From Saxibacter everestensis (GTDB lineage Bacteria; Actinomycetota; Actinomycetes; Actinomycetales; Brevibacteriaceae), in the NCBI RefSeq assembly GCF_025787225.1, contig NZ_CP090958.1, forward strand, positions 3,644,550-3,708,549: a stretch of DNA of 64,000 bases. The letters run 5' to 3'. The notes under the pieces are model-generated. The model saw only the letters and a list, made by a program, of their open reading frames with translations. It was not told where the DNA came from and ran no database searches. Below, one piece after another: positions 1-64,000 of this stretch. Position 1 is the stretch's first letter; every line of letters starts with the position of its first letter. The position numbers and the translations under genes were made by a program.

Positions 1-378
1 ATCGAACACGAGGCCGTTGCCGAGGCGGCCGTGGTCCCGTCGCCGGATCCGGTGCGACTGGCTGTGCCGAAGGCGTATGTCGTGCTGGCAAACGGCTTCG
101 AGCCGACGGCAGATACCGCGCGCAAGATCCTTGGGTTCTGCCGGGAGAACCTGGCTGCGTACAAGCGGATTCGACGCCTGGAGTTCGCCGAGCTGCCGAA
201 GACAATTTCCGGAAAGATTCGCCGGGTGGAACTGCGGGCCCGCGAGCACGAATTGCATGCACCGCCGGTTGAGGAACCCGTCTCCTCGATCGGACCCGAC
301 GGCGGAGCGGAGCCTGCGGTCGGCGAGGGCTTCGGCCACGAGTTCTCCGACTCGGACTTTCCCGAACTGAAGGGCTAA
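1..378 (+). CDS. Acyl-CoA synthetase / AMP-dependent ligase, C-terminal part (5' end outside window)
   Basis: Only the last 125 codons are present; the reading frame is open from base 1. The text HEAVAEAAVVPSPD and the later PKTISGKIRRVELR are the C-terminal lid domain of the ANL (AMP-binding) superfamily; the lysine in SGKIRR is the A10 catalytic lysine used in adenylate formation. Family members activate a carboxylic acid to its acyl-AMP and then to acyl-CoA. Beyond the lid there is an unusual acidic tail of about 45 residues rich in E, G and D. The N-terminal domain that would define the substrate is not in the window, so chain length preference is unknown. A palindromic repeat begins 31 bases after the stop. 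Confidence 0.85.
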   Translation: MEHEAVAEAAVVPSPDPVRLAVPKAYVVLANGFEPTADTARKILGFCRENLAAYKRIRRLEFAELPKTISGKIRRVELRAREHELHAPPVEEPVSSIGPDGGAEPAVGEGFGHEFSDSDFPELKG

Positions 379-409
379 GCAGCGCCGGCCTTGGCCCGAG
401 GGCCCAGCG

Positions 410-515
410 AGGACGCGAACATTGTGTGGCCTCCCCGGCAAGAACGCGGACTTGATGCAGGACCGCGCCTGAATTCAGGCGCTATCCTGCACAGCGCTCG
501 CGTTCTTCCTGGGGC
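410..515. repeat. Palindromic intergenic repeat, family I, copy 1
   Basis: About 106 bases that recur with roughly 90% identity at 2141-2246. The core is a nested inverted repeat: arms AAGAACGCG at 440-448 and CGCGTTCTT at 499-507, then TGCAGGA at 456-462 and TCCTGCA at 485-491, then an uninterrupted 18-base palindrome centred on GAATTC at 465-482. It lies after the acyl-CoA synthetase stop and before the ECF41 promoter. It could act as a transcription terminator or be a REP/MITE-like element; it has no coding capacity. Confidence 0.8.
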
Positions 516-540
516 GACGGCGGGCGGCACGCATTAGCCA

Positions 541-567
541 TGTCACAAACTATGCCGTGGCCGTGTC
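541..567 (+). promoter_or_regulatory. Candidate ECF41-type promoter of the decarboxylase-sigma operon
   Basis: TGTCACA at 541-547 is followed after exactly 16 bases by TGTC at 564-567. Published ECF41 target promoters have TGTCACA at -35 and CGTC at -10 with a 16-base spacer, so this differs at one position. It lies about 50 bases upstream of the decarboxylase start and the operon encodes an ECF41 factor, which fits autoregulation. Its position also argues that translation starts at 618 and not at the earlier ATG at 540. Confidence 0.75.
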
Positions 568-617
568 TACTCGGCATAGGCCGTCCATCCCGGATGGCAC
601 GTGAACAGGAGACGGCA

Positions 618-1169
618 ATGCCACGAGTATCGATAAGCCATCCGCGAACGGCGAAGGTCCGACTGCTGGAATGGTTCAGTTCCCGCAAGTACGGAGCCGT
701 CCTCCAGCCATTGCAGGTCTCGATGCATAACTCCAGGGTGCTGACCACGATGATCGTCACCGAACTGACCGTCGGCCGATGGAGATCTTTGACGCCAACC
801 CAGACGGCGCTGGCGACGATGGTGTCAGCGGGTGACATTGGCTGTAGCTGGTGCATGGATTTCGGCGTCTGGGAACATCTCAATCAGGGCGTTGACCCGG
901 TTAAACTCCGTGAGGTGCCAAATTGGCGAGAGTCGGCTGTCTACACTGATGCCGAGCGCCGGGTGATGGAATACGCGAGTGCCATGACGCAGAGTCCGCC
1001 CACGGTCACCGATGAGATGGTCTCTCGCCTGCAGGCTGAGCTGAGCGAAGCTCAGGTTGTCGAGCTGACCGCGCTGATCGCGCTGGAGAATCAGCGCTCG
1101 AGGTTTAATTTTGCAATGGGATTAACAAGCCAGGGTTTCAAGGCAAGCTGCGATCTGGCGGACAGGTGA
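618..1169 (+). CDS. Carboxymuconolactone decarboxylase-like (AhpD-fold) protein, ECF41 partner
   Basis: A protein of 183 residues. Start chosen at 618 because AGGAG lies 7 bases upstream and because the candidate promoter would be inside the gene if the ATG at 540 were used. It has the CxxC motif of the AhpD/CMD family (GCSWCMDFG, Cys76 and Cys79), which in family members supports peroxide or thiol redox chemistry or decarboxylation. A CMD, oxidoreductase or epimerase gene (COE) next to an ECF41 sigma factor is the known arrangement for this sigma group and is its usual regulon. The substrate is unknown. The sigma gene starts 4 bases after the stop, so the two are one transcription unit. Confidence 0.82.
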   Translation: MPRVSISHPRTAKVRLLEWFSSRKYGAVLQPLQVSMHNSRVLTTMIVTELTVGRWRSLTPTQTALATMVSAGDIGCSWCMDFGVWEHLNQGVDPVKLREVPNWRESAVYTDAERRVMEYASAMTQSPPTVTDEMVSRLQAELSEAQVVELTALIALENQRSRFNFAMGLTSQGFKASCDLADR

Positions 1170-1173
1170 TGAG

Positions 1174-2136
1174 ATGACCCACGAAGCGGCCGAGTTCGAC
1201 GACGACAGGACCGACACCGCCGGGAACAACGCGACCGACACCGGCGGAACCCGCCGGCACGTGGAGCTCTTCGCCGCCCACCGTGGCGACCTGGTAGGCG
1301 CCGCTTATCGGGTGCTGGGCAGCGTGCATGATGCCGAAGACGTTGTGCAGGATGCGTGGCTGCGATGGTCCGGCGTCGACATTGACACGGTGCGGATGCC
1401 GCGAGCCTACCTCCTGCAGACCGTGACCCGGCTGGCACTGAATCGGGTGCGCGACCAAGCCCGCCGGCGTGAGGAATACATCGGGCCATGGCTGCCGGAG
1501 CCCGCCGTCGCGGCCGAGGCAGAACATCAGGTGGAACTCGCCGACGACGTGTCGATGGCTTTGCTGGTGGTGCTCGCGGCGCTATCGCCGGCGGAACGCG
1601 CGGCATTTGTGCTGAAGGAGGTCTTCGGCCTCCCATACGGCGACATTGCAGAGGCGTTGGATCGTAGTGAAAGTGCGGTGCGACAGCTCGCCCATCGGGC
1701 GAAGAACCACGTCCATGAGCGGGCGCCGCGGTATCCGGTCAGTCCGAAGACACACCACGAGGTGACGGTCCGATTTCTCGAAGCCGTGCAGAACGGTTCG
1801 GTCGATGAGCTGTTGAGCCTGATGGCGCCGGACGTCACCCTGATCACCGATGGCGGCGGCATCCGCAAGGCGGCACTTCGTCCGTTGCTCGGCGCAGACA
1901 ACATCATCCGGTGGCTGTTCGGCGTGTTGGCAAAGCCGGATGTCGCCGATCTGGAGATGTCGCTGGGCCACGTCAATGGCCAAAGCGCCGTCGTCGCCCA
2001 CAATGGCTCCGCGATCGATAGTGTCGTGTTCTTCGATGTTGATGACGGATTGATCCGCGAGGGCTACGCCATCCGAAATCCTGAGAAGTTGCGGCACCTG
2101 AGGCTCGCCGACATCCGGGTAGAACGCGAAGTCTAG
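1174..2136 (+). CDS. ECF41-family RNA polymerase sigma factor (SigJ-like) with SnoaL-like C-terminal domain
   Basis: A sigma factor of 320 residues with sigma-70 regions 2 (about residues 28-95) and 4 (about 125-180), followed by a C-terminal SnoaL/NTF2-like domain. All three ECF41 signature motifs are visible: WLPEP in the linker (residues 106-110), DGGG (226-229) and NPEKL (302-306). In this group the C-terminal extension acts as a built-in regulator that replaces a separate anti-sigma factor, and none is encoded nearby. Region 4 carries the helix-turn-helix LPYGDIAEALDRSESAVRQL. The start is preceded by AGGTGATG. Likely target is the TGTCACA-N16-TGTC promoter at 541. The inducing signal is unknown. 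Confidence 0.92.
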   Translation: MTHEAAEFDDDRTDTAGNNATDTGGTRRHVELFAAHRGDLVGAAYRVLGSVHDAEDVVQDAWLRWSGVDIDTVRMPRAYLLQTVTRLALNRVRDQARRREEYIGPWLPEPAVAAEAEHQVELADDVSMALLVVLAALSPAERAAFVLKEVFGLPYGDIAEALDRSESAVRQLAHRAKNHVHERAPRYPVSPKTHHEVTVRFLEAVQNGSVDELLSLMAPDVTLITDGGGIRKAALRPLLGADNIIRWLFGVLAKPDVADLEMSLGHVNGQSAVVAHNGSAIDSVVFFDVDDGLIREGYAIRNPEKLRHLRLADIRVEREV

Positions 2137-2140
2137 GGGC

Positions 2141-2246
2141 AGGAACGCGAACATTGTGTCGCCTCCCCGGCGAGGACGCGAACTTGATGCAGGATCGCGC
2201 GCGAATTCAGGCGCTATCCTGCATAGCGCTCGCGTTCCTCCGGGGG
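2141..2246. repeat. Palindromic intergenic repeat, family I, copy 2
   Basis: Second copy of the 106-base element at 410-515. It fills the whole space between the convergent sigma factor and pyruvate oxidase genes, ending one base before the oxidase stop codon. The central palindrome is less perfect than in copy 1 (GCGCGCGAATTCAGGCGC), while the TGCAGGA/TCCTGCA arms are intact. The position fits a bidirectional terminator. Confidence 0.8.
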
Positions 2247-3998
2247 TTACGGCCGCGGGATGTTGCGCAGGTTCGAACGCGCCATCTGAACCGCCTCGCC
2301 GACGCCGCCACTGAGCACCACCTTGCTCATTGCCAGCGCGAAGCCCTTGAGCTGCTCACCGGTCAGCGTCGGCGGGATAGACAGCGCCCGGGGATCGGTG
2401 ACTACGTCGACCAGGGCGGGACCGTCGACGGTGAAGGCCGACTCGAGCGCCTGCCGGATGTCGCGCGGATGTTCCACCCGCTGGGTGTGAATTCCCAGCG
2501 ATCCAGCCAGTGCGGCATAGTCGACCATCGGGACGTCGACGCCGAAGTCCTGCAGGCCATCGACCAGCATCTCGGCCTTCACCATGCCGAGGGTCGAGTT
2601 GTTGAACACCACGACTTTGACCGGCAGCTTGTACATGGAAATGGTGAGTAGCTCGCCGAGCAGCATCGACAATCCGCCATCGCCGGATACCGAGATCACC
2701 TGCCGCTGACGATCTGCGAATTGCGCGCCGATCGCGTGCGGCAGCGCGTTCGCCATCGAGCCGTGCAACATCGAGGCAATGAATCGGCGCTTACCGGTTG
2801 GGTTGATGTAGCGCGCGGTCCAAACGTTCGACATCCCGGTGTCGGTGGTGAAGACAGCGTCGTCGTCGGCCACCTGGTCCAGGATCGACGCAACGTACTC
2901 GGGGTGGATCGGCGTCGTCTTCTCGACATCCTTTGTGTACGCGCCGACCACCTTCGTCATCAGCTCATCGTGCTTCTTCAGCCATTTGCGCAGGTAGCCT
3001 CGGTCAGTCTTCGTCTCGACGAGCGGTGTCAGCGCCCGCAGCGTCGCGCCCACGTCGCCCTGCAGCGGGAGCTCTACCTTGGTGCGCCGGCCTAGTTTCG
3101 ACGGATCGATGTCGACCTGGGCGGTGCGGACGTCGTTCGGCAGGAACTGCGAATACGGGAAATCGGTGCCGAGCAGGATCAGCAGGTCGGCATCGTGGAT
3201 TCCCGCGTGCGCCGCCCCGTAGCCGAGCAGGCCGGTCATCCCGACGTCAAAGGGATTGTCGTACTGAATGTGCTCCTTGCCACGAAGGGAGTGGCCGATC
3301 GGGGCGCCGATCTTCTCTGCCAGCGCAACCACCTCATCGTGAGCTCCCGCGACCCCCTGGCCGGCGAAGATCGCGACCTTGCCGGCCGCGTTGATGGCGT
3401 CGGCCAGTCGCCGGACCTCCGACTCGGGAGGCACGACAGCGGGAGTAGCCGGCAATGCGAGCGCAGGCGTCGGCCCGATGGCGGCCAACTCGGCTATATC
3501 GCCGGGCAGAGTTACGACGGCGACGCCACCCTGGGTGATGGCGGCCTGCATCGCGGATCGCATCACGCGCGGCGCCTGTGCCGCCGTCGATACCAACTCG
3601 GTATAGAGCGAGCATTCGTTGAACAGGCGATCAGGGTGGGTTTCCTGGAAATAGCCGGAGCCGATCTCGGTGCTTGGAATGTGCGAGGCGATCGCCAGTA
3701 CCCGGGCGCCTGATCGGTGGGCGTCGTAGAGTCCGTTGATCAGGTGCAGGTTGCCCGGTCCGCAGGAGCCGGCGCACACCGCGAGCTCTCCGGTGAGCTG
3801 GGCATCCGCCGCCGCGGCGAATGCCGCTGCCTCCTCGTGCCGCACGTGGATCCAGTCGATGCCGCCCTTGGCCGAACCGCCGGTGCGGCGGACGGCGTCA
3901 ACCACCGGGTTGAGGCTGTCGCCCACGATGCCGTAGATGCGGCGCACCCCGGCGTTTCGCAGTTGTTCGACGAGTTGATCAGCGACTGTGCGTGCCAT
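2247..3998 (-). CDS. poxB: Pyruvate oxidase / pyruvate dehydrogenase (quinone), ThDP-dependent
   Basis: An enzyme of 583 residues, close to the 572 of E. coli PoxB. It shows the three-domain ThDP enzyme layout: an N-terminal pyrimidine-binding domain with VRHEEAAAFAA (the catalytic Glu), a central FAD-binding-type domain, and a C-terminal ThDP domain with GDGGLSMLLGELLT and, downstream, N residues of the GDG-N metal motif. PoxB converts pyruvate to acetate and CO2 and passes electrons to menaquinone at the membrane. The start is preceded by TAGGAG. The gene stands alone and converges on the sigma factor gene. An acetolactate-synthase-like activity cannot be excluded, but the overall text matches PoxB better. 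Confidence 0.9.
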   Translation of the reverse strand: MARTVADQLVEQLRNAGVRRIYGIVGDSLNPVVDAVRRTGGSAKGGIDWIHVRHEEAAAFAAAADAQLTGELAVCAGSCGPGNLHLINGLYDAHRSGARVLAIASHIPSTEIGSGYFQETHPDRLFNECSLYTELVSTAAQAPRVMRSAMQAAITQGGVAVVTLPGDIAELAAIGPTPALALPATPAVVPPESEVRRLADAINAAGKVAIFAGQGVAGAHDEVVALAEKIGAPIGHSLRGKEHIQYDNPFDVGMTGLLGYGAAHAGIHDADLLILLGTDFPYSQFLPNDVRTAQVDIDPSKLGRRTKVELPLQGDVGATLRALTPLVETKTDRGYLRKWLKKHDELMTKVVGAYTKDVEKTTPIHPEYVASILDQVADDDAVFTTDTGMSNVWTARYINPTGKRRFIASMLHGSMANALPHAIGAQFADRQRQVISVSGDGGLSMLLGELLTISMYKLPVKVVVFNNSTLGMVKAEMLVDGLQDFGVDVPMVDYAALAGSLGIHTQRVEHPRDIRQALESAFTVDGPALVDVVTDPRALSIPPTLTGEQLKGFALAMSKVVLSGGVGEAVQMARSNLRNIPRP

Positions 3999-4201
3999 TT
4001 TGCGAGCTCCTAACGGACGTTTCGGGCAATCCTGTTGCGGTCCTGGGGATTAAACCAGGCGACCGGCAGTCCCAACTTGCTACAACGCTCGAATGTTTCG
4101 GCTCAATACCAATCGGCGGCCGATTGTCTGCCAACTCACATCGCGAATGTGTATTCGGGCATGATAAAAGAACCGAAGCGAACCTTGAGTCGGAGGTATT
4201 G

Positions 4202-4660
4202 ATGCTCGAATGGATGAGCGACAACAGCTGGGCCGTATGGCTAGCGATGATTGTCGTTCTCGGCGGCATCGAACTCGTCACCCTTGACCTGTTGTTCGCG
4301 ATGCTTGCCGTCGGCGCGATCGGCGGCTTGCTCGCAGATGTGATGGGCGCGCCGCTTCCGGTCGAAATTGGGGTAGCCGGCGTGGTCGCTATCGGGATGA
4401 TCTTCGCGGTGCGGCCGGTCGCGCTGAAGCACCTTCGGAAGGGGCCCGCACTGCAGCGAACCAATGCTGACGCGTTGCTGGGTGCATCGGCAATTGCGAT
4501 CGAATCGGTCACCTCGTCGGCCGGCCTGGTCAGGATCGGCGGCGACGTCTGGACGGCCAGGGTGCTGGAGTCCGACGACGTGATCGAACCGGATGAAAAG
4601 GTGTACGTCGCACGAATCGATGGCGCGACGGCGGTGGTCAGCCGGGACGAAGTCGTTTAG
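4202..4660 (+). CDS. NfeD-like membrane protein with OB-fold
   Basis: A protein of 152 residues. Start at 4202, preceded by CGGAGG at a suitable distance. Two or three membrane segments occupy residues 10-75 and the C-terminal half is the soluble OB-fold of NfeD proteins (GLVRIGGDVWTARV, then DEKVYVARIDGATAVV). Short NfeD proteins of this type partner SPFH proteins in membrane microdomains, and the next gene is an SPFH protein 86 bases downstream. The role is probably membrane organisation or quality control; no catalytic residues are expected in this short form, which lacks the ClpP-like protease domain. Confidence 0.85.
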   Translation: MLEWMSDNSWAVWLAMIVVLGGIELVTLDLLFAMLAVGAIGGLLADVMGAPLPVEIGVAGVVAIGMIFAVRPVALKHLRKGPALQRTNADALLGASAIAIESVTSSAGLVRIGGDVWTARVLESDDVIEPDEKVYVARIDGATAVVSRDEVV

Positions 4661-4746
4661 CACGATTCTTATCCACTCCTCGTCGCGGAAATCACCTTCA
4701 GCGAAGAGTGGATGCAAAACGCAGGCACAAATGATTGGAAGCATTT

Positions 4747-6168
4747 ATGGATTTCGGATTAGGGGCGGCCATAGGCGTCGGCCTCGTCGTGCTGTTCGTC
4801 GTCATCATCCTGGCGCGCTCGCTGCGCATCGTTCCGCAGGCCCGCGCCGGGGTGGTCGAACGTTTCGGCCGGTACCAGCGGACGTTGAATCCCGGCCTTT
4901 CCGTCGTCATCCCGTTCGTCGACCGGGTGTTGCCGCTGCTGGACCTGCGTGAACAGGTTGTCTCATTTCCGCCGCAGCCGGTGATCACGGAAGACAACCT
5001 CGTGGTGTCGATCGACACAGTGGTGTACTTCCAGGTCAACGACGCCCGGGCGGCAACCTACGAGATTGCGAACTACATTCATGCCGTCGAACAGCTGACT
5101 ACGACGACGCTGCGTAACGTCGTCGGTGGCCTGAACCTGGAGGAGGCGCTCACCTCCCGTGATCAGATCAACGGCCAGCTTCGCGGCGTGCTCGACGATG
5201 CGACCGGCCGCTGGGGGATCAGGGTTTCCCGCGTCGAGCTGAAGGCAATCGATCCGCCGCACTCGATCCAGGATTCGATGGAAAAGCAGATGCGCGCAGA
5301 GCGAGACCGGCGTGCGGCGATCCTGACGGCAGAGGGCACGAAGCAGTCCCAAATTCTGACCGCAGAGGGCGAACGACAGGCAGCCATCCTGAGCGCGGAA
5401 GGCGCGGCCAAGGCCGCCATCCTGAATGCGGACGCGCAATCCAAGGCCGCAATTCTGCGAGCCGATGGCGAATCTCAGGCTATCCAGAAGGTGTTCCAGG
5501 CAATTCACGCCGGCGATGCCGATCCGAAGCTGCTCGCTTACCAATACCTGCAGACTCTGCCGAAGCTCGCCGAAGGGTCGTCCAACAAGCTGTGGATCAT
5601 CCCATCCGAGATCAGTGAGGCGATTAAGGGCATCGGCGGCGCAATGGGCGCGAATGCGGCGGGCGGCGCAGGTCTGTCCGGAATGTTTACCGGTAGGACA
5701 TCCGGCGATTCGGGTAGTGAATCCGGCGACTTCGGCGATTCCGGCGATTCCGGCGACGATGAGAGCGCGCGGGCTCCCGGACGCCGGGCGCAGCGTTCGG
5801 GCGTTGGCCGCCCGGCTCCGCCGGAACCGTTGGTCGATGCGACGAATGCGGTCGAATCGGTGCTTGAGGACATCCGAAATCCCAAGCACACGCCGCTGGA
5901 AGACGTTATCGAACCTCCGGCCATGCCACCGATTCCGAGCGGCCTCGACGCACCGACAACTCCTGTGTCACGGTCGGCTGCCCCGGCGCAGGCACCTGCC
6001 CCTGCGCAGGCACCTGCCCCGGCACCTGCAGAGCCAGCCGAGGCGCAGGCCCCGGATGCCGGCGATGCCGCGGCAACGGATGCCGCTGCCGAGCAGCCTG
6101 GGGATGCCGCCCGGGCTCCGGCGTCTTCCGAGCACCCTGCGCCCGAGCACCCCGAGGAACAGCGCTAG
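4747..6168 (+). CDS. SPFH/Band 7 membrane protein (QmcA/stomatin-like)
   Basis: A protein of 473 residues. Start at 4747 preceded by GGAAG; a TTG at 4735 is less likely. An N-terminal membrane anchor (about residues 5-27) is followed by the SPFH domain (RIVPQARAGVVERFGRY, then the NVVG and REQV segments). Next comes an Ala/Glu-rich coiled-coil built from near-repeats of the type ILTAEGxxQ/AAIL at about residues 185-245. The last 130 residues are a low-complexity tail with GDSGDSGD and AP/QAPAPA repeats, longer than in most relatives. SPFH proteins form membrane-attached rings or cages that organise proteases and lipids. The NfeD gene upstream is its usual partner. Confidence 0.88.
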   Translation: MDFGLGAAIGVGLVVLFVVIILARSLRIVPQARAGVVERFGRYQRTLNPGLSVVIPFVDRVLPLLDLREQVVSFPPQPVITEDNLVVSIDTVVYFQVNDARAATYEIANYIHAVEQLTTTTLRNVVGGLNLEEALTSRDQINGQLRGVLDDATGRWGIRVSRVELKAIDPPHSIQDSMEKQMRAERDRRAAILTAEGTKQSQILTAEGERQAAILSAEGAAKAAILNADAQSKAAILRADGESQAIQKVFQAIHAGDADPKLLAYQYLQTLPKLAEGSSNKLWIIPSEISEAIKGIGGAMGANAAGGAGLSGMFTGRTSGDSGSESGDFGDSGDSGDDESARAPGRRAQRSGVGRPAPPEPLVDATNAVESVLEDIRNPKHTPLEDVIEPPAMPPIPSGLDAPTTPVSRSAAPAQAPAPAQAPAPAPAEPAEAQAPDAGDAAATDAAAEQPGDAARAPASSEHPAPEHPEEQR

Positions 6169-6192
6169 CAGTTGCCCGCCGTACGGCTCACC

Positions 6193-6265
6193 GCGAAACG
6201 GTCCGCTTTCTGCCCTAGTTCTGTGTCAAATGACGGACCGGGAAGCAGAAACCGGACCGTTTCGC
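6193..6265. terminator. Long bidirectional hairpin between convergent genes
   Basis: GCGAAACGGTCC at 6193-6204 pairs with GGACCGTTTCGC at 6254-6265, and TTTCTGC pairs with GCAGAAA inside, giving a stem of about 19 base pairs with a small internal mismatch. It occupies the gap between the SPFH gene and the convergent nitronate-monooxygenase-like gene. It has no clear U-tract on either strand, so termination is inferred from position and stem length only. Confidence 0.55.
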
Positions 6266-6280
6266 CTGGGTGGGCCGGGA

Positions 6281-7336
6281 CTACAGGAGTGAGCGGAGCC
6301 GGGCTTCTGCTTCGGCATTAATCCGCTGAATGACCTCGCCGGCCGGCAGGGATTCCCGGACCGCGCCCACTGCCTCGCCGGCGTAGACACTGGCGTTGCC
6401 GGGATCGCCGGAGCTATTCGCCGCTCGCACTTCGCCGGCTGCGTCGGCGTCATCCGCCAGTTCACTGCCGCGACCGTGCCAACGGTCGGTGAACTCATTG
6501 CGCAATGCCCGGCCGCCCCAGCGGGAGGGCCATGGCTGCCGCTGCGCCAGGTCGAAGACACTGGTGTAGACGGTGTCATCGCTCTCGGCGGCCAGGATCC
6601 GTTCCCGCAGTCCTTCCGGCATCGTAACCTCCGGGCTGGCCAGCAGCGCGGTCCCGATCATCGCGCCGTGAGCGCCCGCGGCCAGCACTGCCGCGAGTCC
6701 TCGTCCGGTGCTGATGCCGCCGGCCGCTACCACCGGCAGCTCGGTGCTCTCCAGCACGTCCTGCAATAACGGCAGTGTTGCTCGCTGCCCGGTGTGTCCG
6801 CCAGCCTCGGCGCCCTGGACGATGATCAGATCGATTCCTGCCGTCTCGGCCAGCCGGAGGTCGGCGAGCGTATTCACCTGCATCGCGGCGAGTGAGCCGA
6901 CGGAATGCACATCCTCCACATATGGCGACGGATCTCCGAACGACAGGGAGATCAGGGCGGGACCGGTGGCCAGGCTTGCGTCCAGCAGCGCCCGGTCCTC
7001 GTCGATCGCCCAGGTCATCAGGCCGATGCCGAACCTGAGCGGCGTGATTTCGCCGCCGGTCCCGGCGTTCCGGTTCGAGAGAGCAGCCTCGGTCCGGGTG
7101 CCAGGGCTCGAGGGAACACCGTCGCCGTCGGTGCTACTGGCGATCGGGCCATACCGGGCAATGGTTGCATTCTCCGCGATCCATTCCGGACTGACGACCC
7201 GGCCGGCGCCAAGCATGCCGAGCCCTCCCGCGGCAGACACCGCGTGAGCGAGTTCGCCGCCGGCCCGGGAAGCCATCGGGGCGGAAATGATTGGGACACT
7301 CAGGTCCAGCGTCTGGGTCAGCCACGTCTTCAGCAC
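6281..7336 (-). CDS. Nitronate monooxygenase / 2-nitropropane dioxygenase-like FMN enzyme
   Basis: A protein of 351 residues with the TIM-barrel text of the nitronate monooxygenase family: IISAPMAS near the N-terminus, AAGGLGMLGAG, the QGAEAGGHTG segment that carries the conserved His, and the phosphate-binding VVAAGGIS and GAHGAMIGTALL motifs for FMN. Family enzymes oxidise propionate-3-nitronate or related nitronates and protect against nitro-toxins. The insert at about residues 68-95 is low in conservation. The gene is monocistronic and convergent with the SPFH gene. Some relatives are enoyl-ACP reductase-like (FabK), but the His region favours nitronate monooxygenase. Confidence 0.85.
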   Translation of the reverse strand: MLKTWLTQTLDLSVPIISAPMASRAGGELAHAVSAAGGLGMLGAGRVVSPEWIAENATIARYGPIASSTDGDGVPSSPGTRTEAALSNRNAGTGGEITPLRFGIGLMTWAIDEDRALLDASLATGPALISLSFGDPSPYVEDVHSVGSLAAMQVNTLADLRLAETAGIDLIIVQGAEAGGHTGQRATLPLLQDVLESTELPVVAAGGISTGRGLAAVLAAGAHGAMIGTALLASPEVTMPEGLRERILAAESDDTVYTSVFDLAQRQPWPSRWGGRALRNEFTDRWHGRGSELADDADAAGEVRAANSSGDPGNASVYAGEAVGAVRESLPAGEVIQRINAEAEARLRSLL

Positions 7337-7560
7337 ACCAGCAGCCTAACCCGGCGGATGGGGGAACTGGCACGCAGACTCAATCACTGCCGTTCTTACT
7401 TAACGACGGACGTTCGTTGGCTCGCAGCCACTGACCTGCGGTGTCGGGTCAGCCGGCAGTTCGCTATCAACGGCACCGGCGGAGAGGCGGTCGGCGTTGC
7501 ATGCAGCGTGCGGAAGTCGTACCGCTGTTTTCCGCCGGGAAGTCTGGCGCTGGGGCCGGT

Positions 7561-7598
7561 GCTGGTCGATAATCTAAACCAGCATTGCTATAACCAGC
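7561..7598 (+). promoter_or_regulatory. Triple GCTGGT/ACCAGC motif upstream of the VOC gene
   Basis: GCTGGT at 7561-7566, then ACCAGC at 7578-7583 and again at 7593-7598, ending 27 bases before the VOC start codon. The first two form an inverted repeat and the last two a direct repeat of period 15. The arrangement resembles a repressor site, but no regulator gene is adjacent. The rest of the gap at 7337-7560 shows nothing else I can support. Confidence 0.3.
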
Positions 7599-7625
7599 AC
7601 TGGCGGAGAGCGAGGAGATTGGATC

Positions 7626-8042
7626 ATGGCGACACGTCTAAACCCTTATCTCGGTTTTCGGGACGAGGCAAAACAAGCGATGGCCTTCTATCAGTCGGTT
7701 TTCGGCGGCGAGCTGACCAGCAGCACCTTTGGCGAGTTTCAGGCCAGCGATGACCCGGCTGAGCAGGACAAGATCATGCATTCCATGCTGACCACCGATA
7801 GCGGCATGGTGCTGATGGCGTCAGACACTCCCCAAGGCATGGACTACACGCCCGGGAGCAACTACTCCGTCTCGCTCAGTGGTGAGGACGAAGCCGAACT
7901 GCGCGGTTTCTGGGACAAGCTCTCCGACGGTGGCAACGTCACGATGCCGCTCGGCCCAGCTCCGTGGGGCGACAGTTTCGGGATGTGCGTCGACAAGTTC
8001 GGCGTGAGTTGGCTGGTGAACATAGCCGGATCCCAGCCTTAA
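7626..8042 (+). CDS. VOC-family (PhnB-like / glyoxalase superfamily) protein
   Basis: A protein of 138 residues that begins LNPYLGFRDEAKQAMAFYQSVFGGEL, the typical opening of PhnB-like proteins of the vicinal oxygen chelate superfamily. It ends with WGDSFGMCVDKFGVSWLVN, the matching C-terminal half. The usual metal ligands of glyoxalases are not obvious, as is common for this subgroup, whose biochemical role is unknown. GAGGAG lies 10 bases before the ATG. The gene is monocistronic. Confidence 0.85.
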   Translation: MATRLNPYLGFRDEAKQAMAFYQSVFGGELTSSTFGEFQASDDPAEQDKIMHSMLTTDSGMVLMASDTPQGMDYTPGSNYSVSLSGEDEAELRGFWDKLSDGGNVTMPLGPAPWGDSFGMCVDKFGVSWLVNIAGSQP

Positions 8043-8094
8043 GCCAGCACCAGGCAGTCGACGCCACGGTAAGTCGTCGAAGCGAGCGCCACGG

Positions 8095-8226
8095 TCAGTC
8101 GCCTTCGATGACCCGCCCGGTTGTCATGGCGGTTGCCGCAATGATCAGGTCGTGCGCCGCGCGCTTTGTTCCGCTCTGATGGACATAGGCCAACAGACGT
8201 CCGTGCGCCCCGGAGCTATTCAACTC
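8095..8226 (-). pseudogene. VapC-like PIN-domain toxin remnant (C-terminal fragment)
   Basis: On the minus strand the frame ending at 8095 reads GRLLAYVHQSGTKRAAHDL then IIAATAMTTGRVIEGD before a stop. This matches the last part of PIN-domain toxins, where the DLxIAATA helix carries a catalytic acidic residue. No N-terminal PIN domain and no antitoxin gene are present, and the frame is stopped upstream. It appears to be a decayed toxin fragment. The rest of the 8043-8489 gap shows nothing else recognisable. Confidence 0.45.
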
Positions 8227-8489
8227 TGCACCCCGCCGTAAGCACCACAGATTGACCGGCTACGTCGTTGTCAGCGATTTCAAAGGTTAGGACTTTCGTC
8301 GTCCCGGCATTTATCCTGTTATCACAACGTTAGGATCCGTGGTCGGACGTTCCGGCCCGGCCAGGCTTGTGAGTGCCTGGCGATGAAGAACGGTTTGGCT
8401 TCCGGCCCACGCTATGGCCCGTGATGATCGCCAATGACCGTCGCGGACCGCAGGCATCAGGGCCGACCCAACATCAGAGGATTTCGTTA

Positions 8490-10784
8490 GTGAGCACAGG
8501 CAATCGATCGGCACGGCGCACGAGTCATCACGCCGGACCGGCGCCTCGGCGCGCCAACCCCCGCAAGCAGTTGAAGAAGGCTGCAGCCGCGCGCGGCGAG
8601 CAACGCGCAAACTGGCTGAACTACCCGCGCGCAGGCGTGCCGGGCTGGACCCGCTGGCTGCCGTCACTGCGGCTGTGGCTTTGGGGCATCTTCGGCGCCG
8701 TCGTACTGGTTGTGGCCGCGTTCTGCATCGGCTACGCGGTGACGGAAGTGCCGACGGGCAACCCGCTGGCGAAGGCCCAGACGTCCACCGTCTACTACGA
8801 CGATGGCAAGAGCGTGATCGGCAAGTTCTCTGAGCAGAACCGGGAAAGCGTAAAGATCGATGCCATCTCCGAGGAGATGCAGCAGGCGACCATTGCGGCG
8901 GAGGACCAGTCGTTCTACGAGAACCGTGGAATTTCGATTACCGGTCTCGGCCGGGCAGTGGTCGGCGTGGTCAGTGGCGAATACGCCGGTGGCGGTTCCA
9001 CAATCACCCAGCAGTACGTGAAGAACTACTACCTCAACGATGACCACACCCTGACCCGCAAGGTGAAGGAGATGTTCATCTCGTTGAAGATCGATCAGAA
9101 GCTGAGCAAGGACGAGATCCTGGCCAACTACCTGAACACGATCTACTTCGGCCGACAGAGCTACGGTATTGAAACGGCGTCACAGGTCTACTTCGACAAG
9201 CCGGCTTCGGAGCTCGACGTCTCCGAAAGCGCGCTGCTTGCCGCCATGATCCAGCGTCCCGGTGCGGCTGATCCCGCCGACGAGCCGGAGGCGTACGAAG
9301 CCCGCTTCGGCTATGTGCTCGACGGCATGCAAAAAGAGGGTTTCATCACGGCGGACGAGCGGGCCGAGGCCAAATTCCCGAAGGTGGACAAGGCCAAGAA
9401 GAGCAACCAGTTCTCAGGCCAAAAGGGCTACATGCTCGACATTGTGCTCAAGGAGCTGGTGAAGCACGGCGGGCTGTCCGAAGACGAGATTCATCGCAAC
9501 GGCTACAAGATCACCACGACGTTCAACAAGAAGGCGATGAAGGCAGCGACGGATGCCGTCAAGGAGATGCCGGACGACGTTCCGAAGAACGTGCACGTCG
9601 GAATCGCCTCGGTCGATCCCAAGGACGGCGCGCTGATTGCCATGTACGGCGGCAAGGACTACCTGAAGCAGCAGTCGAACAATGCGACGTACGACCGGGC
9701 AGAGGCAGGCTCGACGTTCAAGCCGTTCACCCTGGTGGCGGCGCTGGAGAACGGCGTGCGGTTGAACGATGTGTACAACGGAGCCAATGGCCTTCCGGTC
9801 GGTGACTGGAAGGGCGGCCTGCACAACTTCGGCAACGCGAGCTATGGCCCGATCAGCGTGCTCAAGGCGACGCAGAGCTCGGTGAACACCGTCTACGGGC
9901 AATTGAACGTTCAGGTTGGCCCGGAAAAGACCACCGATGTCGCCCGCCGGGCCGGAATTCCGGAGTCGACCGAGATCGAGAACGTCGACAGCAATGTGCT
10001 CGGCTCGGCCAGCCCGCACACCATCGATATGGCGACCGCCTATGGAACGTTCGCCGCAGAAGGCGTGCGGCACGAAACCTTCACCGTGCGCTCCGTGCAG
10101 TCCCCCGAGGGCGACGAGGTCTACAAGAAGGAAGTCGAGGGCGAGCGGAAGTTCGACAAGGCGGTGATGGCCGAGACCAGCTTCGCGCTGCGCCACGTCA
10201 TCAGTTCGGGATCCGGTGGTTACGCCCGGAACCTGGGCCGGCCGGCTGCAGGCAAGACCGGAACCTCGAACGACAACAAGTCGGCGTGGTTCACCGGTTA
10301 TACGCCTCAGCTGTCGACCGCGGTTTCGATCTACCGGAAGAAGGACGGCGGTAACGTCGACCTGGGCTCCTGGGGTGGCCGAAGCGAGATCACCGGAGGT
10401 TCGTTCCCGGTGCAGGTCTGGACCGCGTACATGCAAGACGCGCTCAAGGGCGAAAAGATCGAGCAGTTCCCCGAGCGGGGCAAGCTACCGACGGTGAAGA
10501 CCTCCGAGCGGCCGCTCCCTGCTCCGCAACCGCCAAAGCCCAAGCAGACCGCGAAGCCCAAGCCCGAGCCCGAGGCGACCAGGGAACCCACTAAGGAGCC
10601 GACGAAGGAACCTACCAAGGAGCCGACGAAGGAACCTGAGCCCGAGCCGGAACCGACCAAGGAGGATCCGGAGCCCGAGAAGAAGCCGGAGCCGCCGAAG
10701 GACGAAGATCCACCGGAGCCGCCCAAGAAGGAGCTGAATCCGAATCCTGATCGGACCGAGGTCTTTCCCGGGGGCAACAGCTAA
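8490..10784 (+). CDS. ponA: Bifunctional class A penicillin-binding protein (glycosyltransferase GT51 + transpeptidase)
   Basis: A protein of 764 residues from GTG 8490, which has AGAGG upstream; an in-frame ATG at 8373 is less likely. After a basic cytoplasmic tail there is one membrane anchor (residues about 66-90). The GT51 domain carries AAEDQSFYENRG (catalytic Glu138) and GGGSTITQQYVKNYYL. The transpeptidase domain has STFK (Ser408), the SSVN motif and KTGTSN (Lys589). It polymerises and cross-links peptidoglycan at the outer face of the membrane. The C-terminal 95 residues are a Pro/Lys/Glu tail with PTKE repeats. Its position upstream of a GT87-like gene matches mycobacterial ponA1. 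Confidence 0.95.
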   Translation: MSTGNRSARRTSHHAGPAPRRANPRKQLKKAAAARGEQRANWLNYPRAGVPGWTRWLPSLRLWLWGIFGAVVLVVAAFCIGYAVTEVPTGNPLAKAQTSTVYYDDGKSVIGKFSEQNRESVKIDAISEEMQQATIAAEDQSFYENRGISITGLGRAVVGVVSGEYAGGGSTITQQYVKNYYLNDDHTLTRKVKEMFISLKIDQKLSKDEILANYLNTIYFGRQSYGIETASQVYFDKPASELDVSESALLAAMIQRPGAADPADEPEAYEARFGYVLDGMQKEGFITADERAEAKFPKVDKAKKSNQFSGQKGYMLDIVLKELVKHGGLSEDEIHRNGYKITTTFNKKAMKAATDAVKEMPDDVPKNVHVGIASVDPKDGALIAMYGGKDYLKQQSNNATYDRAEAGSTFKPFTLVAALENGVRLNDVYNGANGLPVGDWKGGLHNFGNASYGPISVLKATQSSVNTVYGQLNVQVGPEKTTDVARRAGIPESTEIENVDSNVLGSASPHTIDMATAYGTFAAEGVRHETFTVRSVQSPEGDEVYKKEVEGERKFDKAVMAETSFALRHVISSGSGGYARNLGRPAAGKTGTSNDNKSAWFTGYTPQLSTAVSIYRKKDGGNVDLGSWGGRSEITGGSFPVQVWTAYMQDALKGEKIEQFPERGKLPTVKTSERPLPAPQPPKPKQTAKPKPEPEATREPTKEPTKEPTKEPTKEPEPEPEPTKEDPEPEKKPEPPKDEDPPEPPKKELNPNPDRTEVFPGGNS

Positions 10785-10902
10785 CCGCCTAACGTAGCCT
10801 CCGGTTTCCGGTGCTTGCGAGGTAGGTCGGCGTGGGCTCACCGCTCAGTTTCGGGTCGGTCCGACGACAGCTGACCCGACGCCGGGTCGGTAGGCTGGGA
10901 GG

Positions 10903-12240
10903 ATGCCGACCCCGCCCAGCCAACGCGATCCGATCGCGCGCTGGGCGTCTCCCGTCATCGGCGGCGTGCTGGGCAGCCGGGCGGCCAGCTACAGCAGGAC
11001 CTGGTTTCAGAGCGCGCAGATCTTCCTGCTGAGCTCGGCGGCCATGTTCGGCATCGGCCTTTTCGTGCAGGCGCCGTGTTACGGCAACGGCTGGGTTGAG
11101 GCGAAGAAGTTCACCCGGGTCTGCTCGACCCCGCTGATTGACCAGTACAAGCTCCTGGTCGCCCCGGTCAGCTCCGAGCAGGTGATCACATCGCCTGCTT
11201 CGGGCACGGCCAGTGGTGCGGCGGCCGGATTCGGTGCTCCTGGTCATGAGTTGCTGTTCCGGGCCCTGGCCACCCTGGTGCCCGATGGCAGCCTGACGGC
11301 GCAGAGCCGGTGGTTCTTCGTCATCGCGATGTTCGTCATCGCGCTGGGACTTGGATTCGCGGTGCTGGCAACCGCTCGGATTCTTGGCGATGACAGGCGC
11401 TGGCAGCTCGCCACGTTCGGGCTCAGCGCCGTTCTGCCGCTCGCCCTGCCGCAGTCCTTCACCATCGTCGCGATCGCGCTATCGCTGTGGGGGCTGATCT
11501 TCTGGCTGGGCGCGACCCGGCGCGGACGCAGCCCGATGCTTGGCGGACTATTGATCGGACTGGCAGCCCTGTTTTCACCCTTGGCGATGCTTTTCGCCTT
11601 GGCAATAGTCATCCACAGCGCGAAACAATGGTCTAAACGCGGCGGACAGGCACTAATGCTCGCTGGTTCCGCGACAGTCGTACTCGCAATTGGCTTCCTG
11701 CTGACGCCGGATCGTTTCCAGCGACTGTCCGGCATGCTGGACGACCCGGTCGGGCCGGGCTCGCTGGTCTGGACACTCATTCCGTTGCACATCTCGGCGT
11801 TGCCGAATATCGGGCTGGTACTTGCCGGAATCGGCATCGCGGCGACCCTGGTCCTGACCACGGCGCTCGCACTGGCAAGCCATCGGCAGTGGGGAATCGC
11901 GCCGATCTTGTTGCTGCTGTTCGCCGGTACGTTCCTGGTGCTTCCGTCGCTGCCGCCACAGCTGTCCTTATGGTTCGTTCCGCTGGCCTGCATCGCCGTG
12001 CGGGACTGGCGGTTGCACCTGCCGTGGATGCTCATCGAGGTCTTCTTCGTGATCTGCCTCTCGCTCTACCAGCACGGCGACGTCGTGGAGAACAAGGGCG
12101 GCCCGCTGTGGGCAGTCGCAGTGTTCATTGTGCTGAGGCTGGCGGCGATCACCGCCATCGCCGGCTTCGCGCTCAGCGAGCAGCTGTCCCGCGAGATTCG
12201 CCATCCGCGCACTCCAGCAGGATCTCGAGGCTTCGGGTAG
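10903..12240 (+). CDS. Polytopic membrane protein, GT87-like (Rv0051 type)
   Basis: A protein of 445 residues with about ten hydrophobic segments. The region GLFVQAPCYGNGW and FTRVCSTPLIDQY after the first membrane segment resembles the proteins encoded directly after ponA in actinobacteria, which are placed in or near the GT87 polyprenol-phosphate mannosyltransferase group. Those enzymes add mannose to lipid or cell-wall carriers outside the membrane. An acidic donor motif typical of GT-C enzymes is not obvious, so enzymatic activity is an inference from position and layout. The last 68 bases overlap the convergent kinase gene at 12173. No strong ribosome site is seen ahead of 10903. Confidence 0.7.
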   Translation: MPTPPSQRDPIARWASPVIGGVLGSRAASYSRTWFQSAQIFLLSSAAMFGIGLFVQAPCYGNGWVEAKKFTRVCSTPLIDQYKLLVAPVSSEQVITSPASGTASGAAAGFGAPGHELLFRALATLVPDGSLTAQSRWFFVIAMFVIALGLGFAVLATARILGDDRRWQLATFGLSAVLPLALPQSFTIVAIALSLWGLIFWLGATRRGRSPMLGGLLIGLAALFSPLAMLFALAIVIHSAKQWSKRGGQALMLAGSATVVLAIGFLLTPDRFQRLSGMLDDPVGPGSLVWTLIPLHISALPNIGLVLAGIGIAATLVLTTALALASHRQWGIAPILLLLFAGTFLVLPSLPPQLSLWFVPLACIAVRDWRLHLPWMLIEVFFVICLSLYQHGDVVENKGGPLWAVAVFIVLRLAAITAIAGFALSEQLSREIRHPRTPAGSRGFG

Positions 12241-13441
12241 TCTTCATTGCCACCTCTTCGCCGGCATCCGTGCGGCTGATTCCATCCGCCGAACCGGAGA
12301 CCAGAAGCTCCCTCGCCGCGCGCAGAACGCCCCGTGCTGCGACCTCCCGCCGGCGCTCGTCAAGCGTCTCGATGTCGGCCACTTTGGCGAAGCCAACGAT
12401 ACGGCGGATAGCCTTAGCCCCGGCGAAGACGGCGGCATCCGTGCGTACCCGGTCGAGAAACTGCCGGAGCGTATCGTGTGACCACACCCGCGGATCCACC
12501 CGATCCGGCCACAGCGAGCTGAACTCATCCTCGAAGGCGTCCATCAGGTCCACGGGCAGCTGGGTCAGCCGGGCAGCCCGGTCTGAATCGCCAAGGGCGG
12601 CTGCCCGGGCGGCGGCGATCAGCAGATTCGCCCAGAGTGCGCCAAGATCAAAGCCGGTCGGACCATAGGCACCGAATTCGCTGTCGAAAGCGCGCACGGA
12701 CGCCGGCTTGCCGTCGCAGGCGCGCACGAAGACCGATCCGGTATGCAGGTCGCCGTGCAGCAGCGATTCGGCCCGGGTCATGAACGCGAGCTTCGCCTCA
12801 CCGATCGCCCGGATGGCCAGAGTGTCTGCCCGTAATGCGGCGACGTCCGGGGCATTGCCGGGCAGCACGCTGTTGTGCGGATGCTCGATGAAGGGTTCGG
12901 TGAACACCAGATCTTCGGTGATCTGGCTGAGCTCGGGGTTTATGCCCTGAGCAATTTGTTTCTTGTGTTCCGCAGTATCCAGGCCGAAAACAGAGCTGCC
13001 GAAGGCGGTACGCGCGACGTAGCGCCCGATCTCGGTCGCGGCTTGGGGATGAATGCGACCCTCGTTCAATTCGGCCCGCCAGACGGCGTGATCCGAGAGA
13101 TCCTCAAGCGCCAGTACATAGTTGGCATGGTCGAAATGCAGCAGTGCCGGCACGTGTTCGGCGTCCAGACGCTGGTGCACCGAAAGCACCCGCGCCTCAC
13201 GCGCTGACCGCTCGCGAGTCATCTCCCAACTGGGGTCGGTGCGCACGTGCGGCAGTGACTGCTTGAGCACGAGCGAACTGCCAGCGCTATCCCGCACGAT
13301 GAACACCAGGTTCAGGTTGCCGTCACCGACCTCGTCGATTGACGTCAGTGCTTCGGGATCGATCCTGCAAGCCAGCTCGGGCACGACCCGCAAGTAGTCG
13401 GCAACCGTTTCAGTGCTGAGCTGCCTTGGTGCGCTCATCAT
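12173..13441 (-). CDS. mtnK: Methylthioribose kinase-like protein (MtnK paralogue 1)
   Basis: A protein of 422 residues, the usual MtnK length. It shows the APH/choline-kinase fold text: GDGNLNLVFIV glycine loop, VLKQSLP (ATP lysine), the family marker LEDLSDHAVWR, the catalytic loop LLHGDLHTGSVFV and RAFDSEFGAYGPTGFDLG for the metal. MtnK phosphorylates 5-methylthioribose at C1. Two ATG codons adjoin; GGAAGGAA lies just before the first, so the second (13438) may be used. It is divergent from the acireductone dioxygenase gene, and a second, diverged copy lies in the operon at 23845. Its exact substrate may differ from that of copy 2. Confidence 0.85.
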   Translation of the reverse strand: MMSAPRQLSTETVADYLRVVPELACRIDPEALTSIDEVGDGNLNLVFIVRDSAGSSLVLKQSLPHVRTDPSWEMTRERSAREARVLSVHQRLDAEHVPALLHFDHANYVLALEDLSDHAVWRAELNEGRIHPQAATEIGRYVARTAFGSSVFGLDTAEHKKQIAQGINPELSQITEDLVFTEPFIEHPHNSVLPGNAPDVAALRADTLAIRAIGEAKLAFMTRAESLLHGDLHTGSVFVRACDGKPASVRAFDSEFGAYGPTGFDLGALWANLLIAAARAAALGDSDRAARLTQLPVDLMDAFEDEFSSLWPDRVDPRVWSHDTLRQFLDRVRTDAAVFAGAKAIRRIVGFAKVADIETLDERRREVAARGVLRAARELLVSGSADGISRTDAGEEVAMKTTRSLEILLECADGESRGTAAR

Positions 13442-13654
13442 TTCCTTCCCGGTGGCTCGTGAGGCAATAGCGGCCTAACCCTAAGCCGACGAACCAGCAC
13501 GGCGTGAGTTCATGACGAATTGTTACTTCGCAAGGCCCTGAAATCCGCGTGACTTCGCGGCCAGCGCGTAAACCAACGACCAATTTCGGGCAGGAACTTC
13601 CGTAGGTGATGCACAATGAGGCAGATCCAATCCGACCTAGAGGAAGACCGCACC

Positions 13655-14227
13655 GTGACCTTGTTGACAGTTTGGCCCGACTCCGACCCGGGCACGACAG
13701 TGCTGCGCACAACCGATGCGGCCGAGATCACGGCCCACCTGGCCAGCCTCGGCGCACGTTTCTCACGCTGGGAACTCAAGGAACTGAGCGCCGACCCGAG
13801 CCAGGAGGAAGTTCTCGCTGCGTACCAAGCCGAGATCGACGCCGTTAACGCGAACGAGGGTTACACGCTCGTCGACGTGCTCAAGCTGCAGTCCGAGGGA
13901 AATCCTGAATACGAAGAGCAGGCTGCCGCGGCGCGGACCAAGTTCCTGGACGAGCACCAGCACGACGACGACGAGGATCGGTTCTTCGCCCGGGGCTCCG
14001 GCATCTTCTACCTTCGGGGCAATGGCACTGTCAGCGCGGTGTTCTGTGAGGCCGGCGACCTGATTTCCGTCCCGGCAAACACCACGCACTGGTTCGATAT
14101 GGGCACCCGGCCGGAATACATCTCGGTGCGTTTCTTCCACGAGGAAGAGGGCTGGGTAGGCCACTTCACCGGCAGCGGCATCGCGAAGAACTTTCCGACC
14201 TACGACGAAATCGCCGCGCTCCGCTAA
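13655..14227 (+). CDS. mtnD: Acireductone dioxygenase
   Basis: A cupin of 190 residues from GTG 13655, preceded by AGAGGAAG; an ATG 39 bases upstream is possible but has a poorer context. The metal ligands of the acireductone dioxygenase family are visible: His101, His103 and Glu107 in EHQHDDDEDRF and His145 in TTHWFDMG. With Fe(II) the enzyme converts acireductone and O2 to 2-keto-4-methylthiobutyrate and formate in methionine salvage; with Ni(II) it gives the off-pathway product with CO. It is separated from mtnABC by about 7 kb, but belongs to the same pathway. A 93-base repeat follows the stop. Confidence 0.92.
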   Translation: MTLLTVWPDSDPGTTVLRTTDAAEITAHLASLGARFSRWELKELSADPSQEEVLAAYQAEIDAVNANEGYTLVDVLKLQSEGNPEYEEQAAAARTKFLDEHQHDDDEDRFFARGSGIFYLRGNGTVSAVFCEAGDLISVPANTTHWFDMGTRPEYISVRFFHEEEGWVGHFTGSGIAKNFPTYDEIAALR

Positions 14228-14268
14228 CGCTGGGCGCTGGGCTGGGCCGGTCGAGCCGGGGCTTGGCT

Positions 14269-14361
14269 GACATTTGCAGGAGCCGGCGTTGAAAAGCGGG
14301 CCGAATGTGTTCGCCTGGTGAGAATATGCGGGTTACCAGCCGGTAAGCGGCTGCAAATGTC
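14269..14361. repeat. 93-base palindromic repeat, family II, copy A
   Basis: An element of exactly 93 bases bounded by GACATTTGCAG and CTGCAAATGTC. It matches copy B at 14965-15057 in length and at about 84% of positions. It sits between the convergent mtnD gene and the minus-strand membrane protein gene. The 11-base terminal inverted repeats suggest a MITE-like or REP-like element; a terminator role is also possible. Confidence 0.8.
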
Positions 14362-14383
14362 CTGTTCGGAGGTTGGTTCGCAG

Positions 14384-14860
14384 TTACTGGCGTGTAGCTC
14401 CTGCTAATGACTTCCGGTTCAGGGGACCGTGAAGCGGAGAGACCATCGCGCGGCCGATTCCGACAGCAATGGCACCCGCAGCTACCGCGGTGGCGACGAC
14501 CGCCACAATCGGAGGCGGAGCGAGCGTCATTGCGAGGACGGCCCACATCAGCCCGACGATGACGGCAGCAATCACGCCGTTGCCCAAGAGGCCACGTCCG
14601 AGCCCTAATTCGCGAAGGGCTGCCCACCTCAAACCTTCGAGGACAACCTGGCCGGTAATCGCACCATAGACCGCACCGACGATGCCGGCGAATACGATAG
14701 CGAGGACGGCGTCTGAGGTGTACAGCTTGGCCTCCGGCGCGTGGACGATCGACTGGATCGCCAAGACCCCCATGTAGGCAACACCGCCCAGCAGGCCGAT
14801 TACAGCACCGATCACTGACACTCCGGCTCGGGTGGGCCAGGACTTCAAACGAAACCTCAT
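14384..14860 (-). CDS. Small polytopic membrane protein of unknown function
   Basis: A protein of 158 residues. After a short basic start (MRFRLKSWPTRAG) there are four likely membrane segments at roughly residues 12-35, 48-72, 92-112 and 115-137, rich in Gly, Ala and Val. I recognise no family motif. It lies between two copies of the 93-base family II repeat, downstream of the DUF6480 gene on the same strand, and converges on mtnD. No ribosome site is strong; the ATG is preceded by GATAATGAATAA. It could be a real but lineage-specific protein; codon choice is GC-rich like its neighbours. Confidence 0.55.
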   Translation of the reverse strand: MRFRLKSWPTRAGVSVIGAVIGLLGGVAYMGVLAIQSIVHAPEAKLYTSDAVLAIVFAGIVGAVYGAITGQVVLEGLRWAALRELGLGRGLLGNGVIAAVIVGLMWAVLAMTLAPPPIVAVVATAVAAGAIAVGIGRAMVSPLHGPLNRKSLAGATRQ

Positions 14861-14964
14861 TTATTCATTATCTCCGCACCTCCCCGGGAGACATCTGCGG
14901 GACGGCACCTATCGGCAGCTCGTCTGGGCTGGTCGCTAACCCGGGGCTAACCCGCTGCCGGGCC

Positions 14965-15057
14965 GACATTTGCGGGAGCTGGCGGTGAAAAGCCGGACGG
15001 ATGTGTTCGTATGGTGAGATTATCCGGGTTACCGACCGGTTAGCTGCTGCAAATGTC
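14965..15057. repeat. 93-base palindromic repeat, family II, copy B
   Basis: Second copy of the 14269-14361 element, with terminal inverted repeats GACATTTGCGG and CTGCAAATGTC and an identical length of 93 bases. It lies 3' of the DUF6480 gene and 5' of the membrane protein gene. The rest of the gap 14861-15185 shows no gene. Confidence 0.8.
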
Positions 15058-15185
15058 GTTCCGGGCCTCGCCATGGCGGCCTGATGCAGGCAGCTTGCCG
15101 CAGGACACGCTGACGCTAGGACAGCTTGATGTGTTGCTGGGATCTGTGCTCGTGCCCAGGCCGGGTCAATTAGGCGGTTCGTGTG

Positions 15186-15377
15186 TCATTGGTCCGAACT
15201 CATTTGATCTTCCGCTGGGGGAGTCTCGCCCGGTGGAACGCCCCCACCGGGTTCAAGTCCGGTGATGTTGTCGTTAGCGGGGTCGGGATTCGCGGAATCT
15301 GCCTTGTCCTCTGACGGTTGTTCGGATCCCGGCTGATCAGGGTTCTGCGGGTCTTTCTCCGGATGGTAGCTGGACAT
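15186..15377 (-). CDS. DUF6480-like small protein
   Basis: A protein of 63 residues, very rich in Pro, Asp, Glu and Ser. The segment NITGLEPGGGVPPGETPPAE is the hallmark of the DUF6480 family, small actinobacterial proteins of unknown function that are probably disordered and soluble. AGGAGT precedes the ATG by 4 to 5 bases, which supports expression. It is a single gene, upstream on the same strand of the membrane protein at 14384. No function can be assigned. Confidence 0.8.
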   Translation of the reverse strand: MSSYHPEKDPQNPDQPGSEQPSEDKADSANPDPANDNITGLEPGGGVPPGETPPAEDQMSSDQ

Positions 15378-15592
15378 TGAGACTCCTGTGCACGCGGTAA
15401 GAGGGTGGCAGCAAGCGCTGCCTGGTCAGCAACCGCGTACCCCGAACAGGGGCCGCTTATGCGTCCCAGGCAGCACGAACGTCGGGCCGAGGATCGCGAG
15501 CTGGGTGTAAGAACGGGTCTGAATGTGCGCGCGTTCTTGCATCGCGTTCGCGCTCTTTCCCGCTCCCGAGCACAAAGCTCGCGTTCTTCAGT

Positions 15593-15652
15593 GCTGCGAA
15601 CCAGCTGTCAACGCGCTCAACCAACTGTCGGCGCTGCGAACCAGCTGTCGAC
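15593..15652 (+). repeat. Three tandem 20-base units
   Basis: Three consecutive 20-base units of the form GCTGCGAACCAGCTGTCRAC; the first and third differ at one or two positions and the middle one (GCGCTCAACCAACTGTCGGC) is more diverged. They end 8 bases before the acyl-CoA dehydrogenase stop codon. Just upstream (about 15510-15580) are several CGCGTTCTT and AAGAACG words that resemble the arms of repeat family I. The gap 15378-15660 holds no gene I can support. Confidence 0.7.
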
Positions 15653-15660
15653 CGAGTCTG

Positions 15661-16887
15661 CTAGCTATAGGCGCTCGGCGTCGGGTAGACGCCGGTCAGC
15701 TCGTAGATGCCGACCTCCTGCGCCTTATAGGCCACCGGGTCGTGCAATGTGATCGTCCGGGCGTTCCGCCAGAACCTGTCGAACTGCGCGCTTCGGGCCG
15801 TTGCCCGTGCTCCGGTCAGCTCGAAAGCCTTGGATGTCGCCTCCAGCACTGCGCGGGTGGACGACACCTTCGCCGCGGCAATCTCAATTGCCGCCTCACC
15901 TCGAGCGTCGTCGCTCAACTCCCAGCCCGTCTCCATCGCGGCAATCAGCCGTTCGGTTGCCCGCCAGGTCAGCGCATCCGCGGCGCGCACCTGGGAAACG
16001 AGCTCACCGTGGGTCGTCCGGATGTAGGGATCCTCGGTTGCCAGGTCCACCCCAGACGTCGCCCATGGCCGGGTCTTGGTTCGGGTGTATTCAGCGGCGG
16101 ACTCCAGGGCGCCTTCCGCGATCGCCACGTGCAGGTGGCACAGCACTGCCTGGAATAAGAGGATCGATAGCGAACCGCGCGGGCTCTGCGGGTCGCCGGT
16201 CTGCTCATTGCTGCCGAGCACGCACTCCGGAGCCACGATGGCGTTGTCGAAGATCACCGATCCGGATGCGGAAAGTCGTTGACCGATGTTGTCCCAGTCG
16301 CCCGGATGGCTGACGCCGGACCCCCTGCCGTCGATGACGATCGCCAGCTTCTCGCCGGTGTCGGCTCGGGTTCCGCTGGCGGTAATCCGGTCGGCCACCT
16401 CGGCTCCGGTGGCGAAGAATTTGCGACCGGAGACCAAAAAGTTTCGACCGTCCGGCATCAGGGTGAGCCCGGCGTCACGTGGGTTGCCGGCTCCACCCCA
16501 GAACAGCTGCCGGGCAGCTGTTTCCTGCTCGAGCGCCGCGATCGAATCGGCATTCCGATTCAGGTTGATCCGCCAGGAGTTCACGTAGTGGTAAGCGAGC
16601 GCGTGGCCTACCGATGCATCGACCCGCAAGATCGGGCGGATGGCGGTCAGCAGCTCGCGCCATCCGAGCCCGATGCCACCGCGTTCGGCAGGAATCAGGG
16701 CCGGAAGAATGCCGGCATCGCGAAACAACTCCACCTCGGCATGCGGGGCGAGTCCGGCCAGCTCGCGGGATTCGACATCCGCTGCCAGCACGGCGGCGAG
16801 CCCTGCGCACGCCGCCGTGAAGTCGGCAGGGGAGGCGGGATGTTTCGGCTGCTGAGACGGCTCTGGCGCCTGAAGATGCTTGGACAC
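15661..16887 (-). CDS. Acyl-CoA dehydrogenase-fold flavoprotein (SfnB/DszC-like)
   Basis: A protein of 408 residues from GTG 16887 (VSKHLQAPEP); an ATG at 16935 is the alternative and the ribosome site is weak for both. The sequence has the acyl-CoA dehydrogenase fold: FRDAGILPALIPAERGGIGLGW, the beta-sheet domain with FATGAEVADRI, and a C-terminal helical domain ending in RFWRNARTITLHDPV. That ending is typical of the SfnB/DszC group of FMN-dependent monooxygenases and dehydrogenases that act on organosulfur compounds, and not of fatty-acid dehydrogenases. It is divergent from the nucleoside importer, which fits a sulfur-salvage setting. The substrate is unknown. Confidence 0.75.
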   Translation of the reverse strand: MSKHLQAPEPSQQPKHPASPADFTAACAGLAAVLAADVESRELAGLAPHAEVELFRDAGILPALIPAERGGIGLGWRELLTAIRPILRVDASVGHALAYHYVNSWRINLNRNADSIAALEQETAARQLFWGGAGNPRDAGLTLMPDGRNFLVSGRKFFATGAEVADRITASGTRADTGEKLAIVIDGRGSGVSHPGDWDNIGQRLSASGSVIFDNAIVAPECVLGSNEQTGDPQSPRGSLSILLFQAVLCHLHVAIAEGALESAAEYTRTKTRPWATSGVDLATEDPYIRTTHGELVSQVRAADALTWRATERLIAAMETGWELSDDARGEAAIEIAAAKVSSTRAVLEATSKAFELTGARATARSAQFDRFWRNARTITLHDPVAYKAQEVGIYELTGVYPTPSAYS

Positions 16888-17070
16888 AGCCAAATTGTGC
16901 CTAATCCTGGGAAGAAAATGGCAATTGCGTCTCACGATAGGGACAAATGTTTCAGTATGTGACGCTGCTGAGGTTCTCCGGCTGATGGATACCAGACGAT
17001 TATTGTGCCCAAAACCTTTCTCGGAGCGCGATAACTTCGCAGTGCGCTTCTCAAGTCTCGCTGAAGGAAA

Positions 17071-18105
17071 ATGATGTTTTCAACCCGCGCTGCGCTCGTT
17101 ACGGCGGTAGCCGCCCTGGCGCTCGTCACCTCCGGCTGCAGCAGTTCATCCGAGACAGCTGGCGAAGCCAAAGAGAAGTCGATCGTCCTGATCACCCCGA
17201 CAGCCATCGGTTCCAACAACTTTCTCCAGCTGGCCAAGACCGGAGCGGAAGCTGCCGGCAAGGCCAACAACGCCGACGTGAAGGTTTACGAAAGCAAAGA
17301 CCCGGCTAGCGTCCAGCAGAACATCGACGCGGCAGTCCGGGCCAAGGCAGACATCGTGATCGGCGTCAGCTTCAGCGTCCAGGACCAGTTCGATACCTCA
17401 GCGCAGGACAGCCCAGACCAGCAATTCCTCCTGGTGGACGCCTGCCCGGAGAAGCCGGCCGAGAACCTGACCTGCGCAAGTTTCAAGGAGTACGAATCCA
17501 ATTACCTCGCCGGCGTGGAGGCTGGCCTGCTGACAAAGGCTGACAAGGTCGGCGCGGTTGCCTCGGTCGACACCCCGTTCGTGAACCGCTGGGTGACGCC
17601 GTTCCTCGATGGCGCCAAGAGCGTTAACAAGGACGTGAAATCTTCCGTACAGTACGTCGGCGGCGACAACCCGTTCGGCGATCAGGCCCGCGCCAAGGCC
17701 CAGGCCCAGGTCGTTGCCGACAGCGGAGCCGACTACCTCAACGCCGCCGCATCCGGCGGAAACTACGGCATCTTCGAGGCGGCAGAGGCAAATAAGGTCA
17801 AGGCCTTTGGCGTCGACACAAACCAGTGCCTCGATTCCCCCGGAAACGTCGTGGACAACTCCATCAAGCGGGTGGATGTCGCCCTGGAGAACTCGGTCAA
17901 GGACATCCTCGCCGGTAAGTCCGGTGACGTGAAGGTTTACGGCCTTGCAGAGAACGGCGTCGGGCTGACCGGCCTGGAAGAGGGCGTAGCGGATTCGAAG
18001 TGCCTTATCGCAGATCACCCGGACGTTATCGAGAAGGTGAAGCAGGTTCGCGATGACATTATTGCGGGGAAGATCACTGTGAAAGACCCTGTTACAGCCG
18101 GATGA
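17071..18105 (+). CDS. BMP-family nucleoside-binding lipoprotein of an ABC importer
   Basis: A protein of 344 residues with a lipoprotein signal peptide (ALALVTSGC, cleavage before Cys24 or so). The mature part is the BMP/PnrA basic membrane protein domain: KSIVLITPTAIGSNNFLQL, then ADIVIGVSFSVQDQF, VGAVASVDTPFVNRW and AFGVDTNQC, which in relatives bind purine nucleosides. GAAGGA precedes the two adjacent ATG codons. Its stop overlaps the next ATG by 4 bases, so it opens the importer and salvage operon that runs to about 27.1 kb. The ligand is predicted to be a nucleoside, perhaps a methylthio-nucleoside from context. Confidence 0.9.
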   Translation: MMFSTRAALVTAVAALALVTSGCSSSSETAGEAKEKSIVLITPTAIGSNNFLQLAKTGAEAAGKANNADVKVYESKDPASVQQNIDAAVRAKADIVIGVSFSVQDQFDTSAQDSPDQQFLLVDACPEKPAENLTCASFKEYESNYLAGVEAGLLTKADKVGAVASVDTPFVNRWVTPFLDGAKSVNKDVKSSVQYVGGDNPFGDQARAKAQAQVVADSGADYLNAAASGGNYGIFEAAEANKVKAFGVDTNQCLDSPGNVVDNSIKRVDVALENSVKDILAGKSGDVKVYGLAENGVGLTGLEEGVADSKCLIADHPDVIEKVKQVRDDIIAGKITVKDPVTAG

Positions 18106-19634
18106 CCCACCCAGCAGTTGAGCTTGCGGGGATCAGCAAGGCCTTCGGGCCGGTCATCGCAAACCAGAACGTCGACCTGACCCTCCGACGGGGATCCATC
18201 CATGCCCTGATGGGCGAGAACGGGGCCGGCAAGTCAACCCTGATGTCGATTCTGTACGGGATTCATCGTCCCGACAGCGGGCAGATCCTACGGAATGGCT
18301 CGGCTGTCAGTTTCGATAACCCGCAGCAGGCAATGGCTGTGGGCTTAAGCATGGTGCATCAGCATTTCCGGCTTTTCGACTCGCTGACAGTAGCCGAGAA
18401 CGTGGTGTTCGGCGCGGAACCGCGCCGCTTCGGCCAGCTCGACTCGGCCGCCGCCGAGCGGCGAGTCCGCGAGCTCGCCGACCAGTACGGACTCGCCGTC
18501 GAACCGGCGGCTCGGGTGGGCAGCCTGCCGGTCGGGGTCCGGCAACGCGTCGAGATCCTTAAGGCACTGCACCGGAACAGCGACGTCCTGATCCTTGACG
18601 AGCCGACCGCGTCACTGACTCCTGGCGAGGTGACTTCGCTGTTCGAGGTGATCCGCCGGGCCGCGAACCAGGGCAGCTCGATCGTCCTGGTCACGCACAA
18701 GATCCCCGAAGTGCTCGACGTCAGCGACGAGGTCACAGTGCTGCGCGACGGCAGGGTGTCCGGCCGGTTCCGCACTGCGGATACGTCCGCGGCAGAACTG
18801 GTCGAGGCGATGACCGGGCGAGTCGCCAGCCCTGCGCTGAATCCGGGTGGCGGCGACCGTGGGGAGCGGGTGCTCGAGGTCGCGGACCTCACTGTAAATA
18901 TCGGTGGGCGGCGCAAGGTCGATGCCGCCTCGTTCGCCGTGCATGCAGGTGAAATCGTTGGCATTGCCGGCGTCTCCGGCAACGGTCAGCACGAGCTCGT
19001 CCAGGCCATCCTCGGCACCTTGCCGCGGCGGAGCGTCACGGGCTCGATCAGGCTTTCCGGAAATTCGGTAGCTACCGAGTCGGTGCGCCGCCGCCGCGGG
19101 CTCGGCCTGGCCGTCATCCCCGAAGACCGGCGCGGCGAAGGCAGCGCGGTCGAGCTGAGCGTTGCCGAGAACCTCGCGCTCGGCCACCATCGTCAACCAC
19201 CAATTGCCGGCAAAGGCTTCTTCGGTAAGGGCTGGATGTCGCGCCGCAACCTCGCGCGCCGGGCCGGCCAGCTGATCGCCGACTTCGGGGTGAAGACTCC
19301 ATCGGAGCAGACAACTGTCGGGGCGCTTTCCGGCGGCAACGCGCAGAAAGTCGTCGTTGCGCGGGAGCTCGGACACCAGGCACGGCTACTGATCGCCGAA
19401 CAGCCGACCCAGGGCGTGGATGTGGGCGCAATCGAATCGATTCACCGCCGGCTGATCGACTACCGAAACTCGACCGGCGGCATTCTGCTGGTTTCGCATG
19501 AAATCAGCGAGCTACTCGCGCTTGCCGATCGGATTCTGGTGATGTTCGAAGGAAAGATCGTGGCAGAGTTTCCTCGCGCCGAGGCCACGTTCCATTCCAT
19601 TGGCGGCGCGATGGCGGGTGCGGTCGATGCCTGA
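18102..19634 (+). CDS. Nucleoside ABC importer ATPase (two nucleotide-binding domains)
   Basis: A protein of 510 residues with two fused ABC domains, as in NupA/YufO and simple-sugar importers. Domain 1 has Walker A GENGAGKST and Walker B VLILDEPTA. Domain 2 has a degenerate Walker A region (GVSGNGQHELV) and the signature LSGGNAQKVVVAREL with LLIAEQPTQGVD. The degenerate second site is normal in this family. It energises import by the lipoprotein and the two permeases. It overlaps both neighbours (ATGA upstream, 8 bases downstream), which indicates translational coupling. Confidence 0.92.
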   Translation: MTHPAVELAGISKAFGPVIANQNVDLTLRRGSIHALMGENGAGKSTLMSILYGIHRPDSGQILRNGSAVSFDNPQQAMAVGLSMVHQHFRLFDSLTVAENVVFGAEPRRFGQLDSAAAERRVRELADQYGLAVEPAARVGSLPVGVRQRVEILKALHRNSDVLILDEPTASLTPGEVTSLFEVIRRAANQGSSIVLVTHKIPEVLDVSDEVTVLRDGRVSGRFRTADTSAAELVEAMTGRVASPALNPGGGDRGERVLEVADLTVNIGGRRKVDAASFAVHAGEIVGIAGVSGNGQHELVQAILGTLPRRSVTGSIRLSGNSVATESVRRRRGLGLAVIPEDRRGEGSAVELSVAENLALGHHRQPPIAGKGFFGKGWMSRRNLARRAGQLIADFGVKTPSEQTTVGALSGGNAQKVVVARELGHQARLLIAEQPTQGVDVGAIESIHRRLIDYRNSTGGILLVSHEISELLALADRILVMFEGKIVAEFPRAEATFHSIGGAMAGAVDA

Positions 19635-20739
19635 GCTGAAAGAAACTGACGCTATCGCCGAAGAAGCGTTGCCGTCGAAATCTGTGCTGGGTAGATCCGT
19701 GTTCCGGCAGCTGATTCGGCACCCTAGCCTGGTTCCGCTGGGCGCGGTGCTGTTGGCCGTGCTGATCGGCTCGGTGATCATGCTGTGCGCGGGCATCTCG
19801 CCGTTCGTGGCGTACCCGGCAATGGTTCGCGGCGCGCTGGCGGTGGAGAACCTCGATTACACGATCTCCGTTTTCACGCTGATCTGCGGCATGGCCCTCG
19901 CATTCGCCCTGCCATTGCGGATGGGTGAATACAATCTCGGCGGCAACGGCCAGCTGGTGTTCGGCGGCATCACTGCGGCGGCGATCGGCCTCTACGCTCC
20001 TTTGCCGGCCTGGCTGGTCATCCCGATCGCCCTGCTGGCGGGCGCCGTCGCGGGTGGCCTGCTGGCAGCGGTGGCGGGTCCGCTCAGCAGTAAGCTCGGC
20101 ATCCCGATCATCATCACGACCCTGCTGCTCTCCACGCCGGCCGTGGCGCTGACCTCCTATCTGGTGCGCTTTCAGATCGGTGAGGCTGGCTCCGGCCAGG
20201 CGCAGACCGCCCGGCTTCCGGAAGCCGCGCGACTGCCTGGGATCGGCGATCTCGGCTACACCAACATCGGCCTGATCCTGATCATCGTGCTGCTGGTGGC
20301 ATTCTGGCTTTTCGACAGTCGCAGCGCGCTTGGATATGAGCTGCGGGTGCTCGGCAGCAACGCCCGGTTCGGCGCCTACGGCGGCATAGGCGTCTCGCGG
20401 CTGGCCACCGGCTCGCTGGCAGTCGCCGGAGCGGTGGCGGGGCTCGTCGGGGCAATGATCGTTGCCGCCCCGCCGTACCGCTTCATCGATGGCGCGCTCA
20501 TCTCGCCCGGATACACCTTCGCCGGGGTGGCTGCGGCGCTGCTCGCGGCCGGGCGGCCGGCTCTGCTGCCGCTGACCGCCGCGGTTTTCACCATCCTGCA
20601 GGTTGGTGGCAGCGGGATGGAGCGAGAGGCCGATGTGCCCAGGCAGCTGTCGGATGTCCTGCAAGCCGTCGTCGTCACGGTGTTGGCGCTGCGCACAGTC
20701 GTCGAGGCGCGCCGTGCCCGGATGCGGAGAGATGTCTGA
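19627..20739 (+). CDS. Nucleoside ABC importer permease 1
   Basis: A protein of 370 residues from ATG 19627, overlapping the end of the ATPase gene. It has about eight to ten hydrophobic segments and the BPD_transp_2 family text: MRMGEYNLGGNGQLVFGGITAAAIGL, LSSKLGIPIIITTLLLS and ALGYELRVLGSNARFGAYGGI. In this family the two permeases form a heterodimer with the BMP-type binding protein and fused ATPase. The last codon overlaps the start of permease 2 by one base. Confidence 0.9.
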   Translation: MPELKETDAIAEEALPSKSVLGRSVFRQLIRHPSLVPLGAVLLAVLIGSVIMLCAGISPFVAYPAMVRGALAVENLDYTISVFTLICGMALAFALPLRMGEYNLGGNGQLVFGGITAAAIGLYAPLPAWLVIPIALLAGAVAGGLLAAVAGPLSSKLGIPIIITTLLLSTPAVALTSYLVRFQIGEAGSGQAQTARLPEAARLPGIGDLGYTNIGLILIIVLLVAFWLFDSRSALGYELRVLGSNARFGAYGGIGVSRLATGSLAVAGAVAGLVGAMIVAAPPYRFIDGALISPGYTFAGVAAALLAAGRPALLPLTAAVFTILQVGGSGMEREADVPRQLSDVLQAVVVTVLALRTVVEARRARMRRDV

Positions 20740-21707
20740 TGGACCTGTTCAACTGGGCTTTCGTTGCCGCCGTTCTGCTCGCCACCGCGCCGGTGCTGTA
20801 CGCCGCGCTCGGCGGCGCGCTGTGTGCGCAGGCGGGAGTGTTCAACATCGCGCTCGAAGGCCAGATGCTGTGGGGTGCCTTCGCTGCGGTGGCCGGAAGC
20901 TACTACACCGGGAGTGCCTGGCTTGGTGTATTGATCGCGGTGCTGTCCACCGCGTTGTTCGCCGTCGTGCTGGCGGTGGGCTCGGCGCGCTGGAAGGCGG
21001 ATCCGATCGTGATCGCGATCGGCACCAACCTGTTTGCGCTGGGTGTGACCGGCTTCCTTATCCGCGTGTTGTTCGACGTCAACGGCTCCTTCGCCCCACA
21101 GGGCCTTGCCGGCCTGGGCACCTTGACATTCCTGGCCGACGTGCCAATCCTCGGCGAGGTATTTGGCCGCAACTCAGCTCTGGTACCCCTTGCCCTGCTG
21201 ACCGCCGTCGCTGTCGCCTGGTGGCTTGGCCGGACGCCTGCCGGCCTGCGGCTGCGCGGGGTAGGGGAGCACCCGGAAGCGGTTGCCGCCCTAGGCTTAA
21301 GCGTCGAGCGCTATCGGATCGCGGCAATTATCGCCGCGGGGGCCCTGTGCGGCCTCGCCGGCGCTCAGCTGTCGCTGGGAAATGTCAGTCTGTTCACCGA
21401 GAACATGACGGCCGGCCGCGGCTGGATCGCCGTCGCCGCCGTGATGATCGCGGTCAACCGGCCACTTCGAGTCGCCGTGGCCTGCCTGGGCTTCGGCGCT
21501 GCGGAGGCGTTCGGCTTTCGCCTGCAGGGCATCGGCGCCCCGCAGCAGCTCGCCGATGCCGCCCCGTATGTGATTACCCTCATCGTTCTGGTGATGGCAC
21601 GTGGCCGAACAGCGATGTTTCCCGCAAGGGTCGCGGCAGAAAAGACCCCGGCAGACAAAGACCCGGCAGAAAAGGCTTCGGCAGAAAAGGTGGACACACA
21701 ACGATGA
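20739..21707 (+). CDS. Nucleoside ABC importer permease 2
   Basis: A protein of 322 residues with about eight membrane segments and family text ALGGALCAQAGVFNIALEGQMLWGA and AGALCGLAGAQLSLG. It is the second half of the permease dimer. The last 25 residues are an odd soluble tail with AEK/ADK repeats (KTPADKDPAEKASAEK), encoded by near-tandem 15-base units; a similar low-complexity expansion occurs in the next genes. The stop overlaps the mtnA ATG by 4 bases. Confidence 0.9.
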   Translation: MDLFNWAFVAAVLLATAPVLYAALGGALCAQAGVFNIALEGQMLWGAFAAVAGSYYTGSAWLGVLIAVLSTALFAVVLAVGSARWKADPIVIAIGTNLFALGVTGFLIRVLFDVNGSFAPQGLAGLGTLTFLADVPILGEVFGRNSALVPLALLTAVAVAWWLGRTPAGLRLRGVGEHPEAVAALGLSVERYRIAAIIAAGALCGLAGAQLSLGNVSLFTENMTAGRGWIAVAAVMIAVNRPLRVAVACLGFGAAEAFGFRLQGIGAPQQLADAAPYVITLIVLVMARGRTAMFPARVAAEKTPADKDPAEKASAEKVDTQR

Positions 21708-22849
21708 ACGCGCCGGAACCAACGGCCACCCTTGACCAGTCGATTCGGCTGCGCGGGAACACAGTTCAGATCCTCGATCGCCGGGTATTCCCCGAGCAGT
21801 TGCACTGGGTCGATTGCGCAAATCCCGCCGAGGTCGCCGCCGCCATCCGCGACATGGTCACCCAGAGTTCGGGCCCGCTGTACGCCGCCTACGCGGGGAT
21901 GGCGCTCGCCGCCCGGCAGGCAGCCGACCTTCCGCTGGATGACGCCCGGTCACGCCTGGTCGAGGCCGGGGAGCTGCTGGCGAACGCCCGGCCGACCAAT
22001 AACCATCCCAAGGAGGCCGTGCGTTTCGTCCTCGACAGCCTCGACGGTGCAACGACGACGGCGGAGCTGGTCGCGCTCGCCGAACGCGCGTGCCGACTCG
22101 GCGACGAGCGCTATCGTGCCCGCAGCAGGGCGCTGGCGGAGGCCGCGGTCGACCTGATCCCGGACGGCTCGAGAATCCTGACGCACTGCTGGATGGACTC
22201 CTACCTGATCGAGCTGGTCAAGGCGGCAGCCCGCGCCGGACGACGCTACAGCTGGGTCGCCACCGAGACCCGTCCCTACCTGCAGGGTGCCCGGCTCACC
22301 TCGCACACACTGCGTGAAATGGGCGAACAGGTCACCCTGATCACTGACGGAATGGGGGCCGCCGCGCTCGCCGCCGGACGCGCTGAGCGCGAGCGGCAGT
22401 CGAATCCCGGAGCCGACGGCGGTGACACGCGGAATCCCGAGACCGACGGTGCGCGGCAACCTGAGCCCGACGGCGCGCGGCAACCCGAAACCGGCATCGG
22501 CCGGATCGATGCCCTCGTCACCGCCGCCGACCGGGTCAGCATGGATGGGCATGTCGTCAACAAGGTCGGCACGCTTGGCCTGGCCGTGGCGGCGAAGGCC
22601 TTCGGTGTCCCCTACTACGCGCTCGTCCAGTCGCCGGATCGGGGCGCGCCCACCGGTGCGGACATCGTGATTGAGCAACGCGACCACTCAGAGGTACTCG
22701 AAGTGCTTGGCCGGCGGACGGCATCCGTCCTGGTCACCGACGCCTGGTACCCGGCATTCGATGCCACGCCCCCCGAATTCGTCACCAGTGTCGTCACCGA
22801 TCGCGGAGCATTCGATGCCACCGCGCTCGCCGACTACTACCGCAGCTAG
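21704..22849 (+). CDS. mtnA: Methylthioribose-1-phosphate isomerase-like protein (eIF2B/MtnA family)
   Basis: A protein of 381 residues from ATG 21704. The C-terminal Rossmann-type domain has ILTHC (Cys162, the conserved MtnA cysteine), AADRV (Asp276, the catalytic Asp) and KVGTLGLAVAAKAFGVPYY. MtnA isomerises methylthioribose-1-phosphate to methylthioribulose-1-phosphate. Oddities: the usual NAG after the cysteine is replaced by WMD, and about 30 extra residues at 225-260 consist of repeats like DGARQPEP. The family also contains ribose-1,5-bisphosphate isomerases, so the sugar specificity rests on the mtnK, mtnC and mtnB genes next door. It is coupled to permease 2. Confidence 0.82.
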   Translation: MNAPEPTATLDQSIRLRGNTVQILDRRVFPEQLHWVDCANPAEVAAAIRDMVTQSSGPLYAAYAGMALAARQAADLPLDDARSRLVEAGELLANARPTNNHPKEAVRFVLDSLDGATTTAELVALAERACRLGDERYRARSRALAEAAVDLIPDGSRILTHCWMDSYLIELVKAAARAGRRYSWVATETRPYLQGARLTSHTLREMGEQVTLITDGMGAAALAAGRAERERQSNPGADGGDTRNPETDGARQPEPDGARQPETGIGRIDALVTAADRVSMDGHVVNKVGTLGLAVAAKAFGVPYYALVQSPDRGAPTGADIVIEQRDHSEVLEVLGRRTASVLVTDAWYPAFDATPPEFVTSVVTDRGAFDATALADYYRS

Positions 22850-22858
22850 GAGACTCAC

Positions 22859-23848
22859 ATGACCAGCACCGAAGGTGCCACCACTCACCACATCATCGTC
22901 GATACAGACACCGGCATCGACGATGCTCTCGCGCTGCTGTACCTGCTGGGAAAGCGGAACGTCGAGGTCTCGGCGATCACGAGCGTGTACGGAAACACCC
23001 CGGTCGAGGACGCGGTGACAAACATCGGCCACGTGCTCGATGTCGCCGGCCGGCCGGACATTCCGGTTGCTGTCGGCGCGGCCGGCCCGATTGGCGGTGA
23101 GGCCCGGATCGCCGGCTACGTGCACGGCAAGGATGGCCTCGGCGACGTCATCGCAGACCGGGTGCCGCCGCGGAATGTTGTCTCGCAGAGCTCGGCGGAA
23201 CTCCTCGTCGAAATGGCCCGCAGCCGACCCGGCTACTACGACCTGCTGCCGGTCGGCCCGCTGACCAACCTCGGGCTGGCACTTGAGCTCGAGCCGAACC
23301 TGCTGTCCCTGTTCAAGTCCGTCGTCGTGATGGGCGGATCCGGTCCATTCCCGCCGCTGGGCGTAGCCCAGATGGTCGATGCAAACATCCACAACGACGC
23401 CGAGGCGGCCCGCCGGGTCTTCGCCGCGCCGCGCGAGCGACTGGTGATGGTCGGCGTCAACGTCACCGCTGGCACCATCGTCGACGAGCATGCCGTCGCC
23501 GCCCTGCATAAGTCGGGGACGCGCACCGGTGAATTCACCGGGCAGATCCTCGAGGCCTACATGGATTTCTACCAGCACGCTTGGGGCCGCCGGGTCTCGC
23601 CGGCGCACGATGGCCTGGCGGCCGGCCTGCTGCTGCACCCGGAATGGATCCGGGAATCCCGGCTCGGCCCGGTCAACATCACCAGCGACGGCTTCGCAAT
23701 CCGGGCGCACCTGATGGAAACCTATGACGGCCTCCCGGTCACTTGGCCGGTGGAGTCCGCACCCGACACGGTCGTGGTGACGGATGTCGACCGGCGAGCC
23801 TTTCTCGCTGACTTCGTTGGCACCATCGTTCACGGAGAGCGTCGGTGA
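22859..23848 (+). CDS. Inosine-uridine-type nucleoside hydrolase
   Basis: A protein of 329 residues, the family length. The calcium-binding N-terminal motif is DTDTGIDDALAL and the C-terminal catalytic region is SPAHDGLAAGLLLHP. Nucleoside hydrolases split the N-glycosidic bond with water, giving free base and ribose. Here the gene lies between mtnA and mtnK in a nucleoside-import operon without mtnN or mtnP, so I infer that it releases methylthioribose from imported methylthioadenosine or methylthioinosine. Preceded by AGGAG; the stop overlaps the GTG of the kinase. A simple purine-ribonucleoside role cannot be excluded. Confidence 0.9.
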   Translation: MTSTEGATTHHIIVDTDTGIDDALALLYLLGKRNVEVSAITSVYGNTPVEDAVTNIGHVLDVAGRPDIPVAVGAAGPIGGEARIAGYVHGKDGLGDVIADRVPPRNVVSQSSAELLVEMARSRPGYYDLLPVGPLTNLGLALELEPNLLSLFKSVVVMGGSGPFPPLGVAQMVDANIHNDAEAARRVFAAPRERLVMVGVNVTAGTIVDEHAVAALHKSGTRTGEFTGQILEAYMDFYQHAWGRRVSPAHDGLAAGLLLHPEWIRESRLGPVNITSDGFAIRAHLMETYDGLPVTWPVESAPDTVVVTDVDRRAFLADFVGTIVHGERR

Positions 23849-25242
23849 CCGACCAGCCGGTAGCCGCTGACAGTCCCCGTGATTCTGCCGTTGCTGAAAC
23901 GCCGGCCGCAGATAGTCCAACCGCCGAAGCCCCGGCCGCGGACTACGCGCTGCTGGGCGACGCCGATGACGTGATCGGCTACCTCCGGGAGCATGATCTG
24001 CTGCACCTGCTAGCGGGACCCTCGGGCGAAAACGGCGCCGAGCCGGCGGACGGAAACGCCGAGCCGGTGGATGCCGGCATCGTCGTGCACGAGGTGACCG
24101 CAGGGAACATGAACCGGGTTTTCATCGCCCGCCGTGGCGGACGGGGAGTCGCCGTCAAACAGGCTCCGCCCTGGGTGCAGGTGGCCGGGCCGGACTGGCC
24201 GGCCGACCCTTCCCGGTCGGCGGCCGAGGCTCGGGCTTACGACTACCTCGCCAGGCTGACGCCGGAAGCCGTGCCGACCATCCACTACTTCGACCAGGAC
24301 CAGCACGTTCTGGTGATGGAGGATCTTTCGGATCTTGAGGTGCTCCGTGACTTCTTCGTCGCCGAGGTGGCTTCGAGCGGCCCAGGCGGTTCTCCGGCTC
24401 TGGGCGGTACCGGAATCGACATCGCCGCTGTCGGCGAGGTCGTCGGCCGATTCATCGGAGAACTCAGCTTCGCCACCAGCGATATCGGCATGGGTAGCGC
24501 CGACCGGAAGGCCCTGATAGCGGCGGCGGTGAATCCGGACCTGTGCCGGATGACGGAAGACGTGCTGCTCGACGAGCCCTATCGTGAGCACGAGCACAAC
24601 AAGATCCCGGCCGGCTTCGAAGCAGACGCCCGGGCGCTTTATGCGAACACCGAGTTGCGCCGTGAGTTGTCGGTTCTGCGCCATCGCTTCATGTCGTGCG
24701 CGCAGGCGTTGCTGCACGGAGACCTGCACTCCGGCTCGGTGATGGTTGGACGACGGGATTTGGCGCAGGTCACCACTGTCTTCGACCCCGAGTTCAGCTT
24801 TGTCGGCCCGATCGGCTTCGACCTCGGGCTGTTCTGGTCCAACCTGTCGATAGCCGCCGATGCTGCCCGGGCGGTTGGCCTGGATTCTCTGGCCTGGCAG
24901 CGGGATGCCGCTATCGGCACATCCTGGGGCGCTTTCGTCTCGGCGTGGCGAAAGCACTGGTCGGAGCGAGCGGATACCGTTTTCAGCGATGATTACCTTG
25001 AAGTCTTGTTAGCAGAGGTGTTTTCGGATGCGGTCGGGTACGCCGGGATTGAATCGGTGCGCCGGGTCGTTGGGTATTCACACGCGGCTGATCTGGAATC
25101 ATTGCCGGATTGGGCGCGTGCCGGAGCCCAGCGGGTGGTGCTGAATCGCGCCGTCCGCTGGATCACCGGCCGGCATGACTACGCCTCACCCGCCGAACTG
25201 ACTGGTGCCGTTCTTTCCCCGGCCGGTACCACGACCGAATGA
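23845..25242 (+). CDS. mtnK: Methylthioribose kinase-like protein (MtnK paralogue 2)
   Basis: A protein of 465 residues from GTG 23845, overlapping the hydrolase stop. The kinase core shows VTAGNMNRVFIA (glycine loop), VAVKQAPP (ATP lysine), MEDLSDLEVLRDFF, the catalytic loop LLHGDLHSGSVMV and FDPEFSFVGPIGFDLG. It should phosphorylate methylthioribose at C1. About 40 residues at the N-terminus are Ala/Pro/Asp repeats not found in other MtnK proteins. With the copy at 12173 the window encodes two distinct kinases of this family; this one is the operon member. Confidence 0.88.
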   Translation: MTDQPVAADSPRDSAVAETPAADSPTAEAPAADYALLGDADDVIGYLREHDLLHLLAGPSGENGAEPADGNAEPVDAGIVVHEVTAGNMNRVFIARRGGRGVAVKQAPPWVQVAGPDWPADPSRSAAEARAYDYLARLTPEAVPTIHYFDQDQHVLVMEDLSDLEVLRDFFVAEVASSGPGGSPALGGTGIDIAAVGEVVGRFIGELSFATSDIGMGSADRKALIAAAVNPDLCRMTEDVLLDEPYREHEHNKIPAGFEADARALYANTELRRELSVLRHRFMSCAQALLHGDLHSGSVMVGRRDLAQVTTVFDPEFSFVGPIGFDLGLFWSNLSIAADAARAVGLDSLAWQRDAAIGTSWGAFVSAWRKHWSERADTVFSDDYLEVLLAEVFSDAVGYAGIESVRRVVGYSHAADLESLPDWARAGAQRVVLNRAVRWITGRHDYASPAELTGAVLSPAGTTTE

Positions 25243-25255
25243 AAGCAGGAACCAA

Positions 25256-25990
25256 GTGACGTCATCCACTCCCACGCCGGTAGCTCTCGCCGCGCGCACC
25301 GTCGTACTCGACCTGGAGGGCACCACAAGCGCAGCCGGGTTCATTCTGGGCGATCTTTACGATTACGCCCGCCCCCGGCTGCTGCCATGGCTGCAGGAGC
25401 ATGCGGACGACGAGGAAGTGGCGGATGCCCGCGCGCAGGCCATCACGGACGCCGAGCTGCCGCCCGATGCGAGCGATGAGGACATTGTGGCTGCGCTGCT
25501 CGCGTGGATGGACTCGGATGTGAAGGCCACCCCGCTGAAGACGCTTCAGGGTCAGATCTGGGCCGAGGGCTTCGAGCGGCACGAGATTACCTCGCAGTTC
25601 TTCGATGACGTGATTCCTAAGCTGCACGCCTGGCATGCCTCGGGAGTGCGCCTTGCGGTGTTTTCATCCGGCTCGGTGACCTCGCAGCGTCCATGGTTCA
25701 AATATTCGCCGGAGGGTGACCTGTCCGGGTTGATCACCGACTACTTCGACACCGTCAAGGCGGGGCCGAAGAAGGCCGCGGAGTCTTACCGCACCATTGC
25801 CAGGGCTCTGGGTGACGAGCCGGGACAGCTGGTGTTTTTCTCCGATCACCCGGAGGAAATCGCCGCCGCGTCGCACGCCGGCTGGCAGGTGCTGGCTTTC
25901 TCCCGCGAGGGCGAGCCCTGGTTCGGTGCCGATTTCGGGGATGCTCCGGTGGTCGGCAGCTTCGCTGACGTCGAAGTCAGTCGGCTGTGA
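25256..25990 (+). CDS. mtnC: Enolase-phosphatase E1 (2,3-diketomethythiopentyl-1-phosphate enolase/phosphatase)
   Basis: A protein of 244 residues from GTG 25256 with AAGCAGGA upstream; a longer frame overlaps mtnK and is unlikely. HAD-superfamily motifs: VVLDLEGTT (catalytic Asp), VFSSGSVTSQ and the Lys in TVKAGPKKAAESY, then VFFSDHPEEIAAA. MtnC enolises and dephosphorylates the MtnB product to give acireductone, the MtnD substrate. It is coupled to mtnB by a GTGA overlap. Together with MtnD it shows that this cluster is true methionine salvage and not only a 5-deoxyribose shunt. Confidence 0.93.
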   Translation: MTSSTPTPVALAARTVVLDLEGTTSAAGFILGDLYDYARPRLLPWLQEHADDEEVADARAQAITDAELPPDASDEDIVAALLAWMDSDVKATPLKTLQGQIWAEGFERHEITSQFFDDVIPKLHAWHASGVRLAVFSSGSVTSQRPWFKYSPEGDLSGLITDYFDTVKAGPKKAAESYRTIARALGDEPGQLVFFSDHPEEIAAASHAGWQVLAFSREGEPWFGADFGDAPVVGSFADVEVSRL

Positions 25991-26661
25991 CCGCTCCGGA
26001 ACGGGCGACCCTGGAAGCTGCCGGGCGCGCACTCGCCGCTGAATCGGCTCGGTTCGCCGGTATGGGCTGGATGCGCGGAACCTCCGGCAACCTTTCGGTC
26101 ACCCTGACCCGGAATCCGTTGCGGCTCGCCGTCACTGCATCCGGTCTGGACAAGAATGAACTGACGGGGGCCGACATTGTGGTCATCGACCGCTTGGGTG
26201 AGCCGGTCGACATCCCGCAGGCGCCAGGTCAGCCGGCGCTGCTTCGTGCCGGGCTACGGCCGTCGGCCGAGGCCGGCCTGCACGCCCGTATCGCGGAGGT
26301 TACCGGCGCGGGCGCGGTCGTGCACGTTCATCAGTTGTCGGCGGTTCTCGCCGGGCACTACTTTCCGGATGGCGTGCCGATTCGCGACATGGAAATGCTC
26401 AAGGGCATCGGGCACAGCGCGCATGACCAGACCGTCACTGTGCCGGTGGTGCCGAACGATCAGGACATGACCGTGCTCGGTGACGCTTTCGAGCAAGCCT
26501 ATGTTCCTGCCACCGATGACGTTGCCGAAGTTCCCGTTCTGATCGTGGCCAACCATGGCATTTACGCCTGGGGCGCCGACCTGTTGCAGGCCCGGCAGCA
26601 CGCGGAGATCATCGAATGGCTGCTTCGCTTCAAGGTGGAGACGCGGGAGCCAGCAAGATGA
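25987..26661 (+). CDS. mtnB: Methylthioribulose-1-phosphate dehydratase
   Basis: A protein of 224 residues of the class II aldolase/adducin family. GTSGNLSV and TASGLDKNEL bind the phosphate end; the zinc ligands are in AVVHVHQLSAV (HVH) and VANHGIYAWG. MtnB dehydrates methylthioribulose-1-phosphate to the diketo compound used by MtnC. Related aldolases cleave 5-deoxyribulose-1-phosphate, but gene order mtnK, mtnC, mtnB supports dehydratase. GTG start overlaps the mtnC stop, and the stop overlaps the following ATG. Confidence 0.92.
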   Translation: MTAPERATLEAAGRALAAESARFAGMGWMRGTSGNLSVTLTRNPLRLAVTASGLDKNELTGADIVVIDRLGEPVDIPQAPGQPALLRAGLRPSAEAGLHARIAEVTGAGAVVHVHQLSAVLAGHYFPDGVPIRDMEMLKGIGHSAHDQTVTVPVVPNDQDMTVLGDAFEQAYVPATDDVAEVPVLIVANHGIYAWGADLLQARQHAEIIEWLLRFKVETREPAR

Positions 26662-27125
26662 CAGATCTGGCCGGCAGGTTGAGAGCGGAGGCGGCAGCCG
26701 AGGAACGCGGTGTCTCGGTCCAATTCGTGGAACGTCCCGCGGCCGACAGCCTGGAGGAAGCCGCGGCGATCCTGGGCATTCCGCCGCGTGGCATCGTCAA
26801 AACGCTCGTGGTGCGGCGCCGCGGCGGTTACCTGTTCGCCCTGATTCCAGGGGATCGGCAGATCTCGTGGCCGAAGCTGCGTGCCGTGGTCGGCGTGAAC
26901 AAGCTGACGATGCCGCCCGCCGAGGAGGCACTCGAGGCGACGGGTTATCAGCGGGGCACGATTACGCCGTTCGGCAGCTCGACCGAATGGCCGGTGTATG
27001 CCGATGAGCGGATTCGGGGTGAACGGATCGCGATGGGCGCGGGTGCTCACGGTTACAGTCTCTTCGTCGACGCGGACGGATTGATCGACTCGTTCTCGGC
27101 CGAGGTCGCCGATATCAGCGATTAG
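26658..27125 (+). CDS. YbaK/ProX-type aminoacyl-tRNA deacylase domain protein
   Basis: A protein of 155 residues with the YbaK fold: AAAILGIPPRGIVKTLVVR, the core Lys of the K-T-L motif, PGDRQISWPKL and GYQRGTITPFGSS. YbaK proteins hydrolyse mischarged Cys-tRNAPro or related aminoacyl-tRNAs in the cytoplasm. It ends the salvage operon by ATGA coupling to mtnB. A link to sulfur amino acids is attractive (removal of mischarged Cys, homocysteine or methylthio analogues) but is an inference. Confidence 0.88.
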   Translation: MTDLAGRLRAEAAAEERGVSVQFVERPAADSLEEAAAILGIPPRGIVKTLVVRRRGGYLFALIPGDRQISWPKLRAVVGVNKLTMPPAEEALEATGYQRGTITPFGSSTEWPVYADERIRGERIAMGAGAHGYSLFVDADGLIDSFSAEVADISD

Positions 27126-27219
27126 CTCCGCGATATCACGTGCTGGTTTGGCGCGGGTGGTGTTTGAAATAGCCATCCAGGCTCGCGACAAACCGGCGCA
27201 GCGCGGCCTACAGTGACGT

Positions 27220-28440
27220 ATGAGCGTCTATATCAGGTCGATCGAGACAGCCGTACCCACGACAGTTCTGCAGCAGGATCAGACCCGCGACGCCTTTGCC
27301 GCGCAGCCTGGCCTCGGCCGGTTGGGACAGCGGCTCATCCATTCAACCTTCAGCGCTTCCGGTATCGAGCGGCGGTACAGCGTTATCGACGACTTCGACT
27401 TCGAGCAGGATCGTGATCTCCGCGCCGAGCCGGTCTTCTTCGATCGCGACACCGCGCAGATGCTCAACCCCGGCACCGCCATCCGCAATCGGGTGTACAC
27501 CAGCCGGGCCGCGGAGCTGTTCGTCGAAGCAGGCAAGCGAGCTCTGAAGGCCTGCGACGGCATCGACGCCGCCGATGTCACGCATGTCGTCACGGTGTCC
27601 TGCACCGGATTCTTCGCCCCCGGGCCGGACTTCATGCTGGTGCGCGAGCTCGGTCTCGCCCCGACGGTGAGCCGGCAGCATCTGGGGTTCATGGGTTGCT
27701 ATGCCTCGCTGCCTGCGCTGCGCGTGGCGGCGGATTTCTGCCGCGCCGACCCGGATGCCGTCGTCCTCGTGGTCAGCACCGAGCTGTGCACCCTGCACGT
27801 CCGGGTTTCCAATGATCCGGACACTATCGTCGCTTCATCTGTTTTTGCCGATGGCGCCGGAGCCGCCGTCGTCACCGCGAAACCGCCCGGGCAGGACACT
27901 GCCGCCCTGCGTATCGACAGGTTCGGCACCGTGATCACGCCGGTCGGCGAGGGCGATATGGCGTGGACGATCGGCGATCACGGCTTCGAAATGGTCTTGA
28001 GCAAGTACGTGCCGCACATCATAGATGAGCACATTCTCGGCGCCCTGGAGCCGCTGCTGGCCGAGGAGCCTGAGCTGGCACGTTCACCGAAGGAGAGCGT
28101 GCGGCACTGGGCCATTCATCCGGGCGGCCGCAGCATCCTGGACAAGGTGGAGGCCAAGCTCGGGCTCAGCGAGGCGCAGTTGATACCGTCGCGCGACACA
28201 CTGCGCGATTACGGCAACATGAGCAGCGCCACCATCCTCTTCGTGCTCAAACACATACTTGACGGGCGGCGCGAGGCGAGCTTGGGCGCGATCCTTCCGG
28301 GCGAGACGGGTCCAGGCGAGACGCTGGCGGACGAGAGCGTTCCGGACCGGGACGAGCGAGTGGCCGCGATGGCGTTCGGGCCGGGACTCACCGTGGAAAC
28401 CGCCCTGCTGACCCGGCTCCCCGCTGTAGCGACCGGCTGA
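27220..28440 (+). CDS. Type III polyketide synthase (chalcone/stilbene synthase-like)
   Basis: A protein of 406 residues. The catalytic triad of type III PKSs is visible: Cys160 in GFMGCYASLPALR, His300 in HWAIHPGGRSIL and Asn333 in DYGNMSSATILFVL. The enzyme condenses a starter acyl-CoA with malonyl-CoA and cyclises to resorcinols, pyrones or similar. It stands first in a trio with a methyltransferase and a flavin hydroxylase (overlapping or adjacent), the same kind of set as SrsA-SrsB-SrsC in Streptomyces griseus, which makes methylated alkylresorcinol and quinone phenolic lipids. The product here is unknown. Confidence 0.92.
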   Translation: MSVYIRSIETAVPTTVLQQDQTRDAFAAQPGLGRLGQRLIHSTFSASGIERRYSVIDDFDFEQDRDLRAEPVFFDRDTAQMLNPGTAIRNRVYTSRAAELFVEAGKRALKACDGIDAADVTHVVTVSCTGFFAPGPDFMLVRELGLAPTVSRQHLGFMGCYASLPALRVAADFCRADPDAVVLVVSTELCTLHVRVSNDPDTIVASSVFADGAGAAVVTAKPPGQDTAALRIDRFGTVITPVGEGDMAWTIGDHGFEMVLSKYVPHIIDEHILGALEPLLAEEPELARSPKESVRHWAIHPGGRSILDKVEAKLGLSEAQLIPSRDTLRDYGNMSSATILFVLKHILDGRREASLGAILPGETGPGETLADESVPDRDERVAAMAFGPGLTVETALLTRLPAVATG

Positions 28441-29160
28441 GTGAAACCTATGATGGGCCGCCCCGATCTCCGGCACCGAGCGGTTGACGAAATCGAGCAG
28501 ATGGACGAACCTGGCTGCGATCCGCGGAAACTCAACCGGACCTATGCCCAGTTCCCCCTGGTCAACGCCGTGGTCGCCGGATGGCGCGGGGTCTACCGGA
28601 ACCGGATCCGTGATCGTCTCGCCGGCGATCGCGAACACACGCTGCTCGATATCGGCTCCGGGGGAGGAGACCTGGCCAGGGCGTTTGCCCGGTGGGCCGC
28701 GCGCGACGGAATAGACCTGCACGTCACCGCCATCGATCCCGACCAGCGGGCGTACAACTTCGCGGTGCAGCGTCCGGCCGAGCGGGTCTCCTACCGTCAG
28801 GCGGCCAGCAGCGACCTGGTTCGCGAGGGCCAGCGCTTCGACGTGGTCATTTCCAACCATGTGCTGCACCACCTATGTACGGAAGAAACCGCGGCGATGC
28901 TGGCCGATTGCGAGCGGCTGGCGAACTCCTACGCCGTGCACAGCGACATCGCCCGTTCGCTGCTGGCCTACCGCTTGTTCTCGATAGGCTCCCTGCCGTT
29001 CTCTCCCGGCTCATTCATTCGTCCGGATGGCCTGACCTCGATCAGACGCAGCTACACGCTGCCGGAGCTGCGCGACATAGCCCCGCCGGGCTGGAGTGCG
29101 GAGAGCGATACCCGGTTGCGCAACCTGCTGGTCCGGGAGTTCGATGCCGGCCATGCTTGA
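28441..29160 (+). CDS. Class I SAM-dependent methyltransferase of the PKS cluster
   Basis: A protein of 239 residues starting at GTG 28441, immediately after the PKS stop; ATG 28450 is an alternative. The Rossmann core has LLDIGSGGGDLARAFARWA (motif I), VTAIDPDQR (motif II) and FDVVISNHVLHHL (post I/motif III). It should methylate an oxygen or carbon of the polyketide. In S. griseus the equivalent SrsB is an isoprenylcysteine-methyltransferase-like membrane enzyme, so this is a different methyltransferase type in the same slot. The end overlaps the hydroxylase start by 17 bases. Confidence 0.88.
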   Translation: MKPMMGRPDLRHRAVDEIEQMDEPGCDPRKLNRTYAQFPLVNAVVAGWRGVYRNRIRDRLAGDREHTLLDIGSGGGDLARAFARWAARDGIDLHVTAIDPDQRAYNFAVQRPAERVSYRQAASSDLVREGQRFDVVISNHVLHHLCTEETAAMLADCERLANSYAVHSDIARSLLAYRLFSIGSLPFSPGSFIRPDGLTSIRRSYTLPELRDIAPPGWSAESDTRLRNLLVREFDAGHA

Positions 29161-30322
29161 CGTCGTCATCGTCGGTGGCGGGCCGGTCGGCACGTTCCTC
29201 GGCTGCCTGCTGACGGCCGCCGGGCTGAAGGTGCGGGTGCTGGAGGCGCGAGCCGAACTGGACGGGCACTCCCGTGCGATCGGGATCCATCCGCCGGCGC
29301 TGCAGGCCTTCGCGAGAATCGGCCTGGCAGACCGGATCATCGCGGCCGGCACGCGGATTGACACCGGTGTGCTGCGCAGCAGGGGCAGTACGGTCGGGAC
29401 GCTTTCGCTGGCGACGGCATCGCCCAAGTTTCCGTTCGTGCTTGCCCTGCCGCAGAACGCGACCCAGCGCCTGCTCGAGGATCGGCTGCATCGGCTGGCC
29501 CCGGCCGCCATGCAGCGCGGCCGCACAGTCACCGGAATCCGGCGGATCGACGCCGGCTGGGAGGTCGCGGTTGCGGGCGACGGGCAGTCGCTGAGCGCCC
29601 GTTGCGTCATCGGTGCGGACGGCGCACGCAGCCGGATGCGCGGTTGGCTTGGCATCGCGGCGCGCCCCCAGGACTATCCGGACACCTACCTGATGGGCGA
29701 CTTCGCCGACTCCGCTGGTGCCGCCGACCGGACCTCCGCGATCATTCACCTGGAGCCCGGCGGCGTCGTTGAATCCTTCCCGCTGCCCGGCGGTATCCGG
29801 CGCTGGGTGGTGCGGACACCGTCATTGCAGCAGACGGCCCGGCCTTACGACCTTGCCGAACTGATCCGGATCCGGACAGGTGAAGCGGTCGCCGCCGAAA
29901 CATCCACAATGATCAGCGCTTTCGCCGTGCGCCGGGCAGTCGCCGAACGGATGGTTGCTGAACAGAAGTCTCCTGGCAACGGATGCGCGATGCTGATCGG
30001 CGATGCCGCGCATGAACTGAGTCCGATCGGCGGCCAGGGCATGAACCTGGGCTGGCTGGACGCGGCGGCCCTGGCGCCAATGCTGGTGGACCTGCTTCGC
30101 GGGGTCGGCGATCGGCGGATCCGGGAGGATGAACTGCCGGACTTCGAGCGCACCCGACTACGCTCGGCCCGGATCGCGGCCCGGCGGGCCGAACTCAACA
30201 TGGCACTCGGCCGGCGAACTCCGCCCGTCCTCGTCGGGATCAGGGATGCCGGATTCCGGCTGGCTCTCAGGTCGCCCGCACGCGAGGCTCTGGTGGGTGC
30301 TTTCACCATGCGCGGGCTGTAG
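29144..30322 (+). CDS. FAD-dependent aromatic hydroxylase of the PKS cluster
   Basis: A protein of 392 residues starting at ATG 29144 (GGGAG upstream). Signature motifs of the PHBH-type flavoprotein monooxygenases: GGGPVG near residue 12 (FAD ADP moiety), the DG motif VIGADGARSRMR and GDAAHELSPIGGQGMNLGWLDA (FAD ribityl). It likely hydroxylates the polyketide ring using NAD(P)H and O2, as SrsC does when making quinone lipids. It overlaps the methyltransferase gene, so the three genes are one operon. The substrate is inferred. Confidence 0.88.
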   Translation: MPAMLDVVIVGGGPVGTFLGCLLTAAGLKVRVLEARAELDGHSRAIGIHPPALQAFARIGLADRIIAAGTRIDTGVLRSRGSTVGTLSLATASPKFPFVLALPQNATQRLLEDRLHRLAPAAMQRGRTVTGIRRIDAGWEVAVAGDGQSLSARCVIGADGARSRMRGWLGIAARPQDYPDTYLMGDFADSAGAADRTSAIIHLEPGGVVESFPLPGGIRRWVVRTPSLQQTARPYDLAELIRIRTGEAVAAETSTMISAFAVRRAVAERMVAEQKSPGNGCAMLIGDAAHELSPIGGQGMNLGWLDAAALAPMLVDLLRGVGDRRIREDELPDFERTRLRSARIAARRAELNMALGRRTPPVLVGIRDAGFRLALRSPAREALVGAFTMRGL

Positions 30323-30448
30323 AAAGCCAATTAGCGTAATCGGCGGAATACCCGGTAGTGTTGGCAGGTCTGTGCTCGGCGTTTTACCGGCCATCCGGCC
30401 AGGATCAACGCAGTTATCCACGAACACGACAGTCGCAGCAACCCTCCT

Positions 30449-30467
30449 GCCACGGAAAGTCCGTGGC
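30449..30467 (+). promoter_or_regulatory. Candidate rpsF leader hairpin
   Basis: GCCACGGA at 30449-30456 pairs with TCCGTGGC at 30460-30467 with loop AAG, an 8-base-pair stem in the 174-base leader of rpsF, 13 bases before the AGGAGGT ribosome site. In many bacteria the S6:S18 complex binds a hairpin in this leader and represses its own mRNA. The CGTTTT after the stem could also be part of a weak terminator. A TTATCCACG word at 30414 resembles a DnaA box. Confidence 0.4.
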
Positions 30468-30496
30468 CGTTTTAGACCAGAGGAGGTGGGTTAATT

Positions 30497-30784
30497 TTGC
30501 GTCACTATGAGTTGATGGTCATCCTGGACCCCGAACTCGATGAGCGTTCGATCGGTACCACGCTCGATAAGATCCTCAATGTTGTTCCCACAAGCGGTGG
30601 AACTCTCGACAACATTGATGTCTGGGGACGTCGTCGCTTTGCGTACGAAATCCAGAAGAAGACCGAAGGCTACTACGCCGTCGTTGATTTCCATGCAACG
30701 CCGGACACAGCCAAGGAACTCGATCGCCAGCTCGGTCTGAATGAGACCGTCCTGCGCACCAAGATCCTCCGCCCGGAAGCCTAA
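30497..30784 (+). CDS. rpsF: 30S ribosomal protein S6
   Basis: A protein of 95 residues with a TTG start preceded by AGGAGGT at 30481-30487. [17 protein letters not shown], the central [20 protein letters not shown] and the end [14 protein letters not shown] are S6 text. S6 binds the central domain of 16S rRNA next to S18 in the small subunit platform. It opens the rpsF-ssb-rpsR-rplI operon, with gaps of 29, 34 and 11 bases between genes. Confidence 0.98.
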
Positions 30785-30813
30785 GCAGCCGACGCTAGTA
30801 CAGGAGTCCTCAC

Positions 30814-31386
30814 ATGGCAGGCGAAACCGTCATCACGATCGTGGGTAACCTCACCAATGACCCCGAGCTGCGTTTTACGCCCTCGGGAGCAGCGGTGGCG
30901 AACTTCACGGTTGCTTCAACTCCACGGAATTTCGATCGTCAGTCGAACGAGTGGAAGGACGGCGAAACGCTGTTCATGCGCTGCTCGGTCTGGCGCGACG
31001 CCGCAGAGAACGTCGCGGAGTCGCTTACCCGTGGAACCCGTGTGGTTGTCCAGGGCAGGCTGAAGTCGCGCAGTTACGAAACCAAAGAGGGTGAGAAGCG
31101 CACCGTCATCGAGCTCGATGTCGATGAGGTAGGCGCCTCGCTTCGCTACGCCACAGCCAAGGTCACCCGCGCCCAGCGCGGCGGCGGCCAGCAGGGCGGC
31201 GGTTTCGGTGGCGGCCAGCAGGGTGGCGGCCAGCAGGGGGGCGGCTTCGGCGGTCCTCAGCAGGGTGGCCAGCAGGGCGGCTTCTCGCAGCCTGCGGCAC
31301 AGGACGATCCTTGGGCAGCATCGAATCCACAGAGCGGGCAAGGCGGCGGCTGGGGCGCACCCGGCAACGACGAACCCCCGTTCTAA
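30814..31386 (+). CDS. ssb: Single-stranded DNA-binding protein
   Basis: A protein of 190 residues. The OB-fold (residues 1-110) has [32 protein letters not shown] and [35 protein letters not shown] Gly/Gln-rich flexible linker follows with GGQQGGG repeats, and the acidic C-terminal tip DEPPF recruits repair and replication partners. The tetramer coats single-stranded DNA. The gene lies between rpsF and rpsR, as in other actinobacteria. Confidence 0.97.
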
Positions 31387-31420
31387 AAAACTTCTTCATT
31401 GATCACTACAGGAGACCATC

Positions 31421-31657
31421 ATGGCAAAGCCGGAACTCCGGAAGCCTAAGAAAAAGGCAAATCCGCTGTCGCTGTCTCAGGCGGCTGCAATCAATTACAA
31501 AGACACCGCAATGCTGCGCAAGTTCATTTCGGACCGCGGCAAGATCCGCGCCCGTCGGGTGACCGGTGTCTCCGTTCAGGAACAGCGTCTGATCGCGAAG
31601 GCCGTTAAGAACGCCCGCGAAATGGCTCTGCTTCCCTACTCGAGCTCCGCTCGCTAA
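31421..31657 (+). CDS. rpsR: 30S ribosomal protein S18, zinc-free (cysteine-less) form
   Basis: A protein of 78 residues with the S18 core [26 protein letters not shown] and a C-terminal [13 protein letters not shown]-like end. None of the cysteines of zinc-binding S18 is present: the N-terminal CxxC segment is NPLSLSQ and the later Cys after VTG is V-S. It binds the platform of the 30S subunit together with S6. Cysteine-free S18 is common in Micrococcales, so this is probably the main copy and not a zinc-starvation paralogue. It is preceded by AGGAGA. Confidence 0.97.
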
Positions 31658-31668
31658 GGGGAACCACA

Positions 31669-32121
31669 ATGGCAAAGCTCATTCTGACCCATGAGGTCAC
31701 CGGCCTCGGTACCCCCGGCGATGTCGTCGAGGTGAAGAACGGTTACGCGCGCAACTACCTGGTTCCTCGCGGTTTCGCCGTGGCCTGGTCCAAGGGCGGC
31801 GAGAAGCAGATCGGCTCGATCCGCGCAGCTCGCAAGGCTCGCGAGGTCGCAAACCTCGATGACGCCAAGGCCCTGAAGGCAACGCTGGAAGCCAAGTCGG
31901 TGAAGCTGGCCGCCAAGGCCGGCGACAACGGACGCCTCTTCGGCACCGTGACGCCGACACTGGTCGCAGAGGCCGTCGAGGCCGCCAGCGGCACCAAGAT
32001 CGACCGCCGCAAGGTAGAGATCCCCGCGCACATCAAGACGCTGGGCAACTACCAGGCAACCGTGCGCGTGCACGAAGATGTTCTCGCGACGATCGACCTC
32101 GAGGTCGTTGCCGGCGAGTAA
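31669..32121 (+). CDS. rplI: 50S ribosomal protein L9
   Basis: A protein of 150 residues with the N-terminal L9 domain [34 protein letters not shown], a central helix of Ala/Lys type (about residues 42-75) and the C-terminal rRNA-binding domain ([21 protein letters not shown]). L9 contacts domain V of 23S rRNA and helps keep the reading frame. It is the last gene of the operon; a rho-independent terminator follows 12 bases after the stop. Confidence 0.98.
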
Positions 32122-32133
32122 CCGCATCAGCCG

Positions 32134-32171
32134 AAAGGCGCCGTGGCAGTTCTGCTGCCCGGCGCCTTTTT
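32134..32171 (+). terminator. Rho-independent terminator of the rpsF-rplI operon
   Basis: AAAGGCGCCGTGGCAG pairs with CTGCCCGGCGCCTTTTT, a GC-rich stem with a short TT loop, followed by a run of five T. It lies directly after the rplI stop. Confidence 0.92.
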
Positions 32172-32272
32172 GCTGTCTTCGGCGGGAGGCCTGAGGCACG
32201 CCTGGTTCAGGCTGTGCGTAAATGGTTACGGCACAGTCGTCCCAGCAGGCCTAGCGAAAGAAGGACATTCCG

Positions 32273-32434
32273 GTGAGATTTGCCCCCGAACATTTAGCGA
32301 TTCTGCTTGGCCTTGCGCTGGTGGTGGTCGCGGTCGTGGCTGTCGTGATCGTCCTGCTGGTAAAGCTCGTTGGGAGTAGGCCTGATCGCCAGTTCCCCGA
32401 GGGGCGTTCGGAGCATCGAGACCCTCGGCTCTAG
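32273..32434 (+). CDS. Small single-pass membrane protein, unknown function
   Basis: A 53-residue frame from GTG 32273 with AAGGA at 9 bases upstream. Residues 7-34 are a strong membrane segment rich in Leu, Val and Ala (LAILLGLALVVVAVVAVVIV), followed by a soluble tail of about 18 basic and acidic residues (GSRPDRQFPEGRSEHRDPRL). It is located alone between the rplI terminator and the DUF445 gene. Expression is likely from the ribosome site and composition; I recognise no family. Confidence 0.6.
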   Translation: MRFAPEHLAILLGLALVVVAVVAVVIVLLVKLVGSRPDRQFPEGRSEHRDPRL

Positions 32435-32604
32435 GTCAGCTTAACCGCGTCGTCCCTCCCGGGTGGGGGGTGACGAGTAACAAAGCAGTTCGACGTGCCC
32501 GGCAGCCGGAGATGTCAGACCCCCAGACCGGTCAGGCCATTCATCGATAGTGGGTGCCGGATAGCCTGCCTGGCCAAGGCAACGAAACATGACACGATTA
32601 GCTC

Positions 32605-33879
32605 ATGTCCCTGTCTTTGAACGCATCGACCGCCATGGGCGAAGCCGACCTGATCCGGTTGCGGGCGCTACGCAAGATGCGAGTTATCGCAGTCTCGCTA
32701 TTGATTCTCGCGGCAATCATCTTCGTCCTTACCCAGACGCTGACCGACCGGACCGGCGTATGGGGCTTCGTGAACCGAGGCGCCGAGGCCGCCATGATTG
32801 GTGCGCTGGCCGACTGGTTTGCCGTGACAGCGCTGTTCCGGCATCCCCTGGGTCTGCCTATTCCGCACACCGCGATCATTCCGAAGCGCAAGGAAGTGCT
32901 GGGCCAGAGCCTTACCGAGTTCGTCGCGACCAACTTCCTCGATGGCGCCGTGGTCAAGGACAAGGTGTTGCGCGCCGAGCCGGCGCGCCGCCTTGGCGAG
33001 TGGTTGAAACCGGTCGAAAACCGGCAAAAGGTCGTGGTCCGGGCCGCCGGAATAGCTAGCGTCGGCATCTCCAAGGTCAAGGACGCGGACGTGGAGAGTC
33101 TGGTCGAACAGGTGATGCTGCCGAAACTCGCCGAGGCAGAGAAGAGTCCGCTGTTGGGCCATTTTCTGGCTGGGGTGGTCGAGGACGGCAGCCATCATGG
33201 CCTGGTCGATCTGGTGGCGACCGAGTCCTACGCCTGGCTGACCCGGAACCCGGACGTGGTGGAGCGGGTGGTGGCGGGCCGTGCGCCGTCCTGGGTACCT
33301 CAGTGGGTCAACGCCCAGGTGACGAACCGGATCCGCCAGGAGTTGCTGGGCTGGGTGTCGGACGTCCGGGATCGTCCGGATCACCCGGCACGTAAATCAC
33401 TTGACGAACTGCTCGCAAAGCTCGCCGATGATATGCAACACGACGCCGGCACCATGGCGCGCACGGAGGCCGTGATCAACCGGGCGTTGACCCGGCCTGG
33501 CCTTGCCGATACGGTCACGGCGCTCTGGAGGTCGATCCAGCGCGCGCTGATCGAGGCCCTGGATGACGAGGAGGGCGTGCTGCGACGGCGAGGTATCGAG
33601 GCGCTCGGAGACCTTGCGGAGCGGCTGACCGCGGAGCCGGAGTTCCAGCAGCGCATCGATAGCCAGCTGGCTTCGGCGGCCGAAACCATTGCGACCTCAT
33701 TCGGTCCTGAACTGGCTACGGTCATCTCAGACACGGTTGAGCGCTGGGACGGCAATGAGGCGGCGGAGAAGATTGAGCTGCACGTGGGCCGCGACCTGCA
33801 GTTCATCCGGATTAACGGCACGGTTGTCGGCGCGCTCGTTGGCCTCGGAATTCACGCGCTCACTCTGGTCCTGGGCTAG
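32605..33879 (+). CDS. DUF445 membrane protein (YjiN-like)
   Basis: A protein of 424 residues. An N-terminal membrane segment (about residues 29-47) is followed by the DUF445 signature GAEAAMIGALADWFAVTALFRHPLG and IPHTAIIPKRKEVLGQSL. A last membrane segment lies at the C-terminus (VVGALVGLGIHALTLVLG). DUF445 proteins are membrane-bound; no biochemical function is known. The ribosome site before 32605 is weak, and an ATG at 32632 is possible. The gene overlaps the convergent aztA end by 4 bases. Confidence 0.88.
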   Translation: MSLSLNASTAMGEADLIRLRALRKMRVIAVSLLILAAIIFVLTQTLTDRTGVWGFVNRGAEAAMIGALADWFAVTALFRHPLGLPIPHTAIIPKRKEVLGQSLTEFVATNFLDGAVVKDKVLRAEPARRLGEWLKPVENRQKVVVRAAGIASVGISKVKDADVESLVEQVMLPKLAEAEKSPLLGHFLAGVVEDGSHHGLVDLVATESYAWLTRNPDVVERVVAGRAPSWVPQWVNAQVTNRIRQELLGWVSDVRDRPDHPARKSLDELLAKLADDMQHDAGTMARTEAVINRALTRPGLADTVTALWRSIQRALIEALDDEEGVLRRRGIEALGDLAERLTAEPEFQQRIDSQLASAAETIATSFGPELATVISDTVERWDGNEAAEKIELHVGRDLQFIRINGTVVGALVGLGIHALTLVLG

Positions 33880-34508
33880 CTGTAGCAGACTCGTCCCTGC
33901 TCAAGATGGACGACGTGATCGCATTGTTCGGCCTGGCCGACGTCATGCGTCGCGAGGACGATGGTGACGCCGCGGGACCGTTCGGCCTCGATCGCCCGCG
34001 CGATGCACTCCGCGGCTTCAAAGTCGACGCCGGCGAGAGGCTCGTCGAGGAGCAGCAGATCTGGACGCTGTGCAAGACCCTGGGCAACCAGGCAGCGCTG
34101 ACGCTGGCCTCCGGAGAGCGTGCCGATGCGGCGCCCGGCGAGGTCGCTGATGCGCATTTGTTCGAGGCTATCGTGGATGATTCGACTGTCCTCATGGTTA
34201 AGCCTTCCGAACATGCCGCGGGCTCTCCAGCGCCCCATCGCGACCGTCTGCTTCACGGTGATTGGCAGCTGATCGGAGACTGCGCTGCGCTGCAGGACGA
34301 AAGCGACGTTCTCAGGCAGCCCGGTGATCTGTCCCCTGCTGGGCTCGAGGATGCCTCCCAGTGCAGAGAGGACAGTGGTCTTGCCGGAGCCGTTGGAGCC
34401 CGTTAGCGCGGTGATGTGGCCGGCGGGCATCGTGAGATTGATGTCGCACAACGCGGGCTGGTGGCCGTAATGGCAAGTGACATTGGAGACGGTAATGGAC
34501 GCACGCAC
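33876..34508 (-). CDS. aztA: Zinc ABC importer ATPase, AztA/ZnuC type
   Basis: A protein of 210 residues starting at GTG 34508, which directly abuts the Zur-like operator. Motifs: Walker A GSNGSGKTTVL, Q-loop VLQRSAV, signature LSGGQRQRCLVAQGLAQ, Walker B LLLLDEPLAG and the H-loop VLATHD. It powers zinc import with the AztB permease encoded on the opposite strand. The length is shorter than many ZnuC proteins. An extended frame to 34610 would read through the operator and is not supported. Homologues of this size and partner set are the AztA of AztABCD systems. Confidence 0.9.
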   Translation of the reverse strand: MRASITVSNVTCHYGHQPALCDINLTMPAGHITALTGSNGSGKTTVLSALGGILEPSRGQITGLPENVAFVLQRSAVSDQLPITVKQTVAMGRWRARGMFGRLNHEDSRIIHDSLEQMRISDLAGRRIGTLSGGQRQRCLVAQGLAQRPDLLLLDEPLAGVDFEAAECIARAIEAERSRGVTIVLATHDVGQAEQCDHVVHLEQGRVCYS

Positions 34509-34540
34509 ATGTTGATGATAACCGTTATCATCAACATGTG
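34506..34540. promoter_or_regulatory. Zur-like operator between divergent aztA and aztB
   Basis: A perfect 17-1-17 palindrome: CACATGTTGATGATAAC, a central C, then GTTATCATCAACATGTG. Its core TGATAACCGTTATCA is close to the actinobacterial Zur box TGATAATCATTATCA. The outer GTG triplets are the start codons of aztB (plus strand) and aztA (minus strand), so the whole 29-base intergenic region is operator. TATCAT lies 6 bases before each GTG and could be a -10 element, which predicts leaderless transcripts on both sides. Zur with zinc would block both genes at once. Confidence 0.88.
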
Positions 34541-35371
34541 GAACTTCTGACATCCCCTTTCGAAGTGTCGTTCGTCTTTCGCGCATTAATCGCGGGTGCG
34601 CTCGCAGCAATACTTTGCGGCTGCATCGGAACGTGGGTGGTTTTACGCGGACTCGCGTTCTTCGGTGATGCGATGTCGCATGGGATGCTACCCGGGGTAG
34701 CGATCGCCGCTTTGTTGGGCGGCAACCTCATCCTCGGGGCTGCGCTGAGTGCTTTGGTGATGGCGGCGGGGATCACGTGGGTCGCGCGGGAATCGAAGCT
34801 GTCTCAGGACGTTAGTATCGGTCTGCTATTCGTGGGCATGCTGGCCGTGGGCGTCGTCATCGTCTCCCATTCACAGTCCTTTGCCGTAGACCTAACGGGC
34901 TTCCTGTTCGGCGACGTTCTCGGAGTCCGGAGGCAGGACCTGCTGTTCTTGGCTGTTGCCACCGGACTCGGAGTGCTGGCCAGCGTTCTCCTTCACCGGC
35001 CGTTTCTGGCTTTGGCTTTCGATGAGCGCAAAGCGACCACCCTCCGCCTTCGACCGCAGTGGGCCCACGTCGGGATGCTGGCGATTACCGCCCTGGCAAC
35101 TGTGGCCTCGTTTCAGATCGTCGGCACACTGTTGGTCTTCGGCCTGCTGATCGGGCCGCCGGCGACGGCGTATCTATTGTTCAGTCGCATCGGAGCCATC
35201 ATGGCCGCTTCGGCAGCGATCGGCACCCTCGCGACCTATGTAGGCCTGCTCATCAGCTGGTATGCCGAGACATCAGCTGGAGCGACCATTGCAGTGCTGA
35301 CTGTGCTGACATTCTTCGCAGTGCTCATCGCGAAACGCTCGCTCATGGGGTACGATCGAACAGCTAAATGA
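34538..35371 (+). CDS. aztB: Zinc ABC importer permease, AztB/ZnuB type
   Basis: A protein of 277 residues starting at GTG 34538. It has about eight membrane segments and the family text GTWVVLRGLAFFGDAMSHGMLPGVAIA, which carries the conserved DAMSHG motif, followed by GLLFVGMLAVGV and GPPATAYLL. It forms the membrane channel for Zn(II) with AztA. A second Zur-like box follows the stop. It lies upstream of aztD1-aztC in a likely operon. Confidence 0.92.
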   Translation: MELLTSPFEVSFVFRALIAGALAAILCGCIGTWVVLRGLAFFGDAMSHGMLPGVAIAALLGGNLILGAALSALVMAAGITWVARESKLSQDVSIGLLFVGMLAVGVVIVSHSQSFAVDLTGFLFGDVLGVRRQDLLFLAVATGLGVLASVLLHRPFLALAFDERKATTLRLRPQWAHVGMLAITALATVASFQIVGTLLVFGLLIGPPATAYLLFSRIGAIMAASAAIGTLATYVGLLISWYAETSAGATIAVLTVLTFFAVLIAKRSLMGYDRTAK

Positions 35372-35374
35372 GAA

Positions 35375-35389
35375 ACAGAATCATTATCA
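35375..35389 (+). promoter_or_regulatory. Second Zur-like box upstream of aztD1
   Basis: The 15-mer ACAGAATCATTATCA matches 12 of 15 positions of the Zur box TGATAATCATTATCA; the right half TCATTATCA is perfect. It lies in the 31-base gap between the aztB stop and the first AztD-like gene, ending 13 bases before that ATG. It could serve an internal zinc-controlled promoter. The left half is degenerate, so confidence is moderate. Confidence 0.5.
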
Positions 35390-35402
35390 CTAGAAAGAAA
35401 TT

Positions 35403-36638
35403 ATGCAGAACCCCAGAACTATGGCTGCTTCGACCTGTGCCCTGATCGGTCTTATTGCACTGTCGGCGTGCCAGACGGGCGGCGAGGGAGCTGCCACGTC
35501 TAATGGAAGCGAACCGCCCACGCCGCATGGTTATGTCGAGGGCGCTGAGGAGGCTGACGAGCCGCAGCTGCGGCTGGCCGTCAGCGACGCTGATACCGGG
35601 CGAGTTTCCATGCTCGACCTCCTCACTGAAGAAGTCATCCAGGAGGTGCCCGCCACGCCGGAGACTCAACTTTTAGCGGCTGATAGTCGTTATGTCTATC
35701 TCGGGGACGCTAAAGCGGGTGCTGTCACTGTTGTCGACACCGGCGCGTGGACTGTCGACCACGGCGATCACAAACATTACTATCGTGCCGACCCCCAGGT
35801 GGTCGGGGAGGTCAGCGGTACTGACCCCGCACACGTGGTCTCCGAAGGTACTGCCGTAGCGTTCTTCTTCGACGGTGACGGGGCGGCCAAGATCTATGAT
35901 CGGACCGCCTTCGACAACGGGGAACTCAAGGAGACCGGAACTGCGAGTCCCGGTCCACACCACGGCGTGGCTGTGCCGTACGAGGATCACGTCGTCTCCA
36001 CTGTCCCCGGAGACCGGCCGGACGACCTGCCCTCCGCTCTCGCTGTCTACGACGAAGCGGGAAAGAGTTCGGCAATGGACGTGTCGTGTGAGCAGATCCA
36101 CGGCGCCGCTGCCAGCCGCGAAGGACTGGTGTTCGCCTGTGCTGACGGTGTGATCAGCGTCAATGAGGACTTCGACGCCGAGTTGCTGTCGTATCCGGGT
36201 GAGGCAGGCGATGAGCGCGCGTGGTCCATGAAGGCCGGCCGGGACCTCATCGCTGTCCCATTCGACGGCGGAGGTGTTGGAATTCTCTCTCCTGAGTCAG
36301 GGGAGTGGCAGTTCGCAGACACCACGGCCCCGGTGATCTCAGTGGGGGTGGCCCCGGATGATTCGACGACTGTGGCTCTGGATGAGGACGGCACCGTCTA
36401 TGCGATCGACCCGAAGACCGGCGAGGTGCTGGCTGAAGAGAAGGTGATCGAGCCCGTGGGGCCCGAAGCCGACTCGCACAGTGGTGGGCCATCGGTTGCC
36501 GTGGATCGCGAGCGTACCTACGTCAGCGACCCAGTTGGCGGACGGGTGGTCGAGCTCGATACTGCCGACGGGCTGCGCGAGGCGCGCAACTTCGACCTAG
36601 GCGGACAGCCTGCTGGCTTGGCAGTGACGGGTCGATGA
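35403..36638 (+). CDS. aztD: AztD-like zinc chaperone lipoprotein, copy 1
   Basis: A protein of 411 residues with a lipoprotein signal (LIGLIALSAC). The mature protein is a beta-propeller with repeated blades of the VSDADTGRVSML and DGTVYAIDPKTGEV type, and conserved His clusters DHGDHKHYY, PGPHHGVAV and QIHGAA that are typical of AztD. In characterised AztABCD systems AztD binds zinc outside the membrane and hands it to the binding protein AztC. It is coupled to aztC by a 4-base overlap. A second, diverged AztD-like gene follows aztC. Confidence 0.85.
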   Translation: MQNPRTMAASTCALIGLIALSACQTGGEGAATSNGSEPPTPHGYVEGAEEADEPQLRLAVSDADTGRVSMLDLLTEEVIQEVPATPETQLLAADSRYVYLGDAKAGAVTVVDTGAWTVDHGDHKHYYRADPQVVGEVSGTDPAHVVSEGTAVAFFFDGDGAAKIYDRTAFDNGELKETGTASPGPHHGVAVPYEDHVVSTVPGDRPDDLPSALAVYDEAGKSSAMDVSCEQIHGAAASREGLVFACADGVISVNEDFDAELLSYPGEAGDERAWSMKAGRDLIAVPFDGGGVGILSPESGEWQFADTTAPVISVGVAPDDSTTVALDEDGTVYAIDPKTGEVLAEEKVIEPVGPEADSHSGGPSVAVDRERTYVSDPVGGRVVELDTADGLREARNFDLGGQPAGLAVTGR

Positions 36639-37576
36639 TGCACGGGAAGTCACCGAGAAGACTTCGCGGCGCAATCGGAGCTGTTCTCGCAGTCGTGGTC
36701 CTCGGATCAATCGGTGCGTGTTCGGAGGCCAGCCAGCGGCCGAGCATCGTGGTCACGACGAACATCCTCGGCGACGTAGTGAATAAGATCGTCGGCGGCA
36801 ATGCCGAGGTCATGGTCCTGATGAAGCCGAATGCTGATCCGCACTCCTTCGGTATCTCCGCCAAAGAAGCAGGCGCGATGGAGAGCGCCGACCTTATTGT
36901 CGCTAACGGTCTTGGGCTCGAGGAAGGGTTGGAAGCGAATCTGGACAACGCCGCAAGCGAAGGTGTGCAGATACTCGAAGTTGGCGAGCACCTCGACCCT
37001 CTCGAGTACACGTCGGGAGAGACCGCTGGCGCGCCTGACCCCCACTTCTGGACCGACCCCGCGCGAATGGTCAAAGCGGTCGATGTGATCACCGCTGCCG
37101 TGGCCGAGGAAGCCGGGACCAGTGTGGCTGAGGACATTGCGCCGTCTGCCGAGAAGTATCAGGCGCAACTCGAGCAACTCGACACCGACATCAACCGAAC
37201 AGCAGAGGACATTCCCGAAGAGCGACGGAAGCTGGTGACGAACCACCATGTCTTCGGCTACTTCGCCGATCGGTTCGGCTACGACGTCGTCGGCGCAGTG
37301 CTGCCCAGCGGCACGACTCTGGCGTCGCCGTCGGCGGCCGATCTTGAGGACCTCGCCAGGACCATTGAGAGCGCGGGGGTGCCCGCGATATTTGCGGATT
37401 CATCCCAGCCGCGGCGGCTAGCCGAGGTCCTGTCAGAAGAAGTCGACATCGATGTTGAGGTGATCCCGTTGTTCTCGGAATCGCTGACCGAGCCCGATGA
37501 GGAAGCTGGCACCTACATCGACATGCAGCGGGGTAACGCTGACCGCATAGCAAACGGGTTAAACCAGGGCCGGTAG
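36635..37576 (+). CDS. aztC: Zinc-binding lipoprotein AztC/ZnuA type
   Basis: A protein of 313 residues with signal VVVLGSIGAC. Cluster A-I metal-binding domain: VVTTNILGDVVNKIVGG, the ligand histidines in NADPHSFG, DPHFWTDPAR and NHHVFGYFADRFG, and the Asp in FADSSQPRRLAEVLSEEV. It captures Zn(II) at the cell surface for AztB. The metal-binding loop is short and not His-rich, which in other AztC proteins goes with loading by AztD. It overlaps aztD1 and is followed, 45 bases later, by aztD2. Confidence 0.93.
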   Translation: MMHGKSPRRLRGAIGAVLAVVVLGSIGACSEASQRPSIVVTTNILGDVVNKIVGGNAEVMVLMKPNADPHSFGISAKEAGAMESADLIVANGLGLEEGLEANLDNAASEGVQILEVGEHLDPLEYTSGETAGAPDPHFWTDPARMVKAVDVITAAVAEEAGTSVAEDIAPSAEKYQAQLEQLDTDINRTAEDIPEERRKLVTNHHVFGYFADRFGYDVVGAVLPSGTTLASPSAADLEDLARTIESAGVPAIFADSSQPRRLAEVLSEEVDIDVEVIPLFSESLTEPDEEAGTYIDMQRGNADRIANGLNQGR

Positions 37577-37621
37577 GCATCACGGATAGGCCGCGTTCAA
37601 CCACTGAAAAAACAGAATGAG

Positions 37622-38863
37622 ATGAGAAGTATGAGAACACAACACAAACTTGCGACATCGTGGTCGGCCGTTCTGGCCGCTGCAGTTCTGCTGGGCGGAT
37701 GTGCCGCCGCTGAAGATGACCGCGAACATGCAGCTGAAGGTACAGAAGCGTCAGCCAAAGAGGCCGAGGCTCCCCGGCCACGATTGGTGACGACCTACGA
37801 CGGGGGCATCATGACCCTTGACGCTGAGACGCTCGAAGTCGTCGACGATATCCCGCTCGAAGGCTTCAACCGGGTCAACCCAGTTGGCGACGGTCGGCAC
37901 GTCATGGTCTCGGTCGCCAACGGATTCCGGCTATTCGATGTCGGGGTATGGTCTGAAGAACACGGCAACCATGCCCACAGCTATGCAGGACCCCCGTCTC
38001 TGACAGACACCGTCTACGAAACTGATACGCCAGGCCATGTGGTCCAGCACGGTGAAACGACTGTGCTCTTCGGTGATGGCGATGGGCGGATCCAGATATT
38101 CAACACCGATGACTTCCTGTCGGGCGCGTCAAAGCCGAAAACAGTCGAGGCCGAAGAACCACATCACGGAGTGGCAGTACAGCTGGAGAACGGCGAGCTG
38201 CTACACACTATCGGCACTGAGGATGAGCGCTCCGGTGCTCTAGTACTCGATACCGACGGCAATGAGATCACCAGAAATGACGAATGCCCTGGAGTCCATG
38301 GCGAGGCAGCCGCGAAGGGCGACGTGGTCGCCCTTGGTTGCGAAGACGGAATTCTCTATTACAAGAACGGAAAGTTTACCAAGGTCGAGTCCCCGGACGA
38401 CTACGGTCGGATTGGCAACCAGGCTGGATCTGATGAATCGCCGGTTGTCCTCGGCGACTACAAAGTCGACGAAGATGCCGAAGTCGAACGGCCCGAGCGC
38501 ATCACCCTGACCAACACCGAAATCGGCGAAATGAAGCTCGTCGACCTGAACGCCTCATATAGCTTCCGGTCACTCGGACGCGGCCCTGACGGCGAAGCGC
38601 TGGTCCTTGGAACCGACGGCAAGCTACATGTCATCGACGCCGAGACCGGTGAAGTCACCGACTCCTACCCGGTCACCGATGATTGGAAGGAACCGACCGA
38701 TTGGCAGCAGGTCCGCCCGACACTGTTCGTGCAAGGAGACCGCGCATACGTCTCGGAGCCGGCGAAGAATTCTCTCCACGCCGTGGATCTCTCCACCGGT
38801 GAGGTGATAAACACCGCCGAACTGCCACATAAGACCAACGAGGTCACAGGAGTGACCGGGTAG
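37622..38863 (+). CDS. aztD: AztD-like zinc chaperone lipoprotein, copy 2
   Basis: A protein of 413 residues (410 from the better placed ATG 37631, with GAGAAG upstream). The lipobox is VLLGGC. It has the same propeller layout and His motifs as copy 1: EEHGNHAHSY, AEEPHHGVAVQ and CPGVHGEAA. Sequence identity to copy 1 looks low outside the motifs, so this is an old duplication or an acquired paralogue and not a recent repeat. The N-terminal spacer is rich in Glu and Ala. It presumably also loads zinc on AztC. It ends the aztBDCD operon; a long hairpin follows. Confidence 0.82.
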   Translation: MRSMRTQHKLATSWSAVLAAAVLLGGCAAAEDDREHAAEGTEASAKEAEAPRPRLVTTYDGGIMTLDAETLEVVDDIPLEGFNRVNPVGDGRHVMVSVANGFRLFDVGVWSEEHGNHAHSYAGPPSLTDTVYETDTPGHVVQHGETTVLFGDGDGRIQIFNTDDFLSGASKPKTVEAEEPHHGVAVQLENGELLHTIGTEDERSGALVLDTDGNEITRNDECPGVHGEAAAKGDVVALGCEDGILYYKNGKFTKVESPDDYGRIGNQAGSDESPVVLGDYKVDEDAEVERPERITLTNTEIGEMKLVDLNASYSFRSLGRGPDGEALVLGTDGKLHVIDAETGEVTDSYPVTDDWKEPTDWQQVRPTLFVQGDRAYVSEPAKNSLHAVDLSTGEVINTAELPHKTNEVTGVTG

Positions 38864-38890
38864 CCAGACACGGCAACTGCCTTGCTACGT

Positions 38891-38927
38891 GAAAGCGCTC
38901 TTGGCGACTACAGCCGAGGGCGCTTTC
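38891..38927. terminator. Hairpin after the azt operon
   Basis: GAAAGCGCTC and TTGGC at 38891-38905 pair with GCCGA and GGGCGCTTTC up to 38927, an imperfect stem of about 14 base pairs with a 7-base loop. It starts 27 bases after the aztD2 stop. There is no T-run, so it is a likely but not typical terminator. Confidence 0.5.
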
Positions 38928-39018
38928 AAGCGTGCAGACGAAGCCAGACCATGGTCTGGAACGCAGGTGACTTTGGCCTTCGTCGTCACCGGGGCTGGGA
39001 GCCATGCTACTGGCCGGT

Positions 39019-39220
39019 ATCTCCACAGGCCGAGGGGTGTACCTGTGGGAAACCTCTTCGTATTCTGTTCGATTCGCCGAAGAAGTTTCTTTTGTGCACA
39101 GGCTGGGACACCGTGTTTCCGCAGGTCAGAGGCCCTTTGGCGCGGTAAGAAATTCTCTATCCACAGCCTTCTCCACACACTGTGCACAGCATCGGTGCGT
39201 CGATCCACATCTTGTCCACA
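39019..39220. promoter_or_regulatory. Cluster of DnaA-box-like 9-mers upstream of dnaB
   Basis: Seven 9-mers within 200 bases match the DnaA box with zero to two changes: CTATCCACA (39157), TTCTCCACA (39169) and TTGTCCACA (39212) fit the actinobacterial consensus; weaker ones are ATCTCCACA (39019), TTTCCCACA on the minus strand (39044-39052), TTGTGCACA (39092) and CGATCCACA (39201). The gap 38928-39389 holds no gene. A weak hairpin lies at 39049-39093. Possible roles are DnaA control of dnaB or titration of DnaA. Confidence 0.6.
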
Positions 39221-39389
39221 GGCCGGCCCACAGGGCAGTTCGCCAAGCTCGGTGGTGGCCGTTACGGTGGAGCTTCCGGCGTAGCTGGGGCAATGACAAT
39301 TTTCGGTCTGAGCGGACGGCCGGCTCTGTCAGTGCCAGGCGGTAGACCTAACAGTAGAGCCGAACTCATAGATCATCCCGGGGGACTAA

Positions 39390-40745
39390 TTGGCAGTAGA
39401 AGCAGTCGCTGATTATTCGTCATCTACCAATACCCGAACCCCGCCCCAGGACGTCGCCGCGGAGCAAAGCGTTCTCGGCGGAATGATGCTTTCAAAAGAC
39501 GCAGTTGCCGACGTCGTCGAGGTGCTCAGGGGCGACGACTTCTACCGGCCCTCACACGAGTCGATCTATGAGGCAATCACCGACCTCTACGCAAAGGGGG
39601 AACCCGCCGACGCCGTCACCGTATCGCATGAGCTGACCAAGCGCGGCGAGATCGGCCGGGTCGGCGGCGCAGCCTATCTGCACACCCTGATTTCGTCCGT
39701 GCCGACGGCTGCCAATGCTGGGTACTACGCGGAAATCGTCCGGGAACGCGCCGTGCTTCGCCGACTGGTCGAGGCCGGCACCCGCATCGTACAGCTGGGG
39801 TATGACGCCGAGGGCGACGTCGACGATGTGGTGAACAACGCCCAGGCCGAGGTGTACGCGGTCACAGAGCGGCGCACAACCGAGGACTATGTGGTTCTCG
39901 GCGAGATCATCGAACACACCGTTGAGGAAATCGAGAAGGCCGGGGATCACGGCGACGGCATGATCGGCGTGCCCACCGGCTTTGCCGACATGGATGCGCT
40001 GACCAACGGGCTGCAGGGCGGTCAGATGATCGTCGTCGCTGCTAGGCCGGCTGTGGGCAAATCGACCTTCGCTCTGGACATTGTGCGTTCGGCGGCGATC
40101 AAACACAATATGGCGTCCGTCGTTTTCTCGCTGGAAATGGGACGCACCGAGCTCAGCATGCGTCTGCTTTCGGCGGAGGCACGGATTCCGTTGCAGAAGC
40201 TGCGCAAAGGTGACCTGAACAATGACGACTGGACCCGGCTTGCCCGCACGATGGGGCAGGTTAATGAGTCGCCGCTGTTCATCGATGACAGCCCGAACAT
40301 GTCGCTGGTCGAGATTCGGGCGAAATGCCGACGCCTGAAGCAGCGCAATAACCTGCAACTCGTCGTGATCGATTATCTGCAGCTGATGTCCTCGGGCAAG
40401 AAGGTGGAGTCACGTCAGCAGGAGGTTTCGGAGTTCTCGCGTGCGCTGAAGTTGCTCGCCAAGGAAATCCAGGTGCCTGTCATCGCGCTGTCCCAGCTGA
40501 ATCGTGGTCCGGAACAGCGTACGGATAAGAAACCGATGATCTCCGACCTTCGCGAATCCGGTTCGATCGAGCAAGATGCTGACATGGTCATCTTGCTGCA
40601 TCGTGAGGATCTCTACGACAAGGAGAGCGGTCGCGCTGGTGAGGCCGACTTGATCGTGGCCAAGCACCGTAACGGCCCAACCGACACGATTACCGTTGCT
40701 TTCCAGGGCCACTACTCGCGGTTCGTCGATATGGCGCACGACTAG
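39390..40745 (+). CDS. dnaB: Replicative DNA helicase
   Basis: A protein of 451 residues with TTG start and GGGGGA upstream. The N-terminal domain begins PPQDVAAEQSVLGGMMLSKDAV, and the RecA-like C-terminal domain has Walker A ARPAVGKSTFALDI, Walker B LVVIDYLQLM and the H4 region LSQLNRGPEQR. The hexamer unwinds DNA ahead of the replisome. No intein interrupts the Walker region, unlike mycobacterial dnaB. It closes the conserved ponA-rpsF-dnaB block. Confidence 0.97.
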   Translation: MAVEAVADYSSSTNTRTPPQDVAAEQSVLGGMMLSKDAVADVVEVLRGDDFYRPSHESIYEAITDLYAKGEPADAVTVSHELTKRGEIGRVGGAAYLHTLISSVPTAANAGYYAEIVRERAVLRRLVEAGTRIVQLGYDAEGDVDDVVNNAQAEVYAVTERRTTEDYVVLGEIIEHTVEEIEKAGDHGDGMIGVPTGFADMDALTNGLQGGQMIVVAARPAVGKSTFALDIVRSAAIKHNMASVVFSLEMGRTELSMRLLSAEARIPLQKLRKGDLNNDDWTRLARTMGQVNESPLFIDDSPNMSLVEIRAKCRRLKQRNNLQLVVIDYLQLMSSGKKVESRQQEVSEFSRALKLLAKEIQVPVIALSQLNRGPEQRTDKKPMISDLRESGSIEQDADMVILLHREDLYDKESGRAGEADLIVAKHRNGPTDTITVAFQGHYSRFVDMAHD

Positions 40746-40954
40746 GCGCAGCCGTAGCCGGCAGCCGCAACACGCACACTCGGGCGGCGACGCGAGATGC
40801 CGTTCGCACTCCGACCTGGGCCAAAGGGCCAGCGTCCGTGGGTGTTGATTCGGCAAGGATGCCGGAGAGGGAGACGAATGACGCAGCTTTCACCGGGCTG
40901 TTCCTAAGTCGGAATGACCTTCGGGTGGAAAAGGAAACACATCTTGTCAGACTC

Positions 40955-41092
40955 ATGAGAGAAGATACTCCTGATCTTGAAGGCGCTCCTGACGACGTTC
41001 CACCTGCGACCGATCCTCTCCCACCCGACGCCTCGGAAGTGGCGGACAGGGCGCAACGCGGCCAAACGGAGGAGCCAGGGACCGGCGGATAG
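40955..41092 (+). CDS. Possible small acidic protein
   Basis: A frame of 45 residues from ATG 40955 with AAAAGGAAAC about 16 bases upstream. It is Asp, Pro and Glu rich (DTPDLEGAPDDVPPATDPLPPD) and has no known motif. Third codon positions are less GC-biased than in neighbouring genes, so it may not be translated. The rest of the 40746-41203 gap shows nothing that I recognise. Confidence 0.3.
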   Translation: MREDTPDLEGAPDDVPPATDPLPPDASEVADRAQRGQTEEPGTGG

Positions 41093-41203
41093 ACTGCGGC
41101 GGCCTCGGGCAACCGAAGTCGAGCTGATCCAGGATATGGAGTTTTCAGCGGGTTCGTGTCCGGCCGTCCGGCGTCAGCATCGCCCAGGTCAGTTCGTCGA
41201 TGA

Positions 41204-41812
41204 TCATTGCACGGCCAGCGTGAGCTGAGGCCTGGGTCGGCCGGCGAGGGCGAGGATGAGGTCTCCGGCATCCGCCTCCAGCACGGTTCCGTTTCCGGAC
41301 TGCCACTCGAGGTCTGTCGCCTTCAGCTTCCTCCCGCCGGGTGCGGTGCCGAAGCTGGAGGCGAGGTCGCCCGTGGTGAGGCTGTCGAGTATCAGCCTGG
41401 TGGCCTGGTCGTCGGCGGTGCGCGGCAGTCCGAGGGCCACGGTGATGTCCAAGCCGTGGATGACCACATGGGCGAGGGTGCCGATTGCGCCTCCTCCGGG
41501 GAACGCCCAGGCGGCCATGGTGTCGCTCCATAGGTCGTCCAGCAGGGTGTCGAACGGCCGCTCGCCATCCCGGCGCGCGATCTTGTTCGAAAGCGCTTCG
41601 AAGTTGTGCCCGACGGCCGCAAGCTCCGCCATGTAGGCGGGCCCGTCGTACCGGGCTGCCATGGTCATGTGGGCGACGACGTGCCGCACGTTCCATCCCT
41701 CGCAGAGTGATGGGGCGTCGGCTATCGAGGTCGGTTGGCCGGCCAGGGTCTCTGCGAGGGCCTGGAATTGGAGCCCTACGAGGGCTTGAACTCCGGTATC
41801 GGTTGTAATCAT
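41204..41812 (-). CDS. DinB/MDMPI-like protein (mycothiol-dependent maleylpyruvate isomerase family)
   Basis: A protein of 202 residues with the four-helix-bundle text of the TIGR03083 family: SLCEGWNVRHVVAHMTMAARYDGPAY near the N-terminus and LAHVVIHGLDITVALGLPR in the middle. The His of VVAHM, a Glu and the His of VIHGLDI are the metal ligands in this family. Members are mycothiol-dependent transferases or isomerases, cytosolic. It is the last gene of a three-gene minus-strand operon after the ArsR regulator and the SRPBCC protein. The substrate is unknown. Confidence 0.85.
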   Translation of the reverse strand: MITTDTGVQALVGLQFQALAETLAGQPTSIADAPSLCEGWNVRHVVAHMTMAARYDGPAYMAELAAVGHNFEALSNKIARRDGERPFDTLLDDLWSDTMAAWAFPGGGAIGTLAHVVIHGLDITVALGLPRTADDQATRLILDSLTTGDLASSFGTAPGGRKLKATDLEWQSGNGTVLEADAGDLILALAGRPRPQLTLAVQ

Positions 41813-41893
41813 GCTGTTCTCCTTGGGTCTAATTCAACGGGTCGATCTCTACGTTTTGCTGGCGATGTCCGTCGTGCAGAAGTTGCTTGGTGG

Positions 41894-42355
41894 TCATGAT
41901 GCGCTTTCCTTGGTGGCGATCGAGGCAATGTAGTCAGCAGCTCGCTCGAGTGCTGTGCCCCATCCGGCTCGCGCTGCGGGCGTGCGCATCTCCGGCGGGA
42001 GGCCGCGTTGCGTGGTGATGACCTCGGTTGTGCCATCGCTCCGGTCCACGAATGTCAGCTCGGTTAATACGCCCGAGTCGGTTTCGCGCCAGGACAGGAA
42101 CGCTGGCGCATCGACCTTGACGTAAACGGCGCGCATGGTGTGTTCGTCGCCGCTGTGGTTGTTGACCATGGTGGTCTCGAAGGCACCGCCGGGCCGTAGA
42201 TCGACCACGATGTTCTGCACCGGCGTGTGCATGCCGGCGGGCCCCCAGAAGTGAGTGAGGTGCTCTGGCGTAGTGAGACAGGCAAACACCAGCGCGCGCG
42301 GCGCCGGGTGAATGTATCGGATCGTGAAGTTCTCGTCCGTCGGGTACTCGCTCAT
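41894..42355 (-). CDS. SRPBCC (AHSA1-like) domain protein
   Basis: A protein of 153 residues of the START-like superfamily: ENFTIRYIHPAPRALVFACLTTPEHLTHFWGP, then VDLRPGGAFETTMV and TELTFVDRSDGTTEVITTQ. These proteins have a hydrophobic pocket for ligands. They often follow ArsR regulators of this type, here with an overlap of 4 bases with the regulator gene. Its cellular role is unknown. Confidence 0.87.
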   Translation of the reverse strand: MSEYPTDENFTIRYIHPAPRALVFACLTTPEHLTHFWGPAGMHTPVQNIVVDLRPGGAFETTMVNNHSGDEHTMRAVYVKVDAPAFLSWRETDSGVLTELTFVDRSDGTTEVITTQRGLPPEMRTPAARAGWGTALERAADYIASIATKESAS

Positions 42356-42684
42356 CGCTCATCCTTGGTAAGCCGGCGCAGATGTTCCTCGAGACGGCTA
42401 TGCCTGTCGAGCCAGCCGCGGCGCTGTTCATCGATCCAAGCCAGCACCTCGATCAAGCGGTCGACCTCAAGGGTGGCAGGACGTGCCTGAGCGGCCACTC
42501 GCCGCGAGACAAGTCCAGCCTCTTCTAGCACTTTGAGATGGCGCGAGACGGCCTGCTGAGTGAGGTCGAACGGCTCGGTAAGTTCCTTGACGGTGGCATC
42601 CCCGTGCGCCAGCGTGGCGACGATTGCCACACGAGTGGGATCGGCCAATGCGCCGAAGGTCTGTGCGAGATCCTGAACATTCAC
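42352..42684 (-). CDS. ArsR-family transcriptional regulator
   Basis: A protein of 110 residues from GTG 42684 with AAGGA upstream. The winged helix is visible as FGALADPTRVAIVATLAHGDATVKELTEPFDLTQQAVSRHLKVLEEAGLVSRR. No metal-binding Cys pair is present, so it belongs to the non-metal ArsR group that controls SRPBCC genes. It is first in the operon and probably binds the CACAAC-GTTGTG palindrome that starts 14 bases upstream of its start codon (autorepression). Confidence 0.9.
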   Translation of the reverse strand: MNVQDLAQTFGALADPTRVAIVATLAHGDATVKELTEPFDLTQQAVSRHLKVLEEAGLVSRRVAAQARPATLEVDRLIEVLAWIDEQRRGWLDRHSRLEEHLRRLTKDER

Positions 42685-42697
42685 AACACGATCCTTG

Positions 42698-42715
42698 CAC
42701 AACTAAATTGTTGTG
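42698..42715 (-). promoter_or_regulatory. Candidate ArsR operator
   Basis: CACAAC, 6-base spacer TAAATT, GTTGTG: a perfect inverted repeat 14 bases upstream of the regulator start. The position within the promoter suggests self-repression by the adjacent ArsR protein. Binding is inferred. Confidence 0.65.
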
Positions 42716-42896
42716 TACAGGTTTAGGGGCCGTCAACCGCGATTCGTATCTGGTGCCCACTGTTGCACTACCTAAAATGGGAAGCAGTATTCGCCGATGT
42801 CGGCTCGATTATGCCCGCCGGCATCCGGAACTATGGCAGCCAGCTCGGCCTGGTTCGCGCGGACTCTGAGCCCGGACAGCCGGATAGGATGCGGAA

Positions 42897-44369
42897 ATGA
42901 CCGATGCCTCGAAGACGATTCTGGTAACCGGGCCGACGGGTTACATTGGCGGCCGCCTGGTGCCTCGGCTTTTGGACCGGGGACACCGCGTCCGGGTTCT
43001 CGCCCGCTCACCGCAGAAATTGCGGGATGTGCCCTGGGCCGACCAGGTGGAAATTGTTGAAGGCGACCTTTCCGATCAGGAGTCGATCGCGTCGGCCTGT
43101 CGGGACATTGAGGTTCTCTACTACCTCGTGCACTCGATGAGCGGCGGGAAGAAAGACTTCATGTCTGAGGAGGCTGCCTCCGCCCGGCGGGTGGCAAACG
43201 CCGCGAGACAGCAGGGGGTCCGGCGGATCGTCTATCTCGGCGGACTGCACCCGGAAGGTGAGCTGTCCAACCATCTGCGCTCCCGCCGCGAAGTAGGCGA
43301 AATTCTGCTCGAATCCGGCATTCCCACAATTGCCTTGCAGGCCGGAGTGGTAATCGGATCGGGTTCGGCGTCGTTTGAGATGATCCGGCACCTGTCTGAC
43401 CGGCTTCCCGTGATGACGGCTCCTCGCTGGGTGCGGAACAGGATCCAGCCGATTGCCGTTCGCGACGTGTTGTATTACCTGACGGCTGCCGCTGAGGTGC
43501 CGGGCGACATCAACCGGACGTTCGACATCGGTGGTCCCGATGTCCTGCAGTACGGGGAGATGATGAACAGCTACGCCGCGGTTGCGGGTTTGCCCCGGCG
43601 GCGAATTCTGGTGGTGCCAGTTCTGACGCCGCATCTGGCTGCGCTTTGGGTAAATCTGATCTCGCCGATTCCCAGGTCGCTGGCGATTCCGCTGGTCGAA
43701 TCGCTGCAGTACGACGCGGTAACGAAAGAATCAGATATCCGGTCGATTATTCCGGAGCCCACCGCCGGATTGACCTCGTACCGCGACGCTGTTCGGCTTG
43801 CCCTGGTGAAGCTTCGCGAGGGCCAGGTTGAAACCAATTGGTCCGGCGCGTCCATCACCGGTGCTCCGTCCGATCCCTTGCCCAGCGATCCGGACTGGTC
43901 TGGACATAACGTGATGACCGACGTGCGGAGCAAGCGCACGACCAGTTCGCGGGAAGCGCTATGGCGCGTCATCGAGGGGATCGGCGGCGAGAACGGCTGG
44001 TATTCGCTGCCGCTGGCCTGGACGGTTCGGGGCTGGCTGGACAAGCTCGGCGGAGGAGTGGGTCTTCGACGTGGCCGCCGCAGTCCCGAACGGCTCAACG
44101 CCGGTGAAGCGCTTGATTTTTGGCGGGTCGAAGAGATCGAACGGCAGCAGTTCCTGCGCCTCCGGGCCGAGATGAAGTTACCTGGCCGCGCATGGCTTGA
44201 GATGAAGATCGATGAAGATGACGATGGACTGGTTTACCGGCAGCGCGCCGTGTTCTTTCCGCGCGGATTGGCCGGCCAGATCTACTGGTACGCGATTCTG
44301 CCGTTCCACGGCGTGATCTTCAAGGGCATGGCCACGAAGATCACCGCGACGGCAGAGGCCAGCAGATAG
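42897..44369 (+). CDS. NAD(P)-binding SDR-like protein fused to DUF2867
   Basis: A protein of 490 residues. The N-terminal half is an extended atypical SDR: ILVTGPTGYIGGRLVPRLLDRGHRVRVLAR (nucleotide binding), EVLYYLVHSMSGG and IVYLGGLHPEG. The C-terminal 180 residues form a DUF2867 domain (GENGWYSLPLAWTVRGWLDKLGGGVGLRRGR, ending YAILPFHGVIFKGMATKI). In this common actinobacterial fusion the substrate is unknown; a lipid or electron-transfer role is only a guess. It is monocistronic with no clear ribosome site before the ATG. Confidence 0.85.
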   Translation: MTDASKTILVTGPTGYIGGRLVPRLLDRGHRVRVLARSPQKLRDVPWADQVEIVEGDLSDQESIASACRDIEVLYYLVHSMSGGKKDFMSEEAASARRVANAARQQGVRRIVYLGGLHPEGELSNHLRSRREVGEILLESGIPTIALQAGVVIGSGSASFEMIRHLSDRLPVMTAPRWVRNRIQPIAVRDVLYYLTAAAEVPGDINRTFDIGGPDVLQYGEMMNSYAAVAGLPRRRILVVPVLTPHLAALWVNLISPIPRSLAIPLVESLQYDAVTKESDIRSIIPEPTAGLTSYRDAVRLALVKLREGQVETNWSGASITGAPSDPLPSDPDWSGHNVMTDVRSKRTTSSREALWRVIEGIGGENGWYSLPLAWTVRGWLDKLGGGVGLRRGRRSPERLNAGEALDFWRVEEIERQQFLRLRAEMKLPGRAWLEMKIDEDDDGLVYRQRAVFFPRGLAGQIYWYAILPFHGVIFKGMATKITATAEASR

Positions 44370-44534
44370 CGCCGGATCAGGCCTGGCTGTCCTGCTCAAC
44401 GATTGAGCCTAGGATCCGTCGGCGGTTGTGTTCTGCCATAGATCGGGATCGTACCTACGACCGGCGGCTATGCTCAACCAAAGACTCAACTCGACGGAGC
44501 CCATTGGTAACTGGGGCGACGGCGTCCGAGAGGA

Positions 44535-45314
44535 ATGAGTCCCGTGAAGGGGGTATTCGTGCGCCAAGGTCGGCGATCGGAATTCCGGGAGATTGTTCTC
44601 GACGATTCAACTGTTGCGCACGTGCATTGTTCCGGGACCGGAACTGACACGTATGTACTGGTGCATGGGATTGGCGCCTCGTCCCGGTACTTTCGGCCAC
44701 TAGCGGAAGAACTGTCGCGGGTTGGAACGGTATTCGCGATCGATTTGCCCGGCTTCGCCCGTACTCCCAAGCCAGCCCGCTCCTTGTCGATCCCGGAGTA
44801 TGCGGAGATAACCTGGCGGTGTCTCGACGAACTGTCGGTGGTTCGGCCAATACTGGTCGGGCATTCGATGGGCGCCCAGATTGTGGTCGAGATGGCCAGA
44901 CTGCGCGCTGCGGCGCGCGGCGTCGTTCTGCTCGGACCCACGGTCAACCGTGTGGAGCGGGCGGCTTTGCCTCAAACTGCCCGGTTAGCTCAGGACACCC
45001 TGAAGGAGCCGGCGAAGATTAACGCGATCGTGTTCTCTGATTACCTTTTCCGCTGTGGGCTGGTGTGGTACATCAGGACACTTCCCCACATGTTGCGCCA
45101 TAGGATCGACGAAGCGATTCGTGAGGTGCGGGTGCCAACCGTAATTGTTCGGGGCATAGCTGATCCGATAGCTCCGCGGAGCTGGGTAGACGAACTCGCG
45201 GCGCAGTGTCCGGTGGCGGAAGTAGCCGAAATTGCAGGCGAGCGTCACGTTCTGATGTACAGAAGCGCGCCCGAGGTGGCACTGCTATGCCGGAAACTGG
45301 CCGCAGCGGTATGA
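44535..45314 (+). CDS. Alpha/beta hydrolase 1
   Basis: A protein of 259 residues with the alpha/beta-hydrolase core: VLVHGIGASSRYFRPLAEELS (oxyanion HG motif), GHSMGAQIV (nucleophilic Ser) and IVRGIADPIAPRSWVDEL (Asp), then GERHVLM (His). The substrate is unknown. The last 4 bases overlap the start of a second hydrolase. GTCCCG-GAGAGG-like sequence precedes the start; an ATG is at 44535. Confidence 0.85.
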   Translation: MSPVKGVFVRQGRRSEFREIVLDDSTVAHVHCSGTGTDTYVLVHGIGASSRYFRPLAEELSRVGTVFAIDLPGFARTPKPARSLSIPEYAEITWRCLDELSVVRPILVGHSMGAQIVVEMARLRAAARGVVLLGPTVNRVERAALPQTARLAQDTLKEPAKINAIVFSDYLFRCGLVWYIRTLPHMLRHRIDEAIREVRVPTVIVRGIADPIAPRSWVDELAAQCPVAEVAEIAGERHVLMYRSAPEVALLCRKLAAAV

Positions 45315-45982
45315 AGTACCTGGAATACGGAGCCGCCTGGATTCTGGATTACGTCTACATCGCGTTCTGGCAGGTTCACGGGTTTCTTTTTCCGGCCAGC
45401 AGCGAAGAATTGACCCGAGGGACTGATCACACTGCCGCTCCGGTGGTGCTGATTCCGGGGGTGTATGAGACCTGGCAGTTCATGCGGCCGGTGGCCGACC
45501 GGCTGCATGAACTGGGGCACCCGATCTTTGTCGTTGAGAGTCTGGGATACAACCGCGGAACCATACCCGCTATGGCCGAGCTGACTGCCGGCTTCCTCCT
45601 CGAACGCGACTTGCGAAATGTCGTTATCGTCGCCCACAGCAAGGGCGGCCTGATCGGCAAACGTGTGATGAGTTCCTCGGCACAAGCAGACCGGGTCAGT
45701 TCGATGATTGCGATTAATACCCCGTTTTCGGGCTCGGTGTACGCGCGATTTGCACCGGGACAGAGCATTCGGGCTTTCTCTCCGCATAATGCAATTCTGT
45801 TGAAGCTCGCGGAAAACCTTGAAGTCAATGAGCGGATCACGTCCATCTACAGCAGCTTCGACCCGCATATTCCGGGTGGTAGCTTCCTGCAGTCAGCAAC
45901 CAACGTCGAACTGGACACGATGGGGCATTTGAAAATCATCGGCGATGCCAGGCTGCTCGACGCAATCGAGCAGGCGCTATAG
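45311..45982 (+). CDS. Alpha/beta hydrolase 2, lipase-like
   Basis: A protein of 223 residues from ATG 45311, overlapping the first hydrolase stop. An N-terminal hydrophobic stretch (AAWILDYVYIAFWQVHGFLF) may anchor it to the membrane. The core has VLIPGVYETWQFMRPVADRL and AHSKGGLIGKRV (nucleophile Ser) and ends with VELDTMGHLKII (His). The glycine-rich nucleophile elbow and loop text resemble triacylglycerol-lipase/esterase families. Coupling to hydrolase 1 suggests that they act on related lipids or esters. Confidence 0.82.
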   Translation: MKYLEYGAAWILDYVYIAFWQVHGFLFPASSEELTRGTDHTAAPVVLIPGVYETWQFMRPVADRLHELGHPIFVVESLGYNRGTIPAMAELTAGFLLERDLRNVVIVAHSKGGLIGKRVMSSSAQADRVSSMIAINTPFSGSVYARFAPGQSIRAFSPHNAILLKLAENLEVNERITSIYSSFDPHIPGGSFLQSATNVELDTMGHLKIIGDARLLDAIEQAL

Positions 45983-45995
45983 CCTGACGCGGTTC

Positions 45996-47702
45996 TCAGT
46001 CAGCTGGCATTGCCGTGGCTCGATCCGAAGCCGTGGCCCGATCCATTGCCGTGGCCCGCTCGAAGACCTTCCTGCCGGCAAACCATGTCTGCTCTGCCCG
46101 GAGGCTGGCGACTGAGCTGATGTCGATGTCGAACGGATTTCGGTCGAGCACGACGAAGTCGGCGGATTTACCTGAGCTGAGCGAGCCGGTGATCTCACCG
46201 AGGCCCATCGCCTCGGCGGCATTGATCGTGAACACGGCGATCGCTTCCTCAAGGGTAATGGCCTGTTCCGGCCAGAGCTGGCCGGGGAACTGACCCGTGG
46301 GGTCCATCCGGGTGACCAGGCCCTGGATGCCTTCCCACGCATTCGGCGATTCACTCACCGGCCAATCGGAACCGCCGGCCACGAGCGCGCCGGAATCCAG
46401 CAGATCGCGGTTGGGCTGCAGCTTCGAGGCGATTCCGGCGGGAAGTGCGGTGGCGATGGCCTGCGGGATGACCCCCGGCACCCAGAGGAAGGGTGAGATG
46501 TCGGCGCTCACGCTGAGAGCGGCGAACCGGGGAACATCGTCTTCGTGCACGAACTGGCCGTGCGCTATCTGGTATCGCGCAGCGGTGAAGCCTTCCTGGC
46601 GGATGACCTCGACGGCGTCGAGCACCATCCGCGCCGACGCGTCGCCAGTGCAGTGGATCTTCGCCGACAGGCCTTGTTCCGCCGTTCGGCGCAACCAGTC
46701 CAGCAGCTGGTCGGCCGGCATCGTCGTCTCGCCGCAAAAGTGCGCTCCGTGGGCGTCGTCGGGAAGATACGGTTCGAGGAATGCGCCCGTTCTGGCCGGC
46801 GGCACGCCATCGAGGAATATCTTGACGAAATCCGGCCGGTGGTGAATGCTTCGGAAGTTATTGGCCTGCGCCAACAAGGCATCACCGGTCGGCTGGAAGC
46901 CGAAGATCTGGTCGTTGACCAGCATCGAGCTGACCACCCAGGCATTCAATTCACCTGCGGTGTCCAGTGACTTCAGCGCGCCTAGGATATCGACGGAGAC
47001 GGCGGCATCCTGGATAGCGGTGATGCCGTAGCTACTCAGGATTTCGATTCCGCGGTGCGAAGCCAGTCGATGCTGCTCGGCGGTCAGCGCTGCGCTGGCG
47101 GCTTTCGCCTGCTCGACCGGGATGCCTGCCGCTTCGAGCAGTACCCCGGTCGGTCGGCCGGTGACGCCGTCGAGGACGACGATGCCACCCTCGCCGGGAT
47201 CGCTCTCCGCGGTGATTCCGGCAAGTTCGAGGGCGCGGGTGCTGACCCAGCGGTTGTGATGGCTGTCATCGCTCAGCATCACGGGGCGTCCTCCGGCCGC
47301 CTGGTCGAGGCCATGCCTGGCCTGTTCTGTGCTTAGCTCCTCCATCAGGGTGCTGCCCCAGCTGCCGCCCGTGACCCAGGCGTCTTCAGGTAGTTTCGCC
47401 GCGTGCTTTTCAACGGCCTGCAGAATCTCCTGGTACCCGGCATTGGCTGAGAACCCAAGTTCGAACAGATCGGCTTTGCCCGCCACCGCGTGATGGTTAT
47501 GGACATCGATCAGGCCCGGCATCACGAACGCTCCGTCAAGGACGTGCTCGATGGTCCCAGGCCCGCGGAACGCAGCCACGTCCGTTTCGCTTCCCACGGC
47601 CAGTAGCCGGCCGTCCCGCACCGCCAGTGCCTCAGCCCACGGTGAAGCGGCGTCCACGGTGTAGATGCGGGCGTTAGTGATGATTAAGTCGGCGGTGGCC
47701 AT
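45996..47702 (-). CDS. YtcJ-like metal-dependent amidohydrolase
   Basis: A protein of 568 residues of the amidohydrolase superfamily, YtcJ/N-substituted formamide deformylase group. Zinc ligands are visible in VMPGLIDVHNHHAV (HxH), a carboxylated-Lys or equivalent region, and CTGDASARMVLDAVE, with QIAHGQFV (His) and GSDWPVSESPNAW (Asp). Family members hydrolyse formamides, imides or related C-N bonds. The last 18 residues are RATAMD-like repeats encoded by three 18-base tandem units. It precedes the MoaF and MFS genes in one direction and may supply amine to the amine oxidase. Confidence 0.85.
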   Translation of the reverse strand: MATADLIITNARIYTVDAASPWAEALAVRDGRLLAVGSETDVAAFRGPGTIEHVLDGAFVMPGLIDVHNHHAVAGKADLFELGFSANAGYQEILQAVEKHAAKLPEDAWVTGGSWGSTLMEELSTEQARHGLDQAAGGRPVMLSDDSHHNRWVSTRALELAGITAESDPGEGGIVVLDGVTGRPTGVLLEAAGIPVEQAKAASAALTAEQHRLASHRGIEILSSYGITAIQDAAVSVDILGALKSLDTAGELNAWVVSSMLVNDQIFGFQPTGDALLAQANNFRSIHHRPDFVKIFLDGVPPARTGAFLEPYLPDDAHGAHFCGETTMPADQLLDWLRRTAEQGLSAKIHCTGDASARMVLDAVEVIRQEGFTAARYQIAHGQFVHEDDVPRFAALSVSADISPFLWVPGVIPQAIATALPAGIASKLQPNRDLLDSGALVAGGSDWPVSESPNAWEGIQGLVTRMDPTGQFPGQLWPEQAITLEEAIAVFTINAAEAMGLGEITGSLSSGKSADFVVLDRNPFDIDISSVASLRAEQTWFAGRKVFERATAMDRATASDRATAMPAD

Positions 47703-47739
47703 TGCTGCTCCGGAAGTTTTAGTCGAGATCGGGCGTCGT

Positions 47740-48570
47740 CTAGGACGCCGGGTCGTAGCGGTCAGGGTGCACAGTCGTCGAGATCAGACGCCCGAACGCT
47801 CCGAAGGTGAAGTGCACCGGCGTTTCCCCTGTTTCATCCAGGCCGAACAGCACGCCATGCGAGCGGATCGACCGGGCGTTCCGGTGGTCGGCGATCGTCA
47901 CCGATCCACAGGGGATGACCTTCTCCCGCCAGGCGAAGACATAGATGCCTGGCCGAATCTGGTAGACCGTGTTTTCATCGGTGTCGGCCAGGCCGCGTTC
48001 CGGACCCGCCAGGCATTGCCAGGTGTACCACTGCGGGCTGAGGTAGACGTGCTCGTAGGCGTGCTCGGAGCTGTACACCCAGAGCACCCGACGACCGATC
48101 AGGTCGGTCGTCGGCGTCGGTTCCGCGCCGCCGGTCTCGACGCCGGATATCAGTGCCGGCACGAACTTCTGCTGCACCGCAGTCTGGCCTGCCGATGCCT
48201 CGCCGATAATGCTGAGTATCGAAAGCGCTCGTCCGTTGTCCAGATCGAGCACGAGCGACACAGCTTCACGCGGCAAATGCGTGTGGTGGAACTGGACGTA
48301 GTAGAGGCCGGAATCGACCAGGATGGCTTCGTAGGAATCAGTGCCTTCCGATGCCTCGGTGGGGTCGCCGGTACCAGGCCGGTATTCCCAGGCGACAGTG
48401 TCTTCGGCGAAGTGGTGCGTTATCGAGGTGCCCCGCTCGTCGATCAGCGTCACCTCAGCTCCGGCCAGGTCGGGGCTGAGATCCGACTTGTTGGCGTCGA
48501 ATCCGGGTGCGAGGCCGTCTAGCGGAAGCCAGTTCGAAGTGTCCGATAGGTTGACCGTGGTGTCGGTCAT
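47740..48570 (-). CDS. moaF: MoaF-domain protein
   Basis: A protein of 276 residues with the MoaF family text at its C-terminal half: RRVLWVYSSEHAYEHVYLSP, WYTWQCLAGPERGLADT and YQIRPGIYVFAWREKVIPCGSV. MoaF proteins are encoded with the monoamine oxidase TynA in Klebsiella (moa regulon) and their name from molybdopterin is misleading. They look like lipocalin-type beta barrels; function is not established. The gene overlaps the MFS transporter by 4 bases (moaF is downstream). Its presence beside a copper amine oxidase strongly links the locus to amine catabolism. Confidence 0.88.
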   Translation of the reverse strand: MTDTTVNLSDTSNWLPLDGLAPGFDANKSDLSPDLAGAEVTLIDERGTSITHHFAEDTVAWEYRPGTGDPTEASEGTDSYEAILVDSGLYYVQFHHTHLPREAVSLVLDLDNGRALSILSIIGEASAGQTAVQQKFVPALISGVETGGAEPTPTTDLIGRRVLWVYSSEHAYEHVYLSPQWYTWQCLAGPERGLADTDENTVYQIRPGIYVFAWREKVIPCGSVTIADHRNARSIRSHGVLFGLDETGETPVHFTFGAFGRLISTTVHPDRYDPAS

Positions 48571-49778
48571 TTTCTAACTCCTTCAGTGGTTTTGGATTGT
48601 CTTTTCTGGATCGCCAGGACGCAGATGGCAGAGAACGCGATACCGCCGACGCCGAGCGTGAGCATGCCGGCGAAACTGCCGCCCATTCGTTCGATCAGTA
48701 CGCCGCTCACGGCAGGACCGATGGCGAAACCGGTACCGATCATCAGGTTGGTTGTGTTCATCATCTGGCCGCCCTGGTCGAGGTCGGCGATGCTGGACAG
48801 GATGAACGGGAGGATGAATGTCCAGGTGAACTTGAAGATGATCGCGGCCACCGCGAATCTGACCACGCCGGGTCCGCCGAAAAGCAGCAGAATGCTGACC
48901 GCCATGAACACATAGCCCACGGCGAGAAGCCAGGCCCGATTACCTCGGCTGCCGATAATCGTGGCAGTCACCGCCGACGCGATCCCCGCCACGGTGGCCA
49001 CCGAGAGAATCCTGCTGCTGGTATCCGGTGCCAGCCCCGCGCCGGTTGCGATACCGACCATGAAGGACCAGGTTCCACTCAGCGCGATGTAGAACAGCAG
49101 CACCCCGAGCAGGCCAAGGGCGATCCGCCCCACCGGCAACCGGGATCGATCCGGACGGGGCAGGGCAGCGGACGCGGCCGTTCGCAGGAACTCCGTGCCC
49201 GGGATCAGGCGTGCCACCGGAAGCGACAGCAGCGCCAGAACGGCAAGCCCCCAGTAGACCGCGCTCACTCCGTGGTTGACGAAGATCGGTGGGATGATGG
49301 CCAGCACGAGCGCGCCCATAGCGAGCTGGCTGACCACGAAGATGCCGAATGCGCGGTTGCGATTACCGGTCCTGCCGCTGATCGAGAGGATGATGACGAT
49401 GATCGAACCGGCGGCCAGCGACGTGATCAGCCGGACGCCGAGCAGCTGCGGATACGACGTCACCAGGCCGGAGACCACGTTCCCGATGATGAAGATGCCG
49501 GTGAAGACAAAGGTTGCGATCCGCAGGTTGAGCCGGGGGAGCCACAGGTAGGCCGGGATCGTCGCGAGGCTGAACGAGCCGAGTTCGACCGAGAACAGGA
49601 AACCGACCTGGCCCGGAGTCAGCGAGAACTGCTCCGAGAGCTGCCCGGCAATCACCGGAGCTATCAGCAGCACGGTGTTCAGAACCGCGCTGAAAACGGC
49701 GATGTAAACGTAAATTCCGCGATCCCGGGAGCGGCTGGTAGCGCCTGCCGCAAGTTCAGGAGTCTGGGTGGTGTTCAT
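48567..49778 (-). CDS. MFS transporter
   Basis: A protein of 403 residues with twelve predicted membrane segments. The loop after segment 2 (AYLWLPRLNLRIATFVFTG) and the repeat in the second half (IGSRGNRAWLL) match the major facilitator layout. It is first in the minus-strand unit MFS-moaF-amidohydrolase, and its substrate is likely an amine, amide or aromatic acid of the same pathway. It is divergent from the SDR gene at 50018; a pair of 21-base direct repeats lies in between. Confidence 0.85.
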   Translation of the reverse strand: MNTTQTPELAAGATSRSRDRGIYVYIAVFSAVLNTVLLIAPVIAGQLSEQFSLTPGQVGFLFSVELGSFSLATIPAYLWLPRLNLRIATFVFTGIFIIGNVVSGLVTSYPQLLGVRLITSLAAGSIIVIILSISGRTGNRNRAFGIFVVSQLAMGALVLAIIPPIFVNHGVSAVYWGLAVLALLSLPVARLIPGTEFLRTAASAALPRPDRSRLPVGRIALGLLGVLLFYIALSGTWSFMVGIATGAGLAPDTSSRILSVATVAGIASAVTATIIGSRGNRAWLLAVGYVFMAVSILLLFGGPGVVRFAVAAIIFKFTWTFILPFILSSIADLDQGGQMMNTTNLMIGTGFAIGPAVSGVLIERMGGSFAGMLTLGVGGIAFSAICVLAIQKRQSKTTEGVRK

Positions 49779-49798
49779 CGGTTCCCCTTGGGTATTGG

Positions 49799-49840
49799 GT
49801 CGCTCGTTAGTTGGAAGACGTCGCTCGTTGGCTGGAAGAC
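49799..49840. repeat. Two 21-base direct repeats in the divergent promoter region
   Basis: GTCGCTCGTTAGTTGGAAGAC is followed immediately by GTCGCTCGTTGGCTGGAAGAC, 19 of 21 bases identical. AraC-type regulators bind direct repeats on the same DNA face, about 21 bases apart, and an AraC regulator is encoded at 53303. The repeat lies 20 bases upstream of the MFS start. An operator role is plausible but not shown. The remaining gap to 50017 shows no gene. Confidence 0.55.
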
Positions 49841-50017
49841 CTTCTGGAAGAACGCAGTGGAATGTGCCGGTGCTTAGGTTTGAGTATGTGCGGAGGCTGC
49901 CCGGTCAGTCTCTGCTTTGCCCGGGTTCGTGCTCGGTTTGTCAATGGCTGTTCGCTGGCCGGCAACCTGCCTTCCGCCGACGGTGACAGCATTGATGAAA
50001 AGACGGAAGGGTGCCTG

Positions 50018-50779
50018 GTGGAACTTGGTCTGGCAGGGAAGGCAGCGCTGATCACCGGCGCAGTTTCTGGCATCGGACGCGCCTGCGCCTACGCCCTGGC
50101 CGGCGAAGGAGTGCGGCTCGGCCTGATCGATCGTGACGAGGACGCCGGTCGTCTGCTCGAGTCGGAGCTCGGGGCTTGCGTTCCGACGCGTTTCGTGGCG
50201 GCCGATGTCACCGACGAGGTTGCCTTCTCCGCCGCAATCGGGGAGATCGCCACCGGATTCGGCGGTCTGGACGCGGCGGTCGGCTGCGCGGGTGTGTCGG
50301 GACAGTTCGGGCGGGACGTCGACGATGTCTCCGCCGCGGAGTTCAACCAGGTGCTGCACGTCAATCTGACCGGGCAATTCATCCTGGCCCGGGAAAGCGC
50401 CCGCCATCTGCGCTTCTCGGGGTCGCCATCGCTGGTCTTCCTCGGCTCCGACTCAAGCTTCGTGGCAGCGCCGCGAATGCTCGCCTACAACGCCTCGAAA
50501 GGCGGCCTGCTGCAGCTGACCCGTGCGCTCGCCGTCGACCTGGCCGGCGACGGGATCCGGGTCAACTGCGTATGTCCATCAATAGTGGACACCCCTTTGG
50601 CCCGCGATGACCTGATGATTTCCAGCGAGGAATTGCGCCGACAGGACTATCCGGTGCAAAGCCCTGAACAGGTCGCGAATCACGTGCTGTACCTGGTGTC
50701 TCCGGCGTCCTACCCGGTCAACGGCACCAGCCTGGTGTCAGACTTCGGCTACCTGGCTCGATCGTCCTTCCCAGCCTAG
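50018..50779 (+). CDS. Short-chain dehydrogenase/reductase 1
   Basis: A protein of 253 residues from GTG 50018 with GGAAGG upstream; a longer frame to 49811 is unlikely. Classic SDR: AALITGAVSGIGRACAYALAGEG (Rossmann glycines), VGCAGVSG, the YNASKGGLLQL catalytic Tyr and Lys, and IRVNCVCPSIVDTPLA. It oxidises or reduces an alcohol/ketone with NAD(P)(H). It is part of the plus-strand side of the amine locus. The substrate is unknown. Confidence 0.88.
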   Translation: MELGLAGKAALITGAVSGIGRACAYALAGEGVRLGLIDRDEDAGRLLESELGACVPTRFVAADVTDEVAFSAAIGEIATGFGGLDAAVGCAGVSGQFGRDVDDVSAAEFNQVLHVNLTGQFILARESARHLRFSGSPSLVFLGSDSSFVAAPRMLAYNASKGGLLQLTRALAVDLAGDGIRVNCVCPSIVDTPLARDDLMISSEELRRQDYPVQSPEQVANHVLYLVSPASYPVNGTSLVSDFGYLARSSFPA

Positions 50780-50828
50780 AGAACACGTCCTGCCTAGAGA
50801 ACCCTTCTCCCGATAGAACGCCTTCCCG
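50775..50828 (+). repeat. Degenerate 18-base tandem repeat at the SDR1 stop
   Basis: CCTAGAGAACACGTCCTG, CCTAGAGAACCCTTCTCC and CGATAGAACGCCTTCCCG follow each other. The first copy contains the stop codon of SDR1. It fills most of the 79-base gap to SDR2. Confidence 0.5.
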
Positions 50829-50858
50829 CCAAAAAGCCGCCCAGAGAAAGCAGCAATC

Positions 50859-51644
50859 GTGAACAGTCCCAGCTCATCCCTTCAGGGCAAGGTAGTCGTG
50901 ATCACCGGCGGAGGCACGGGAATCGGTGCCGCTGCTGCCCGTCGATTCGCCTCCGAGGGCGCCAAGGTGGCACTGATCGGACGTCGCCGCGGGCCGATCG
51001 ATGCAGTCGCGGCCGAGACGGGTGGCCTTGCGGTGGTTGCCGACGCGAGCAATGCCGTCCAGGCCAGGCAGGCGATCGCCGATATCGTGGCCCGCCTCGG
51101 CCGGATTGACGTGCTGGTGGCGAATGCGGGCGGGCATGGCCAGTCTGCCGTTTTGGATACCGACGACGCCTCCTGGGAGACCAGCATCCGGAACAACGTC
51201 ACCAGCGCCTTCGTGATCGCCAGGGAGTCCCTGACCCAGCTGATCGAATCGCACGGCCAGGTCGTGGTGGTTTCCTCGTTGGCCGGTCTCTTCGCCGGCC
51301 CGAACGTCGCCGGGTACACGGTTGGTAAGCACGCCTTGATTGGGTTGACCCGTTCGTTGGCCAGGGATTACGGCAGACATGGGGTGCGGGTCAACGCTAT
51401 TTGCCCGGGCTGGGTGCGAACGCCGATGGCGGACGAGGAGATGGCCCAGGCAGGCTTTGATTCCATCGAGCAGGGGTATTCGCTGGTCACGAAGGACGTT
51501 CCGCTCGGCCGCCCGGCCGACCCGGAAGAGATAGCCGCGGTCGTCAGGTTCCTCGGCTCGGCGGAATCTTCGTATATTACGGGCGCCGTGATCGTGGCGG
51601 ACGGCGGAGCACACATCGTGGACCTGCCGACCATCGCACTGTGA
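50859..51644 (+). CDS. Short-chain dehydrogenase/reductase 2
   Basis: A protein of 261 residues from GTG 50859. SDR motifs: VVVITGGGTGIGAAAARRFASEG, VANAGG, the catalytic YTVGKHALIGL and VRVNAICPGWVRTPM. It likely uses NAD(H). It follows SDR1 by 79 bases, in a probable two-gene unit. The pair may handle hydroxy or keto intermediates of the amine substrate; no specific reaction can be named. Confidence 0.88.
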   Translation: MNSPSSSLQGKVVVITGGGTGIGAAAARRFASEGAKVALIGRRRGPIDAVAAETGGLAVVADASNAVQARQAIADIVARLGRIDVLVANAGGHGQSAVLDTDDASWETSIRNNVTSAFVIARESLTQLIESHGQVVVVSSLAGLFAGPNVAGYTVGKHALIGLTRSLARDYGRHGVRVNAICPGWVRTPMADEEMAQAGFDSIEQGYSLVTKDVPLGRPADPEEIAAVVRFLGSAESSYITGAVIVADGGAHIVDLPTIAL

Positions 51645-51657
51645 TTGCGGCGGGCGC

Positions 51658-53139
51658 TCAGCGCTGGAACCGCTCCAGGTCGTCCTCCAGCGTCGCGTAG
51701 ATCTGCGGCCGCGAGGTGCGCAGCCACTGAGCGGTGAGCAGCCCGGCGACGAGAGCGAGCAGCAGCAGTATCGGCAGCAGGCCGATCACCGGGTTATCCG
51801 AACCGGCCAGTGCGGAGAAATTGCGGATGGCGAGCGCCACGATGATCGCCAGACCGATACCGCCCAATCCTGGAGCGACCAGGGTCTTCCACAGCCGCGG
51901 ATCCCGGCTCCGGCGGAAATTCACCACGATCGCAATGGCGGCGAGTAGCTGCAGGGTCAGGATGCCGAGCGTACCGAAGCCGGTCATCGAAGCGGTCAGC
52001 ACCGCGATCGGGTCCAGGCCGGCGACGAAGTAAACGAATGCGACAACGGTTCCGAAGGTCAGCTGCAGGATGCTGGCGTTCTGCGGCGCTCCATTGACCG
52101 AACGGGTGTGTCCGAGTGTTCGCGGAAGCACGCCCACCCGGCCGAAGGCATAGATGTAGCGAGTCGCTGAATTGTGCAGGGCGAGTAACGCGGCGAAGAG
52201 CGAGACCAGCAGCAGGACCATCATCACCTTGGTCAGCGAGCTGCCAAGGTATTCCTGCGAAACGGAGAACACCAGGTCACCAGCCGAGAGGTGCTCAAGA
52301 CCGGCGGCTTGTGCCTGCCGGGCGCCCACGGCGCTGACTATCGCCCAGGTGGTGAAGGCGGCGAACAGGCCGATGAATGTGATGGCGATGTAGGTGGCTC
52401 GGGGAATCGTTCGCCTTGGGTCCCGGGCCTCTTCGCTGAACAGCCCGGTGGCCTCGAAGCCGACGAAGGCGTTCGCGGCGAACAGCAGTCCAAGGCCCAA
52501 TGAACCGGAGAACACCAGTCCCGGCGTGAACGGTTCGAAGCTCAGACCATGGCGGAAGAGCACCGAGATGTCGAGGACGAGCAGGATTGACACCTCCAGC
52601 ACCAGGCACACGCCGAGCACCTTTGCGCTGAATCCGATCCCGCGGCGGCTGAGCACGAACGCGGCCAGCGCCGAAATAAGCGACCACCAGAACCAGGCGA
52701 GGTCGAGCCCGGTGAGGTCCTTGACGATCGTCGCCGTGAAGAAACCCGATGTGCCGATCGCGCCGGCCACGAAGCAGTTGTAACCGAGCAGGGCCACGTA
52801 GCCGGCGACCAGTCCGAACGGCCGGCCGAGGCCCCGGACCACGAAGGCGTAGAAACCGCCCGAGTTGACCAGCTTCTTCGACATCTGGGCGTAGCCCACG
52901 GCAAAGAGCAGCAGGATCACCATCGCCATCAGGAAAGAGGCGGGCATCCCACCACCGTTGCCGATCGCGATTCCGATGCCTGCGATCACGATGATCCCGG
53001 TCAGGGGCGCAACGGCGGCGAGCACCAGAAACACGATTCCGCCGACACCCAGCGCATTGCGCTTCAGTTCGGTGCGTGAGCGGTCGCTTGCTGCGGTGGA
53101 TTCGGGCGATCCATCCCGTGGCGATATCGGCTGTGACAT
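51658..53139 (-). CDS. APC-family amino acid/amine permease
   Basis: A protein of 493 residues starting at ATG 53139 (MSQPISPRDG); the ribosome site is weak and a longer frame exists. It has about twelve membrane segments; the start of the first, LGVGGIVFLVLAAVAPLTGI, is typical of the APC superfamily, as are GFEATGLFSEEARDPRRTIPRA and the YAFGRVGVLPRTLG loop. It probably imports an amine or amino acid that feeds the amine oxidase. It is divergent from the AraC regulator, with 163 bases between. Confidence 0.87.
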   Translation of the reverse strand: MSQPISPRDGSPESTAASDRSRTELKRNALGVGGIVFLVLAAVAPLTGIIVIAGIGIAIGNGGGMPASFLMAMVILLLFAVGYAQMSKKLVNSGGFYAFVVRGLGRPFGLVAGYVALLGYNCFVAGAIGTSGFFTATIVKDLTGLDLAWFWWSLISALAAFVLSRRGIGFSAKVLGVCLVLEVSILLVLDISVLFRHGLSFEPFTPGLVFSGSLGLGLLFAANAFVGFEATGLFSEEARDPRRTIPRATYIAITFIGLFAAFTTWAIVSAVGARQAQAAGLEHLSAGDLVFSVSQEYLGSSLTKVMMVLLLVSLFAALLALHNSATRYIYAFGRVGVLPRTLGHTRSVNGAPQNASILQLTFGTVVAFVYFVAGLDPIAVLTASMTGFGTLGILTLQLLAAIAIVVNFRRSRDPRLWKTLVAPGLGGIGLAIIVALAIRNFSALAGSDNPVIGLLPILLLLALVAGLLTAQWLRTSRPQIYATLEDDLERFQR

Positions 53140-53302
53140 GTTTACGAGTATGTGGCGACCGGGGACAGATGTTCTTGTCCTACCGCGAAGGTGGCTAGTT
53201 GCTGGGCGCACGGATGCACGTCGGACCGGAGCATCCCGGTGTGGACCGTGTGTACGATGTAGGGAATCTCACGCGCCAGCGCAGCTGAGAAGGAGGTACG
53301 TG

Positions 53303-54268
53303 ATGATTCATGTACAGCGATCCGCCAACGATGTTGGACGCGTGCATACGTCAATTGCTCACAGTTTTCCCGAATGGCACACCGCCGTGTCCGAATCGTT
53401 CGTTCCGCTTCAGGTGACGAGCAACAACGCGGACATGTTCCGCGGCCGGATGCGCTCGCGGGTGATCGAAGATGTCTCGCTGGTAGAGGTGACCGCGAGC
53501 AGCCACACCGTGATGCGGACGCCGTCTCTGATTGCCAGTTCCGATCGCAGGTATTTCAAGTTGAGCCTTCAGCTTTCGGGCACCGGCCTGCTGATTCAGG
53601 ACAACCGGGAAGCCGCCCTGCGGCCTGGCGACCTGGCAGTCTACGACACCCACCGTCCTTACACGCTGGAGTTCGAACAGGACTTCCGCGCCATGGTCCT
53701 GATGTTCCCGCATAGCTTGATCGGTCTGCCGGTCGACGCGGTGGGGCAGCTCACGGCGGTACGGATGCCGGGCGACGAAGGGATCGGAAAGCTGGTGAGT
53801 CCCTTCCTGGTCCAGCTGGCAAATAACCTCGACCAGCTCACCGGCGGCAGCGGCTCGAGGCTCGCGCACAGTGCGCTCGACCTGATCACCACATTGTTTG
53901 CCGCGGAGCTCAACCTGCCCGACTCGTCAAACCCGCATCAGGAACTCACCAACGACATCCGCGACTACATTGAGGCGCAGTTGGGGAATCCGGAACTATG
54001 TCCGGCAATGATTGCCGGCGCGCACTACATTTCGACCCGGCACCTGCACAACCTGTTTCAGCTGGAGGGCACCACTGTCGCCAGCTGGATTCGTGCCCGT
54101 CGGTTGGAACACTGCCGCCGGGATCTGCGCGATCCGGTATATGCGCGGCTGCCGATCGCCGCGGTCGCCGCGCGGTGGGGCTTCATCGAGGCGGCGCACT
54201 TCAGCCGGATCTTTCGTGCTGCGTTCGGGGAATCTCCGAGCCGGTACCGTGGCGCAGCGGCGGCCTAG
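53303..54268 (+). CDS. AraC-family regulator (FeaR-like)
   Basis: A protein of 321 residues from ATG 53303, preceded by AGGAGGT at 53291-53297. The N-terminal AraC-binding domain has [37 protein letters not shown], as in FeaR and other regulators of aromatic amine breakdown. The C-terminal AraC-type double HTH has [29 protein letters not shown] and [32 protein letters not shown]. It probably activates the amine catabolism genes on both sides in response to an amine or aldehyde. Confidence 0.9.
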
Positions 54269-54402
54269 CCGACTGCTTCGCTGCGGGTCAACATGCGTTC
54301 CCCCGACGACAAGACCGGCCTGCTTTCCGCAATCCATACTCGAAACAGCGCGGTGTTTCATCGGCGCAGAATCAAGGCCTGGTCGCGAAGAGGGAGAAGA
54401 AT

Positions 54403-55845
54403 ATGGCAACGAAGCTGTTCATCGACGGCGAGTGGGTTCCGGCATCCGGTGGTTCCTTTCCGACCTACAATCCAGCGACAGAAGAAGTGCTCGACGAGGT
54501 CGGGTTTGCCTCGTCGGCTGATGTGGAGGCCGCGGTTGAGGCTGCCCGGCTGGCATTCGGCTCTCCCGCCTGGCGGGACATCTCCCCCGTGCAGCGAGCG
54601 AGGCTGCTGTTCACGCTTGCCGACCTGATCGAGCAGAATTCCGCCGAGCTGGCCGAGTTGGAAACCAAGGATCAGGGACAGCCGATCGGTATCTCACGCG
54701 CGGTGAGCGTGACCGGAGCGGCCGAGCACTTCAGGTACTACGCCGGCTGGGTTACCAAGATCGAGGGCAGCACCTCTCCGGTGTCATTCCCGTCCACCCT
54801 GCACTACACCCGACGTGAGCCGGTCGGCGTCTGCGCCCTGATCACACCGTGGAACTTCCCGCTGATGATCCTTGCCTGGAAGCTCGCGCCGGCACTGGCT
54901 ACCGGGAACACCGTGGTGATCAAGCCGGCCGAGCAGACGCCGCTGTCGGCAATCCGACTGGTCGAGCTGGCCCGGAAGGCCGGCTTCCCGCCCGGCGTCA
55001 TCAACCTGCTCACCGGCGACGGCAGCATCGGCGCGGCGCTGGTGGAGCACCCTCGGGTGGACAAAGTGTCATTCACCGGATCGACCGAAGTTGGCCGTTC
55101 GATCGTGCGTGCCAGTGCCGGCAACCTCAAGCGGGTCACGCTCGAACTCGGTGGCAAGGCGCCGAGCATCATCGCGGCAGACGCGAATATGGACGCCGCG
55201 GTAGGCGGCAACCTCAGCGGCGGTTTGCTCAATAGCGGGCAGGTGTGCGCGGCGTATACCCGGTTCTACGTGGACAAGAAGCGTGAAGACGAGTTCGTCA
55301 GCAAGCTCGCCGCCGGTGTCGAGGGGATGACGATCGGCTCCGGGCTGGATGAGAGCACGCAGCTGGGGCCGTTGGTCTCCGACGAGCACATCGCCAGGGT
55401 GGAAAAGCTGGTGGCCACCGGCGTACCGGACGGCGCCGAACTGGTGACCGGCGGCAAACGCACAGGTGATCGTGGCTACTTCTTCCAGCCGACGGTCTTC
55501 GCCGGTGTGCACGACGATATGACGATCGCCCGGCAGGAAATTTTCGGCCCTGTGCTCTCGGTGATGTCCTATCAGGACGACGACGAGCTGCAATCCCTGA
55601 TCGACCGGGCCAACGATTCCGATTATGGGCTGGCCGCAACCGTGTGGACCCGCGATATTTCCGCGGCTAATCGACTGGCCAACGGGATCCGGGCCGGAGC
55701 GATCTTCATCAACATGCCACCGGTGCCCGACATGGCGGCGCCCTGGGGCGGTTTCAAGTCCAGTGGCTGGGGGCGGGAAATGGGCCCATACTCAATTGAC
55801 GCCTACACCGAGGTCAAGGGCGTCTGGATGCACTACGGAGAGTGA
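54403..55845 (+). CDS. Aldehyde dehydrogenase (phenylacetaldehyde dehydrogenase-like)
   Basis: A protein of 480 residues from ATG 54403 with AGGGAGAAG upstream. NAD-dependent ALDH motifs: [33 protein letters not shown], the general-base Glu248 in LELGGKAPS and the nucleophile Cys282 in [11 protein letters not shown]. It should oxidise the aldehyde made by the amine oxidase to its acid. It overlaps the region upstream of the oxidase start and both are read together; the context argues for an aryl or alkyl-acetaldehyde as substrate. Confidence 0.93.
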
Positions 55846-55856
55846 GAGACATCGTC

Positions 55857-57815
55857 ATGCCCGACACCGAGCAAGCCACGTCCACCGGCACACACCCGCT
55901 TGATCCGCTGACCGCGGAGGAAATCAGCACGGCCCGCAAGGTTTTGGTCGATGCCGGCAAGGTCGGCGAGAACACCCGGTTCCCCCAGGTGTTGCCGGTC
56001 GAACCGGACAAGGCCGACCTGCGCGACTATCGCGATGGCGATGACTTCGACCGGCAGGTCATCCTGACCCTTCTGGACCTGGCCACCGGCGAGGCGGCCG
56101 AGGCCGTGGTCTCGGTCGGCAGGGCGGAACTGGTGTCCTTCACCGCGTTGACGACCGGAGAGCATCCTTACGGGCAGCCGCAGTACTTATTCGAGGAGTA
56201 CGCCCTCGCGGAGCAGATCGTCAAAGCCGATCCGCAATGGCAGGCGGCGATGGAGCGCCGCGGAATCACCGACACCAGCCTCGCCTTCGCCGCACCGCTG
56301 GCTCCCGGCGCGTTCGGCCGGGCGGATGAGGTCGGTAGACGGGTGATCAGGTCGCTGACCTTCATGCGCAATTTCGTCGGCGACAATCCCTGGGCACACC
56401 CCGTCGAAGGCCTCATCGTGCACATCGACCTTACCGAGCAACGGGTGATCCGGGTGGAGGACGCCGGTGACGTGCCAGTGCCGTCGGCGGAGGGAAACTT
56501 CGATGCCGAGCACGTCGGTCCGGCGCGAACTTCGTTGAAGCCGATCGAAATCACCCAGCCCGAGGGCCCAAGCTTTACCGTTGACGGCAGCCACGTGCAG
56601 TGGGAGAACTGGAAGCTTCGAGTCGGGTTCAACGCGAAGGAAGGGCTGGTGCTGAACAACGTCACCTTCCGGGATGGCGACGAGGATCGTTCGGTACTGC
56701 ACCGCGCCTCGGTTCCGGAAATGGTGGTCCCCTACGGCGACACCTCCAGCACCCGGTTCTGGATCAGCTACTTCGACGCCGGCGAGTATCTGTTGGGTAA
56801 GAACGCCAACTCGCTCACGCTCGGCTGCGACTGCCTGGGCGTGATCCATTACTTCGATGCCTTCGTTGCCGATGACCACGGCCATCCGGTGAAAATACCG
56901 CAGGTCATCTGCATGCACGAAGAGGATTACGGCATCCTGTGGAAGCACACCGAACTGGGCAAGAAGCCTGAGGTACGCCGTTCCCGGCGGCTGGTGATCT
57001 CGTACTTCGCCACGGTGGGCAACTACGACTACGGCTTCTTCTGGTACTTCTACCTGGACGGAACCATCGAGATGGAGGCGAAGGCGACCGGCATCGTCTT
57101 CGCCGGCGCATCGATACCCGGCGAAGTTAATCCGCATGCTCCGGAGGTCGCACCGGGCGTTATCGCGCCGGTTCATCAGCACTTGTTCTGCGCACGGCTG
57201 GATGTCGCCATCGACGGCCCGGATAACACGGTTGAAGAAGCCGAGGTGGTGCGGATCCCAACCGGTGAAGCCAATCCGCACGGCAACGCTTTCACCTTCC
57301 GGCGTACACCGCTGGAAACCGAACGCGCCGGCAGGAGGAAGGCCGACACCAGCGTCGGCCGGTCGTGGTACGTGACGAATCCCGGGCGGCGCAACCAGGT
57401 TGGTCAGCCGACCGCCTACCAGTTGATCCCGCAGCCGGGTCCTACCCTGATGGCGCAGCCAGGCTCATCGGTGGCGTCCCGGGCGGAGTTCGCCACAGAA
57501 CACCTCTGGGTTACCCGCTTCGACCCGGCCGAGCGATTCCCGGCAGGCGACTACCCCAACCAGCACGTCGGTGACGGCATCGGCAAGTGGACCGAGGCCG
57601 ATCGGGGTATCGACGACACCGACATTGTGCTCTGGCATGTTTTCGGCCCGACGCACATCCCGCGACCCGAGGATTGGCCGGTCATGCCGGTGGACTACTC
57701 CGGGTTCCTGTTCAAGCCCCACGGTTTTCTGGATCGCAACCCGGCACTGGACCTGCCCGATGGCGCGTCCGGAAGTGCGGGTGAGGGCGGAAGCTGCTGC
57801 TCCTCGCCGGGCTGA
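55857..57815 (+). CDS. tynA: Copper amine oxidase (topaquinone-dependent primary amine oxidase)
   Basis: A protein of 652 residues from ATG 55857; a GTG at 55842 overlapping the ALDH stop is the alternative. Catalytic features match Arthrobacter phenylethylamine/histamine oxidases: the topaquinone precursor Tyr390 in TVGNYDYGF, the base Asp307 in YFDAGEY, and copper ligands His440 and His442 in HQHLF and His600 in THIPRPEDWP. No signal peptide is seen, so it is cytoplasmic like other Gram-positive members. It deaminates a primary amine with O2 to aldehyde, NH3 and H2O2. A Cys-rich end (GGSCCSSPG) is unusual. Confidence 0.95.
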   Translation: MPDTEQATSTGTHPLDPLTAEEISTARKVLVDAGKVGENTRFPQVLPVEPDKADLRDYRDGDDFDRQVILTLLDLATGEAAEAVVSVGRAELVSFTALTTGEHPYGQPQYLFEEYALAEQIVKADPQWQAAMERRGITDTSLAFAAPLAPGAFGRADEVGRRVIRSLTFMRNFVGDNPWAHPVEGLIVHIDLTEQRVIRVEDAGDVPVPSAEGNFDAEHVGPARTSLKPIEITQPEGPSFTVDGSHVQWENWKLRVGFNAKEGLVLNNVTFRDGDEDRSVLHRASVPEMVVPYGDTSSTRFWISYFDAGEYLLGKNANSLTLGCDCLGVIHYFDAFVADDHGHPVKIPQVICMHEEDYGILWKHTELGKKPEVRRSRRLVISYFATVGNYDYGFFWYFYLDGTIEMEAKATGIVFAGASIPGEVNPHAPEVAPGVIAPVHQHLFCARLDVAIDGPDNTVEEAEVVRIPTGEANPHGNAFTFRRTPLETERAGRRKADTSVGRSWYVTNPGRRNQVGQPTAYQLIPQPGPTLMAQPGSSVASRAEFATEHLWVTRFDPAERFPAGDYPNQHVGDGIGKWTEADRGIDDTDIVLWHVFGPTHIPRPEDWPVMPVDYSGFLFKPHGFLDRNPALDLPDGASGSAGEGGSCCSSPG

Positions 57816-58003
57816 GTGGGATCCGCGGCGGCTCGCCGGGGTTGACGCCCGAGTGCCCACGCTCCGCCTGCGGCGCCATGGTTCTGGGACGGCGCTTGAC
57901 GACCGTAGCGGTGAGTCGAATTCCGCCGAGGTAACAAGGTGAAATTGGCAAGACGTACGAGCAAGTCGGGGTCGATACTGCCTACGGAAAGAAGGGAGTG
58001 TCA

Positions 58004-58258
58004 GTGCCGACAAGCGCAGAAGGTAAGAAGAATGAGTCCCTTGAAGTGGGGGCCGTTGTCGTGAGTAACTCGCCAGGCTGGAAGGCGAAGATTAGATCTA
58101 CGCTCCGAAATACTCCGGAGGTCATCGGGGAGCTGTCTATGTATGACAGTCAGGGTCAGGCGTACATTACCGAGAAGAACGGCATCACTAATGTGGTCGA
58201 TGCCAAAACTGTTCGGTTGGCGACTGATCTCGAGAGACTCAACATTATGACAGGCTGA
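58004..58258 (+). CDS. Hypothetical protein of 84 residues
   Basis: A protein of 84 residues from GTG 58004, chosen because GAAGGG lies 7 bases upstream; GTG 57998 is an alternative. It contains SNSPGWKAKIRSTLRNTPEVIGEL and a mixed alpha/beta pattern, and I recognise no family. It is followed two bases later by another uncharacterised gene, so the two are a unit. Lower GC than the amine locus suggests a different origin. Confidence 0.6.
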   Translation: MPTSAEGKKNESLEVGAVVVSNSPGWKAKIRSTLRNTPEVIGELSMYDSQGQAYITEKNGITNVVDAKTVRLATDLERLNIMTG

Positions 58259-58260
58259 CC

Positions 58261-59040
58261 GTGGCGAGCGAAAAGCACTCACCTTTTTCGCCGATCGTCG
58301 TAGCTCTGACCGGATCACTGAAAAGGCACCCCGCCATGATCGAAGCTTTGCGGAGTGGAGATCTCGAAGCCGAAAGTGCCTTTGGGTACTTTCATTCAGC
58401 CTCAGCACTGCTCGGAAATTCCACCGGCGCCGACAGGGATTTAGACGTGCTTCAGATGCACGAGGGGTTCTGGTGCCTCGACAGCAGCGATGTCGAGGGA
58501 TCGAACGACGATGAACTTGCGTGGTTTCAGGCGGCCCTGAACTCTCCCGCTCGGATTCCACTCCCGATCGGGCTTGTCATGCACTCGGCTGCCGCCGCAA
58601 TCGACCGGCTGGGTGAGTGGACGCTATCCGGAGTGAGGATCCAACTGCCGCTTAACGCTCACTGTGATAGCTACTGGAGATGGCTGGAAACGGCCGACCT
58701 GTTCGCCGTTCCGCACGAGGAGGGAGGCCAAGGTGCACAGGTCACGCTCTGGTTGGCGAGATCTAAGAAGCAGGTTTCCGAGGCAATCCTCGGGTGGCTG
58801 AACGAAGTCAGTATCGCCGCATTCGCCGTGGCGACGGGGAAACCGGGCGGTACTGGTGGGCAACGGGAACAATTTGATTCTCGATGGGAACTCCGCAATC
58901 CAGGTCGGTGTGTGACGTTAAGGTTTGACGTCCCTGAATGGTCGGTAGTCGCCGTGGCGAGTCTGGTGTGGTTGCTGGCCGAGGCTGCTCATCACGCTGG
59001 GGCGAACGAAACGGCAGTGATCCAGGTGGAAAAGTTGTAG
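58261..59040 (+). CDS. Hypothetical protein of 259 residues
   Basis: A protein of 259 residues starting at GTG 58261, 2 bases after the previous stop. It is soluble, with no signal peptide; segments such as IPLPIGLVMHSAAAAIDRL and WSVVAVASLVWLLAEAAHHAG are helical. I do not recognise a family. With the previous gene it may form a two-component unit of unknown function in the lower-GC region after the amine locus. Confidence 0.6.
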   Translation: MASEKHSPFSPIVVALTGSLKRHPAMIEALRSGDLEAESAFGYFHSASALLGNSTGADRDLDVLQMHEGFWCLDSSDVEGSNDDELAWFQAALNSPARIPLPIGLVMHSAAAAIDRLGEWTLSGVRIQLPLNAHCDSYWRWLETADLFAVPHEEGGQGAQVTLWLARSKKQVSEAILGWLNEVSIAAFAVATGKPGGTGGQREQFDSRWELRNPGRCVTLRFDVPEWSVVAVASLVWLLAEAAHHAGANETAVIQVEKL

Positions 59041-59167
59041 GCCTCCCGCTGGCCGATCCCTCGACAGAAAATGTGTTTCCAGATATGGGGATGCCGTTTG
59101 AACCGCGCCTGTGCCGGTGCGAGGATGAAGGCTGGCCATCATCGACAATCGAAAGCAGAAACCAGCC

Positions 59168-59287
59168 ATGGCGCAGCAGCCTACGGATCCGCAGCCGGGC
59201 AAATGGAGCAAGTCCCGCATCTTCTACCTCGTAGCGGGGATAGCAATCTGCGCTATCGGCATCGGGCTGATCCTCACCTCCATGTAG
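59168..59287 (+). CDS. Possible small membrane protein
   Basis: A frame of 39 residues: a short polar start (MAQQPTDPQPGKWSKSR) and one membrane segment (FYLVAGIAICAIGIGLILTSM). A weak GAAAGC lies upstream. The polar head plus single C-terminal helix is a common small-protein pattern. It lies alone in the 59041-59638 gap. Confidence 0.45.
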   Translation: MAQQPTDPQPGKWSKSRIFYLVAGIAICAIGIGLILTSM

Positions 59288-59499
59288 CGCTTGCCGCCTG
59301 GGGCGGCCGGCGCGCACCGCGTCCCGCGGTCGACGGATCGCCATGAGCGAGCGGGTGTACGGGTGCTGCGGGGCCGTGGGCACGGCTTCGGTGCTCCCGT
59401 CTCCACGACGTGGCCCTGCGCATTCCGGACGTGGGCAGCGATCGCGTCCGTCCGGGTCTTGCGGAGGTCAGTTGTCGAGCCGGTGCTGCCAGTATCCGG

Positions 59500-59625
59500 G
59501 TTTGCTTCTTTGATGAGCGTAGGCGTGAGTATCACGACGCTTGTATTGGTGACGTAGTACAGCACTCGGTACGGAAACATCCGATCGGCTAAACGAGATA
59601 TGCGGCGGGCTGTCAGACGCGGACG
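59500..59625 (-). pseudogene. RelE/ParE-like toxin C-terminal remnant
   Basis: The minus-strand frame reads ISRLADRMFPYRVLYYVTNT then SVVILTP. The FPYRVLY and VVIL words are typical of the last strands of ParE/RelE toxins. No N-terminal part and no antitoxin gene are visible, so it seems to be a fragment. The match is short, and chance similarity is possible. Confidence 0.3.
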
Positions 59626-59638
59626 CGAAGCGTGCCGT

Positions 59639-60244
59639 CTAGGGTTTCCTGGTTTGAGGGGGTGGCGCGGCTGTACCGCTGCCAGGTGGCCCGTTACGCC
59701 CTTGGGTCAGTGCGTAGCTCACAGCGTCAGTCAGGGCGAGGTAGTCCAGTGCCCGTGCCTCGTCCAAGCCGGTTTCGTGCCCATGCGCCGCCAGGTTGCG
59801 CAACATCGCGATCCCTTCAACAGCTTTGACCGTTTCCACCTGCACGAGGCCAGCCTCATGAGCGCGACGGACAAGCTGTGTCGCACTACCTCTGCCGGTG
59901 GCGAGGCCTGCGTCGATGAGAAGCTGCCTCAACTGTGCCTCCACCTGAGCGAATGCCTGTAAAACCGCCGCCGCCGGTGCGATGCGCGCAATCTCGGCCA
60001 GTTGCTCGCTTGGTCGAGCGCTGTCGAGTCGTCGTGTTTCCTCCAGGGCAGGTTCACCGAGGTTCGCTTCAATCTCGGCGACCTCCTGACTCCAAACCAC
60101 TTCCAATGGTCCAGCTTTGAGGGTTGTGAAGGGCCGGGCGAGCAGGGTGGCGAGTTGACGTCGAAAAAGCGTCGCGACCGCGAGAACCACGAGTGGCCAG
60201 GCGAGCGAGCCGACGAGGGAGGCCGTGAATTCGAAGCCAGACAT
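59639..60244 (-). CDS. Membrane-anchored HEPN-like protein
   Basis: A protein of 201 residues from ATG 60244 (GTG 60250 possible). One N-terminal membrane segment (about residues 6-26) is followed by a helical soluble domain with LRNLAAHG near residues 148-155, which fits the Rx4-6H motif of HEPN ribonuclease-type proteins and DUF4145-like proteins. HEPN domains often act in toxin or defence systems, but such proteins also exist without nuclease activity. No partner nucleotidyltransferase is adjacent. Lower GC and location near a Fic module support mobile origin. Confidence 0.6.
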   Translation of the reverse strand: MSGFEFTASLVGSLAWPLVVLAVATLFRRQLATLLARPFTTLKAGPLEVVWSQEVAEIEANLGEPALEETRRLDSARPSEQLAEIARIAPAAAVLQAFAQVEAQLRQLLIDAGLATGRGSATQLVRRAHEAGLVQVETVKAVEGIAMLRNLAAHGHETGLDEARALDYLALTDAVSYALTQGRNGPPGSGTAAPPPQTRKP

Positions 60245-60473
60245 GACCACACACTATCGATAGTTGACGCTACGATCCGTTCTCGCTGACAACTGGTGCT
60301 GTCCGCACAACGTTCGTGCGTCTGTTAGTCGTTTCGGTCGCGGTGTCCAACTGGCGGCTCCTTTTCCAATCCGCTCGGGATCAGTCGATAGAAGTTCCTG
60401 TTCACCTTCACCCCAGACCTCATCCGCGGTAACAAACTCGGTCGTGACTGCGAGTGGTCCAAGTTCCTCGAGC

Positions 60474-60698
60474 TCAACCCTTCGGCGGGTTGGGATCCTT
60501 GCCGTAGGAGTTCTTCTCGCCGATTGTTCCGTCTGTTTTCTTGATCGTGTGTTCCACGCCGTCCCGCTTGGCAGCCTCCCGGCCTACTGCTTGCTGCTCC
60601 GCCTTGGTCCCTCCGACCGCGAACGCTCTACTACTACCTTGACGCTTGCTCTTCCAATCACCATCTTCTTGGTAGGTGTCGATGTCGCCTTTAGCCAT
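60474..60698 (-). CDS. DUF2188 protein
   Basis: A protein of 74 residues with the DUF2188 pattern: DWKSKRQGSSRAFAVGGTKAEQQAVGREAAKRDGVEHTIKKTDGTIGEKNSYGKDPNPPKG contains the conserved W-x-K start, the AxxxGREAA helix and the GxIxEKNSYGxDPxPPKG end. It is cytoplasmic and of unknown function, often found in phage and mobile regions. GAGGAA precedes the ATG by 4 bases. It follows the small basic protein at 60780 in the same direction. Confidence 0.85.
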   Translation of the reverse strand: MAKGDIDTYQEDGDWKSKRQGSSRAFAVGGTKAEQQAVGREAAKRDGVEHTIKKTDGTIGEKNSYGKDPNPPKG

Positions 60699-60779
60699 GA
60701 TTCCTCGCTTTCATATTGGTGATGTGATGATGGTAAGCCAACGATGGCTAAAACCAACCCCCACTAGTCGGGTCCGGCG

Positions 60780-60935
60780 CTAGTTCTTCTTGGGTTTAGG
60801 CGGACCGGGCTTATTTGCAGGGGAAGAGCCTTGAGGAATAATTGGAACTCGAGCGGGTTTTTGCCCTTCCTTCGAGACCACGCGCTGCGGTGCCTTGTTC
60901 TCATGTGTACGTTGCGATCTATTCTTCTCTGTCAT
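60780..60935 (-). CDS. Small basic protein, 51 residues
   Basis: A frame of 51 residues (MTEKNRSQRTHENKAPQ, ending KPGPPKPKKN) with AGGGG 5 bases before the ATG. It is very rich in Lys, Pro and Asn, likely disordered. It sits just upstream of the DUF2188 gene on the same strand, 81 bases apart. No family is recognised. Confidence 0.55.
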   Translation of the reverse strand: MTEKNRSQRTHENKAPQRVVSKEGQKPARVPIIPQGSSPANKPGPPKPKKN

Positions 60936-60978
60936 CAGACCCCTGTCCTTATCTGCTTCAGCTCAAATTGGAGACAAA

Positions 60979-61692
60979 GTGCCCTCTGACCCAATTGGCA
61001 TACTATTTTACATCTTTTTAATATTTCCTGGCCTGGCGTACCGGTACGCCACCGCAGGGCACCGTGCAACAACACGCCGATCGCCCTTTCGCGAGGTCGC
61101 CGCTGTGGTTGCGGTGAGCGCCCTCTGTTGGGTGGTCATCGTCTTGATCGTATTCATCTTCAGTCTTGTCGTACCAGGTATTAGCGAAACAATGAAATCA
61201 ATTGTTCTCGATCCCAATCGAGTCTTCTCACGCCATCCAACTTCAACCGTAGGTTGGTTACTAGGATTTTTGGCTTTCTCAACTGTGATCGGCTTCTTGC
61301 TCGGTGGTGAGAAGTTGTACAAACGCCGGACTAAGTTTCTCCAGCGCTTCGGTGGCTCTATCAACGAAACCTCCGGCTGGGAGGAAGCCTTCGACACCCG
61401 ATGCCCAGGAGAAAGTGAAGTGCACGTCGGAATTCAACTGAAGAGTGGTGCGTGGGTGCAAGGAGTTCTACTTTCCCGAACACCATCTACAGACGAAGGC
61501 CCGGACCGATCTATCCTGTTATCCGGTTGCATCCAACAACGGCTATCGGGCAGACGGAAGCTAGAGGACGTTAAGGGCTATGAAGTACTAGTGGTGCATG
61601 CGACCGAGATCGACTTCATGTCAGTGGGTTACTACCCGCCCGGGACATCGGATCGTTGGCAAGGCATCGCTCCCCGCGCGGGGGCTGTGTGA
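60979..61692 (+). CDS. DUF6338-family membrane protein
   Basis: A protein of 237 residues from GTG 60979 with GGAGAC upstream. Three membrane segments (about residues 8-22, 40-65 and 95-115) are followed by a soluble C-terminal part with GAWVQGVL and DRSILLSG, as in DUF6338 proteins. Such proteins are frequent in actinobacterial accessory regions and their function is unknown. GC content is clearly lower than in the core of the window. The stop overlaps the next start (TGATG). Confidence 0.75.
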   Translation: MPSDPIGILFYIFLIFPGLAYRYATAGHRATTRRSPFREVAAVVAVSALCWVVIVLIVFIFSLVVPGISETMKSIVLDPNRVFSRHPTSTVGWLLGFLAFSTVIGFLLGGEKLYKRRTKFLQRFGGSINETSGWEEAFDTRCPGESEVHVGIQLKSGAWVQGVLLSRTPSTDEGPDRSILLSGCIQQRLSGRRKLEDVKGYEVLVVHATEIDFMSVGYYPPGTSDRWQGIAPRAGAV

Positions 61693-61862
61693 TGAGCTTC
61701 GGCTGCCAGCGTCAACCGCCGAGCGGATCGCTCGATATTACTCCAATGGTGGTCTGCGTTGGAGTTCCGTTTGGCCACACTCGACCGCAATGGATCATCC
61801 CTCACGGCGGCACCATCTGCCTTGACGGCATAACCCGCGCTATCACCGCCGACTACAACTGA
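61692..61862 (+). CDS. Small protein coupled to the DUF6338 gene
   Basis: A protein of 56 residues from ATG 61692, coupled by TGATG. It contains VPFGHTRPQWIIPHGGTICLDGITRAI. I do not recognise a named family, but tight coupling after DUF6338 suggests a partner role. Not in any clear toxin family. Confidence 0.5.
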   Translation: MSFGCQRQPPSGSLDITPMVVCVGVPFGHTRPQWIIPHGGTICLDGITRAITADYN

Positions 61863-62017
61863 TCCCACGCGTGCCGGGCCCAGCGGACGGGCGGTGACCG
61901 CTGCGATTCACAGACCAGTGGGCGAACCAGAAAGTGCGACCGAAACTATCTCTAGACCGTTTTCGGGAATTGCGATAGAATGGTGGAAGAAGGTACCCGA
62001 GCGAAGAGGAGTGAGCC

Positions 62018-62212
62018 ATGGCGACGTCGACTGTCACTGCGACCACGCAGGCTGAGCGTGAACGCAGGGTCGCTGAGGCGATTCACAGTGGCGAGATGGA
62101 GGGTCTGCACGTCTCGGACGCTGGCCGTGAGGACGCCCAAGAGTACGTCGCCGGCCGTATCGATTCCGATGAGCTGGTTGCCCGCGCCCGCGCCCGCTAT
62201 GGCCTCGGCTGA
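62018..62212 (+). CDS. VbhA-like Fic antitoxin
   Basis: A protein of 64 residues. The inhibitory helix motif of class I Fic antitoxins, (S/T)xxxE(G/N), is present as S24-GEM-E28-G29 in AIHSGEMEGLHVSD. It should place its Glu in the Fic active site and block ATP binding. It is preceded by AGAGGAG and overlaps the fic start by 14 bases, which couples the two. The system would keep the toxin silent until the antitoxin is lost. Confidence 0.88.
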   Translation: MATSTVTATTQAERERRVAEAIHSGEMEGLHVSDAGREDAQEYVAGRIDSDELVARARARYGLG

Positions 62213-62975
62213 TTTCGCTGACCCGTACCTCGATCCAGAGACGGGTTTATTGAGGAACAAGATCGGCGCCCGAACGAAGGTCGCTCTCGATGAGGCGGAG
62301 GGCGACCTTTCGTTTGCCCGCCTGATGCAGCTCATGGATCACCCGCCGAAGGCGACGGGTGACCTTAATGAGCTGTGTGCGATTCATCGCCAACTGTTCC
62401 AGGACGTCTACGAGTGGGCGGGGGAGCCGCGCACGGTCGACATCCGTAAGAATGTCGCGGGAGCTGAGCATTTCCTGCCTGTGTCGATGATCGAGCGCGC
62501 CGGCGGCTTCGCCGCAGAGGAGCTGCACGCCGACAACTACCTGCGTGGCATGGACCGAGACCGGTTCATTGACCGGCTGGCCTATCACTACGACCAGTTC
62601 AACTATGTGCATCCTTTCCGTGAGGGCAACGGCCGCACACAGCGTGTCTTCTGGAACCGTGTCGCTCGGGACGCTGGATGGCAGCTTAATTGGCGTGCCG
62701 TGCGCGGATCAACCAACGACGCCGCATGTCGGGCAGCGTCCGAGCATCGCGATCTCGCGCCGTTGTGTGGCATGTTTGGCGAGATCGTCGCCAAGGCTAC
62801 TCCGGTCGCTGAGCGGGGTGCCGCGTGGCGGGCCGCCGAGCAGGCTCGGCTGTCATTCCCCACAGGCCCCTCAGGTGCCGTCCAACGCCGCCATGGTGGC
62901 CCATCGAGCACACCCCAGGCACGGATCACGCGCGCACCCGGACGGGGGCCCGGTGGGTTGGGGGAGGGGAGATGA
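62199..62975 (+). CDS. Fic-domain AMP-transferase toxin (VbhT-like)
   Basis: A protein of 258 residues with the Fic core: NELCAIHRQLFQDVYEWAGEPRTVDIRK, the catalytic motif HPFREGNGRTQR (His138) and surrounding helices. Fic enzymes transfer AMP from ATP to target proteins; VbhT modifies topoisomerases. The C-terminal 40 residues are a Gly/Arg/Pro-rich tail. It is encoded with a VbhA-like antitoxin and overlaps a serine recombinase gene by 4 bases. Target unknown. Confidence 0.9.
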   Translation: MASADFADPYLDPETGLLRNKIGARTKVALDEAEGDLSFARLMQLMDHPPKATGDLNELCAIHRQLFQDVYEWAGEPRTVDIRKNVAGAEHFLPVSMIERAGGFAAEELHADNYLRGMDRDRFIDRLAYHYDQFNYVHPFREGNGRTQRVFWNRVARDAGWQLNWRAVRGSTNDAACRAASEHRDLAPLCGMFGEIVAKATPVAERGAAWRAAEQARLSFPTGPSGAVQRRHGGPSSTPQARITRAPGRGPGGLGEGR

Positions 62976-63568
62976 GCAGGGTGATTGGTTACGCCCGGGT
63001 GAGCCCGCTTGAGCAGAAACCCGAGGCGCAAGAAGCCGAGTTGCGAGCAGCTGGCGCGGTTCGCGTGTTTGTCGACCACGGAGAGTCCACTCGTGCGCCC
63101 GACCGGCCGCAGTGGAATGCGTGCCTGGAGCATCTGCGCGAGGGAGACATGCTCATGATCCGTGCACTCGATCGCATCGCCGGGACTGAACAGATGGCTA
63201 TTGAACTGATCTGTGATCTTGGGCGGCGCGGCGTCAGGCTCCGAAGCCTCACTGAGCCCTTCCTCGACGTCGACACGTCGACACCAATGGGAGAAGTCAT
63301 CGTAAGCATCATGGCCGTGCTCGCCCAGCTCCGGATCTCGACGATCCGAGAGAACACTAGGCTCGGCCTCGTACACGCTCGCGCCAATGGGCGTGTTGGC
63401 GGTCGCCCGTCCGTCATGACGCCCGAGCGCACCGCCGCCGCGGTGCAGATGCACGCGACCGGACGCAGCATCGTGCAGATCGCGAAAGTGCTCGGCGTTG
63501 GCAAGTCATCCGTTTCCCGAGCACTCGCCAAGGTGGACGAAGAGAGCAAGGCGACCGCATCCGCGTAG
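62972..63568 (+). CDS. Serine recombinase (resolvase/invertase family)
   Basis: A protein of 198 residues from ATG 62972 with GGGGAGGGGA upstream. The catalytic domain opens with IGYARVSPLEQKPEAQ (nucleophile Ser11) and continues with the DRIAGTEQMAIELI helix; a C-terminal HTH is visible in SIVQIAKVLGVGKSSVSRALAK. Such enzymes resolve cointegrates or invert DNA. Being coupled to Fic, it looks like part of a plasmid or transposon accessory operon. A res-like site is not obvious. Confidence 0.92.
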   Translation: MSRVIGYARVSPLEQKPEAQEAELRAAGAVRVFVDHGESTRAPDRPQWNACLEHLREGDMLMIRALDRIAGTEQMAIELICDLGRRGVRLRSLTEPFLDVDTSTPMGEVIVSIMAVLAQLRISTIRENTRLGLVHARANGRVGGRPSVMTPERTAAAVQMHATGRSIVQIAKVLGVGKSSVSRALAKVDEESKATASA

Positions 63569-63693
63569 ACCAACGGCATCCAACGGTCTAAATCACTGTT
63601 GGGACGCTAGTTCGATACACCTGTCGTTGCAGCGGCAGTCGCTGAGTAGTGCAATTCCACCCCTACGTTCCACCGGCAAGAGGGGACGCGCCC

Positions 63694-63723
63694 GGTCGCC
63701 GAACGGTGACTCGGCAGGCGACC
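63694..63723. repeat. Inverted repeat after the recombinase gene
   Basis: GGTCGCC at 63694-63700 and GGCGACC at 63717-63723 form a 7-base stem with a 16-base loop, 126 bases after the recombinase stop. It may be a terminator or part of a recombination site. The gap 63569-63802 shows no gene. Confidence 0.35.
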
Positions 63724-63802
63724 TGTCAGGTGGCTATTCGATACCCATTATGGGGTGGATCCTAGTGTCAAGGCTGATTAGTAGAGCCGGACACTTTTAC
63801 CG

Positions 63803-64000
63803 GTGACATTGCGGGCGCCATTAAAATTGTATTCAGTGTTATGTCCCATCCGGCTGGTGCAGATGGTGGGGCCGCTTATTTTTGTCGTCCAGCAGATCCG
63901 CGCATCCCTGTTCCTTGAGTTGAACGCTCCTCGGGAAGGCCATGTGCCCTTTGCTGTGCCGGTTCCAGCGAACCCAAAGTTAAAGCTGGGTACGTTTCCA
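63803..64000 (+). CDS. Open reading frame running off the window end (uncertain)
   Basis: A frame open for 66 codons to the last base, possible start GTG 63803 or ATG 63878. It contains GPLIFVVQQIRASLFLELNA and then FAVPVPANPKLKLGTF. I recognise no family, and no good ribosome site is seen. It may be the start of a gene beyond the window or a chance frame. Confidence 0.25.
   Translation, partial: MTLRAPLKLYSVLCPIRLVQMVGPLIFVVQQIRASLFLELNAPREGHVPFAVPVPANPKLKLGTFP

Follow-up and report, generated by a model that had tools for sequence, protein, structure and literature searches.

A nucleoside hydrolase gene between mtnA and mtnK in Saxibacter everestensis suggests an operon for scavenging external MTA or a close relative

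Which enzyme opens methionine salvage in an organism that encodes the later steps of the pathway and neither MtnN nor MtnP? The question is raised by a 64,000-nt stretch of the Saxibacter everestensis genome (the window), for which a preliminary description, made from the letters alone, had listed a BMP-type nucleoside ABC importer, a nucleoside hydrolase (NH) and a series of methionine salvage genes in one operon. That description inferred a scavenging route in which an imported methylthio-nucleoside is split by a repurposed NH, in place of MtnN or MtnP.

The operon and its neighbours

The genes concerned are given below, with scores in bits against the curated cut-offs of the NCBIfam and Pfam profile models that were used on the operon genes.

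12173..13441, minus strand: MtnK2, second S-methyl-5-thioribose kinase, divergent from mtnD (TIGR01767, 347 bits, cut-off 275)
13616..14227, plus strand: MtnD, acireductone dioxygenase (PF03079, 91.5 bits, above cut-off)
15661..16935, minus strand: DszC/SfnB-like flavin oxidoreductase, divergent from the operon (NF043015, 237 bits, and TIGR04022, 234 bits, both under cut-off)
17071..18105, plus strand: BMP/PnrA-family substrate-binding lipoprotein of a nucleoside-type importer (relatives in the PDB: the Lbp, BmpD and TmpC/PnrA lipoproteins)
18102..19634, plus strand: importer ATPase, double ABC, overlapping the BMP gene by 4 nt
19627..20739, plus strand: importer permease 1 (NF047929, 124 bits, under cut-off)
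20739..21707, plus strand: importer permease 2 (NF047928, 150 bits, under cut-off)
21704..22849, plus strand: MtnA, methylthioribose-1-P isomerase, THCW variant, the sole PF01008 gene in the genome
22859..23848, plus strand: NH belonging to the G168/D174 clade, with a proposed role as N-ribohydrolase of 5'-alkylthio nucleosides such as 5'-methylthioadenosine (MTA) (PF01156, 219 bits, cut-off 34)
23845..25242, plus strand: MtnK1, S-methyl-5-thioribose kinase (TIGR01767, 319 bits, cut-off 275)
25256..25990, plus strand: MtnC, enolase-phosphatase, longest ORF from 25205 (TIGR01691, 192 bits, cut-off 128)
25987..26661, plus strand: MtnB, methylthioribulose-1-P dehydratase (TIGR03328, 161 bits, cut-off 137)
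26658..27125, plus strand: YbaK-type aminoacyl-tRNA editing domain protein (PF04073, above cut-off; TIGR00011, 83 bits, cut-off 153)

The gene content, order and plus-strand orientation of the operon held as first described, with every gene where it had been placed and some starts refined: permease 1 to 19627, MtnA to 21704, MtnC probably to 25256 and the YbaK gene probably to 26658. The gene order is thus shown: the four importer genes, mtnA, the NH gene, mtnK, mtnC, mtnB and the YbaK gene run head-to-tail, separated by -8 to +13 nt (in order along the operon, -4, -8, -1, -4, +9, -4, +13, -4 and -4 nt). The absence of MtnE from the operon also held, while the second mtnK, divergent from mtnD, had been missed; its counterpart in relatives adjoins a ribose-type sugar ABC importer. 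Conserved in most relatives' loci, mtnD is itself adjoined by a DszC/SfnB-like homologue in L087, L089, L090, L106, L110, L113, L121 and L122. The YbaK gene, counted at first as an operon member, is translationally coupled here and has no match in any of 80 related loci; for that reason we rule it out as a pathway member and regard its presence as probably incidental.

Together, the lipoprotein, double ATPase and two permeases meet the make-up of a BMP/PnrA nucleoside importer, and homologues of MtnK, MtnA, MtnB, MtnC and MtnD are all present, as in the universal methionine salvage pathway (DHK-MTPene route). Known BMP/PnrA-type importers have the same parts; this one differs in being encoded with mtn genes, and its methylthio-nucleoside ligand is a prediction without binding data. 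The divergence of this MtnA variant, whose active-site loop is shortened and which carries a low-complexity insert, keeps its scores under the curated cut-offs. Nevertheless, its E-values (1e-51 to 5e-73) make it clearly homologous to methylthioribose-1-P isomerases, and the catalytic Cys and Asp are kept; its activity is inferred from sequence alone and is not established.

Missing MtnN and MtnP, and the distribution of the operon

A copy of mtnN or mtnP outside the window had been named beforehand as something that could refute the proposed route. A genome-wide search shows that neither MtnN nor MtnP is encoded anywhere in the one-contig, 4.05-Mb genome, so that their absence from the window, as first described, extends to the whole. 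The single PF01048 (PNP_UDP_1) protein is an ordinary PunA, whose score with the model for methylthioinosine phosphorylase is only 56 bits (cut-off 223). One criterion of the salvage pathway, MTA cleavage by MtnN or MtnP (PF01048), is therefore not met in S. everestensis. Nor was SpeD, the spermidine-type AdoMet decarboxylase, found in this genome, which favours scavenging of external MTA.

MtnN and MtnP were also not found in the four Geodermatophilaceae genomes. In contrast, MtnP is present in all 25 Streptosporangiales tested, and in Cryobacterium the clade NH coexists with MtnN. The claim that the NH stands in place of MtnN/MtnP thus held only in part: it is probably a true replacement in S. 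everestensis and Geodermatophilaceae alone, with the proviso that its activity on MTA is inferred and has not been shown. Since the Streptosporangiales also keep MtnP, their NH more likely serves an imported nucleoside. One further candidate for replacement, locus L053 of genome G215, where two NH genes surround mtnA, mtnK and a gene for a RuBisCO-like protein, was rejected on the grounds that the PF01048 protein of that genome reads as MtnN, a call made by sequence judgement without a family model.

A survey of gene neighbourhoods, which the preliminary description had asked for, shows the importer, the NH and mtn genes together in about 30 of the 80 named loci of the NH clade. They occur in at least three families beyond that of S. 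everestensis, with Streptosporangiaceae, Geodermatophilaceae and Cryobacterium among the named groups. Co-occurrence at a distance is also shown: among clade genomes without adjacent mtn genes, 22 of 42 carry MtnK elsewhere, against 1 of 395 others in the phylum sample (Fisher, 2e-24; counted by genus, 8/12 vs 1/236, 1e-11). It is important to note that the unbiased order sample by itself shows no more than a weak co-occurrence (2/11 vs 3/286, p 0.01; p 0.13 without S. everestensis), and that a phylum-wide MtnK search for further NH-mtn pairs yielded just one more genome. MtnK was not found in Kineococcus, Frigoribacterium and some Subtercola and Microbacterium, all of which have a clade NH. 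The NH can therefore serve something besides full salvage, and in these genera it is possible that only adenine is recovered.

The NH active site and the control of the operon

The AF2 model of the operon NH (pLDDT 94) finds its best Foldseek matches among the group I NHs, a group that includes RihA, CfNH/IU-NH and plant NRH, with TM about 0.8-0.9 to 6zk1, 3g5i and 2mas. The Ca-binding Asp residues and the His250/Asp251 pair are common to both, and throughout the clade the Ca-binding and catalytic residues are intact: D15, D17, D21, D22, N46, N176 and D251 are kept in all 87 clade NHs, and H250 in 81. What differs is the site that holds the ribose 5'-OH. RihA hydrogen-bonds O5' through Asn158 and Glu164 (PMC2898832); the equivalent positions are Gly168 and Asp174 in 87/87 clade NHs and remain Asn and Glu in 30 of 31 other NHs. 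The operon NH also differs from group I in a Gly-Pro at 162-163 with a loop insertion, in Trp242 and in its methionine salvage context. The literature describes characterised NHs as strictly dependent on the 5'-OH of the ribose (PMC8910321, PMC12648331), and so the loss of its ligands, which is shown, implies a different 5' group, which is inferred. Asp174 could still bind a 5'-OH, a point against the MTA reading.

In four of four Geodermatophilaceae (L087-L090) a SAM-IV riboswitch heads the operon, upstream of the BMP gene. The element itself is shown, and it likely ties the whole Geodermatophilaceae operon to methionine/SAM status. No riboswitch was detected in the window, whether at the gathering threshold or with E-values of up to 1, and no SAM riboswitch in seven Streptosporangiales loci or in the Microbacteriaceae loci searched. 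A SAM riboswitch close by the importer of Kineococcus (L043, 14330-14423) was discarded as support, being on the opposite strand to that importer and beside an apparent decayed gene. No upstream operator common to all families was found, the one shared word being confined to the Streptosporangiaceae, and the promoter scan was uninformative.

Proposed function and alternatives

Our conclusion is that the operon likely forms a scavenging unit, complete in itself, for MTA from outside the cell or for a closely related 5'-deoxy/5'-alkylthio nucleoside; substrate, transport direction and physiology are all inferred, without biochemistry. We propose that the importer would take up the nucleoside and that the NH would hydrolyse the N-glycosidic bond of MTA, giving adenine and methylthioribose (MTR). 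MtnK1 would phosphorylate the MTR, MtnA, MtnB, MtnC and MtnD would carry the product to 2-keto-4-methylthiobutyrate, and an unidentified aminotransferase would complete methionine. The NH would be a non-orthologous replacement of MtnN/MtnP in S. everestensis and Geodermatophilaceae, and a dedicated enzyme for imported MTA in the Streptosporangiales. MTA is the likely substrate because of operon recurrence, MtnK co-occurrence, loss of the 5'-OH ligands and the SAM-IV riboswitch; the scavenging route first proposed is supported on the same grounds, with activity and transport still inferred. A hydrolase beside a kinase is the expected pair, since MtnP would make MtnK unnecessary. Classical MtnN-type salvage (B. 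subtilis, Klebsiella) has the same logic, a hydrolase followed by MtnK, MtnA, MtnB, MtnC and MtnD with free MTR as intermediate. It differs in that MtnN belongs to PF01048 and the present hydrolase to the NH superfamily (PF01156), and here a BMP-type importer shares the operon, MtnA is of the THCW variant and the cluster lacks MtnE.

The importer and NH might instead be an ordinary module for uptake and hydrolysis of inosine, uridine or adenosine, co-transcribed with the salvage genes by chance, with ribose perhaps even processed by side activities of MtnK and MtnA. Importer and NH pairs do occur without adjacent mtn genes in Agreia, Herbiconiux and Kineococcus (G048), with a distant pair in Rhizobiales (L147, L148); the S. 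everestensis genome has three further NHs; and ribose metabolism by B. subtilis salvage enzymes is proposed in the title of a paper cited by PMC10986504. However, the clade has lost both 5'-OH-binding residues, which ordinary NHs, including those other three, retain, the Microbacteriaceae with the importer alone usually have MtnK elsewhere, and the Geodermatophilaceae riboswitch points to methionine/SAM status. We consider this explanation unlikely. A different 5'-deoxynucleoside as the true substrate is less likely still; the main candidate is 5'-deoxyadenosine from radical-SAM enzymes, whose 5-deoxyribose would be processed by MtnK and MtnA. The known range of MtnN, MtnK and MtnA covers 5'-deoxyadenosine derivatives as well as MTA (PMC10986504), lost 5'-OH recognition would suit any 5'-deoxy substrate, and without SpeD there is no spermidine-derived endogenous MTA. 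Against this, a 5-deoxyribose route would use an aldolase, as in the DHAP shunt, and need neither MtnC nor MtnD, which are conserved in the loci and belong to the methylthio branch ending in ketomethylthiobutyrate; MtnB passes the dehydratase model TIGR03328. The DHAP shunt known from ExPEC E. coli and from Rhodospirillum resembles the proposed route in using external MTA or 5'-deoxyadenosine via a nucleosidase, MtnK and MtnA. It differs in that here MtnB, MtnC and MtnD would lead to ketomethylthiobutyrate, no Ald2 lies in the operon, and an NH stands where the shunt has Pfs/MtnN.

A last alternative is deamination of MTA to methylthioinosine and phosphorolysis by PunA to methylthioribose-1-phosphate, leaving the NH irrelevant to salvage. 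PunA is the only PNP_UDP_1 enzyme of the genome, and its family prefers 6-oxopurines. Yet on this route neither MtnK would be needed and the position of the NH gene between mtnA and mtnK would have no explanation, and PunA falls far under the methylthioinosine phosphorylase cut-off; we regard it as all but excluded, though no search for an MTA deaminase was made. Nor does anything specifically favour methylthioinosine as the alternative NH substrate that had been suggested.

Returning to MTA cleavage by the NH, a bolder reading is that methionine salvage has a third class of opening enzyme, evolved independently: a Ca-dependent NH that has swapped 5'-OH recognition for a 5'-methylthio pocket within a portable MTA-scavenging operon, with its own importer, kinase and variant MtnA, across several actinobacterial families. 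We lean towards this reading by a small margin. In the literature searched we found no description of an NH that cleaves MTA or takes part in methionine salvage. If this reading is true, the pathway would have a third entry route, unrelated to the others; a new activity would be added to a widely annotated family now named 'inosine-uridine nucleoside hydrolase'; and methionine salvage in genomes that lack MtnN/MtnP would be accounted for. Release of MTA by Prochlorococcus has been reported (PMC11698098), and the operon would point to MTA as a sulfur nutrient traded between microbes.

Operon, neighbouring genes and regulation

Every gene listed for the operon in the preliminary description was confirmed; a second MtnK, divergent from mtnD, had been overlooked. 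Its match to the MtnK model (347 bits) exceeds that of the operon copy, MtnK1 (317-319 bits; cut-off 275). Successive operon junctions are -4, -8, -1, -4, +9, -4, +13, -4 and -4 nt.

Salvage genes in the window
17071-27125 (+): operon; BMP-family binding protein, double ABC ATPase, two permeases, MtnA, PF01156 nucleoside hydrolase (NH), MtnK1, MtnC, MtnB, YbaK-type protein
13616-14227: MtnD
12173-13441 (-): MtnK2

Directly 3' of the operon, 27220-30322 carries a type III polyketide synthase, a methyltransferase and a probable FAD monooxygenase, possibly a small secondary-metabolite cluster.

The operon MtnA (21704-22849) belongs to a separate variant, in which THCWADA or a similar sequence replaces the canonical THCNTGxLAT loop. 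It lacks about nine residues but retains the catalytic Cys and later Asp. The variant is found in all close relatives (loci L087-L122, L141 and L050) and is conserved in all these operons.

A SAM-IV riboswitch lies 5' of the BMP gene in all four Geodermatophilaceae loci (60-87 bits, gathering 38), and we therefore predict that there the importer and NH are SAM-responsive along with the mtn genes. No riboswitch was found in the window or in the Streptosporangiales and Microbacteriaceae loci searched. Several Streptosporangiaceae loci, L091, L096 and L110 among them, share a word upstream of BMP (around GGTAGGAAAT, then ATATGCT), which is conceivably an operator or promoter. In one Kineococcus locus (L043, 14330-14423), a SAM (S-box) riboswitch lies ~170 nt from the importer gene on the opposite strand, adjoining an apparently decayed aldo-keto reductase gene.

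The O5' pocket of the hydrolase

A review describes strict ribose specificity as shared by all characterised NH isozymes (PMC8910321). The Crithidia enzyme does not accept 5'-deoxyinosine, and for the T. vivax enzyme the 5'-OH contributes 5.4 kcal/mol (both PMC12648331). In an inhibitor complex of E. coli RihA, Asn158 and Glu164 hydrogen-bond O5' (PMC2898832). These residues we take to be equivalent to Asn160 and Glu166 of 1ezr. HMMER alignment to 1ezr places Gly168 and Asp174 of the window NH at the O5'-ligand positions. Gly/Asp occurs in 87/87 NHs of its clade, against Asn/Glu in 30 of 31 other NHs compared, and the sole exception flanks another mtnA-mtnK locus, L053. Clade-specific alignment positions are limited to 96, 162, 168, 174, 200 and 242, together with an inserted Pro163; the chance of both O5' ligands falling among six of ~320 positions is roughly 3e-4, treating positions as equal. 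Calcium-binding and catalytic residues are intact in the clade. Confidence in the AlphaFold2 model is high (pLDDT 94, pTM 0.92), and group I NHs are its closest fold matches. Trp replaces His250 in 6/87 clade members, including those of Kineococcus L042 and L043.

Recurrence and co-occurrence with MtnK

Scanning 84,980 genomes for the NH clade yielded 80 named loci, whose gene content was scored at a 40% identity threshold. Thirty carry importer, NH and mtn genes, one NH and mtnA, ten importer and NH, and 39 NH without importer or mtn genes. The full arrangement occurs in Streptosporangiaceae (Nonomuraea, Herbidospora, Acrocarpospora, Microbispora, Planotetraspora, Streptosporangium, Sphaerisporangium, Thermocatellispora), Geodermatophilaceae (Blastococcus, Trujillonella) and Microbacteriaceae (Cryobacterium). 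On a quick tree the clade forms a single fully supported branch, on which mtn context requires at least six gains or losses. A clade NH (59% identical) in a MAG labelled Acidiferrobacteraceae (L082) reflects transfer or contamination, and a 13E12/HNH-type gene, judged by sequence, between mtnK1 and mtnA of a Blastococcus operon (L087, 12263-13477) is probably an insertion.

Extended loci often add MtnK2, MtnD, a DszC/SfnB-like oxidoreductase and a ribose-type sugar ABC importer, which, where it adjoins MtnK2 or other mtn genes, could plausibly import methylthioribose (MTR).

Loci with further salvage genes
L091 14008-18621; L050 5170-10083; L141 3-1429: ribose-type sugar ABC importer adjoining MtnK2 or other mtn genes
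L053 1810-15560: NH, aldo-keto reductase, RuBisCO-like protein, mtnA, mtnK, sugar ABC importer, second NH, O-acetylhomoserine sulfhydrylase-like gene, cupin

Two parallel entries thus seem present, one for nucleosides (BMP importer, NH, MtnK1) and one, inferred from gene order, for free MTR (sugar ABC importer, MtnK2). By gene content L053, from a genome of the same order (G215) that appears to have MtnN, looks like an isoprenoid-shunt-type salvage locus; its second NH likewise carries Asp where 1ezr has Glu166.

MtnK is rare, occurring in 2/396 genomes of the phylum sample (one being S. everestensis itself) and 5/297 of the order sample. Among clade genomes whose NH does not adjoin mtn genes, MtnK lies elsewhere in 22/42 (leaving out two Rhizobiales, as outside the clade). 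Fisher p for co-occurrence of clade NH and MtnK is ~2e-24 counting genomes and 1e-11 counting genera (8/12 vs 1/236, where MtnK in a single tested member sufficed to score the genus positive). These values ignore relatedness within genera; taken by itself, the small unbiased order sample yields p 0.01 with S. everestensis and 0.13 without it.

Replacement of, or addition to, MtnN and MtnP

The S. everestensis assembly is a single contig of 4.05 Mb (completeness 98.2%). Its one PF01048 protein is a standard PunA (TIGR01698 335 bits, cut-off 303) scoring only 71 bits against the MTA phosphorylase model (cut-off 275), and the MtnN model had no match, so that the absence of mtnN and mtnP noted for the window extends genome-wide. 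Apart from the operon mtnA, the genome carries no PF01008 gene. No SpeD-family AdoMet decarboxylase was found in this genome; methylthioadenosine (MTA) from spermidine synthesis is therefore not expected, while other sources are not ruled out.

The claim that NH stands in place of MtnN/MtnP held in part. In S. everestensis and Geodermatophilaceae NH is the sole candidate MTA-cleaving enzyme, the cleavage itself being inferred, but MtnP is above cut-off in 25/25 Streptosporangiales tested and MtnN is present in Cryobacterium. The general role of NH is therefore better described as processing imported MTA, with loss of MtnN/MtnP, we infer, a secondary feature. MTA occurs extracellularly (PMC11698098), and external MTA supports growth of E. 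coli with a DHAP shunt (PMC10986504).

The full-text literature searched, which excluded subscription papers, did not link NH to bacterial MTA cleavage, and a 2018 methionine salvage review (PMC6302742) contains no word beginning with "hydrolase". The physiological substrate of NH is probably MTA or a close 5'-modified analogue, although this activity is inferred; if NH does cleave MTA, methionine salvage here would follow known pathway logic with a different opening enzyme.
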